Origin: Selaginella tamariscina
Lineage: Eukaryota > Streptophyta > Lycopodiopsida > Selaginellales > Selaginellaceae
Reading direction: 5' to 3'
Length of the DNA: 64,000 nt
NCBI GenBank assembly: GCA_003024785.1
Contig: PUQB01000061.1
Coordinates: 463,501 to 527,500 of the forward strand
Positions 1 to 64,000 of this stretch are shown one piece after another. Under the pieces are notes generated by a model. The model was not told where the DNA came from. It did not search any database and was given only the letters and a program-made list of their open reading frames with translations. Made by a program: the position numbers and the translations under genes. Within the stretch, counting starts at the first letter, position 1; each line of letters begins with the position of its first letter.

Positions 1-556
1 GGAACCCAGTAATTCCCGAAGCGGAAGATCCTTTGAAGATGCCAATAAGATATTCCCAGAAGATTTTAGAAAGTTCCAAAAGCTTCTAGAGGGAATATTC
101 TTAGAATATTCTTAATTCTCATCTAGAATATTCTTAAAATATTCTTAGTCCTCATCCACAAGGAATATTCTTGGTCCGCATCCAAGATATTCTTAGAATA
201 TTCCTAACACAACACACATTCAACATCATTCGCCTTGTCACTTGTGCTATCGAGTTTGCTCTGATAGCTTCGAGTCCACCTCCAACGTGATGGGGTCTAG
301 CAATCTAGCTTAGACCCCTTGACATATCTCTGCTCCTACTTTGGCCTTCTCCGGCCACAACATCACTTTAAGAGTCCACTAGATCCAAACAACCTTCACC
401 ATAGAGTTCCATGCCAAAACAGCCTTTATTGTAGAGTCTAGGGCCAAAACGGCCTACCGTAGAGTTCACGACCATATCAAGTCATACCGTAGCCCAATGT
501 GGCTATTGGGCCCTTACCAATAGACCATGGGTCTGACCGAGGCACCCGAACCTAAT
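1..556. other. No gene seen; AATATTC-rich repeat DNA
   Basis: I see no credible reading frame here. The first 210 bases are dense in AATATTC/GAATATT words that pair into short palindromes. The same words recur in AT-rich DNA throughout the left half of the window, so this is probably repeat-derived. Confidence 0.5.
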
Positions 557-2205
557 TGTCAGAGTTTTAACCCGAAGGGCCAACACGTGGCAACATGTGG
601 TTATCAAGTGGCCATTCGGCGTCATCACCATGTATGAGCAACGCTAAATCTTTAAAGATAACCCTAAGAGTCTGACTCAGAGGCCCAATTAGGCAGAAGA
701 CTTAGAGTCCTACCCTAAGTCCCCTAGAATGACCATTTTCTAAACCCTAAAAGATAACTCGAGTAGACTTTAAGATTCTGTCCCAGTAGACCTAGACAGG
801 CTCATACCTTAACCCCATAAAGGAGATGTATCTCACACATACCCTTGTGACAGAGCCAAGGTATCATCACTTACCCCTTGAGGAATCACTCTCATTCGGG
901 AGTACAACCCCTTTAGGGTAACAAGGGGTACCCAACCCCTAAGGGTTTGAGTGGCCAAGTCATACCTAGACCTAGGGCTAATACTTAGTGAAGACACGAG
1001 TGTGCGCCGTAGGCAGACACGAGTGTTCTGCTAAGCAAACTCCCTAAGGCTAAGTTTGGTTAATTCTAAGTACCCTGCTAACACACTTAGGTTGTTCAAT
1101 TCTTGGATTCCAAAGAGAACACTCCTCTAGCCAAGTGAGCCAAAGCACACCTAGTTACGAGACCTAACCTCCCTTGAGCAGATGCTCAGGGCTTAACACC
1201 CTAGTGCAAGCACAAGCATGTTTGTTTGTTAAAGTATCCAACCCCTTGGTGACAAGCCCATGACACAACCCCAAAGGGCATGCCTTGGGCGTTATATCAT
1301 GTGACGTCTAGCCCAGTGTCACATCTTCATGTGACACTGCCTTCCACGATGGGCTATCAGCCATAGCCCTTAGATTCGAGAGTTGCACCAAGTGCCACAA
1401 ATGTGGCTCCTAAATGCCAACTCTAGAACCCCTTAGTGAACCCTTAAAGAACTAGGTAACGTGAACCTGTCAAATAAGATTCCATGCCCATAATTAGACA
1501 AGGACATGGATGTGCCTTGCTTAGCCATGAGTGCTACACTAGCTTGACGTGGAGGAGAAGGCTGGAGACAAGCCTCTACCTCTGCCTCTTGGAACATGCA
1601 ATTCGACAAGACCTCCCAAGCATGGATTCGCCAACGTTAAGGGTAAGCTACCCCGAAGGTGGGATGTACCCCTGTCATCTGGAAGTTAGGGCAGCACAAC
1701 AGAGGGTTGTGCCTTGACGACACAAGCTAGAGCTTGCACCGGAAGAAGAGTAACGAGCTCAGTCATGAACCCAGGAACCCTCACTCTTACATACTCTACT
1801 TTATTTATGTGACAGAGCCCCCCCCCCGGTTTTCCTGTTTACATAAATGGGCACAGAATCTCATTCCAGAGGGAATATACTTGGTGAGTTATCCATCAAT
1901 CCCTAAACCCTAACCTGTTAAACCTAGGGGTATTTTTAAACATATCCGACATGCCGAACTCACCGGAACTAACCATTAACCCAACCGGGACATGGAAAAT
2001 CAAGGTAAGAGTTTTCTAGATGAAACTGCTAGCTTCGCCTAGAGTTTCTTGCAAATACCTAATGACACCCGGCTGGACGATCACTAGATATCCAAGTGCA
2101 TTAAGCAGGCATGTTTCTTCTACACTTAGGGCATATCAACATAGTTTGGTAAGTAACAACAGTCAACGTCCAAAGTAAAGAGGAGTCATAATAAAAATTA
2201 TGACA
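557..2205 (-). mobile_element. Solo LTR of a retrotransposon with 5-bp target duplication
   Basis: A 1,649-bp block begins TGTCAGAG and ends ATTATGACA, so its tips are the inverted pair TGTCA/TGACA. It is flanked on both sides by the identical pentamer CTAAT (552-556 and 2206-2210), the target duplication expected of an LTR-element integrase. A diverged copy in the same orientation lies at 25188-26790, beside what reads as the 3' end of a pol gene on the minus strand. That sets the transcriptional strand as minus. No internal region is present, so the element was reduced to one LTR by recombination. Reading frames inside the block (for example 1484-1717) recur in the second copy but look like chance frames. 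Confidence 0.85.
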
Positions 2206-2210
2206 CTAAT

Positions 2211-2645
2211 ACTGAGTAGCGTTGGGCCACAATGGTTTCTCACAGCCAAGGCAGCCCCTAAACAAAGCTCAAAAGTCTATCTTAGAATCACCCTACCATA
2301 AGACTCCATGTTTAGCTTAAAACCAGTGACAAGCAAGCTTGAGAGTTGGGGAGGGGCCCACCATATCCACCTGTGAGTTAAGACTCTCACTCTAGGACTA
2401 AGTCCCTAAGCCATTGCTCGTATCTCCACCCAACCGTCATGTCCCAACTCACTTCCCTCCCCTAATGGGCTCCAACAATCCAAGTTCTTAAGGAGCCACC
2501 ACAATTAAGCCAAGCTCCAAACAAGAAGGCCACCTTGTCTCAATCTCAATGCATCATGCACCACATCCAACTCAGGCCATTGTGCAAGCTGAGCTCACAC
2601 TTGGGCCTTGATAGGTCTCCCGTGTGAGTTTCACCTCATGGGGGA
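2211..2645. other. No gene seen
   Basis: This is a non-coding stretch between the solo LTR and the 40-bp tandem repeat. It holds scattered CTCACTC/GGGAGTGAG-like words that foreshadow the tandem repeat, and nothing else I can name. Confidence 0.4.
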
Positions 2646-2866
2646 GCCACTCCATCTACAACAGGTCTTGGGAGTCAACACAGGCCTCACTCCATCCATA
2701 GCAAGCACTGGGGGTGAGCATGGGCCTCACTCCATCCACAACAACCATTGGGAGTGAGCACAAGCCTCACTCCATCCACAACAAGCATTGGGAGTGAGCA
2801 CAAGCCTCACTCCACCCACAACGTGTATTGGGAGTGAGCATGGGCCTCACTCCATCCACGAGATTT
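2646..2866. repeat. Tandem repeat, 40-bp unit, about 5.5 copies
   Basis: Units start at 2646, 2686, 2726, 2766, 2806 and 2846, exactly 40 bases apart. Each opens with CTCACTCCATCCAC and closes with a GGGAGTGAGCA word. The last unit breaks off where PPR-like coding sequence begins. Confidence 0.9.
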
Positions 2867-2990
2867 TCTGGTTACTCCCAATTGGGCCACATCCTAGATG
2901 CCAAGTGCCTATTTGAATCCCATAAAGTGTTTGCCAACACCATCTCTTGGACGGGTCTAATCCAGGCCTACTATCAAAACTGCCAATTGA
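2867..2990 (+). pseudogene. PPR protein relic, fragment 1
   Basis: The frame reads GYSQLGHILDAKCLFES, then NTISWTGLIQAYYQNCQL. This is a pentatricopeptide repeat (compare the usual 'YAKCG..DA..VF' and 'SWT.LI.AYAQ.G'). PPR proteins are organellar RNA-binding proteins. The frame is abruptly lost after AAACTGCCAATTGA (2977-2990). That 14-mer recurs at 5430-5443, where the PPR frame resumes. This is the first of three pieces of one host gene cut by insertions. Upstream repeats are missing or replaced by the 40-bp tandem array. Confidence 0.7.
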
Positions 2991-5429
2991 GGCAGAATGT
3001 GATCCGAATATTGAGGAGCGCCTTGTGGTAGCTAAAGGCACATATGCATGATCTTGTGTCTGATCTGTGTAGATCCTTGATTCTCCTTTAGATTTGAAGG
3101 GCTTTTGTGCAGTCTTGATTGGTTCTCAAAGCGTTTTGTTTGCCGCTCGGTGGGAGTGGAAGAGTGTGCCTTGGAGAAGTACACTCTTGTAAGATTAGGC
3201 TATTGTATGCATTGCATGGGCTGCTGCGGCTTCATGTGGGAGGTATGTATGCAATTTCCGATTGATTCACATGGGTGTGGTGTGGATTTCAACCGGTGAA
3301 GCTTTTGGGATTTTGGGATGATGTATATTGTGAGTTCTTCTTCATATGCGGGCCTCCTCCCTCCTTTGGGCATTTGCATGGGGATATTTGCCTGAAGTAT
3401 TGCTATAATTCTCTTATCCTGATGTTTTTTTGGTGATCCCATGGTGGCAAATGGGTATTACTGTGCTGGTTATGAGAGGTGTCATGGTGGTAGATGTGCC
3501 GTTTGTCCTGGATGTGTTCGGTTTGTGAGATTGTACATTTGCAGGGGGCATTTGTTTGGAGTATAAACTGCTATGGTTGAGGTCTAGTGAGGTGTGCCAA
3601 ATGGGTGCTTGGTTACCTCTATGCTAGTTGTGCATTTGTTGTTGTCACAGCATTTCCCTCTTCGGGCATTTGTCGAGGAACATTTGTCCGAGGCGTTAAG
3701 GCTGTTTTTGAGGTCTGGCAATATGTTTGATGCTTTCAAGGTGATGAATAGAGACTGTATGTGTTGGACATGGGCCTGGATTTGTTTTCTCTTTCCCCAG
3801 AAGCAGCAAATACCTTCGGTTTGTGAGGTATTTGTGTTTCCCCCTTTGGGCATTTGTGGGGGCATTTGCCTGAAGTGTGTACGCTGTTAATGAGGCTTGG
3901 TATGCTGGTCTGGGCGTGGTGCTTGTGGTATATGCTGGATTTGGTCCCAGGTTTTCATTTTACAGCATTTCCCTCCTTCGGGCATGTGCAGGGAGGCATG
4001 TTGCTTGATGTATAGCGGTTGTTTCAGTGGTCTGGTGGTACTTGTGATGCTTTAAGGTTGTTCTATAGACTTAGTAGGTGCTAGACATGGGCCGGTTTAT
4101 GTTTATTTTTCTTTGGGAACAGTGAAGTCCACTCAGTTTGATGGACAACTACATTTTTCCCTTTTGGCATTTGCGGGGAGAGTTTGGCTTCTCGCGAATG
4201 CTACTGTTTCAGAAGTTTGGTTTGGGATTGAGGGTATAAGGATGCATGGTCGTTGCCTGGGCTGGACGTATGGTGACTTTGGATATGTTTTCGTTCTGAA
4301 ACAACATTTTGACAGGTCTTTTCGGTGGTTAAGGCCTGTCTTTTTTGATTTTTTTGCTGCGTGGGCTCTTTCTGTTCTGCTTTCTCATCTGCTGGATCTT
4401 CCTCCTCCCGTTGTCTTAATCCTCTACTAGTTGTGCACTGTGGATAGGTCCTTTTAATGGGGGGATGCACTCAACAGTGAGTTTCTCGGTGAAGGAGCCG
4501 CTAAAACCCGGTGTTGACTCATTCTAACTGGCTTATCAAATGAGCAATTACCAACTGTGGGTTTTGATTGAGTGTATCATTCAACATGGGTGGACGAACT
4601 TAGTGAATGATAAGGTGGTTCCATAGGTTGGGATAAGCGGCTGTGTTTGCCAGTTTGCTGGTTTACACAGGATGATTGAGGTTGCGTGGCAGTTTGTTTT
4701 TTTGCTTTTGTTTTTTTTGCTGTTGTGGTGCTAGTTCGTGTGGGTTAGGCACTTGTTGGTGCTACTGTGGCACGTTTGGGTGTGGTGTGGTGTGGCAGAT
4801 GATTCATCCATTGGCTTGGCTCATGTGGGTCGTTTTCAAGGTAGCACAAGTGGTGGCAGGTTTTGAAGGGGTGTTGGTTGATGTGGGTTAGGCACCTCTC
4901 AATGCTCTGTGGAGGAAGGACTTGTGGGCTTCTTGAGGTTGTGTATAGTGCTAGTGGGTGTGGGTTAGGCATTTGCCGGTACTTCTTGGTGTGATGGTGT
5001 GAATTGGTCTCATCCTCCTTGGTGATATCTTTTACTTGGTTACACCATCTTGAAGATTCTTTGGAGTTGGATGAATATTCTTAAGGGATATTCTTGGGAT
5101 ATGCTATTGGGAATATGCTGCTTTATGCAATATGTTTTTGCAGTATATACAGGTCTCCAAAAGGTATATACAAGGGGCAGGTTCTTTGGGTTGTTTCTGT
5201 ATATGAACTGGTTCGTGGACTGGCATGCAACAGTATCCTGATAGAGATCAGTAAAGGTCTGAAGCATGACAAAACCGGGTATCTGCAAGCTCGAGCTTTC
5301 AAGTCCAAGACTCCAAGGTATATGGATATTCTTTGAATATTCTTGGGTATCTTGGAGACAGTAAATAGTTTAGCATACAGAATATTCTTGTATATTTGTT
5401 TTCTTGTGCTTTAATACGATTATCGTTTG
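2991..5429. mobile_element. 2.4-kb insertion in the PPR relic, 14-bp target duplication
   Basis: The block lies between two identical copies of AAACTGCCAATTGA (2977-2990 and 5430-5443). Removing it and one copy joins 'YYQNCQL' to 'KEAFKLFKK', a normal PPR continuation, so it is an insertion. It has no convincing protein, no long terminal repeat and no clear poly-A tail. A 14-bp duplication fits a target-primed retroposon or non-autonomous LINE better than a cut-and-paste element, but the class is not settled. Inside are degenerate repeats (see 3350-4190). AATATTC-rich DNA fills the last 350 bases. Confidence 0.6.
3350..4190. repeat. Degenerate repeats around a GGGCATTTG core
   Basis: A motif of the form CCYTTTGGGCATTTG, followed about 10 bases later by GCATTTGCCTGAAGT or similar, recurs near 3358, 3545, 3657, 3840, 3972 and 4158. 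Spacing is irregular (roughly 110-190 bases). A separate word, TGTGGGTTAGGCA, repeats near 4739, 4882 and 4960. These are old, diverged internal repeats of the insertion, not genes. Confidence 0.55.
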
Positions 5430-5672
5430 AAACTGCCAATTGAAAGAAGCGTTCAAGCTATTCAAAAAGATATATATGTGCAAAATGAGTGTGACTTAGG
5501 TGACGCTAACCAATATCCTCAATGGTTACTGCTACGCGGGCCCGTTGAGCAAAGCTAGAACCCAAGTTCATCAACATGGAGGAGCTAGGGATTTCACCTA
5601 GTCTGCTCCATTTTCACAATATGGTCAATACTTTGAGCTGCATCAAGAAACTTGAGGAGGCCAAAGAATGCA
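5430..5672 (+). pseudogene. PPR protein relic, fragment 2
   Basis: The frame resumes as KEAFKLFKKIYMCKM, runs through a stop codon to VTLTNILNGYCYAGPLSKA, and after a one-base slip reads MEELGISPSLLHFHNMVN and then KKLEEAKEC. This is the late PPR region just before the C-terminal E-type segment ('M.E.GI.P...HY..MV' and 'EEAE'). It stops at the TGCA (5669-5672) that forms the left edge of the 15-kb transposon. The gene had at least one stop and one frameshift, or was under-called, so it is treated as a pseudogene. Confidence 0.75.
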
Positions 5673-5694
5673 CGTTGTAACTAAAGTGGGCATG
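5669..5694 (+). repeat. Left terminal inverted repeat of the 15-kb element
   Basis: The order is TGCA, a variable base (C), the core GTTGTAACTAAA, then GTGGGCATG. It pairs with 20618-20643. The same core ends the related element at 33689 and 39438. The base after TGCA differs among the four ends (C, A, T, C), which suggests it is not part of the conserved transposase site. Confidence 0.85.
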
Positions 5695-5955
5695 ATACGT
5701 GAAAATGGGAATATAAAATAAATTACTAATTAATACTTAAGTTTTAATTATTAATTAATCATTTAATTAATATGTAATTAAGCCTTAAATATTAATTAAT
5801 TAATTAATTAATCCTTCAATAACCTTACTTAGTAAGGAATATTCCTAAAATATCTTAGAATATTCATATTATTCTAAAAATAGTTTACAATAATGAAGAA
5901 ATACTATCAAACATAATTACAAATGAAATCATTTTCTTATCAACATGTTAATTTT
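5695..5955. other. AT-rich left subterminal region
   Basis: Runs of AATTAATTAATT, then AATATTCC and TAGAATATTC words. The reverse complement of this segment, diverged, is found at about 39170-39412 just inside the right end of the related element, so it belongs to the transposon. No gene. Confidence 0.65.
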
Positions 5956-7188
5956 TTATAAATACTTTCTTTCTATCATACAAAGAAATCTTTTCATTTT
6001 GTCTAAATCATCACTCTCCGGATTAATCAAATCATTTTGGTCAATATCTTGATGTTGTTGCCACCACTTAACACTCTCACGAATGCAATTGGGAGTTGCC
6101 ATCCTTGTTAATACATAAGATGTGATAAGAGAAGGTCTGCATAAAGGCTCATCTAAAAACTGACGTTCCTTAAGAATAATATTATAAAGCGCCCGGTTGC
6201 TATCCTTCATTTTATAAAATTCAATATCACGAGAAAGAAAAGCTTCAGGAAATGTATGATACGGTGGATACTGCTCACAAAAATTTTCGAGATTCTTCTT
6301 TCTGAGGCACGTATCCAAGTAGTTCACTAGCTCATCCATGATATCGGTATCAGAATATGGATCGAAAGTGATTGGATGAATACAAGCAATGTTTTGGTTG
6401 AGCATAGCCTTCTGAGGAGAGTCGTCTACTACTAACATCTGTGCGTTCTTCATTATCCTTAAGCGACTGATCTCCCCATGAGTCCCAATTATTCTTTCAT
6501 TCTTGAAGAAGTATGGCTTGCTTTCCTTTCTTATATTGTGAAATTCGAGAGGTTTATAACATATTCGCTGGTCAAAAATCCAATCTTTACGAATCACCTC
6601 TTCTGCAACACTACAATGTTTCTTAAGTAAATTCAACAGCGGTGTTAAGTTATGAATCTGCATGCATGACCAAATCCCCACAAGCGCACCCATCTCCTTA
6701 AGCTTTTGAAAGAGACGATCCAACCCTGGACGAAAAATAATATCATATCGAAATTTACCATGACAAGGAATGAAATCTCCTTGTTTGATTTCTTTTTTCT
6801 ATCCTGGGGCCTTTGTCGATGAAGCAGAACACCATTGACATCCAACAACACAATATGGCCATGAGTAACATGAGATAGCGTTGCCTCTTGAATACTTTGC
6901 AAATCACTTGTTTGCTCCCTTTCACATTTATCCGTTGCCACTATCTCGTTGCCTATCCCTTCATCATTTAATTGTACATCATCCTTACAAGATTCAGATA
7001 TTGCATGCGCTGAAGAAATTGATTTCGGAACTGAAGCCAATAAAAATGATGATGAAGTGGCCCCCATGGTAACGATGTTTTGAGCTGCATTATTATCCAT
7101 TTCCTGCATGAACTCTGTCATTCTGACATGTGGCACAAGAAATTGTCGCCAAACCCCTCTCTTACCTCATGCAATGCTGAAAATCCAT
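5956..7188 (-). CDS. FCP1/NIF-like HAD-fold protein carried by the transposon
   Basis: The gene starts with MDFQHCM at 7188. A 43-bp GT-AG intron (7123-7165) joins it to MTEFMQEMDNNAAQN. The N-terminal third has no recognised domain. HIVLLDVNGVLLHR is HAD motif I of the FCP1/NIF class, with DxN in place of the usual DxD. Then follow RYDIIFRPGLDRLF, MGALVGIWSCM, and near the end MLVVDDSPQKAML (HAD acidic motif VVDDSP). The protein would be about 395 residues. The frame slips once in an A-rich run just after motif I (near 6790). The related element keeps the same exon structure, so the slip may be a mutation or an under-called homopolymer. The family dephosphorylates phosphoserine or phosphothreonine, often on RNA polymerase II. 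Activity here is doubtful because the second motif I aspartate is Asn. Confidence 0.65.
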
Positions 7189-7392
7189 GTTCTCAATTAT
7201 TTCATTACATCTGCAAAATGATAATTAGCTGACCTTAAAATTATCAAGGTATATTATTTACCTTGTTAATGTGTGACCCATGTTTGAACTAAAAGCTTCA
7301 TTAATCCTTGAGAATTTATTTTCTGTACAAATATAAAAGAAATATACAAAAATGCCTTATGTTACACTCATTTACAACTATTCATCACTCTA

Positions 7393-10300
7393 TCAATTCA
7401 TTATCAATTCTTCTTCGCTATTACCTTCTGAGTGAGGCGAAGAAGGTCTAAGCCGCTTGTGAGATGGTTCAAGATCTTCTGCATCTTCTATTGATGTTTC
7501 CATGGGTCCTGGAGTGTGCGAATGTTCTGTACTCCTCGAGATAACTTCCGGTCTAATATCTGATTGAAGTTCGTTCTCAGACTCCGAGATTGAACCAGAT
7601 TCACCTTCAGAGCTATCGCACTTATCTGGAGGGAACTTTCTCAAATACGCCTTTATGGATTCGTTGGGGTACTCAGTTGAGACCCAATCTATCCACTTGT
7701 TCAGGTCCTCAACCATGGTCTTATCCTTTTCAACGGCAAACACACATGTATGCCGAAGGTAACACTCCTTCAAGACGGACCCCCTAGTGCAGTAGTCAAA
7801 AACCCACGCATCACTGTGAGGACCCCTGATCAAGTTGACGATGCTCCGTGCCGCTTGACTTGTAATGTTTGGATAACGTACATTGCCGAATACGTCACTC
7901 ATACCTATCGGTGTATCGGATGGAGGTTCAGGGCCGTTGGAGTGCAAACAGATGCCTGGCCAGTCATTTGGAAGCTTGAAATTGTTTGGCGCATTCCTAA
8001 CAACCAAGTGAACAACGGTATCAATGCACTTGGGATTAGCATCGTTCATATAAAATCCTGTCCAACGATGTCTATTCTTCTTGGCGAAGGCGAAGGCAAA
8101 AGTATCGGTGACATGAGCAAGAATCAAGAAATAAATACCTGAAAAAGTAGGTATCAGTGAAGAGCGCAAGCATGAATTCAATAATAAATACCTTCTATGT
8201 ATATGCTTGCACGGCTAAGTTTCTCCACCAGATCCTCTAGTGCCCTATCTGTCGAAAGATTTTTTGACACCCGCCGATCCATCACGAACAATTGAAACGG
8301 TTTCCTACAAGCAGTGATGTTACCCCATAAAGTCTCCGAATCTAACAACAAACATCTGTAGGGCTTGTCGTGATTCGTAGCATCCTCCTTTATAAGGTTC
8401 AATTCGGTTCTCCGCTGCTGAAGGACTGCCATAAGAGAAGGCGTCATCCCAATGTTCTCCTTTTTGGCGTTGGCGTGCAATAGATTCTTGCCTAGATCTT
8501 CCGATTGGTTCACCCATTCGACAAGCATATCATCGTTCGTCACATGCAAATATTTGCTGACCTCTTCATATGTTGAAGTCGAGGTCCAACCCAGTTTGTG
8601 GCAGTGTATTCCCAACCACTCCTTGAAATGCCTGACCGTCTTCAACTCCATTGCCTTGAGATGAAAAGGAGAGGTTGGGCTGCTGTTATTAATTTGTAGT
8701 TTGCCATCGATCACCAAATCAGCCAAGACTTCCATCTCCTCCATCGTTGTTCCATTTAAAGGCTTCAACCATGTGAGCTTGAAATCGTTGTCTACATCCT
8801 TTGTAGATTGAACAGACTTAGCCTTCGGCGTCTTACTGGGTTTCTTTGCAGACTTTTCTGAGGGCTCCCCTTCACTTGTCTGCTTCTTCTTCAGTGTTCC
8901 TTTTGAAAAGGATTCCATAATCCCCAACCATTTGGCAAAGATCCTATCTTCGGGGCAAGAAATCAACATCATCAGAAAGGATGTTTCCTTCCCGCCCACC
9001 TGGGCAAAATCAACTGCTGCAATTTCTTCAACTCTCTGAGGAAAAAGACAGATTAATATACCGGCGAGATAAATCCCGCCCAAACAATTTGCTTACCCGG
9101 TATTCCGCAGATTGTGTATTCCCTGCGGTAGCTCTTTGTGGTCGCTGAAGAGATTCCCACACGGCTCGCGTGTGTTTAAACTTCTCCCATATTTTGCTGT
9201 TGTAGTGGTTGGTGTCGGCAGCGTCCCATTCCGCCGATAACTTATGGTACTGCTCGATTGTGAGATTCGGCTTAGCTAAAAACGCCGATCTTTTTGTCAG
9301 CTTCTCACGGGTATGCTCGGAAAGTTTTGTTGCCATCGTTCCTTTGTTGTGTTCATCGAGAAGTCGTTGGGCTGCCGTTATTGTGTGCTGGCCACTAATG
9401 ATGTAGTACTTGATAGATTTTTATTCTCCGTCTGAATCTTCATGAGTTGTTCTGGTGTTGTGATCCAGACTTTGTCAGCGCCCTTCCTTCTTTCATAGTA
9501 TGGACACAAAACAGCATTATGTGGAACGGTATAAGAATTGTCGTCCTTCATCTTCTCCATGAGCTCAGCTACACGTTCCTGGTTGAGTGGCCTGTAATTG
9601 AAGTTTGGGTTGACGCTGCAATATTTAACCCTACAAGGATAAATCTTATCATCCAACATCATTTCCTTGTGACTTATTGCAGCATGAGATGCCACAGGTG
9701 CAGCTGACAAAACGATTGATGATTTTCTTTTGCGATCCGAATCAACATGTGTGATCCCCGACTGCAGCTGTTCTAGTGTTCTCGGCACACTCTTCCAGCT
9801 CCCAAAGCCCTAAGCAAATTGAACGTGATCTGTAGAGAACCTGAGACCGAGCCACCTCTCAATCTCCATTATGATGTCGCTGTGTTCTTCTTCAATGTGA
9901 AGAGGGAAGATTGCTCCACTTGCTGATTTTCTGTATTGTGAAGCAATATCTCCTGACAATACACCTACTCGATGAGTCTGAAGATTTCGAAGTAGACATC
10001 CAGATGGATCCCCTCCATAGATGGGCTTTCGTTGAGTTGAAGAAGAACTCCAAGGTCAACATCATTAGTGAACACGTGAACGTCATTATCCACAAGTCGA
10101 CAAAACCACCCGAATTAATGTTGTAACTGACGACCTCTGGATCCGAGAACGTGACATTGGATGGAACAAGGCATATGTGTCGAGCATCGTCCAATCTGGG
10201 TTCGCAGCCTGCTTTCGGGTGCTTGACTAGCGAATCTACTTTCCATTGTTTTGCTTGTCCATGAGATGTGACAGAGGTTAATTTGACAGCAACCATGGTT

Positions 10301-10531
10301 GCTCCAATGCGCTTCCCATTTATCTTAAAATATGGCCAAGTTGATTCCAGAATCCCCCTGCCCATCTCTTCTCCTGCTCTTGTCTTTAATGTCACCTCAA
10401 TTCCACATCTGAATACAAAAATGATTAGTTCAAGTATCCGAGTATAACAGATTTTATTTTAATTCTTACCCAGAATTTGACGACGACTCCATACTAATGA
10501 CTCGATCTCCTTGTTTGATCAAATCGTCCTT
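7393..10531 (-). CDS. ParB-like domain protein with degenerate methyltransferase-like C-terminus
   Basis: Exons on the minus strand: 10531-10470 (first Met at 10492), 10408-9097, 9035-8192 and 8138-7393, all with GT-AG borders; the last two junctions keep the frame. Exon 2 holds YRPLNQERVAELMEKM and, after a slip in an AAAAA run near 9418, YYIISGQHTITAAQRLL. These are the two signature blocks of ParB/Srx-type domains. Exon 3 has a Lys/Ser-rich linker (near 8800-8880) and CLLLDSETLWGN where DNA N6/N4 methylases have DPPY. Exon 4 ends the fold with NITSQAARSIVNLI, then WVFDYCTRGS and CVFAVEKD, the position of the SAM motif DPFxGxG...GxExD. Both catalytic motifs are degenerate. A Ser/Glu-rich tail follows. 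Other slips occur near 10100 and 9800-9950, so the gene is either decayed or mis-called. A DNA-binding regulatory role is an inference. Confidence 0.55.
9063..9080. repeat. Palindrome copy inside an intron of the ParB-like gene
   Basis: GGCGAGATAAATCCCGCC is an imperfect copy of the 18-bp array palindrome. It lies inside the 61-bp intron 9036-9096. The same intronic site survives in the related element (35714-35731), so it predates their separation. Confidence 0.7.
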
Positions 10532-10837
10532 CTGCAAAATAATACACTATGAATACAAATCATATAAAAACGCACACACACTTGTATAAACCCGAATATA
10601 CAAAAATAAATAAAAACAGAGAGAAAGTAACGTAATTAAAAAAAAAAAAAAACATTTGTGTTAGTGCAAAAGAAAGATAACATTTCGTTTTAGAACCACC
10701 ACAAATGTGAGCTCTGGACAGTTTTACATAGATTCCTAGCTTTTACTCGAAATATTATGATAAGATGATAAAAGTAAATAAAATGAGATATGCAACTTAT
10801 ATATACTAATACACATATATATTCACATGGAAGGTGC

Positions 10838-12310
10838 GGCGGGATTAATCTCGCCACCCCTTCAATGCCTCCTGAAAGAGTGGGCGGGATTAATCTCGCC
10901 ACCTTTCTGGAGGCCTTGAACGGGAGTGCGGAATTAATCTTGCCACCCTTCTCGGTCTCAGAGAGAACTGGGCAGGATTTATTTCTCACACCCCTTCAGT
11001 GACTCCAGAAAGGGGCGGGATTAATCTCGCCCACCATGTAAGGATGGTTAAATGAATTTCCCCACCCTTCCCAATTCTCTCCATTGGTATGTTGAAAACC
11101 TTCTACGTCTCAGACAGAAACGTTTAGGATTGGTCCGACTCACCAATGGAGAAAAAAGGAAGGGTGGCGGGATTCATTCCTCCAACAGGCATTGAAGACT
11201 CGGCGGGATTAATCCCGCCGCCCAGGGCCTTCACTCGGTCCCTATGCGGCGGGATTAATCCCGCCGGACGCCAATTCCCTGCGCGGAATCGGGCGGGATT
11301 AATCCCGCCGCCTAGGCACTTCAGCAGGCCAATGGCGGCGGGATAAATCCCGCCCGATTCCGCGCAGGGAATTGGCGTCCGGCGGGATTAATCCCGCCTC
11401 CCAGGCCCTTCACTCGGGCCTTAGTCGGCGGGATTAATCCCGCCGAACGCCAATGCCCTGTGCGAAATCTTGCGGGATTAATCCCGCCGCCTAGGCCCTT
11501 CAGGCAGGCCAATGGCGGCGGGATAAATCCCGCCCGATTCCGCGCAGGGCATGCGTACGCGGCGGGATTAATCCCGCCCACCATGTAAGGGATGGTGAAA
11601 TTAATCCCACCACCCTTCTCAGTTCCCTCCATTGGTATTTTGTAAACCTTCTCCGTCTCAGACAGAGTTAGTCGGGATTGATTCAACATACCAATGGAGG
11701 AAAAAAAGAAGGTGGCGGGATTAATCCCGCCACCGGGTAATGAAGGTTCGGAGAGACTAATCCCGCCGCCCTCTCGTAAATCATGCGCTCACATATATAT
11801 TGGCTGCGGCATTTTGAACAGGGATGGGTGGGGGCGGGATTAATCCCGCCGCTTATATCCTGCGGAAGTGCCTGAGCGGCGGGATTAATCCCGCCGCCCT
11901 CCGCGAAGGGCATGAGCGTGGGGCGGATTAATCCCGCCGTTCATGTCCTGCGTGAATTCCCTGGGCGGCGGGATTAATCCCGCCGCCTTACGCGCAGGAC
12001 ATGTCATGCAGGCTCTTCGGTTAGCCTTCCGTGCAGGATCTTTCATGCAGGCTCTTCGGTTAGCCTCATGAGCGGCGGGATTAATCCCGCCGCCCATCCC
12101 CTGTAAATGCCCTGCGCGGAATCCGCGGGATTAATCCCGCCCATTAGGGCCTTCACACAGGCCATTGCCGGCGAGATAAATCCCGCCGCATTCCGCGCAG
12201 GGCATGGGTGAGCGGCGGGATTAATCCCGCCGCCATAGCCTGCAGGCCTCGCGGCGGGATTAATCCCGCGCCGAGGCCATAAACCTATAGCGGCGGGATT
12301 AATCCCGCCG
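10838..12310. repeat. Left array of GGCGGGATTAATCCCGCC palindromes
   Basis: About 29 perfect or near-perfect copies of an 18-bp self-complementary word. Measured starts 11202, 11248, 11292, 11337, 11381 and 11427 give 44-46 bp spacing. The spacers are not constant but share pieces (CCAATTCCCTGCGCGGAATC, AGGCCCTTCA) and often form their own inverted repeats. The array begins about 300 bases upstream of the leftward ParB-like gene, with an A-rich non-coding gap between. Frames through it encode repetitive AGLIPP/GGINPA peptides, which I attribute to the repeat. Confidence 0.95.
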
Positions 12311-12389
12311 CTCGAGGGGCTTAGCGTGTGTGCGAGAGATAAAATTAATAAATAAAAAAATTATACAGATAAAAACACACACATATATA

Positions 12390-12462
<73 letters not shown>

Positions 12463-13185
12463 GTATGTATGTATGTATAGGAGTGTACGTGTGTGTGCAA
12501 GAGATAGATAAATAAATAAAATTATACAGTACTGGTACACATAATATATGTGTGTACATAGGTATATATATGTGTGTATATGTATATCGTGTGTATGCGT
12601 GTGAGCGAAACAAATAAAATCATACAGATAAACAAACACACACACACATATATATACACAGGAGTGTGCGTGTGTGTGCGAAAGATAAAACTAATAAATA
12701 AATAAAATTATACAGATAAACACACACATATATATGTGTGTATATAGATATAGAGAGTCTGTGAATATATAAGCATATATATAAACTAGTGTTATATACT
12801 ATTTGTTAATATGCATTGATTATATATATATATGTAAAGCAGTGTGCGTGTGTGTGGGAGAGATAGATCAATAAAAAAATTATATAGATACTGGTACACA
12901 TAATATATGTATGTATATATGTATATAGGTATATATATATGTATATGTATATTGTGTGTATGCGTGTGTGAGCGAAACAAATAAAATCATACAGATAAAC
13001 AAACACACACACACACATATATATACACAGGAGTGTGCGTGTGTGTGCGAGAGATAAAACTAATAAATAAATAAAATTATACAGATAAACACACACACAT
13101 ATATATGTGTGTATATATATAACCCATATGAATATATAAGCATATATATAAACTAGTGTTGTATACTATTTGTTAATATGCATTG

Positions 13186-13269
<84 letters not shown>

Positions 13270-13565
13270 GCAGTGTGCGTGTGTGTGGGAGAGATAGATC
13301 AATAAAAAAAAATTTATAGATACTGGTACACATAATATATGTATGTATATATGTATATAGGTATATATATATATGTGTATATGTATATCATGTGTATGCG
13401 TGTGTGAGCGAAACAAATAAAATCATACAGATAAACAAACACACACCCACACACACATATACATACACAGGAGTGTGCGTGTGTGTGCGAGAGATAAAAC
13501 TAATAAATAAAATTATACACACACTCCTATACATATATACATACATACACACACACACACAGATC
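12311..13565. repeat. Compound microsatellite block with a tandem ~370-bp duplication
   Basis: Long TA, TG and CA runs (for example TA at about 12403-12457, TG at about 13219-13266) are separated by a recurrent element, GCGAGAGATAAAACTAATAA, followed by TTATACAGATAAAC. A unit from about 12655 to 13020 is repeated at about 13020-13445. The block is part of the transposon, since a shorter version sits at the same place in the related element (36370-37080). No gene. Confidence 0.85.
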
Positions 13566-14530
13566 TCACCTGTGTGCACAGCCGCCGCCGCCGATTTCAC
13601 AGCCGCCGCCTCTTGAAACCCTAAGAATATACTAAACCCTAAAGGAATTAAATATATATATTAACCCTAATAGAATATTCCTTCTGAGAATATACTTAAA
13701 CCCTAAAAAGAATAAAATATAGACTCGCCCTAAACGAATATTCTTCCATTATATTATTAACGCGTGCGTGTGCGTGGGTGTATCACATACACCCCAAAAA
13801 TATAAATCATGCAGGGATTTAACATGTGTGTGTCCATGAGAGTGTTAAAGTTTCATGTGTATCAATACATACATACACATTGCATATATTAATACACATA
13901 ATATATACATACACACGTGTATACACACAGACATACATACATTACATGGGTTTAGGGTTTAGGGTTTTGGATTTAGGATGGATCATGCATGGTGTGTATG
14001 TATGAGAGAAGAGAGAGTGTTGAAAAATTATTTTTGTACACATTGCATATATTAGTACACATATATACTTACACATATTATACACAGATATACATACATA
14101 GTATATGAGAGAAGAGAGACAGTACATATTATGGATCATGCATGGTGTGTATTATACAGACAGACATACATACATATTAGTACATAATATTTGAGAGACC
14201 GAGTACATATTATAGATCATGCATGGTGTGTATGTTTGAGAGAAGAGACACAATACATATTAACATGGATCATGCATGGTGTGTATGTATGAGAGAAGAC
14301 AGAAAGTACACATATATACATACAGAGTACACATATATACATACACACGTGTATACACACAGACATACATACATATTACATGAGTAAATTCATTGTGTTA
14401 CATATTAGGGTTTAGGGTTTAGGGTTTAGGATGGATCATGCATGGTGTCAAGAGAGAGTGTTGAAAAATTATTTTTGTACACACATGTATACACAGGGTT
14501 TAGGGTTTAGGGTTAGGGTTTGCTCCCAAC
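13566..14530. repeat. Interstitial TTTAGGG repeats and a GGATCATGCATGGTGTG repeat family
   Basis: Telomere-type TTTAGGG repeats of 3-4 units lie at 13948-13976, 14405-14430 and 14497-14521. GGATCATGCATGGTGTGTAT followed by ATGAGAGAAGAGAGA recurs near 13978, 14133, 14213, 14268 and 14431, interspersed with ACATACATACA runs. A GCCGCC run lies near 13580-13610. No gene. Confidence 0.8.
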
Positions 14531-15600
14531 AAGCTTAATATAAATATTACACATGTAAATTCAATGTGTTACATACACACAGATTGAGTACATATATCAT
14601 ACATGCGTTGAACATGATGTTTTCAATAAAGAAGCAACATATTTCTTCAGTTTGGTTTAGGGTTGTGCATGTGTGTGCATATGTGTTTTTGTAAGTTCTT
14701 GTAATGCGTGTGTAAATTTATAATTGTGTTTATATATGTGTGCAAAACAAACATCAAATAATTAAGAAAATAATATTAATAAACACACTATGAACATATT
14801 TTAAATTATACATAATAATATATGATTTTATCTAATATATAGCCATATATAGTTTTAATAATATATATTAATTTAATATTAAAAAGGTTTAACATTGAAA
14901 TATTCTTGAAATAATAAGAAATTAATTGAGAAAATCCCATTAATATATACAAATGTAAATTAAGTACTCAAATAATTAACTAAATTAATTATCATAATCA
15001 TGTTTAATATTGGAATATTCTTGGAATAATAAAAATAATAAAGAATATCCCATTAATATAAAGAAGATTAATTACTCAAGTAATTAAGGAAATGATATTA
15101 ATATACACACTATGAACATATTTTAAATTATACATAATAATACATCATTTTATCTAATATATAGTCATATATAGTTTTAATAATATATATTAATTTAATA
15201 TTGATAATAAGGTTTAACACAGGAATATTCTTGAAATAATAACAAATTAATTGAGAAAATCCCATTAATATATACAAATGTAGAATAATTACTGCAATAA
15301 TTAAGAACAAGACTAATTTAATTATGATAATCAGGTTTAATATTAGAATATTCTTCAAATATTATAATAAAGAATATCCCATTGATACTAGGAAATGAAA
15401 ATTAAATACTCGAGTAATTAAGAAATAATAATAATAAACAGACTAAATATATTTTAAATGATACATAATAATATATCAATTTATTTATTGTATAAGTATA
15501 TATTATATATATATATATAATATAAATATACTTGAATACTAAGAATGTAGAATATAGTCTAAAATTTCGTAATATTAAACAGCTTGAATCACTTGAATAA
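14531..15600. repeat. AT-rich tandem duplication, ~320-bp unit
   Basis: The stretch beginning AATAATTAAGAAAATAATAT near 14757 is repeated from about 15080 and partly again near 15418. It includes CACTATGAACATATTTTAAA and GGAATATTCTTGAAATAATA. It is non-coding and extremely AT-rich, and might serve as an unwinding or spacer region in the element core. Confidence 0.7.
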
Positions 15601-15932
15601 CATTAAATGCAATTTTAAAATACTCATTGGAACTGAAGAGTATATATGTCAGAGTGTCGGATATTTGTGTCAACTCATCTTAAATTTTATTTTCTGTTCT
15701 TTTTAAAAAATTTGAATTTCTGACATATGTATTGTCGGTCTGACATGTAAATTTGAAAATGCATTTAATTTCCCACTCAAATTCAGATCTGGTTCTTTCT
15801 CCGGCAAGGGTTTCTTCATTTCTGTATTTTTCACTCTTTAGATCTTTCTTTTTTCTTCATAGTTCATCTCAGGAGCGATTAAATTGGGTGCTATTCTTTA
15901 TAGGAAAGCACGGGCCTTTCAGTGCTGTTTAC
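15601..15932 (+). promoter_or_regulatory. Probable promoter and 5' untranslated exon of the transposase gene
   Basis: This segment is less AT-rich than its surroundings and has a pyrimidine-rich leader (TTTCTTCATTTCTGTATTTT and similar). It ends at CAAGTAAGT (about 15931), a strong splice donor. The first credible acceptor is TTTATGTGCAG at about 17099-17109, four bases before the transposase ATG. If so, the second palindrome array lies within a 1.2-kb leader intron. Confidence 0.45.
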
Positions 15933-16097
15933 AAGTAAGTATTATAAACAAATTTAAAATACTTATAAAGATTCACTCTCTTACATTCTCTCTTAAAATT
16001 ACAATTTAGGGGTTTAGGAATGCATTAGGATTATAATATATTCCGTTAGGGATTTATCCCGTTTAAATATCCTTTTAACTTAATATTCTAGGTTAAC

Positions 16098-16966
16098 CGG
16101 GGCGGCGGGATTAATCCGGCCATTTCTTTTTTCGCCTCTTCGAAGAGGTGGTGGGATTAATCCCGCCATCATCTCTCGGGCAATGCTTCTCCGCCACTGA
16201 AAAAGAGTGGCGGGATTAATCCCGCCGATAACTTTCTCAACTGATGAAAAGTTACCAGAATTTATTAGAAAGAGTTGTCGGCGGGATTAATCCCGCCAAT
16301 CATTTTAGGAGGCAGGGAAGGGGTGGCGGGATTAATCTCGCCACCACATCCATGTTTTAAGGATTTGGGGACAGGATTTATCCCGAGATCTCTTTGAAAT
16401 CATAGTTTTGGAGAGAGTTATGTGCGGGTTTAATCCGCCACCCATTCCCCATCGTAAGAATTGTGGGCGGGATTAATCCCGCCTTGGACTCCCTCCGACA
16501 AGGAAGAGCCGGCGGGATTAATCCCGCCGCCTCTTCCTCCTCGGGGAGTCCAAGGCGAGATTAATCCCGCCGACTCTCTCCGACGAGGAAGGGAGTCTGG
16601 CGGGATTAATCCCGCCGACTCATCCTCGCCGGAGAGAGTCGGCGGGATTAATCCCGCCAACTCTCCTCGCCGGAGAGAGTCGGCGGATTAATCCTGCCGG
16701 ACTCCCCCGAGGAGGAAGAGGCGGCGGGATTAATCCCGCCGGCTCTTCCTTGTCGGAGGGAGTCCAAGGCGGGATTAATCCCGCCGGACTCCCTTCCTCG
16801 TCGGAGGGAGTCCAAGGTGGGATTAATCCTGCCGCTCTCTCCGAAGGGGTTGAGTCGGCGGGATTAATCCTGCCGACTCTCTCCGAAGGGGTTGAGTCGG
16901 CGGCGGGATTAATCCCGCCGACCGTTCCTCGTCGAAGGGATTCGTGGGCGGGATTAATCCCGCCCA
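16098..16966. repeat. Right array of GGCGGGATTAATCCCGCC palindromes
   Basis: About 19 copies. The leftmost are degenerate and irregularly spaced. From 16511 the starts 16511, 16554, 16599, 16641 and 16682 run every 41-45 bases. Spacers such as GACTCATCCTCGCCGGAGAG, followed by AGTC, are themselves partial inverted repeats, so neighbouring units could fold into longer hairpins. It lies directly upstream of the rightward gene, mirroring the left array. Confidence 0.95.
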
Positions 16967-17112
16967 TCAGTTGTATTAATCAAACATGAGATATTATCTC
17001 TAAACATAATTATGTATTATTGCATATGCATATTATTAAGTAACCGTAATTCAGATTTCTTAGAAATATTTAAACAGATATCATAAATAATACAATTATT
17101 TATGTGCAGGAA

Positions 17113-20100
17113 ATATGTATAAAGTATGTCTTCTTCGAAACAACGAGATAGTTGGCACTGGAACTGTGGAAGTTCGAGATAATAATGCATCATGTCACAA
17201 TATTGCCCAAGGATCTTGTGTGTACGTATGGGTGAACACCATTTACAAGCATGTTGAGGTTCTGGGAATGGAATTTGAGGAGGGTTCTCCTGTATTGTGG
17301 AATTGGATGAAGTCAAGGCTGACACAGAATATGCAGAGTCACAAACAAATAGTACCACGAGTTTACTAGATGATGGCTTGCCTGCTATGATGGATGAGGT
17401 GATTCTCTTTCTTCGTGAGATTGAAGTTGGAAGAGGCATCATCACAGCTATAAATCCAATGGAAGCAGTGTCAGAAGAGAAACTAGGGTCCGACTTCGTG
17501 GGTGTAGTTGTGACAGAGGTTTCACCTAATGGCACATTGTATCCTGGATCCCTCGTGAGGTGGCGAACATCTGAATTAAGACGGCAAGATGGTTCAACAT
17601 ATTCTGGGTTGGACTTCAATAATAACAACCCGGAAGAATAATTCATATTTGAAGAGGTTCCTTGCATTGGTCCTATTGTAAGAAAAAGGCGATTCATGGG
17701 TTGTAGATCTTCCTCTGCAAGTTTTAGCAAGAGGGTAAAGATGGATCCTACATCTTCCGAAAGTGTTACGAGCATTTCCACGATTGACTGTTGCAAAAGA
17801 AGTGTTGTCAGATGGCAGACCGGAATGAAATTACCCAATGTAGACATGTCTTTCGTATGCTCACCCAAAAGCAAAGGCATGAGTTTGTATATGCTGCACT
17901 AATTGGGTGTATTGATGGAATGGCCTCGGACACAGGTTATCAGAGTACATCCATGGTATTTAATAAGGTGGCCATCTGCTTCAAAGCTTGGTACAGTATA
18001 TACGGGATCCCAAAGACCACGTTCTACCGTCGGAGGGATGAGTGGCTAGATGGAGCGCGAACCTCAGTACATGGGAACACTCGCTTGGTCAAAACCCGCT
18101 CTCACATCATGGCAGCCATAGAGATACTCAAGGCTTTTGTGGAAGCAAATGCAGACAGGATGCCTCACAAATGCCGAACCACAAATGCAGGGGTCAGGGA
18201 AAATCTCAAGGTTTTGCCTTCAATCTACACTCAATTGAAGCTGTGTGAACATGTGAACAAGTGCCTCAGTTTGATGGGGCTCCAAGCAATCTGCACTGGT
18301 ACCTTCAACAACATATGGAATACTCATTTTAAGGATGTGGAGATTGCAAAACACTCTAGCTTTTCCAAGTGTGACACTTGTACATCATTGAATGCTGCAG
18401 AGGCTTGTGCAAAAACCTTGGTGGAGATCACTGCCATTCAAAAGAAGATGGAGGCCCACATGATTGCACAACAAACTTGCCGGTCTCAGTACTATGCACA
18501 CCACATGCTTTCTGTGTCACGCCCATCAGAGTACCTGTGCTTGATCCATGACAAGATGGATCATTCAAAGACCAGCATTCCAAAGCTCTTTGCAACACCA
18601 AAGTGCCTTGGAAATGTCATGAAACTTCCGATTTCATTGACAGGTGTGCTAACACATGGACACGGTTGTGAGTCATATGGACACTTTTCACTTCCACATT
18701 GGTCTAGCGACTCCAATTTCACTATTGGGTCATTAGCCATGTGTTTCAGAAACCTTGAAGCCCACTCACAGACAAGTCCTATCAGTGATCTCAAAGTGAA
18801 GAAACAACACCTTCAACCTTTACATAATGCTCTCATGAACACGTCTGCACTTGAGGCTACTTGGGAATATGAGAGGCATTGTCAACAGCCTGCATAGAAA
18901 ATAGATGGCCCTGTTGAGAGTTCTGGTTCAGTGGAGGGATCTAGCTCAAATAGTGTACATGTGTCCTCAACATCAAATAAGCTTCCTCTTCATTTGCTTT
19001 TACAGATGGATAATTGTGCAGGCGAGAACAAAAATAGGTAAATCATTTTACTTAAGGGTTTCTCAAGCTCATACTTACTTTTATTTTCTAGATATGTGCT
19101 AGCATACTTGTCAATGCTTGTTGCCAAAGGTGTGTTTGAAACAATCACGCTCATTTTCTTATGGTTGGTCACACTCATGAAGATATTGATGCGTTCTTCA
19201 GCAAGGTCTCCAACTCTACAAAAAGGACAAGTGCACTTACCTTACCGCATATGATGAATCTTTTTGAAAATTGCATCTCCAAAAAAAGTTGTGCTTTGCT
19301 TGTGACTGAGGTGCCAGACTTCAAAAAATTTCTCAAGGAGTATATAAAAGAGGGGAGTGATTCTTTAGTTGGTCACCTTGTGCCGCTACAATTCTTTTTC
19401 TCCATACGAGATGGTATACCTATTATGCAATACAAGTTACGGCCATCAGAGCAAGAGTGGTTACCGAAAGAGGGGTTAATGCTCTTCAAAAGTGGAGAGA
19501 ATGGAAAGCCACTTCTCCCAGAAGGACAACCAGACCCTATTCCATTGAGTGCCCAGCTCAAGGAACAAGAGGTTATTATTGATGGCATCAAAAAATATGT
19601 GGCATGGGTTCAAAAATCGATGCCAAAGAATTCTGATAAGGCAACTGGTTACTCAGAATTATATAAGCATGTGGTTGACTATTGGGAGACTGTTGTTCGA
19701 GAGTTGGAAGGGCCTACTGTCACAAGTACAGAATTGCAAGTAGTGATGTGGAAGTGCAAACCCCACACTTTGTTGGACAAAGGAACCAAAAACCTAAAGC
19801 ATACTTTGATTACTGCCAGGATCTTCAAAAACTAATGATGGTTCTCATTACTCCAGATGCGTCATATAATCAGCCTATTTGGATGGGTCAAATTATCGAC
19901 ACACCTGAAGTAATCACAAAAAATAGTATTGTTAAGGTTGCATGGTTCAAACCACAAAAAAGGCGACACAAGAAGGAGAGCGAAAGATATAATGGATGCC
20001 TAGAGAAAACATGGTCTCCCAATCAAAAAGACCCAGCAAGTTTTATAAATGTTAAATCCATTCGATATGGGTGGATGTCAAGAAGCATTGATAAAGTCAC

Positions 20101-20143
20101 GATTAACAAAACTGCAAAGGAATGTATGTTTTCTGAAGCTTAA
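17113..20143 (+). CDS. RNase H/DDE-like transposase candidate (DUF7869-like)
   Basis: The N-terminal part (from ATG 17113) has two similar small blocks, NEIVGTGTVEVRDN and EVGRGIITAINP, resembling accessory domains of plant transposase proteins. The central part (17812-18897) includes GIPKTTFYRRRDEWL, then KCDTCTSL and LIHDKMDHSKT. After an in-frame TAG (18895) comes LQMDNCAGENKN. A 57-bp intron (about 19037-19093) follows, then VGHTHEDIDAFFSKVS. The D...DN...HxHEDID order matches the RNase H-like core of large uncharacterised eukaryotic transposon proteins. A C-terminal module has IWMGQIID and VKVAWFKPQKRR and ends MFSEA. Frame slips occur near 17310, 19155 and 19750. About 900 residues if they are sequencing errors. 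A piece of the same protein survives at 34190-34620. Confidence 0.6.
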
Positions 20144-20617
20144 AGCAATTACAAAATTATAAATATCATATATTTAATATTCATAATTATTATAAACTCT
20201 TTAATAATAGTACTAAATTGTTTACTTAACTATATAAATTTAAAAAATGATATGGAAGATTGACTATTATTATAGGATTTTATATATATTATTACTACTT
20301 CAAATTTTTAATTAATAATGTTATATTTAAATATTAATATTTTAATAACAACATCAATATTTATATAATGTACCTCTTATGTTCTTCCTTAATTGTTATA
20401 TTAGGCAATATATTATATAATTTAATACCTCTTACTTTTAAATGTTATTAATTTTTGTTCAATGAATGCTATAATTTATTAAAGGGTAGAATACAAAATA
20501 GAATATTCTAAAGAATATTCTATTTTCAAACATATATTCTAAAGAATATTCCTTTAATATTAGAAGATGCTAATTAAATAGCTAAAATTGCTAATTATTA
20601 AGAAATGGGACTATAGC
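20144..20617. other. AT-rich right subterminal region
   Basis: Non-coding, with AGAATATTCT words. Its reverse complement, diverged, occurs at about 33700-34190 just inside the left end of the related element, so it is transposon sequence. Confidence 0.65.
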
Positions 20618-20643
20618 CATGCCCATTTTAGTTACAACTTGCA
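20618..20643 (-). repeat. Right terminal inverted repeat of the 15-kb element
   Basis: CATGCCCATTTTAGTTACAA continues to C, one base, then TGCA. It is the reverse complement of 5669-5694 with two mismatches. Confidence 0.85.
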
Positions 20644-21038
20644 TAAGAGCTCATCAATAACATGCCATACCTGCCAGACACGGTGTCGTGGGTGACGCTA
20701 CAAAATGCATGGGATATTGAGAGTGGTAAAAGTGCGGCAATAACAAAGTTTTTCATGTTCATGAGGTACACCAACAACACTATAATGCTCAGCATTCGTT
20801 TATCCCTGATATGTTATTATTGGTCTTATATCAAAAAAATGCATTCCAAAAGGTTGTCCTCTAGATTAATTTTTAAGCGGCTTTGGTCCATATCCTATTG
20901 TACGAAGATTGGATTATCAAATGTACCTAGTTTGCGAATGAAGTGGACCAAAATATACATGTTCAATGATTGTCTCCATATCATTGCGTTTGAATTCAGA
21001 GGAGGGAGTAACATAAGGATTCTATGGAATATACCTTA
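20640..21038 (+). pseudogene. PPR protein relic, fragment 3 (C-terminal part)
   Basis: Immediately after the transposon the frame reads INNMPYLPDTVSWVTLQNAW, then ESGKSAA. This is the conserved block of PPR proteins that follows 'EEAE' ('INNMPF.PD...W..LL.AC....G...LGK'). It completes fragment 2 across the insertion with only one extra base. Further downstream the match fades (KKMHSKRLSS, MKWTKIYMFND). The open frame ends at 21038. Confidence 0.7.
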
Positions 21039-21374
21039 AGTATATTCTAGAGCATATACTAGAATATATATGGATGTCACATAGGACAAAAGAATTACAT
21101 CAAAGGTTTGCTTAACTTAAGATTAAATACATGTCCGTTAAAATTATCTTAATATTAAATCTTATCTAAATGAATATACTTATTCATTTAAAATATACTT
21201 AAAAATATACTTACTTATTTAGATTAAAGTGCTACTATAACCTAAACTACTGTAATGATTACTAAACCTGAAATTAATCAAATTAGATTTCAACCGTTAC
21301 TTTCAAGAATAAACTAGCATAATATGCTAAAAACCCGATAGAATCAACAAACAAGAGTAAAAACTTTAAGCACA
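21039..21374. other. No gene seen; AT-rich
   Basis: AT-rich DNA with AATATAC/GTATATT words. Nothing recognised. Confidence 0.4.
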
Positions 21375-22237
21375 TCACGATTCAGGCCTTAAAGAGGTCT
21401 TCTGGCCGTGGAGGCTGCCATGGATCAGGATCCACTGCCACGGTGAACAAGTTTGGCTGGAACAACAAAAGAAGCTCCAGCCTCTTGTTGACACAGCCTT
21501 CGAGCTCACCAAGCTCATCTCTTTGGGAAGGTTGTCCAGCGCTAGAGGCGTCCATTTGCAGTGCTTGTGGTTATAGTAATAGAGGCCACGACTTGCGCGC
21601 TGTCTCGCTCCTCTCACGAAACGCAGCCTTGAGCCCTTCTGCGTTTGGCACCTCCTCGAAATCAATAGATTGCCAAAACTCTGATCTATTCAGTGCTTCC
21701 AGCGCCGGTTGAGAGGTCGTGTGCCGGCATGTTAATCCCAATCACGACCTCAAACTTGTAGAGCTCCTAACAAGAGAAGTTGTACCTCATTAATTAGTGT
21801 TCTTCACAAAAGATTTTCCAACCTTCAGGCGAGCTTTGTTTGCCACTGCCCGTTCGTGCAACTCCTGATTACAGAGCTCGCATTTTCTACACGCTCTTCA
21901 AGCTCGCTCTCGATCGCCTCAAGCTTCTCTGGATCCATCTCGTCGCCCCAGAAATCTGAGCTGCGAGATAGCTGTGCTCGGCGTCCACTGTGTCGCACAG
22001 TCCCAGGTCCTAACCTCTGGGCGGTCGCAGTAGAAGCCCTGGCGGATGGATACAAGACCATGGGCACCGAGCACCCGTGCATCTTGCGCAACCAGTCCCT
22101 AAACTCGCGAAGCCGGCATGGGCGCCTTCACACGCTTTTGTGCCGCGCGCTCCACCTCTGCGGGATCTGGATCCAATGGCGCGTCCGATTCGTCGTGCAG
22201 GACACACCAGACGCTTACCTCGTCGCACATTTTGCAC
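21375..22237 (-). pseudogene. Unrecognised GC-richer coding-like relic
   Basis: The composition changes sharply to about 55% GC, and codon-like reading appears on the minus strand in shifting frames: MCDEVSVWCVLHDES, then EFRDWLRKMHGCSVPMVL, MDPEKLEAIESELEERVEN, DFEEVPNAEGLKAAFRE and finally FTVAVDPDPWQPPRPEDL before a stop. This could be a multi-exon gene with small introns (for example GAG|GTAAGC near 22225) or a decayed gene. I do not recognise the family. Confidence 0.35.
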
Positions 22238-22380
22238 CCTCCTTTAGGTTTAGGGTTCCGGCCGCGGATAACCATAAGTCTGGAATAAAAAGATGGGAAG
22301 TTTTTTTTTTCTTATTGGAAAAAGGAACAGGAGGAAAAAAAAAAGAAACCAACCAAACTGTTTGTGTGTTTGTATTGCAG

Positions 22381-22978
22381 CCTGCAGACGAAGTTTGGTT
22401 GGTGATCATGAACCAAGGCATTATCTTGCGTTGCACTACTATCTGCGTTTCATAAGCCGGAGCTTGTCACGGGTTTACCAGCACATTCGGATTTTGGAGG
22501 GATCACGGTTTTGCTGCAAGACTTCGGTGGGCTGGAAATCAGTAAAGACGGACAATGGCTTCCAGTGAGACCTATCGAAAACGCTCTTGTTGTCAACGTG
22601 GGTGACCAGGTGGAGGTAAGCTGCTTTGCTCTTCTTTCTAGAGAAACAGGAAAACCGCCACAAAAAAAAAAACAACCAGAAAGTTGATTTGCTTTGAATC
22701 TCGAATTGATGATGTTTTTTTAAAACCAGGTACTGAGCAATGGAGAGTACAAGAGCGTAAACCATCGAGTACAGGTGAACCCACATAAAGGACTCGTATC
22801 GTTTTATGGGCCCGCTGAGGATGCCATCGTCGGTCCACTATCTGAGCTGGTGAGCGAAGCAAAGCCTCCATTATACAGGGAATGCGTGACGAATGACTAC
22901 ATAGCGAGTCATTATTTACGCACAATCGATGGCAAATCGAGCCTGGACTACTTGAAGATACAAGCAAAGGAGACTTAG
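22381..22978 (+). pseudogene. 2-oxoglutarate/Fe(II) dioxygenase, C-terminal part
   Basis: The frame HKPELVTGLPAHSDFGGITV carries the HxD iron ligands of plant 2-oxoglutarate dioxygenases. ENALVVNVGDQVE follows, then a GT-AG intron (about 22616-22728), then NGEYKSVNHRVQVN with the distal His. The protein ends FGPAED-like at FYGPAEDAIVGP, with a normal tail to a stop at 22978. A one-base slip near 22450 separates the block from HYYLR just upstream. No N-terminal half lies upstream, so the gene is truncated. Substrate class (gibberellin, flavonoid, other) cannot be told. Confidence 0.75.
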
Positions 22979-23294
22979 AAACTGTCGAGAAGAGCAGACA
23001 GCAGCACAAAACCACCAAGATGCACCATCTCGGCTCGTTACGAGCTCTTTCGTTTCCTTAAACTCCGGCCACATGTTTTCATTGAAAACGATAGGTTTTT
23101 AGGAACTTGGCATACATATTATATTCACCTGGTCTGAGGAGCCGAAAGCAGCATCCTGATCAATTCCAGCAACATTATTTGCATATAAGCTCCATAGGAC
23201 TTGCTAATAAATTAATCTATTTTTTCAGCAGACGTGTCTCTATGCAGCAGCCTTGTAGCTCTAAGTTTTTGTTGTAAATTTTGAAGCAAACAGG

Positions 23295-23455
23295 TTGTCC
23301 GGGGCAAGCACGGCGAGAGCAGAATGCCTTCAGAAAGTGGAGGACAGATTTGAAAGCATCCATGAAGATAAAGGCTTTGGAATCCCAGTGATAGATTTTG
23401 AAGGGAAGCACGAGGAAGTTGTCAAGGCAGTGGCTGAAGTGGGCTTCTTCCAGGT
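23295..23455 (+). pseudogene. 2-oxoglutarate dioxygenase N-terminal exon, orphan
   Basis: The frame reads GFGIPVIDFEGKHEEVVKAV and then AEVGFFQ, followed by a GT donor at 23453. This is the N-terminal DIOX_N signature ('IPVIDF' and 'A..E.GFFQ'). It lies downstream of the C-terminal half of a dioxygenase, so the two are not one intact gene in order. They are more likely neighbours of a former tandem cluster. No following catalytic exon is found before repeat DNA. Confidence 0.6.
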
Positions 23456-23520
23456 ACTATATAGAGTTCTAAATTTCCTTCTTAGTTGGAAAAGAAATAA
23501 AGAAACACATAACAGGAAGC

Positions 23521-24194
23521 CTAATTCTCAACATATCCAAAAACGCTCGGCTTTGCCTTGGCTACACGCAAGAGAATACGCAAGCCTTCAAAGTCTGACA
23601 ATCTTTCCTTGTTTGACAATGGCCCAATGCCGTACAGTTTGCTGCGAAACACTTTACCATTTCGATGCACAGTAATCAGTTGCACCGCATCTTCACCGCC
23701 AATCAAGCTAACCATCCAATCCCGCTTATGCTGCTCCATAAACACTACAACACTCCTACTGACAACTTGTCCACATGCTGGAGCTCGTTTGGATTCCCTA
23801 GTGATACGATCAGCTAAGGAGGTCACTGCAAGCATGGAGATGTCAATTTTCATCGTTAGGCCTTTAAGCCCACTAGCAGAAGTGTCATGCACTTCCATGT
23901 TCTTAGACTCGTGAAGATGCTTTAGGATGTACATAAAGCCACATTGCACTGGCTTTTCTCCTGTTTCGGACTTTTCTCCTTTTTCAAGCCGCTCAGGACG
24001 CTCATCCTGTTCCTTCTCTGCTGGAGAGGCAGGTTGCTTAGACTTCGTTTGATCAGGTTTATACAACTGAATAAACTCTTGCCATGTGGAAGGAGTCTAT
24101 CAAGGAAAGAGCGTAATTCCTGATCAGATATTGCAGGCAGCCTTTTCTCTGCAGTGCTACAAGGAGCAGCAAACATTGGTAAAGAGAATATCAT
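23521..24194 (-). pseudogene. Unrecognised minus-strand ORF pair
   Basis: One frame (24066-23521) reads a Lys/Glu-rich segment and then MKIDISMLAVTSLADRITRE, HKRDWMVSLIGGEDAVQLIT and GLRILLRVAKAKPSVFGYVE before a stop. A frame upstream (24194-23990) reads MFAAPCSTAEKRLPAISDQE, then LRSFLDRLLPHGKSLF, and would join it by a one-base shift. It looks protein-coding by composition. I do not recognise it, and a mobile-element origin is possible. Confidence 0.35.
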
Positions 24195-25187
24195 GTTCCC
24201 AATTTTAGTGGCATCTTGGATAGTCCAAGATGCAAAAAATTAGGTCAAAATTAATTTTTTTATTTATTTTATTTTTAATCTAAACCTATCTAGGGTAGAC
24301 GCGTGCGGACGCATCCACATGCAACTGTGGTAGGGTGGATGCAATTGCATGGTTGATGTGCCCAATAACATCCTGAGTTTCTATTTCAAAAGTAGCTTAC
24401 CTTTAGTGAGACTTTCTAATAGTTCACTTGCTACTTTGTGGAAGGTACTGCATATACCAGCATTGCAAGCCTTGGACCTGATTGCTTTCCCTCCATTGCA
24501 CCAAGTTTTTCTTCTCTGGCCAGGGAGTAAAACTAATGCATCTCGCAGCCATGGAAATCTTTGTACTTCCTGCACTTTTTGATGTGCCTTTAGATGTTGT
24601 CCTCGACACCTTGCACTTGTACCCCCTTCTTCTTCAGTGACCCCCTGTTCCTCGTAAGAAAATCAAGACCCATGGTTCTCTTGTCCTTCCTTTTGGCTTC
24701 AACAAGGCTTTACGTTGTGTAACCATCGTCCAGAGACCCAACGAGAACTTGGATTGACATATGTACTTAAACTACTGACCATTGTGTTTAGGACCTCTTC
24801 CAGCAATAGATGATCGGGGTTAATATATTGGAGGCAGTGCTTCCCGGGGTGCCATATAGCAACCTTCAACACAGCGGAGAGTGACAAAGGCGAAGTAGCC
24901 TCCAAAGACCTTCAAGACCCCATCATTGATGGCAAGCAATATATCCAACCTAGATGGAGGCTCTGCTTTGCCTCCAAACTAGATGCACTTGAGCACACAT
25001 TTCTAAAGTTGTTTCCCATAAGACATAACCTTTGAGAGTATCTTCATGTAGACCTTGTTGATGAACATGTTCTTTACAACAAACCTCTTTTGCACGTTCT
25101 ACCTCCACATTGTACGTGTGAATGCCCTTTCCACATATATAGGTGCAGTAGACGCCCACCATTCCTTTGTATGCTTGTAAGTTCATG
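24195..25187. other. Nothing recognised; minus-strand coding-like traces
   Basis: Weak minus-strand frames exist, such as VQRFPWLRDALVLLPGQRRK at about 24515-24575 and LAINDGVLKVFGGYFAFVTL near 24880-24940. They match nothing I know and are interrupted. Possibly decayed transposon protein. Confidence 0.3.
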
Positions 25188-26790
25188 TGTCAGAGTTTTA
25201 ACTTGGAGGGCTAACACGTGGCAACATGTGGCTGCCAAGTGGCCTCCCGGCGTCAATTTCCTATGTGAGCAACATTAAGTCTTCCAAGATGACCCCAAGA
25301 GTCTAACTCGATGCCTAGTTAAACAAAAGACTTAAAGTCCTACCCTAAGTCTCTTAGAATGACCATCCCCCGAACCCTAGAGGATATCCCGAGTAAACTT
25401 TAGGATCCTATTCCAATAGACCTAGACAGGCTCATGCCTTAACTTGAGATGTGTCTCACACATACCCCCATGACAGAGTTAAGGCATCGTCACTTACCCC
25501 TTGAGGAATCACCCTCATCCGAGAGTACAACCCCTTTAGAGTGAGAAGGGGTATCCTGAACCACGACTAACCCTTAAGAGTTTGGATGGCCAAGTCATAC
25601 CCTAGACCTAGGGCTAGTACTTAGTGAGGACACGAGTGTGCGCTGTAGGTGAACATGAGTGTTTCTATTAAGCAAACTCCCTAAGGCTAAGTTTAAATAA
25701 CCCTAAGTACATGACCTTGCGAGTGCTTTACGAAAAAGCTCCTGCTAACAAGCTTAGGTTGTTCAACCCCTGGATTCTAAGGAGAACACTCCCCTAGCCA
25801 AGTGTGCCTAAGCACACCTAGTTACGAGACTTAACCTCCCTTGAGCAAATGCCCAAGGCTTAACACCCTAGTGCAAGCACAAACATGCATGTTTGCTAGA
25901 GTATCCAACCCTTGGCGACAAACCCATGACACAACCCCAAAGGGCATGCCTTGGGCGTTGTATCGTGTGACATCTAGCCCAGTGTCTCATCTCCATGTGA
26001 CACTGCCTTCCACGATGTGGGCTATCATGCCATAGCCCTTAGATTGAAGAGTTGCACCAAGTGCCACAAACGTGGCTCCTAAATGCCAACTCTAGAACCC
26101 CTTAGTGAACCCTCAGGAACTGGGTAATGTGAACCTGTCAAACAAGATCCCACACCCACAGTTCAACAAGGACATGAATGTGCCTTTCTTGGTCATGAGT
26201 GCTACACCTAGCTTGACGTGGAGAAGGAGGCTGGAGACAAGCCTCAACCTTTGCCTCTTGAAACGTGCATTTCGACAAGACCTCCCAGGCATGTATTCAC
26301 CAACGTTAAGGGTAAGCTACCCTGAAGGTGTGACGTACCCCTATCATCTGGAAGTTAGGGCGGCACAACAGAGAGCTAGAGCTTGCACCGGGAGAAGAGT
26401 AATGAGCTCAGTCGTGAACCCAAGAACCCTCACTCCTACATACTTTACCTTATTTATGTGACAGAGCCCCCCACCTCCCCCCTGGTTTTCCTGTTTACAT
26501 AAGTGGGTTGGCATAGAATCTCATTCCCAAAAGGAATCATGCCGAACTCACCGGAACTAACCATTAACCCAACTGGGACACGAAAAACGAGAGTAAGAAT
26601 TTTTTAGAAGGTAAGTACTACCTTCGCTTAGAGTTTTTTGCGATATTTAAGGACAGCCGGCCGGACTACCCCTAAACACCTAAGTGCACTAAGCGGGCTA
26701 TTTCTCACTACATCTAGGGCTTGTCAACGTATAATAGGTAACAACAGTCAACATCCAAAGTAAAGAGGAGTCATAGTAAAAACTATGACA
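25188..26790 (-). mobile_element. LTR of the same family as 557-2205, with pol-end and polypurine tract
   Basis: A 1,603-bp diverged copy of the first LTR, again TGTCAG...TGACA. Immediately to its right, on the minus strand, is AAAGGCGGGGAGTG, a polypurine tract, preceded by a frame reading LDVNEDVDIFKGGE. That is the typical last residues of a Ty3/Gypsy polyprotein. This is therefore the 3' LTR of a minus-strand element whose internal region is truncated to the right. No matching flank duplication is seen (TCATG left, CACTC right). Confidence 0.75.
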
Positions 26791-27966
26791 CACTCCCCGC
26801 CTTTGAAAATGTCAACGTCCTCATTGACGTCCAACTCCAAGACTAGATAATGTTAGAGAAAATTAACCAAAACTAGCATATCACTCTATGCGGAGTCAGT
26901 CAAAAATTCACATAAATTTTATTGCCCCCTTTGCATTATGTAAAGCCAAGTACTTCAGAACCGTCATTCACTGAGTCATAAACCTAGCCACCGAAGGCAC
27001 CACCTGTGACATGAAGTCACTTGGAGACCTTTTGCACGTCTGCAAAGTCTGTCACCCGACGCACACAACACAATGGTTAATTTTTTTACTTAACTAGAAT
27101 TTATATTGGAGGCCTCTAGTTAATGTTGTTGCCGGCCCCTTGGTTAACAAGAAATAAAGCGAGCTTTATTTCTGAATAATAAATGTTGTTGACGACCCTA
27201 TCATCTTAGTAACAAGCATTTTGAGTTAATCTCAAATGCTTGACTAAACGCCTTCGCATTTCTTTGATTTTTCAATGCTTCACATGTTATGGTATTATAG
27301 CCTCACATTTCTGTATCCCTCGGTGTTTCTCATTACCCCTTTATAATTTGCTACTATACCTATCCCTCGTTAGTATATAGCTATGCCAGACTAAGTATGA
27401 GAGTTTTATCAGAATCAAGCTCTTTTCCGATACAAGAGTACTATTAAAACCTTGTTCTTTATAAACATGTCAATTTGGCTAGAGGCGATTATAGAGGCGC
27501 ATGGCTGTACACATGTATACAACAAGGTCATGCCAACCTACCAACTGCCATCCACTTGGTGTATTATTAATAAATTTTTTTCAATAGGAATCAAATTCAA
27601 TCAAATCTGCAATTTGTCTTTCACAACCAACTTGTACTCTTTAATAACACCAACCAATTCAGGGAATAAATAAGCTAATATACTTTTCGTACAAACCAAT
27701 GTGGAAACTAAGCAATTCAACCCATCTCTAAGATAGTACGTGTCTTAACTGACACATTTATTGTACTCATCCAAGGCTTCCTTCATTTAAGACTTAGATA
27801 GCCAATAAATTCAGCTGAGTCTCAAACGATGAAGCTGTGGACAGATCATACAAGCGAGCCTTACATGTGGTCAAAGAGCAGAGGAGCTCTAACACCATTC
27901 GAATGCGAGAATGTTCCATTTTGGCTCGACTGTCCTTCGTAGCAGCCACTGGCTTGGGAGAGCTCA
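26791..27966. other. Retroelement remnant then unrecognised AT-rich DNA
   Basis: The first ~60 bases are the end of a Gypsy-like pol on the minus strand (see the LTR). Beyond that I find no conserved protein. Short frames such as 27452-27673 are not convincing. Confidence 0.35.
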
Positions 27967-29168
27967 TTGTTCGATGTGCATGCCAATGATCTTCCAGCGA
28001 TTGTTTGGAAGCCAGATGAAGTAGAGGCTATCAAGAAGAGCAAGATGAAGAAGACGGTGCGGAAGACATCTACACCTGCAAAGGCATTAGGAGTGGAACC
28101 AAGCTCTTCTACAGCACCTCCGCCGGCAATCGACTTTACACTCAATGAGGTGCAGCCACTTGTAGCTGGTTTGGACATCAAGGACGACCTGATGACCTTC
28201 ATCCCAACACTAGCTGCATCCCATGGATCCTATGACATGGCTGTGTGCGATATGGAGGAGATGAGCAGGTCTTTCTTTGAGTCAGGTGCTTTCTAGAGAG
28301 AGGTGTACACCAAGCTTCGACAACATGTTGACAAACTACACACGACTGAGTCACAAACGCTATTCTAGGAAGTGGCAGGTGAATACGGCTTCAACCTCGT
28401 CATCCTCGACTTGCCAAATGAGCTTGTATATGGAGGTGCTAGCATCAACAAGGACATTGTGCAACTAGATCCAGTAAAGTTTGAGGAGGCCTTGCAGTTC
28501 AGTGGAATGCACTTAGCAACAAGTGGTTTCATGGTTGTCTTTGCGACTTCTCCTTCGGTTTTGGCGGTAATTCATGCGGTTGCAATAATCAACCTGGAGG
28601 TTGCAGGGACTTACAGCGTCTACCGTGCACGAGGCTAGGGATACCGTGACAAAATTAAGGTACGTTAGCTTTTCATTTTCAAGTTTAACTTGGTCTATGT
28701 GGAAGGATAACTTGTTGGTTCTCTTGGTGCTGCAAAGCACTGAGAAGAAGTCGAAGAAGCCAAACCCTCTAGTGTTGACGAACACGATCCTTATCGATAC
28801 TGCCGACCATTTTCAAGAAGCTTGGTAAGGAAGTACTTTGCTTTGTCTATCCTAATGAAAATTTGTACAGGATGATGATTCAACCGAAGAGTGTTCAACT
28901 CATGTAGCTTTTGATTGAGTGTCTTAGTAGACCTGGCGACCTTGTTTGGGATATTGGTTTCGGAACCGAATCATCGTTGTTAGCTGCCGTCGAGCTCGAA
29001 AGGAATATTGTAGGAACCGAGAAGAGTTTCAAACTCTCTAGGTTGGCAACAAACAAGCTCACAGAGAACATTCAACTTGAGGAAATACCAACTCAGACAC
29101 CTCCACGTCCAAGCCTAGCTGGTGGTTCGAGAATTGCAGCTTTGCTTAAGATGAAGAAGAAACTTTAG
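27967..29168 (+). pseudogene. DNA N6/N4 methylase-like relic, plus strand
   Basis: The N-terminal frame (27967-28296) is basic and then reads MTFIPTLAASHGSYDMAV. After a slip and a stop it continues EYGFNLVILDLPNELVYGG, the place of the DPPY motif, then GMHLATSGFMVVFATSPSVL. After intron-like DNA it resumes at about 28911 with RPGDLVWDIGFGTESSLLAA, then NIVGTEKSFKLSRLATNKL, the DPFxGxG...GxExD motif of beta-class DNA methylases. It ends LLKMKKKL at 29168. It differs from the transposon-borne protein at 7393-10531 and keeps a better SAM motif, but it is broken by stops and slips. Probably from another mobile element. Confidence 0.55.
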
Positions 29169-29279
29169 CTAGTGTGTATTGAGTAATAAGTTAAACTAAT
29201 ATAAAAAAGAATAAGGTAGAAATACAACTGTTTTACTTGAAAAAAAATTTTGCCAACTGAGGCCAATACTGCCGACTTG

Positions 29280-30686
29280 AAAGAATATTCTAGAATATTC
29301 GAGCCCATGCCAGCCTTCAGAATGGCGGCACTCCTAGGAATTGAGTTTTGATAAAACATTTTCCTTGTGGCCATGTTGACCTCTACATGGGCAGTTTGGG
29401 CATTTGCAACAGCTCATGACTGGGAACTCGCTCAAATGGATGTCAAAATTACTTTTCTCCAAGGCAAACTAACTGAAGAACTATATATGTGCCTTTTAGA
29501 TGGGCAAACTTGTTGTTTACATTGAGCAGTCTATGATGTTAGCCATTATGACTAAAATGTCTAGGTAAAAAAACTAATCATACTCGTGTGATTTTAGTTT
29601 TATATATAGACAACCTTATCATTGCCTCCAAGCACTTCAAAGATATTTAAAACAAGGAGGCTCTATCTTGTCATTTTCATGATTGACCTAGGAGACTTAA
29701 TACATTTTTTGGCATGCAGATTGAACGTGATTGCAAATTTGGAACACTTGATTAAGTCTCTCAACAGTGCAGCATTGAGAACATTTTATGATGATATGAC
29801 ATGCTTAACTACAAGCTAGCACACACTCCAACAAGTTCTAGATCTCTCACAAAAAAAATGTGCCCCTAAACAAAAGCTCAATGGGCTTAGATGGTTAAAA
29901 TTCTTTTCTATAGTGTTGTTGTCTCTCTTATGCATCTTATGATCACTTGATATTTCTCACGCTATCATCAGTGTGAGTCAATATATGCATGATCTAGGAC
30001 CTGAACATTGGACTGCCGTCAAACACATTCTACGCTATCTTAAAGCCACCAAATCACAGCTTAATTTTTTAAGGTAATATGTCTACTCGCCCATCTCTCA
30101 CAGGATTTATGGATGCAAATTACGCTAGAGATCTTGACACTCAAAGATCATGCACCAGCTTTTGTTTCAGGATCCAAGGGAGAGTAGTATCATGATGTTC
30201 CAAGAAACAAGTCACTGTTGCTTTATCTTCCTATGAGTTTAAACATTCTGCAACAAAAGAAGTCATTTGGTTGTGGAGACTAATTGCAAAGATGAACTTT
30301 TGCACTTGCTCAAAGTGCAATCTTCGACTCCAAGCTTCCTGCTAGGTACTTTCTCCTCATTACAGTGTGATATAGCTATAACTTTTCCTTCCCTCTACAG
30401 GATTTCCTCAACATGAGCTAACTCTTCTCTACAATGATAATAAAGTAGCCATATCACTTGCCAAGAACCCAATATGCTTTAGCAAAGGCAAGCACATCAA
30501 TGTACAATATCACTTTACTAAAGAAAAAGTGAATCAAGAACTTATTCAGTTGGAGCATCTAAAAGCAACAAAGATGGTTGTTAATGTCTTCATAAAGGCA
30601 CTAGTAACTCTAGCTTTTGAGAGATGCATTTAACAAATTGGAATAGATGTAGTAACAACTCACAAGAACTTCACTCTAAAGGGGAG
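29280..30686 (+). pseudogene. Decayed Ty1/Copia reverse transcriptase and RNase H
   Basis: Reading across stops and slips gives DWELAQMDVKITFLQGKL and EELYMCLLDGQ (Copia RT), then LVLYIDNLIIASKHF (the YxDD region with Ile), then ISQYMHDLGPEHWTAVKHIL, then LTGFMDANYARDLD and an RNase H tail. It ends at the polypurine tract AAAGGGGAG (30678-30686), directly followed by TGTTGGAAG, a typical Copia LTR start. Gag and integrase are not seen. Long dead. Confidence 0.8.
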
Positions 30687-31990
30687 TGTTGGAAGTAACA
30701 ATCATATCATAGTGAAGTAGCAGTTGGTAGATAGAAAAATGGTAGGATAAATTATGTATATCTTTTAGCAAAGTTGCCTTATGATGGGTTTCTACACCCA
30801 ACATACAGATCAATGAGTAGGTTGGACAAGAATCTAAATGAAGGTGAGAGTGTGGACCTTCTTCAAACCTGCTTGATCCTGCACAACAATGCTCCAAGGC
30901 TCCCACAATCTCCCTATTTATCTATCTAGGCTGAACCATCATGTTTTAAAATCTCTTGATTTGATGGAAAACATAAATGTATATTATCTATTGCCCCTTG
31001 TTAACTTGGACTTTCCCATTTGTTTGTTTAACTAGCCTTCAGACAATGTACAACTTATGTACATTTCAAGGATGTGACAAGTTATGAAACAGTTTATAAT
31101 GAGCGCCTGTAGCTTAGTGGATAAAAACTCACCATTATCTCTTAAATGGGGAATATTATTAAGTTTACTATTAAAAACCTGAATATTACAGAATTTGTTT
31201 AAAGACCCTAGTCATGATGGTAAGGATTAATTGAAGATGAAAAAAGAAAAAAGTAAAAAAAAAAAAGCTTATAAACTAGCTTTTAGAATAGTAAGATTGG
31301 TGAAGAACCTTATAGATTTATACTTAGAGACAAGTTAATATAATATTAATATTAATATTGATATAAAAAGCTCGAGATTTAGATTTGAGGCACACAATTA
31401 GATTTTATTCTTTAAATTTTGTTAAAAAAAAGTAATCAGTGCACTAATCTTTTTAGAAGGTTCCTATGAAATTAAAATTTGGAATTCAGTTTGAACAACG
31501 ATACAATTTCTTTCTGACATTTGATGCGCTCGAACGTCTCAAACTGGAGATATTAGAGTAGCATCAATTCTGCTCAAGGAACAATCAATCCACTAGAGAA
31601 ATAGGTTCACTTGCTGTTCAAAGTTCCTACTTTAGTTACCTTCTCTTGTTTTCTCCATAGCTACATATAAATGCTTCCTCTCGGTAATGCAAGTGAGTGC
31701 TCTCATGTCAAAAAGACAAGAACAAACAAAGTGCAGACCGCTACTTATTAGGCACCACTACATACAAACTAGAGACCTTCACAAAACCACCCGACCTCCT
31801 TGAGCTATCTGTAGTCTCCACATGCTACTCTTTAAGAAGCTTTCAATACTAAGGTGCCTCCCTTAATTCTCTTAATTCCCTTTTATACCTTAGATTTATA
31901 TTCTTTTTGGATTCTTCTAAATCTATGTAGAACCTTTTGGAAATATTTTAACTTATACCTTTATGAGGAATATTCTTTAATTTGTTATAC
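30687..31990. other. Copia 3' LTR remnant and unrecognised DNA
   Basis: The LTR begins at 30687 (TGTTGGAAGTAAC). I cannot place its end. The remainder is AT-rich, without genes, except for a tRNA-like fragment at 31103-31145. Confidence 0.4.
31103..31145 (+). repeat. tRNA-Arg-like 5' fragment (SINE head or tRNA relic)
   Basis: GCGCCTGTAGCTTAGTGGAT matches the acceptor strand, D-stem and A box of a plant tRNA-Arg. It decays after position ~31130, with no B box or closing acceptor strand. It is a relic or a SINE head, not a working tRNA. Confidence 0.4.
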
Positions 31991-32001
31991 GGGTCATAAC
32001 A

Positions 32002-33136
32002 ATTCTCCCCCCATTAGCAAATCCTTGTCCTCAAGGGCAGTATAACTTTTTCAACTGGTCATGTATCATTAGCCTCGTACATCCACAAAGAATCTACTCA
32101 GGACTCATTCCTTATGAGTACTCTCTTTAACTGGCTAATATGAAACATTGGGTGCACCCTCACTACTTCTGGCAGCCATAGTCGATATGCCACCTTACCA
32201 ATATGCTCCAGAATCTCATAAGGACCTAAGTACCTGAAAGACAACTTATCATTGTGTCTTTTTCGTAAGGCCATAATAATGTTCCGCCTTACATGTGTGG
32301 TAAATACCACTCGGAGATATACATAATTTCCCACCTAGAACTCTCGGAAGCTTCTATGCTCATTAGCAAACTTGATAGTTTGACTCTGAGCTACTTGTAA
32401 GTTCTTCTTGCATAAACTTTGAATATTTTCAAGCTTAACATTCAAATCTTTAGCTTCTTCATCCATGTTGCCTTGAGCCTTTTTACTTGTTAACCCTAGC
32501 TCAAAAGCTGTCTTAGGATGTTATCACATAGTATGGACTCATTTCAATACCACTATGCTGGCTCGAGTAATGGAATATACTTATCCCATTGGCTTTCCTT
32601 TTAGTTAATAGTGCATCTTAGCATATCTTCCAGAACTTGGTTTACCCTCTCTATTTGCCCATCTGTTTTGGGATAATCTCCACTACACCACTTAAGCTTT
32701 ACTTCTATGCACTTAGAAAAGCCTCTCCAAAAGTTAGAAGTGAACTTGGAGTCCCAATCACTTACAATATCATCTGGAAATCCGTTGATAGGAAATACAT
32801 GTTATAAATACATAGTAACCAGCTCGGATGCATTCACATTCTTCCTCAAGGGAACTAACTTGATAAACTTTGTCAACCTATCCACAATGACCCACACCTA
32901 TTCATTCTACCTCTGTATCCTTGGCAAATGGGTGACAAAGTCCATAGAGATATTGCTCCATTGCTTGTCTAGAATAGGCAATGGTACTAATAGCCCACCT
33001 GGTTTCTCCCTAGGCACCTTTACTTGTTAACACTTGTCACAAGTCCTGCAGTACTCTATGATATCAGCTTTCATATTCCTCCAGTAGAACTTCCTCTTGA
33101 TCAACTCATACGTTTTCCTACCCCCAAAATGATCAA
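32002..33136 (-). pseudogene. Ty3/Gypsy integrase and pol C-terminus, 5'-truncated
   Basis: Read from 33136 downwards: HFGGRKTYELIKRKFYW and CRTCDKC (integrase zinc finger), then [20 protein letters not shown] and DGQIERVNQVLED (the D, D, E catalytic triad), then KRHNDKLSFRYLGPYEILE and VHPMFHISQLKRVL (pol C-terminal domain). It ends EDKDLLMGGE. A polypurine tract and TGTTATGA (LTR start, at 32001 and running left) follow. Several stops and slips. Reverse transcriptase and gag are absent. Confidence 0.8.
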
Positions 33137-33590
33137 TGTTAAAGGTAAAATATTAGGAGCATAGGACATCCTACTGTGGAGAGAATAAGGGTAGGAAAGT
33201 CTGTAGTAAGTATGGAAGAAAAGGAAGAAAATCCTTACCGAGAGGAAAAGGTGAGTAAGGAAAAGAAAAAGGAAGTCTCGGAAGGAAAAGGATGACGTGG
33301 CGAGAGGAAGGGTAGTTAAGAGGTAGTTAGGGCAAGGGAGAAAGGGTCTCTACAAGAAGTTCCAGTAGGAGAGAGAGAGTCTCCACGCTTTGTTCTCTTG
33401 TATTCATGTTAGAAATGAAGATGCATATTATAAGAGCTTGTGTGTGTTATGTATACCCTCAATGAATGGATATAACAAGGCAATAGCCAAAATCTGTTCT
33501 TGCCCTTGACTTCAGAGACTAGTCATTGTGGCACTGAGAGAAGGTGCCATTGAAAATGAATCTGCCAATGTGGGTTACAGATTCAATCAG
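33137..33590 (+). mobile_element. LTR-like fragment
   Basis: It starts TGTTAAAGG and is purine-rich in the first 250 bases. A TTCTCTTGTATTCATG stretch typical of an LTR R-region follows, then GGCACTGAGAGAAGGTGCCA, which could be a primer-binding region. No second LTR is seen, so the call is weak. Confidence 0.35.
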
Positions 33591-34189
33591 GAAAAAAAAC
33601 ATATAATATTGTAACTGCTCATGGTTACTTCGGTCGAGAAGGTGTTTTGATCAGAATCAACAGCCAGAGTTCATTGTCGTTTCCTTCATGCATGTTGTAA
33701 CTAAAGCAAGTTTAGTGATTTAATTAACAATTTTTAATATTAAAGGTATATTTTTTAAAATAATATATGTTTAAAGAAAGAATATTCTTTAGAATATATA
33801 TTAAAAATAGAATATTCTATTTTTGTAATTGATTTTTTAATAAATTATAACATTGATGGACAAAAAATTAATAACATTATAAAAGTAAAAGGTATTAAGT
33901 TATATAATATATTATATTTACGATTGTATGGGCTTAATATACATGTTATAAAGAGCATAAGAGGTACATTATATAAATATTTATGTTGTTATTAAATACT
34001 AATATTTAAATATAGCAGTAATTAATAATTTGTACTATTAATAATAATATGTACAAAATCCTATATGCAATTTTCCATATCTTTTGATAAATGTATATAG
34101 TTAAGGAAACAATTTGGTACTATTATTAAAGAGTTCATTATAATTATGAATAATTTAGTATACTATATTTTGTAATTACTTTAAGCTTT

Positions 34190-34620
34190 AGAAGACATTC
34201 ATTCATTTACAGTTTTGTTAATTGTGACTTTATCAACGCTTCTTGACATCCATCCATATCGAATAAATTTAACATTTATAAAACATGTTGGGTCTTTATG
34301 ATTAAGAAACCATTTTCTCTAGGCATCCATTATATTTTTCACTCTTCTTCTCATGTTGCCTTTTTTGCGGTTTGAACCATGGAACCTTTACCATATTGTT
34401 TTTTGTTATGACTTCAGATATGTCGATAATTCGACCCATCCAAATAGGCTGATTATATGGCACATCTGAAGTAATGAGGACGATCATTAATTTTTAAGAT
34501 TCTTGTAACAATCAAAGTATGATTTAGGTTTTTGATTTTTTTGTCTAACAAAGTGTGTGATTTGCACTTCCACATCACTACTGGCTTCTATGTCGACCAC
34601 ATGCTTATATAGATTTAAGT
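34190..34620 (-). pseudogene. Transposase C-terminal scrap
   Basis: The frame 34487-34302 reads DVPYNQPIWMGRIIDISEVI and VKVPWFKPQKRQHEKKSE. It corresponds to the end of the transposase-like gene at about 19840-20020 of the large element. The rest of that gene is deleted. Confidence 0.75.
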
Positions 34621-34639
34621 AACCAGTCACCTTATTACA

Positions 34640-36340
34640 TCTGTAAAATGATTGTTAGCTAGCCTTATAATTACCAATATATATTATTTACTTTGTTAAT
34701 GTGTGACCCATGTTTGAACTAAAAGCTTCATTAGTCTTTGAGAATTTATTTTATGTACAAATATACATAAAATATACAAAAATGTCTTTTGTTACACTCA
34801 TTTACAACTATTTATTACTTTAATAACTCATTAACAATTCATCTTCGCTGTTACTTTCTGGTATCAAGTAAGTGTGCAAGAATTTAATAATAAATACCTT
34901 CTTTGTACATGCTTGCATAGCTAAGCTTCTCCACCAAATCTTCTAGCACCTTGGATTTTCTGACACCCACCAATCTATCACGAACATTTAAAACAGTTTT
35001 CTGCAGGTAGTGATGTTACTTTATAAAGTCACAAACATCTGTAAGGCTTGTCATGATTCGTAGTGTCCTTCTTTATCAAGTTCAACTTGGTTAAAGGACT
35101 GGCATAAGAGAAGGCGTTATGGTGATGTTCTTCTTTCTCGCGCTGACATGCAATAGATTCTTGCCCAGATCTTCCAATTGGTTTACCCATTGGACAAACA
35201 TATCATCGTTTGTCACCTGCAAATATTTGTTGACCTTCTCATATGCTAGAGCCGAGGTCCAACCCAGTTTATGGCAGTGTATTTCTAATCACTTCTTAAA
35301 GTGTCTGATCGTTTTTAGCTCCATTGCCTTGAGATGAAAAGGAGAGGTGGGGCTGCTGTTGTTAAACTATAATTTGCCATCAGCCACCAAATTAGCTAAC
35401 ACATCCATCTCCTCCATTATAGTTCTGTTCAGAGGCTTCAACCATGTGAGCTTGAAGTCATTGTATACATCCTTTGTAGGTTGGACAGACTTAGCCTTGG
35501 GCGTTTTACTAAGGTTTTTTGCAGACTTCTCCGAGGGCTTCACTTGTTTGCTTTTTCTTTATTCATTTTGCGAACGATGTCATGATTCCCACCCATTTGC
35601 AAAGACCTTGTCCTTGGGGCAAGAAATCAGCATCATATGAAAGATGTTTTCTTCATGCCTATTGTAATTTCTTCAGCTCTCTACAAATGGAATAATTAAA
35701 AAATTAATATACTGGCGAGATAAATCCCGCTAAGAATTTTTTTTACCCACTTTATTTTCTCCTTGCAGTAGCTCTTTGTAGCCGCCCAAGAGTTATCCAC
35801 ATGGATCACTTGTGTTTGAACTTCTCCCATATTTTGCTGTTGTACTAGTTGGTGTCTGCAGCATCCCGCTCTACATATAACTTATAGTACTACTCGGTTA
35901 TGAGATTCGGCATAGCTAAAAAAGCTGATCTTTTGTCAGCTTCTCACGGGTGTGCTCAAAAAGTTTCATTGTCATCATTTTTACACTCCGTCTGGATCTT
36001 TGCGATTTTTTTGGTGTTATTCCACACTATCTCAGTCCTTTTCTTTTTTTCATAATATAGGCACAAAACGACATTATGTGGAACGGTGTACGAAATTGTC
36101 GTCCTTCATCTTCTCTATGAGATCAACTACACGTTCCTGGTTCAGTGGCCTATAATTGAAGTTAGGGTTAACACTGCAATTCTTAACCCTACACTCGTAA
36201 ATCCTGTCATTCAACATCATTTCCTTGTGGCTTATTACAACATGGGAGACAGAACGACATAAGACTTTCTTTTATGATCAGAATCAAGATATGTGAGCCC
36301 CGACTACAACTGTTCTAGTGTTCTTAACACATTCTTCCAA
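34640..36340 (-). pseudogene. ParB/methyltransferase-like gene, internally deleted copy
   Basis: Collinear with 7205-9800 of the large element on the same strand, but lacking its 7430-8150 (methyltransferase C-terminus). Many stops and slips. The intronic palindrome copy is kept at 35714-35731. Ends near 36340, where palindrome and microsatellite DNA starts. Confidence 0.7.
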
Positions 36341-36364
36341 CCTTTGAAAATTCCTAGGCAAATT

Positions 36365-37112
36365 AAACATGATAGTATACATACACACATATATATGTAT
36401 ACACACACACACATATATATGTATATGTATATGCAGGAGTGTGTGTGTATGCGAGAGATAGATAAATATATTATATTATACAGATAAACATATATATATT
36501 TGTATATATATATACAAGAGTGTGGCAGGATTAATCCAGCCACCCTTTTAGGAGGGGTGGCCGGATTAATCCTGGCACCTTTCTAGGAGGCTTAGAAGGT
36601 GGCGAGATTAATCCCACTACACTCTTATATATACATATATAAATATATATGTGTGTTTATTTATATAATATAATATATTTATCTATCTCTTGCACATACA
36701 CACTCTTGTATATACATATACATATATGTGTATGTGTGTGTATGTATACTATCTGTATAATTTAATTTATTTATGTATCTCTCGCACAGACACACACACA
36801 CACACACATGTATATACATATATATGTGTGTGTGTGTGTGTCTGTATAATATAATTTATTTATTTATTTCTTACACACACACACAAACTATATGTGTATG
36901 TACATGTGTATTTGTATATATATATATAATTACTTTATCTCTCTCTTGAATGTATATGTATGTGTGTATTTGTATATATATAATTTCTTTATATATCTCT
37001 CTCTCACACACACAATTGTATGTATATATTATGTTTATATGTATTTTATAAGTTTTTTATATTTCTCTATTTATCACGCTTGAAGTGGTGGTGGGATTAA
37101 TCCCACCACCCC
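36365..37112. repeat. Microsatellites and degenerate palindromes of the related element
   Basis: TA/CA/TG runs with the GCGAGAGATAGATAAA word. Three decayed palindromes lie at about 36526-36620 (for example GGCCGGATTAATCCTGGC) and one clean variant, GGTGGTGGGATTAATCCC, closes with ACCACC near 37086-37110. This shows that palindromes plus microsatellites are an ancestral part of the element. Confidence 0.8.
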
Positions 37113-37727
37113 AATGATGCTGATTTCAGATGTATTGATACAATTATTCACTTGGTTGTTAGGAATATGCCAAATAATTTTAAACTTTCAAATGACTGGC
37201 CAGGCATTTGTTTTCACTCCAATGGGCTTGAACCACCATTCAATACACCGATAAAAACAATGTATGTTATCCAAACATTACATGTCAAGCTACACAGAGC
37301 ATTGTCAAATTGATCAGAGGTCCTTACAATGATGCATGGGTTTTTAACTACTGTGCTAGGGATCCGTCTTGAAGTGTTACCTTTGGGATACATGTGTGTG
37401 TGCCGTTGAAAAGGATAAGACCATAGTCGAGGACTTGAACAGGTTCTCAACTGACTATCCATACATGAATATTTGAGAAAGTTCCCTCCCGAGAAGTGCA
37501 ATAGCTCTGAGGAGGAATATGGTTCAATGTCAGAGTCTGAGAAGGATCTTGAACAAGATATTAGACCAGAAATTATCTCAGGGAATAAAGAACATTCACT
37601 TACTCCATTGACCATGGAAACATTAACAGAAGAAATGGGAGATGTTGAACGATCTTCCAAGCGGCTAAAACCTTCTTTGCCTCACTCAGAAGGTAACAAC
37701 GAAGAAGAATTATTAATGAATTGTTAG
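37113..37727 (+). pseudogene. Methyltransferase-like C-terminal region, plus-strand copy
   Basis: The last frame (37473-37727) reads MRKFPPEKCNSSEEEYGSMS and LPHSEGNNEEELLMN, matching the Ser/Glu-rich tail of the large element's ParB-like protein. The upstream part is recognisable but out of frame. It faces away from the minus-strand copy at 34640-36340. Confidence 0.7.
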
Positions 37728-37920
37728 AGTGACGAATAGTTGTAAATGAGTGTAACATAAGGCATTTTTGTATATTTCGTTTATATTTGTACAGAAAATA
37801 AATTCTCAAAGATTAAAGAAGCTTTTAATTCAAACATGGGTCACACATTAACAAGGTAAATAATATACCTTGGTAATTACTAACTATCATTTTACAGATG
37901 TAATAAAAACAGTTGAGAAC

Positions 37921-39160
37921 ATGGATTTTCAAAAGTGTCATGAGGTAAGAGAGAGGTGTGGCAAAACTTTCTTGTGCCACATGTCAGAATGATAGAGTTC
38001 ATACAGGAAATGGATAATAATGTAGCTCAAAACATCGTTACTATGGGGATCACTTCAGTTTTTGCATCACCATTTCTATTATCTTCAGTTCTTAAATCAC
38101 TTTTTTCAATGCGTATAATATTTGAATCTTGTAAGGATGATGTACAAGTAAATAATAAAAGGATCAGCAACAATATAGCATCAAAAGATAAATGTGAAAG
38201 GGACCAAATAAGTGAGTTGCAAAGCATTCAAGAGGCAACGTTGCCCCTTGTTACCCATGGTCATATTGTGTTGTTGAATGTCAATGGTGTTTTGCTTCAT
38301 TGACAAAGGCCTGAAACAAAGAAAAAGAAAACAGGGTGATTTCATTTGTTGTCATGGTAAATTTCAACATGATATCATTTTTCGTTCGGGGTTGGACCCT
38401 TTCTTTTAAAAGCTTAAAGAGATGGGTGCACTTATGAGGATTTAGTCATGCATGCAGTTTCACAATTTAACACTGCTGTTGAATTTGCTTAATAAACATT
38501 GTAGTGTTGTAAAAGAAGTGATTCGTAAAGATTGGATTTTTGACCAGCGAATATGTTATAAATCTTTCGAATTCTACAATGTAAGAAAGGAAAGTAAGCC
38601 ATACTTATTCAAGAATGAAATATTAATTGGGCTTCATTGGGAGATCAATCAGTTAAGGATAATGAAGAATCCACATATCTTAATGGTAAACGACTCTCCT
38701 CAAAAGGTTATGCTCAACCAAAACATTACTTATATTCATCCAATCACTTTCGACCCATATTCTGATATTAATACCATGGATGAGCTAGTCAACTACTTGG
38801 ATATGTGCCTTAAAAAGAAGAATTTTGAAAACTTTATGAGTAATATCTATCATATAAAACATACCATGACGCTTTTATTTCTCATGATTTTGAATTTTAT
38901 AAATTAAAGAAGAACAATTGAACGCTCTACAATATTATTATTAAGGAACATCATATTTTAGATAAGCTTTTATACATTTCTTTTCTTATCACATTTTATG
39001 TATTAACAAGGATGGCAACTCTTAACTTCATTCATGAGAGTGTTAAGTGGTAAAGATATTGACTAAAATGATTTGATTAATCTGAAAAGCAATGACTTAA
39101 ACAAAATGAGGAGATTTCTCTATATAGTTAAGACAAAAGTAATTAGAAAAAGATTAACAG
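37921..39160 (+). pseudogene. FCP1-like HAD gene, degenerate copy
   Basis: It starts ATGGATTTTCAAAAG with the same short intron as the large element's gene. It then reads HGHIVLLNVNGVLLH (motif I aspartate now Asn) and stops. It resumes at 38452 with LTLLLNLLNKHCSVV, WIFDQRICYKSFEF and LMVNDSPQKVMLNQ. The motif I substitutions and several stops mean it is inactive. Confidence 0.75.
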
Positions 39161-39438
39161 ATTGATAAGGAAATGATTTAATTTGTAATTATGTTTGAAA
39201 GTATTTTTTAATTATTGTAAAATATTTTTACAATGAAGAATAATACAAATATTTTAAGATATTTTAGGAATATTCCTTATTAAATAAGGTTAATGAAGGA
39301 TTAATTTGTTAATTAATTAATATTTAAGGCTTAATTATATATTAATTAAATAATTAATTAATAATTAAAACTTAAAAATTAACAATTTATTTTATATCTC
39401 ATTTTCATGTATCATGCCCATTTTAGTTACAACGTGCA

Positions 39439-39793
39439 TCTTTGTTAATGAATGAGCTTCATAATTGACTTTCAAGTATTACGTTTGACATTTATAACCC
39501 ACACCCATTTATGAAGTAGGTGTATTTTAAAGAAGACTCATTTAAGACTCAGCTGAAGTCTTAACTACGTCCAGGTTATTTATTAATAATTTAATTACTT
39601 AAAAGACTTTATTTCAAAAGTCATCCACAGTCTAGAGCAAGATTTATATTCGTGGTAAAGTCTTACATATACTGTATATATAACTTTCTTAAAGAATGAA
39701 ACCGCACTAGTATGCTTTTTTTGTCAAGATATTATATTATACATAACACACACACACACACACACACGCTCTACATGGGGAGAGAAACATGAA
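39439..39793. other. Intergenic, no gene seen
   Basis: AT-rich spacer between the transposon and the GLUTAMINE DUMPER-like gene. An AC run lies at about 39748-39768. Confidence 0.5.
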
Positions 39794-40174
39794 CTAAATC
39801 TTAGATATTGATGCTATGTGTGTGGGCAGGTTATGACCAGCCATGATAACCACAATCTTGTCGAGTTCCTGTGTATAGAGTTTGGAACACTTCTCCTTGG
39901 TTAAATCACAAGAGACACTGGTAATGTTCTGATTCTGAGAGAGTACCTGTGAGGAACCAGATAGGATCCTGAGGGAGTAATACCTCTTCAAACGTGGCCA
40001 CGCTACTATGGTTAACGCGATGGTGATAAGTACACCCATTGTTACCAGGCCGGCGAGCATGTACGGAAGCGGAGACTGCTGGAGTGGACACGGGTTGTTG
40101 TTGGTGGAACTCATATTGGTGTTCTGTGTGTTCGTCCTTGTGCAACTAGTAGCTGAATCTTCAGACATGCTCAA
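39794..40174 (-). CDS. GLUTAMINE DUMPER-like membrane protein
   Basis: A single-exon ORF of 126 residues. The N-terminus is Ser/Thr/Asn-rich. Then PLPYMLAGLVTMGVLITIAL (about residues 36-55) begins one membrane segment that ends in TIVAWPRLKRYY. The C-terminal half contains LDKIVVIMAGHNLPTHIA, which includes the VIMAG signature of plant GLUTAMINE DUMPER proteins. Size, single helix and motif order all match that family, whose members affect amino-acid export at the plasma membrane. The first ATG of the frame is used. An AT-rich TATA-like site lies about 70 bases upstream. No frame defects. Confidence 0.8.
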   Translation of the reverse strand: MSMSEDSATSCTRTNTQNTNMSSTNNNPCPLQQSPLPYMLAGLVTMGVLITIALTIVAWPRLKRYYSLRILSGSSQVLSQNQNITSVSCDLTKEKCSKLYTQELDKIVVIMAGHNLPTHIASISKI

Positions 40175-41123
40175 ACATTAGTAAGTACATTAACTATGAA
40201 CTTATGCAACAATTAGTGGGAGAACTTGAGTACATACATGCTATAAATATGGGGTGCGGAGATTACTTGAATGAGTGGAAAGTGGTACGATGTACATGAC
40301 CACAAGCGAAGGTAGAATAAAGTTAGTGCGTGGGATGAACATGAAAAGGATACCATTAAAAATGTTTATTGGTAATTCTATATTCATAGTAGTGGACTTG
40401 GATATTGCATGTTGATTTTGACGTGATTTAACTCATAAGTATATTAAGATTGTGAAAAGATTTCATGTCGACTACACATATTTACTTGAAACACACACCT
40501 GCGTGTGTGTTTTATGTATCAATATCTTAACACACACACATATTTTGTGTGTGTATATTGTACAACATAAAGAAAAAGTATGCACCCTCTTACCTTTAGA
40601 GGAACATACATATCCTCCACGGGTGTTATGTAGCTAATTTTTTTCCACCTTCTTGACAAGTCACAAACGTAAACTGAGTACAAAACATAAAGTTTGTATA
40701 ATGAATATTAATTTATTCCATACTTCATGGTTTTCATTACAAAATGAATTTAAAAGGTTCATATTGTGCTTGATTTTAAATGCGTCTAAATCAAAAGAAA
40801 CTTTCTGATAAGTTTTTCTTTAAGTATTGATGTAAGTAAACCGTATTATTTACACATAACATGTGTGCATCAACAATATGTGTGAGAGAGAGAATTATTC
40901 ATATATTATCATTCTCTGTGTGAAATTTTATAAAGGGAAAACTCGTTGAATGGCGTTATGTATCCTTAACTTTTATGTTGAGAACAGTATCCTTCTGTTA
41001 CCTGTGTAAGAAAAGCATATTGGATAAAGTTGTTTGGAAAAACGTATATAAATTGAATATTATTCACCTCTTAATATGTAGAAAGAAAAGTGCTCTATTT
41101 CGAACGCCGTCTTTTGTAGGTAA
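40175..41123. other. Intergenic region, no gene seen
   Basis: Promoter side of the dumper-like gene and 3' side of the PRD3-like gene. It contains short AC/TG runs (about 40488-40560) and AT-rich DNA. Frames at 40452-40637 and 40975-41184 show no conserved features. Confidence 0.5.
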
Positions 41124-43096
41124 TCATCCTCCGTGCTTTTGCAGCTTCTCCCGCATTTTCCTCATCTCTTTGCCAGTGCACTGAGTCCCAAATACGTCCT
41201 CAAAACTCACCGTGTGTGATTCTTCGGATGAACCTGTGGACCCACCAAACTCTGTCTAGAATGGATTTAGCATAACCTGGGGTGCGTGCGTGCGTGCGTG
41301 CGTGTGTTATGTACATATATGCATTGATTGGATCAATGGACGTATCTCTAGAATAAATTCTTAACGCCAATATGTTCACACACACACACACACCACACAT
41401 GCACACACAGATAAAGAGAGTAGTGACCCAATATTAGTGTTCCTTTACAAGCCGTTCTGGGTTCTTGTATATTTCATATGTTAAGTATACTACATGTAGC
41501 GTGCGGGCGTGTGTTAGTGTCCGTGAACATATATACATGTATATACACATAATATACACACACAAGAGACGCACCTTTGGAGACCGTTTCATCATCCGAT
41601 TCGACCTGCATGATCTCTGGCCGCCGAGGAGCGGCTGGGGGCGTCTTCAACGCTCTTGTCACCTTCCTATTCAGATCGGTCATCTCTGCAAGTACTTTAG
41701 GCAAACCCTTCAATGCCTACAGAAAAAAACAAGCTGAATACATGTTTCGATGTTTATGTGAATGTGTATGCATCTAAGTGAGAACTAGGTATTACTTATT
41801 TACATAAAACAACGCCCTTCACACGCTCAGACGCAAAGAAATAAAAGTAGTTTGTCATACAGGATAAGAATAAGATGGAACAGACAATAATTATGAACAC
41901 GAAATGCTGCATATACATGTTCTATAAATGCACATATACATAATATGTGTTTGTATATTTTATGCACGTGTATAAGAACTGATGAAAAAACACAACAAAC
42001 AGGCTTCGTATAATATACAAAATAAAAATACCTCTTGTTGAGAAGACAACTGACGCTGGAGAGGCGCAAGGTGTTCTGAAAAGGAATGAGGCAGTTCTTT
42101 GATCTGACTTGCCAGATCTTTCCCCACGTTAGCGAGGTCATGTGAGACGCCGGAGATGAGAGTTTCTAGAGCAGCAAGTCGCTGCTCCACATTCTTCTCA
42201 GAGGTGGACCGGCGGTTCTCCAGAGAAGCAAGGCGCTGCTCCACCGCTGCATTGTTCTCGGACCGACGATTCTCCAGAGAAGCGAGGCGCTGCTCTATCG
42301 GTGCATTGTTCTCGGATCGACGATTCTCGAGAGAAACGAGCCTGTTCTCCAGATTGTTGTCGACGGATAATCGGCGGCTTTCCAAGGTGGCAAGGCGCTG
42401 CTCCAAACTGTTGTTGTCCGTCGAAGAACGGCCGGTGCAGATAAGCGGCAAAGGAGGGTAATCCGATGTCTGTGATTGAGAGAAGTTCTGCGAGAATGAT
42501 TGCTGGCTCTGCGAGGAAGAGAATCGCGTGCGCGAGAACTCGAGGCGCCTGTCGCGCGGTACCGGCTCCGGGGGCAAGCCGCTCCCATACCTGGAAAGAA
42601 ACGTCCGAAAGAAGCAGGTTTTCAAAATCGGAAAAAATGTGAAATACCTGCTCTGGCTGTCGATTCCGAGTGATCCTCCAAGCCTTTACAGAAAGAACAC
42701 GGAATCACAGAATTGAACAGGGATTCGAGAAAAAAAAATGCGTTTTTGAATAGACCTCAAAATGCACAGAAATATGAGAAAACGTAAATAATAGAAATGC
42801 AAATTACCTGTTCTGGCTGCCGATTCCGAGCGATCCTCCAAGCCTTCACAGAAAGAACAGAGCCGCAAACAGAGAATCGAGGATTATTGAATAGAACTCA
42901 CGGAAATGTGACATTTTTTAGGGGATTTTGAGAGTACACACAGAAGCGCGGATTATGGAGAGAGAATGCGTTCTTGATCACGAAGTAGGAAATGCAGGAA
43001 ATACCTGTTCTGGCTGTCAATCCCGAGAGATCCAGCTGATCCGCAAATCGAAGAGAGCTCCGCCGGGCTCGGCCTGTTAATCCGCAGCCTCTTCAT
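41124..43096 (-). CDS. PRD3: PAIR1/PRD3-like meiotic recombination protein
   Basis: Exons (minus): 43096-43005, 42843-42808, 42683-42648, 42590-42032, 41716-41575, 41251-41124. All have GT-AG borders and phases agree, giving about 331 residues ending KLQKHGG. Exon 4 holds SQSQQSFSQNFSQSQTSDYP, the Gln/Ser block found in PAIR1 (rice) and PRD3 (Arabidopsis). A coiled-coil region built of about 18-residue repeats (SLENRRSENNA, EQRLA) follows. Near the end comes VESDDETVSKEF, like the IIIESDDD block of PAIR1. PRD3 is needed for meiotic double-strand break formation. The match is by motifs and layout only, so the assignment is probable, not certain. Exons 2 and 3 are tandem 36-base copies of the end of exon 1. 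The frame is intact. It is divergent to the kinesin gene. Confidence 0.65.
42648..43042 (-). repeat. Tandem cassette-exon duplication in the PRD3-like gene
   Basis: The end of exon 1 (GSLGIDSQN) is repeated as two separate 36-base exons, GGSLGIGSQN and GGSLGIDSQS, each in phase 2-2. Each is preceded by an intron with a similar TGTTCTTTCTGTGAAG-type acceptor. Each exon can be included or skipped without changing frame. Confidence 0.75.
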
Positions 43097-43626
43097 CCTT
43101 GGCGCTACGGCTTTTGCTTCGACAGCATTCAAATGTTAAGCCCTAGAACATCCAAAAGGTCGCTTAAGGGCAAATAAGGGCATAATCAAGACGTTTTGAA
43201 GGGCAACGTTCAAATAGGCCGACGTGGACTGACGGTGGGCCCTAATTTCAACGTCTCCCTGAAGATTCAAAACTCTTCTCTGTTCTTGGAATTAGGGTTC
43301 ATCCGCAGCGTGCCGCATTTCATCTCGCCCGACCAGGTAAGGCTCAATAACAGAAATATTTACATTAGTCAGCTAAAATCGACTTAATCTTCTGAAAATC
43401 CATCGTTTTAGTGTGCAGATTGAGGCGCGAGGCACTATTGTTGTTGTTATCGATTTCAGACTAGAGGAGGCAAGAATCGAGCTAAGAAGCCAGGTAAGAT
43501 TCAAGACATAGGGAAATCTTTACAGAAATGAGCTCAAATCTCTTACTTTAGTATTCTTGGGATCGATTTCTGGAGAACATTGAGGCGCTAGATCACAAAC
43601 GTTCTTCTTGCGATTCGATTTCGGAC
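43097..43626. promoter_or_regulatory. Shared promoter region of the PRD3-like and kinesin-10 genes
   Basis: 530 bases lie between the two divergent ATGs. Donor-like sites CGACCAGGTAAGG (about 43334) and AGCCAGGTAAG (about 43494), each preceded by short exon-like DNA, suggest alternative 5' untranslated exons of the kinesin. No TATA box is evident to me. Confidence 0.5.
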
Positions 43627-47543
<3,917 letters not shown>

Positions 47544-47593
47544 TAATAAATAGTAGTCTACTGTTTGAATCTTCTATTCACAGAGTAGAAGTG

Positions 47594-48726
47594 TTAAAAG
47601 ATTTTATTATATATACAAATAAATATAATTAAATACATATTAATCCTCTGTACACACGCTAGTACAAGTTGGCTAGTAGTCTCAAACAGCGTGGGAAAGG
47701 CCACAAATCCCGCAAACGCCGGTAAAACAATCCCTAAACAAGTATGAAACATAAGCATCCTTAATGACGGTCTCAAAAAGTGCTTAGAGTTGCGATTAAG
47801 CAAATAGAAGACCACTGCTGTGAAGAAGTTTGAAAATGCATGGAGAATGCATAACAATCCCCACCATCCCCACTTACCCACTTGAAACCGTCCCCACCCA
47901 ACATGTCTACGCTCAGTTTACCTGAACACATATATTATATATATTACAATATAGAAAGAAATATACGATAAGTAATTAGTGGCATAATATATAGACATGG
48001 TAGATTACGCGCGCACGTGTGTGTGTGCGTGAGAGAGAGAGATTTGATGATGCTTGTGTGTCTAATTAAATATCTAATAGTACATATATGTGTATAATAC
48101 AGATAGATTATGTTGTTTATTACCTGCAAAGCCCACAACAGAGCCACACACGAGGAATACTGTAGTTGGCATTGCCTGGCTTGGGGAAGAAAGTAGTCTT
48201 CTGAACACGAACATGATGAGTAACACTGAAAGTACGATGCCAAATGATATGCCAGCAGTTGCTTTTAGCATACATAGCATGGATCGCAGTAGGTCTTCCG
48301 CAAATCCATATATCCAGCTCATGTATTGCAGTGAAAAACCTCGGTTTCTCCTGTATTAATGGTGTATATTACACACACATCAATCTTATGGGTGATTAAA
48401 ACGAGTTAACTCGGAGGAGAGTTTGCACAGACACACACACAAGCGTATATTATTATTCTACAGAAAACATATACTAACAGCTGTGATCGACAATATATGC
48501 TATGATTAAGTTTAAGTTTTGAATTACTATGGTTAACGATGTTACTGTACCTTGTACTCCAGCTTGCATATCTTTTGCAAGTCTGAAAACCAAAGAGGTA
48601 TATGCTTCCAAGTACAATATCCCATACAACCGAGCATGATGATTAGACCCGCCACAAAATCGTCAGCACACCTATATCTTCAGAATATAAGAACAGATGG
48701 AGAGAGATATATTACACTACATACAC

Positions 48727-48759
<33 letters not shown>

Positions 48760-51700
48760 CCTTCCGCGGAGCTCGGAACATCCAGCAGCTAGAGCTTGGT
48801 CCTGTGCTTCCCATTTCTTAAAATCAAACCTCGACTTGTTTAGCTCCATCTTTTGCTTCAATAATGAGTTATTATCTGCTGCTAATGAAAGCTCCACTTT
48901 CTTCATTTCGCGTTTTTCCAGCTGAAACATTAATAATCATACTATTAAAGTTTATATTACACACACAGAGGCTATATATGTATTATTCAAAACAATACAG
49001 CAAAGAAGGTCATCATATAATTATAAATTAGGATTACACACATAGTTCACACACAAATATTAAGCGTTCATAGTGTATACAGCATATGTGAAAACTAACC
49101 TTGTGCATAAGTCCGAGGTACTTAATGAAATTAAGCGTGTTTTGAGCTTCGACCGATCTTTCATAAGTGTGTAAAGCCACCTCGGATAAATTTCCTCCGC
49201 TCGACTTTCGGGATATTCCAAATGGACTCGGCAATCGTTCTTGTACGGAACTCGTCACAGTTAACTGCTGGAATCTTTGTACTAATTCCTCTGTAATATC
49301 TATGTTGTCCCTACATATTTGAACCATGAATATATTTCGACACGCACGCGCGCGCGCGGACACATACACCGTATATGAAATATGGAACATATATATGTTA
49401 CATTAGGTAAAAATATATAGACACATACCACTGGAGATGCGCAAAAATGTATACTGCCACAGCAGGTATCTAAACACATATACAGAAAATAGATACAACA
49501 AACGCTCGTCCAGGTTTGTTAAATACTAGATAGCATATGCACCCATATTAACTTCTAAACCTCGATTACGCACACACGCACGCATGAAACATAAATCACA
49601 CAAACCATCACTTCATAAGCATAGGCAAGAGGAACTATATATGTATCATGCATATGTATAATACAGTATATAATACACACACATACACACATTTGTATAT
49701 AATACCTCGGACTTCCATTTACTTCTTCAGACTTCAGCTCAGATGTACTTGGCATAATTTCTGAAGTTTCATCGCGAACTTCATCATGCTTATCTTCGTC
49801 ACGAACTTCTTCATACTTATCTTCGTCACGAACTTCTTTATGCTTATCTTCATCATGAACTTCTTCATGCTTATCTACTTCCTGTGTTCTTCGAACTTCG
49901 ACAACTTTAGTTGTTTTAGGGACTGTCGAGGGTCGAAAATTGTTCTCCCTTAAACTGTCGTATGTAGTCTGCATTATAGCACACGTCATATGTGTGCGAA
50001 AGCGTATGTATAACTCACCTGAAACGTAGTTGTGAAAGGCCTTTCAATATTTTGATGAATTTTTTGCCGTGTAGAGCTCACACGCGACATCACCCTGTAT
50101 GATGATTCAAATGAATTTGTAACACGTTCTCTAAACGCTTGTGTCTCATGTCCTAGAGCCTGCTAAACAATGTCATTAACAGTTGCGTAAATATATTATT
50201 ATGCTGCTTAATTACGCTCGTAGGATATAGGTAACCATAAAGCCATTTCACTAAATATAAACTTATACAAACTTACAGGAGAAAGTGCTTCATCCAGTGC
50301 AGAGCCCAGCAGATCTTCGAGCTCCTTTGATGTATATTGATGATGAGAGTTGTCTTTGTACAGCAGCTACAAGAAATACACGTTTGCGTTTGTGTATAAC
50401 GGATCGAAACAGCATATGTACATGCACATTTTTATAAAAACACAATTTGCAATTCAGCATTTTATATACACATAATAGATCTTTCTGCGCAGAGTCAATT
50501 TAATAGATTAAACCATGAAGTAATTACCTCGAAGAAAACTGTAGCCAAAGCAAAACCGAGCGGTTCAGAAATTTCTAAAGCCCTCCCATGTAAATCGTCT
50601 GAAACTTTATAAGAGACTTCTGCAATTAAGAGGCAGGCGATATATTATATAGGGTATAATAACACACACACACACACACAATTACTTGATCTGATGGTCG
50701 ATTGCGATAGTTTTTTCCGAAGCCATACATACAATGGCAATGCGACAAAACACGCCAGAAAAAACCAAATAGCGAACCGTATCTTTGCTTTACCTCTGGT
50801 AAAGTATCAGATAGTTAGTTCATATATATGTACATATGTAAACACGTATGTACATATGCACGTATAAATGAAATTGATACTCACAGATCCTCATCATAAG
50901 GAATATCCATGGTAGTAATTGCAGCAAGTTCTCCAGACACTATTTGTTATCATATCTCAACTCCTGTAAAAACGACAAATCATGCTAACACATAGAATCA
51001 AAATGCGGGAAAAAACGAATGCTCACAGGTTTCTCCGATGCTATCTGATTTTCAGATCCAGGCGTATCTCCCTGGAAACATTTTGCAAATAAAACAAATA
51101 CATTCGTATATACACAAGGTGCGTGTATATGAGATGTATAATAATATACTAACTGATGTTAACCTGCCATGATACACCAAAGAAAGCTTGAGCAGACGAG
51201 ATTTAGCTCACAACTATTTCCTGTGTGAACAGTGGCATAGGCTTATGGGTCACCGACATGGATTCCCATTAACATGTGCACAAGTCTCGAGTTGACACGT
51301 TGTATATTTAAACATCTCTGTATATAATACATAAGTGTACTTCCATACATGCATCTCCTGTCTATACATATCCATGTGTGTGTGACGAAAACCATGTCCA
51401 AATGCATTACTCTAGCATATGAAAGCATAAAGGAACGAAACTTACCATGACAATAATGTCTTGTGCAGGAACATCTTGAGGGCGACTCTGAATAACACAC
51501 ATACACATCACATGTTTATATATGAATCATCTAGTAAACATATATGCATACTTACATTGTCGATACTGCCGTGCACTGCATTATCATCCTGAACACCCTT
51601 GTTATACTGTATATATACCTATATGTAAGAGTCTATTCACTTACATTTTTGAGAGCGCGATTAACATCCTGGGCGGCTAAATGTGCCAGTCTTTCGGCCT

Positions 51701-51860
51701 CTCTCACAGCTTCTAAGCAGCCAATCCATCTCTCCAGTGTATCATTACCTCGATCGTTCGACACACAAGCCTTCATCGATCTGGGGCGCTGAATCAGATC
51801 CGCATCCTCATCTGCTCGCGCCATTGCCGCCAGCAGAACTAACACGATCGTCCACCCCAT
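47594..51860 (-). CDS. CPR5: CPR5-like nuclear-pore membrane protein with N-terminal extension
   Basis: Exons (minus): 51860-51645, 51588-51556, 51487-51446, 51071-51027, 50963-50885, 50795-50686, 50619-50528, 50366-50277, 50159-50019, 49968-49706, 49469-49429, 49310-49100, 48921-48761, 48671-48551 (or a donor 6 bases earlier), 48350-48124, 47921-47594. The conserved half has ALEISEPLGFALATVFFE, a coiled-coil stretch (VELSLAADNNSLLKQKMEL), DDFVAGLIIMLGCMGY, SQAMPTTVFLVCGSVVGFAG, KLSVDMLGGDGFKW and LLCILHAFSNFFTAVVFYLL, matching CPR5, a plant nucleoporin that restrains immunity. Upstream, exons 1-6 encode a signal-peptide-like start (MGWTIVLVLLAAMARA) and a membrane segment FAIWFFLACFVALPLYVWL. 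One base seems missing in exon 5 (about 50940, otherwise TAG), one at the exon 10/11 junction and one at about 47870. Confidence 0.8.
49745..49880 (-). repeat. In-frame 27-bp tandem repeat in the CPR5-like gene
   Basis: Four copies of a nine-residue unit, D-K-[HY]-x-E-V-[HR]-D-E, in the acidic linker exon (49968-49706). Copies are nearly identical at DNA level (GAAGTTCGTGACGAAGATAA), so they are recent. Confidence 0.85.
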
Positions 51861-52034
51861 CGCCGCTCTTCACGTCCCCTCGCTCTCTTAAACCCTAAAT
51901 AGAACCCTAAAATCAGAGCATCGACAACCGACTATCCGTTAGATGCATACGGTCTACCCCGATACGGTCTCTGTTTAGGGTTCATACAGGGGAAGCATGT
52001 AGATTAGGGCAGCTACAGGGCTCTTGTCGGCGCG
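51861..52034. promoter_or_regulatory. 174-bp bidirectional promoter between CPR5-like and XPF genes
   Basis: Only 174 bases separate the two divergent ATGs. The region contains AAACCCTAA (51890-51898) and a second AACCCTAAAA (51903-51912). These telo-box elements are common in promoters of plant housekeeping and replication genes. No TATA box is seen. Confidence 0.65.
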
Positions 52035-56968
<4,934 letters not shown>

Positions 56969-58175
56969 CAGGTAATCTATAAGTTATAATTTAATATTTA
57001 ACATAATCACATATTATTTAAATTTCTGAAATCTTACATTTGTAGCTTATGTTTAACATCAGCACTTCCACACCATTCTTTTTCAGGTAACGCATACAGT
57101 GTGCTTAGGTAAAACACACACACACACACACACACAGTACGTTCTCTCTGTCTGTCTGTGTCTCTTTCACACACACAACGGTACTCTTTTTATGCAGGGC
57201 TCACTTTTGTACAACATTAACTCAGTTCCATACTCAAACCGTGAATCTACAGTAAACCTTACGACTTTGCAGGTATTTTGCAAGCAAAAGTATATGTATT
57301 GATGTATTATAAATATATTAAAGTTCTTAGGCAGTTAATATTGATTCATGAAATACTAAACTAATAATAAATTCGAAATGTACATTTATTATTAATTAAG
57401 CATACACTATAATCTATGTTATAACACGTCCTAGAACTTTCTACGCGTGTGTGTCCTCATGTGTTCCTTAATATGTTATGTACACAATATATAGGCATAC
57501 CCATATATATAAAAAAGAAGGTACATATTTACATATATATCCTAGAAGTTTCATATTTACATATATACTCTTATGTATTTACATATACTCTTTGAAAAAC
57601 TTCAATCTTAATATTTTGACTTCCAAACTAACAATATTAATTAAAAATATAATTTTATATATGTTTTTGATTTTAATTTGAAATATTACGAAATAACGTT
57701 AAAATTTATATTTACATATATACCCTGAAACTTCAATTTAAAACTTTAAAAATTTTAAAATTAAAAAATTATAATTAATTTGCATTTTATTATATTTTAA
57801 TATAATAATTTTTAAAAATATTCCATTTTGTATTATGACATTTTTTAATATTTAACACTTAATAAACTTTAATTATTTCATCCCAATACATTATGAATTA
57901 AAAATATATTTTTAGTTAATATTGTTATTTTAAAAAGGTATATTTTTATATATGTGATATACATGTAAATTTATTTTTTTTAGAAAAATATATATGTAAA
58001 TATAAAACTTGATAAATTTCAGGAATATAAATAATTCTTAAACTTTATATAAATTATATTTAATTTACTTAATATACTTAAAATATTAATGAATGTAATA
58101 CATAACATACATGCCATATACATGATATACAAATCTCTATCTCTTTGGTTCCTAAAGCTTGAATTTAACATGAAA

Positions 58176-58211
<36 letters not shown>

Positions 58212-58957
58212 GATTTTCTTGCGCTAATTTATATTCTTTAGATTAATTAATTATTAAATATCAAGTCATTTCAAAAATTTAAATTTCGGATATACTATTT
58301 AAATTATTCAGATAGACTTTCTCAGTTGTTAAGTTGTGCCTATCCATATAATATATAAGTAGAAGAATAATAAGAAATCAAACTATTTACAGAAGTACAT
58401 CTCTCAACTGAAAAGTTCTTAATATTATGCAAATTAAATCTATTTAATATAATATTAGTTTGATTTAAAATGCTTATTAATAATTGTATCAGTAATGAAA
58501 AAATGTATTATAAAGAAACAGGGATATATAACTTATGATAAATAAAGTACTTAAAAAAATAAATAGATTATTAAGTTAAATAGGTTGCAACAGTAACAGG
58601 AATCGAACGGTCCGCCCGCACATTCACTGTTCACTTGGACTCACTAGGTAGAGTAGGTTAGGGTTTCAAGCTCGAGACTACTATGGGAGGCGTGATCTGT
58701 GCGGTCTGATCCGGCATTCTCCAGGTTTTTCATTAGATCGCTAGATTTACATCGATTTTTTCATAGATTTCTATCTTTTGCATATACATTTAGTGAAGAA
58801 ATGCTCGATTTCTGATCCGGTTTCTTACATAATTCGATGTTTTAGATCGATTTGTTCATAAAATTCGACGATCACATGAAATCAGTCTCTTAGATCGATT
58901 TCTTTACAGATTTGGATCAGCATTGTTAGATTTTGAAAAATTGAGTTTTCGGGATAG
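56969..58957. other. Intergenic region between XPF and TMN
   Basis: 3' untranslated DNA of XPF, then strongly AT-rich sequence with ACATATATAC repeats (about 57505-57720) and a TA run near 58180-58206. From about 58610 it becomes GC-richer, ending in a leader with TCGATTT-type words before the TMN start. No gene found. Confidence 0.6.
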
Positions 58958-61900
58958 ATGGAGAAGCTCGTTGTAGGCTTGGTGCTTGCGAGCTGTTTCT
59001 TCGGTGCGGCGGTGTATGGATCTGCAGATCATAAGTACAAGGAAGGTGATAAGGTTCCTCTTTATGCTAACAAAGTCGGGCCTTTTCATAATCCGAGGTA
59101 AATTATTCCCCATAGAAACCGAAAAGCGTATGGGTGATACTTTAAATCACTATATTGGCGTGATAGATTTAATGTAGTATGCACACATTATACATGTTTT
59201 GTACGTATGAGTTATTATCATCTACTCATTTTTACAACCTGTATGTTATGCTTCAAATGTAGGATGATATAAATTACTCTGTGTGCTCTGGATGGTGTAG
59301 GCATAGTCTTGTAAATGGTTAATATATTGTTATTTACATACATTATACATATCTTTTATGTATTATCTAGTTTGTATAAGTCTAGACCATTGCTCTGTTG
59401 TAACTTCCTGTAATTGCTTTGTGTCTGTGTGGATGGTCTAGGAATATTTATTGTATAAAAACCATCCTAGTTACTGCTAGTTCCTTGGCTATATGTTCGT
59501 GTACGTGTCTTTTTATGTATGAACTGTACTTTTACAAACTATATAAAGTTTTTATGAGTTTAAACCGCTGTAATTCACTGTATTTGCAATAATAACAGAT
59601 TTCAATGAGGTAGTTTGTTTGTTATGTTGGTTATTTACATGTATGTGCACCTATGAACGTTTTTGTATAACCGCACTTATGTACTTATTACATGCGAAAC
59701 CGTTATTTAGACCTTCTGTAATAGTCTGTGCCTTTGCAAGTCTTTGTTTAATAAAATACATCCTTGTCTTTATGTTACTTGTTAGTTTAGCTAGTTCGTG
59801 TTGGTCTTTGCCACATATCCACACACATTTAATTAATTTATCTACTATTATAAACACAGTTTTCACTACAAACAAAGCGTGTAGTTATCATTTGCTAGAA
59901 CCGCCTGTGTGATGTAGTTTTGTATTATGATAAGCAATATGTGAACAACATAACAAATTACACGATTTTGTTCCTAGTGAAACGTATGAGTACTATGATC
60001 TGCCGTTTTGTGCACCTGATAATGTGAAACGGCGACCAGAGGCGATTGGCGAGCTTCTTGAAGGGGATCGCATGGTCTCTACGCTATACAGCGTGGCATT
60101 CAGGCAAAACAAGGACATGCACAAGCTATGCTCCGCAAAGCTCGACAAGAAAGACAAGAAAGTATTTCGCAAAGCTGTTGCTCACGATTATTACTTCCAG
60201 GTATGTTAAATATACAATAGTCGTGATTTTGTGATCATTATATATATATATATCAAAGTATACATATGCGATACATATATATGTGTGTGTGTACATACTT
60301 ACATGTTTTGATGTTATACAGATGTTTTCGACGACTTACCACTATGGGGATTTATTGGCAAGGTAGAAGCTTTAGATAACGAGAAACGGTACTTGCTATT
60401 CACACACGTACACTTTGAAGTGCACTACAACAACTCATACGTAATAGAGATCGCTGTTTCAACAGATCCAACCAAGGCCGTCGATATAACGGACGACGAT
60501 TCGGTGAATGTAGACTTCACATACTCGGTGACGTGGCAGGAGACGGATATTCCCTTTGACCGTCGTATGGAGAAGTATCAAAAATATTCTTTTCTTCCTC
60601 AGCATTTGGAGATTCACTGGTTCTCGATAATTAACTCATGTGTTACTGTGCTCCTGCTAACGGGCTTCTTAACCACGATCCTCATGCGAGTTTTGAAGAA
60701 TGACTTTGTTAAGTAAGTGTTAAATGCACACGCGTCTGTTTGTCTGTAAAGTATTAACTTAAGTACTTATATATCAGTATTTTCAGATATAATGTGTGTG
60801 TATGCATAATACATGTAGACATACACAAACTATGTATAAGCAGTTTGGTAACAGGGAATCTTATATCGATATGTTTGCACGTGTGCATATATCTTATGTC
60901 TTGTATTATCTTTATAACTTACATAATAGATACTTCTATACATTACCTCAAGCTATGTAGTCTGAAAATTATTGTGTGTGTGTGTGTGTGTGTGGTGGTG
61001 GTGTATTTACATATGTATGTATGTATATGTACTTACGTCTTTATACATGCATGTCTTCTTTGGAAGCACATACATTCCAATATACTTACGGATGAATGCA
61101 TCTGGTACTCTGCGTGGTGCATAAATGCTTTCTACTTACATCTGTACTTACTCAGATATGCAAAGGAAGATGAAGAGGATGCTGATGAAACTGGGTGGAA
61201 GTACATACATGGTGATGTTTTCCGGTTTCCTCCCCATCCAAAGTAAGTTTCGTTACATTTACACTCACACATACATATGTCATACATACAAATACGCCCA
61301 GATAATGTATGTATGCCTAGATTATTTGCATAGTATACGTGACATTCTTTTTATTGCAGCATTTTTGCAGCAGTAGTTGGAAGTGGTACACAGTTATTCG
61401 TGTTGGCCTTCTGCATTTTCATGTTGGCTTTAGTGGGAGTTTTCTATCCATATAACCGAGGCTCACTAAACACGGCTTGTTTAGTGATTTATGCACTAAC
61501 TGCTGGAATTTCCGGATATACCTCTGCCGATTTGTATAGGCAAATGGGAGGAGAGAAGTGGGTAAGCTTGAAATTTATTGTGATAGCTATATTATGTCCT
61601 CATAGCTAACTACGAATAACTATTAACTTGATATTATTATATCTATATCTATCTATCTATCTATCTATATATATAGATATAGATATATATATATATGCGT
61701 GTATGTATATTTTCAGGTGAGAAACTTACTTCTTACCGCGTCGTTGTTTTGCGGTCCACTCTTCTTGGTGTTTTGCTTTAACAACACAGTTGCAATTGCT
61801 TATAATGCGACTGCTGCACTGCCCTTTGGCACAATTCTGGTTATTACTGTTATCTGGGCCCTCGTCACATTACCCTTGACCGTAAGTATACTGTTTATTT

Positions 61901-63706
61901 AACTTATGTATAACCCGCACGCAGAGAGAGAGAGAGAGAGAGATGGAGGGAGAGGGAGTTGCAATAAAGAATCACATCTCATGAAAAGAACTATAATAAT
62001 AAAAGATCAATTTATTATTATTTTATTGAATATACTGTTTAACTAAAGCTACAATATAACGTTACGATATGTAAATATGATATCTGTTTCAGGTTCTTGG
62101 TGGTATCATTGGAAAGAACGGGAAGGACGAGTTCTATGCACCGTGTCGAACTAATAAGTTCCCTCGTGAAATACCTTCTTTACCATGGTTCAGAAGGGCC
62201 GTACCCCAGGTAAATAAATATAAGTAGCATCAAACTTCTGCCAATTAAGTTGAAATTATGTTAAGCCAGAAGTCACAATATTAGTTGGCTAGTGTATTTT
62301 ACTAATTAATGTATATTATATATATATCATACATACTAGTATAAAAAATTGTATACACATCACTAGTAACAGTAGGTTTATAACATATGCCTTGTAACTA
62401 TATTTGTACATTCTTACGTCTTATATAAGTAATCCATATATTAGGTATAGTGATATTTGTCTATTAGAATAATGATAAACCTAGAATTTGTTTTAAGCTC
62501 TAAATGGTATAGTATTTTCTCATAGTTATACACCAGCTTACAGTATACATGCACACTCGATGAGCTAACATAAATGTTGGAACAGATGTGCATGGCAGGA
62601 TTTCTTCCTTTCAGTGCAATCTACATAGAGCTCTACTATATATTTGCGAGTGTATGGGGCCACAAGATTTACACAATATACAGCATCCTCTTTGTTGTTT
62701 TCATCATACTTATCATTGTAACTGCGTTCATCACAATCTCTCTTACGTATTTCCAACTCGCAATGGAGGACCACGAATGGTGGTGGAGGTAATTGTTACT
62801 TTATAGCATTCACACCCAGAGAGAGAGAGAGAGAGAGAGAGCGCTAGGTAGGTAGGTAACAAATAATAAGCAAGTAAACCAAGAGGCCTTATTAACATGA
62901 TATTGCGCGCAGATCGATATTCTGTGGTGGCTCGACTGCTTTCTTCGTCTATGGTTATTGCTTTTACTACTACTTCGCCAGGTGTGTATCTAAATTTCCT
63001 GTGCATATTAAAATTATCGTTAAATCATCTGTCTATTCAAGCTTTAGTACCTTTACGAACGTTATACTATTTGTTGTAAGTATAACAATCTTTACATCCA
63101 GATATACACTAAAATACACTACCGGCATGTAAAATATAATACTTTAGCGTAGATTATACTACGTGTATCTCATATTTTTGAGTTAAGCAGAATATATTTA
63201 TAACCTTGATAGTATTTTTATTATTTCTTACAATAACTGCATTTGTACTTACTAATAGTAACTAATCATTGGTTATAGCCGTAGTATAAACAATATTTCG
63301 ATTTTTTACTTCTTGTGTGTGTCTGACATAGTATAGTATGCTATAGTGGAGCAATACTATTGGAAGTTTTCATTTATAGCCTTGTTATCCGGTTTTATGA
63401 GCTGTATTATAGGTGCATAGTTTATCCATTATACTATTTAGTTCTGTACAATTGTTATATCATATAATTTATATTAATCTTGAATTTGTATAGTATACTA
63501 CAACTATTGTTCTTAGAATGTTAATCTTTTATATACTAACTAGTATACCCACCAGAAGCGATATGACGGGATTAATGCAAACATCATTCTACTTTGGTTA
63601 CATGGCGTGCGTATGTTATGCATTTTTCCTCATGCTGGGAACTGTTGGATACCGTGCATCGCTCTTATTCGTTCGTCACATATACAAAGCCATCAAGTGC
63701 GAATAG
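58958..63706 (+). CDS. Transmembrane 9 superfamily (TMN/EMP70) protein
   Basis: Ten exons: 58958-59097, 59978-60200, 60322-60712, 61156-61242, 61360-61561, 61717-61881, 62093-62209, 62586-62788, 62913-62981, 63556-63706; 582 residues, the size of the short plant TMN class. A cleavable signal ([20 protein letters not shown]) is followed by [16 protein letters not shown] and YYDLPFC, the family's luminal signature, then [18 protein letters not shown], the first of nine membrane helices. [16 protein letters not shown] is the conserved cytosolic loop, and [19 protein letters not shown] lies in the polytopic half. The end, YKAIKCE, is the KxD/E Golgi-retention signal. Members sit in Golgi and endosomal membranes and act in membrane-protein sorting. 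One T is missing in the TTTT run at about 60325 (exon 3). Adding it makes the total 1,749 bases. Confidence 0.93.
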
Positions 63707-64000
63707 GCTATCATAAAACAAGGTCTGTGTAACCAAGTTTTGAGACTAGTAATTTAAATTTCACTGTTGTCATACATTATATTGTACATTAGACTATATT
63801 TTTTATGTAAATGTTTTTATGTTTCGTTATGTACAGTACAATATATTATAATGTATGATAACTATAGGGATGTAAATTGTCAGGGCTAAAATGCAGTAAT
63901 ATAACAATAATATACTCCGTGTGTTTTTGTGGACTAGTTAATAATATACGAACTTTAGAAGCTCGTGAATGCAGCCCTTTCAGCTGGCATGTATGTATGT
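63707..64000 (+). other. 3' flank of the TMN gene
   Basis: AT-rich untranslated and intergenic DNA. No further gene begins before the window ends. Confidence 0.6.

Follow-up and report, generated by a model that had tools for sequence, protein, structure and literature searches.

The window analysed here, 64,000 nucleotides of Selaginella tamariscina DNA (contig PUQB01000061.1), contains a full-length member of a transposon family that we assign with good confidence to the cut-and-paste DNA transposons with terminal inverted repeats, most likely in or beside the Sola group. Complete members measure ~14.5-15 kb, encode a 1,021-residue DDE/D transposase with a DUF7869 domain and duplicate 4 bp of target DNA. 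The transposon is real and very abundant. Its transposition engine is of an ordinary kind, probably that of the Sola group. The extra pair of genes, together with the two arrays of palindromes, has the look of control machinery encoded by the element itself.

Boundaries and target site

The transposon in the window is 14,977 bp long, its ATGCA...TGCAT ends included, and is delimited by the following features.

5668..20644, no strand: whole transposon (ends and target-site duplication, empty site in a nested copy, eight full-length copies aligned)
5664..5667, no strand: left target-site duplication, AAGA (equal flanks; frame of the joined flanks)
20645..20648, no strand: right target-site duplication, AAGA (equal flanks)
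5668..5694, plus strand: left terminal inverted repeat, ATGCACGTTGTAACTAAAGTGGGCATG (match to right end; 3,325 exact 17-base ends genome-wide)
20618..20644, minus strand: right terminal inverted repeat, minus-strand ATGCAAGTTGTAACTAAAATGGGCATG (end comparison)

The 27-bp left and right ends are identical at 25 of 27 positions. The initial annotation had described inverted ends with the core GTTGTAACTAAA adjoining TGCA, and these are seen at both this element and a second one in the window. It had also placed the edges at 5669 and 20643 with TGCA as flanking sequence; inverted ends do lie there, but the true edges are 5668 and 20644, TGCA is inside the ends and the duplication is AAGA. The empty site comes from a copy on contig C727 (L015, L016) nested in another, diverged copy of the element (~95% identical to the rest). 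Once joined, its flanks align over the junction to all eight element copies at 93.4-95.0% identity. In the alignment to C838 the empty site has a single TTTG and no ATGCAT, and the occupied site has TTTG on each side with ATGCA...TGCAT inside. This single TTTG makes the duplicated target 4 bp long and places TGCA within the element.

Eleven copies were examined, ten fetched and the window copy, and both ends were located in eight. Equal 4-bp flanks were found in all eight (two of these read by eye), three of which (C914, C490 and C1145) have an altered or inserted base at one end. Among 21 long facing end pairs, drawn unselected from the first 100 end matches listed, ten show the same 4 bp on both sides, where random reassignment of the right flanks would give 0.59; recombination, mispaired ends or decay may account for the unequal flanks of the other 11. 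An element running from 5669 to 20643 with a TGCA duplication would account for the TGCA seen at each edge of either element, but is highly improbable. The base before TGCA is A in 21/21 left ends and the base after it is T in 20/21 right ends, which is not expected of flanking DNA, and the empty site refutes a TGCA duplication for that one insertion. The initial annotation had named empty sites that do not join at TGCA as a refutation, and the one empty site, that of the nested copy, does join elsewhere, at TTTG; the duplication of the window copy is AAGA. This corrects the element ends and leaves the mobile unit standing, with its inverted repeats, 4-bp duplication, one empty site and many copies.

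When the window flanks are joined with one AAGA, a 169-residue open reading crosses the junction (EEAKE-LINNMPYLPDTVSW). The proposal that the insertion interrupts a PPR relic is not confirmed: the frame runs through and looks PPR-like by eye, but Pfam finds no PPR domain in this joined reading.

A DUF7869 transposase

The transposase gene lies on the right side of the element.

17115..20143, plus strand: DDE/D transposase gene, DUF7869 (Pfam DUF7869, copies compared, 55 homologues, predicted fold)
18538..18573, plus strand: first catalytic Asp region, CLIHDKMDHSKT (D invariant in 25/25 aligned homologues)
19003..19035, plus strand: second catalytic Asp region, QMDNCAGENKN (aligned homologues)
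19161..19202, plus strand: third acidic cluster, GHTHEDIDAFFS, with E, D and D (aligned homologues)

The gene has an intron at 19038-19091 and matches Pfam DUF7869 (PF25273) at window positions 19140-19832 with 67.6 bits against a cut-off of 26 (E 1.4e-18). A protein search returned 55 homologues, 25 of which were aligned; models of the homologues have a transposase-type catalytic fold with an RNase H-like core. The Pfam match, the catalytic motifs of the homologues and the predicted fold bear out the transposase-like gene of the initial annotation, and the combination of a DDD/E triad (homologue alignment) with an RNase H-like core (predicted fold) agrees with the description of Sola transposases. 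The Mos1 mariner transposase shares the catalytic core fold with the models of this family, a likeness of fold that makes no claim of sequence kinship. DUF7869 proteins of Riccia, corals, mussels and sea urchins carry the same catalytic motifs as the element transposase, at ~25-51% identity for the 25 aligned relatives. We found no mention of the term DUF7869 in the literature searched, and for this domain of unknown function, present in plants and animals, the analysis supplies a fold prediction and places it in a mobile element. One DUF7869 protein, P0030, is assigned to a bacterial metagenome-assembled genome (Vulcanimicrobiaceae), possibly through a misbinned eukaryotic contig.

Compared with other copies, the window transposase has a stop, a 1-base gap, a 76-base gap and smaller differences. 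Copy C518, one of the eight full copies, has an open 1,021-residue transposase with one intron and both ends, and from its sequence would be a candidate autonomous DNA transposon.

Relationship to Sola and other superfamilies

Target duplications measure 2-3 bp in CACTA, 8 in hAT, 9 in MULE, 3 in PIF/Harbinger and 5-6 in Maverick; Mariner duplicates TA and Helitron makes none. The 4 bp found here match none of these. The earlier statement that the element fits none of these plant superfamilies omitted Sola. As described in PMC10741241 and PMC9033089, Sola elements encode a DDD transposase, duplicate 4 bp of target and reach lengths of over 15 kb, and Sola1 is reported for the moss Physcomitrella (PMC9033089). 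The element resembles Sola in its DDD/E transposase, 4-bp duplication, inverted ends, non-flowering plant host and size (PMC10741241, PMC9033089), and its 27-bp repeats fall within the stated Sola range of 11-1124 bp. The pair of extra genes and the two palindrome arrays set it apart from described Sola elements. We call it Sola-like, a placement, made from the published description of Sola, that is likely but well short of certain.

Further points of comparison come from the Sola literature. The mean length of bivalve Sola1 is 5,445 bp (PMC10294476), compared with 15 kb here, and the fern Azolla is noted to have more Sola than Salvinia (PMC6786969). The 4-bp duplication, short inverted ends and the presence of an accessory protein are shared with the Sola2-Fanzor elements found in Dictyostelium and Polysphondylium, where that protein is Fanzor1 (PMC3627910); our element has an orphan protein alongside a NIF/FCP1-like one. 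Tc1/Mariner elements, unlike this one, duplicate TA and are mostly 1.5-6 kb in plants (PMC10741241).

It is possible, though we think it unlikely, that DUF7869 elements form a superfamily of their own and share the 4-bp duplication and DDD/E triad with Sola by chance. The identity among Sola1, Sola2 and Sola3, in work by Bao from 2009, is reportedly very low, and none of our results links DUF7869 to Sola by name. The three are distinct subgroups in the relevant text of PMC4455052, which would also leave room for a separate superfamily. Against this, Sola as published has the same duplication length, inverted ends and triad, covers this size and is reported from a moss, and we retain a position in or beside that group.

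Copy number and age

The end pattern TGCANGTTGTAACTAAA occurs 1,691 + 1,634 times in the 300.7 Mb genome, compared with 0 + 0 for the reversed control. The initial annotation had proposed a genome search for many copies with the same gene set, and the search yielded thousands of ends. Among the first 100 matches listed, which come from contigs C1-C75 taken in order and not from a random draw, 22 facing neighbour ends lie within 25 kb; 16 are spaced 13.7-15.4 kb and one 243 bp. Scaling from these places suggests that full-length copies number some hundreds. The 243-bp case, L035 (G000:C1:1443106-1443410), is an end-only, MITE-like derivative with TTAA on both sides (by eye).

The eight full-length copies are 98.1-99.5% identical in pairwise comparison, so the family probably spread recently. 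All eight contain the FCP1-like and accessory genes, intact or broken. The window copy has frame breaks or stops in all three genes, and the one-base indels scattered among copies may be assembly errors.

A diverged relative in the window

33688..39439, minus strand: second, non-autonomous relative, flanks CTTC and CTTT (end cores, alignment to the first element)

The initial annotation had reported a second copy with the same ends at 33689-39438. The end cores are indeed the same, at 33688-39439, but the element is a rearranged relative and no simple copy. Its ends match at 19 of 27 positions, and it contains an FCP1-like relic in place, an inverted accessory relic and only a C-terminal part of the transposase, most of which is missing. 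Identity to the first element is ~77-89% in the main pieces and 69-77% in the array pieces, and 149 transposase codons can be aligned between the two.

Two extra genes

Two further genes lie on the minus strand in the left half of the element.

5959..7121, minus strand: FCP1/NIF-like gene, frame broken in the window copy (Pfam NIF)
7396..10492, minus strand: accessory gene, joined model of ~976 residues with introns, broken in the window copy (selection signal, frame state)
9361-9611, minus strand: ParB-like part of the accessory gene, by eye only, without database support
7771-8291, minus strand: methyltransferase-like part of the accessory gene, by eye only, without database support

Pfam NIF matches the window reading frame at 2.7e-9 and the joined reading at 1.2e-12 (48.3 bits, cut-off 21.8), as the earlier label of FCP1-like suggested, and the product is a predicted NIF/FCP1-like phosphatase. 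Its first motif reads DVNGVLL, with VVDDSP later. HAD phosphatases usually have Asp as the second Asp of motif I, the position at which this protein has Asn. The protein search made for it returned no sequence homologue, and the gene is open in one of eight copies.

For the accessory gene, the ParB/methyltransferase label finds no support in profile, protein or phage searches, although a very distant relative may exist. Neither family was matched in Pfam (at E limits of 5 and 10), NCBIfam or PHROGs (E to 10), and the protein has no phage match and no believable domain. A word-based search of limited reach through 5.77 billion proteins turned up nothing related to residues 250-960 of the joined model at E <= 0.001.

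Comparison with the second element, excluding codons with gaps or stops, gave a dN/dS of 0.32 (0.24-0.43) for the accessory frame, with 0.66 and 0.93 for the two wrong frames. The corresponding values are 0.52 for the FCP1-like gene (wrong frames 0.70 and 0.59) and 0.49 for the transposase piece (wrong frames 0.66 and 0.36), neither of which decides anything. Purifying selection is therefore shown for the accessory gene only, the one gene of the three whose frame clearly beats the wrong frames. Among the young copies, the pN/pS ratio is 0.36 for the transposase and 1.82 for the FCP1-like gene; two stretches of the accessory gene give 0.54 and 0.21. Three parts of the accessory gene were tested, and none of the eight copies has every one of them open; any function of this gene would come from a minority of copies or belong to the past.

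Plant transposons commonly capture genes, and it is conceivable, if rather doubtful, that both extra genes are host genes picked up by chance and hitch-hiking. The relaxed state of the FCP1-like gene in young copies and the broken accessory gene in the eight copies examined would fit such passengers. However, relics of both genes also occur in the diverged second element, the in-frame selection signal of the accessory gene is clear and the protein searches found a homologue for neither gene.

Palindrome arrays

10841..12306, no strand: palindrome array 1, made of GGCGGGATTAATCCCGCC and its variants, lying upstream of the accessory gene (motif positions)
16049..16964, no strand: palindrome array 2, stopping ~150 bp short of the start codon of the transposase gene (motif positions)

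The palindrome-array core described in the initial annotation occurs far beyond chance in the window, in other copies and in the genome. All 23 window occurrences of GGCGGGATTAATCCCGCC fall within the first element; GGATTAATCC occurs 32 times in the first element, three times in the second and nowhere else in the window. In seven other copies there are 183 GGATTAATCC inside and 0 in 37.3 kb of flanks. The 18-mer palindrome has 27,128 sites genome-wide (identical sites on both strands), and the control 0. The first 100 places listed are all on contig C1. For 95 of them an exact end is found within 15.5 kb, with the palindrome on its element side, whereas only 8.3% of that stretch of C1 satisfies this rule; decayed or nested copies may account for the remaining five. 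The 100 places form 17 clusters, 12 of them in six pairs ~4 kb apart, like the two arrays of the element. Four palindromes at G000:C1:130054-130227 are more than 15.5 kb from any exact transposon end and could be a decayed copy or a free array.

Array size varies from 22 to 47 units per copy (up to two mismatches; 11 copies, one partly N), and 27 of the 43 window spacings below 120 bp are 42-46 bp. The arms outside the 18-mer have no clear covariation, a pattern more in keeping with a protein-binding site than with a hairpin. The same lack of covariation, together with the variable array size, is also what a passive tandem repeat would give, one growing by slippage within the element with no binding partner. 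This is a serious contender, if somewhat short of an even chance: the core has remained an exact 18-bp palindrome at mostly regular spacing, the two separate arrays each precede a gene, the cluster pairs recur on contig C1 and the diverged second element retains its three GGATTAATCC. At window position 9066 a palindrome-like site, GGCGAGATAAATCCCGCC, lies in an inferred intron of the accessory gene, with a similar one at 35717 in the second element.

A possible self-encoded control system

The transposase would bind the 27-bp ends, cut the element out and join it to a target staggered by 4 bp, and the few copies with open genes may mobilise broken ones in trans. A protein of the element, most likely the 976-residue accessory protein, may bind the palindrome as a dimer and, through both promoters, control expression or silencing of the element, as VANC does or as TnpA does in Spm. 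We infer this regulator-palindrome pairing from the anatomy, and regard it as the best-supported working idea; what weighs most against the palindrome-control step is that none of the eight tested copies has an unbroken accessory gene.

The combination of arrays and accessory protein appears closest to VANDAL/VANC, judged by anatomy. VANDAL transposases belong to the MULE superfamily, which differs from that of this element. Self-recognition of transposon copies through motif arrays is known from VANDAL/VANC, and, in the text on VANC in PMC5735166, Arabidopsis VANDAL elements have a dense, element-specific motif in non-coding, copy-variable repeats and an accessory protein, as here. The VANC21 motif is 9 bp and not palindromic, compared with the 18-bp palindrome here, and binding and demethylation are demonstrated for VANC (PMC5735166), the likeness of our element being one of anatomy.

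More speculatively, and on balance improbably, this DNA transposon, unrelated to VANDAL, could have evolved independently a second control or anti-silencing system of its own, in which an orphan protein recognises an 18-bp palindrome that the family has carried to more than 27,000 sites, mostly in arrays before its own transposase and regulator genes. If a protein of the element reads the arrays, the solution known from VANDAL/VANC would have arisen in a different superfamily with a different type of motif, and a palindrome-reading control system would help to explain how thousands of ends of 15-kb elements come to be in a 300-Mb genome.

Elsewhere in the window we observed a kinesin motor domain fragment at 44357-44851 (Pfam 1e-10), an EMP70 domain fragment at 60794-61246 (Pfam 8.8e-7) and tandem arrays outside the element at 2648-2859 and 56477-56655, with 40-bp and 18/36-bp units.
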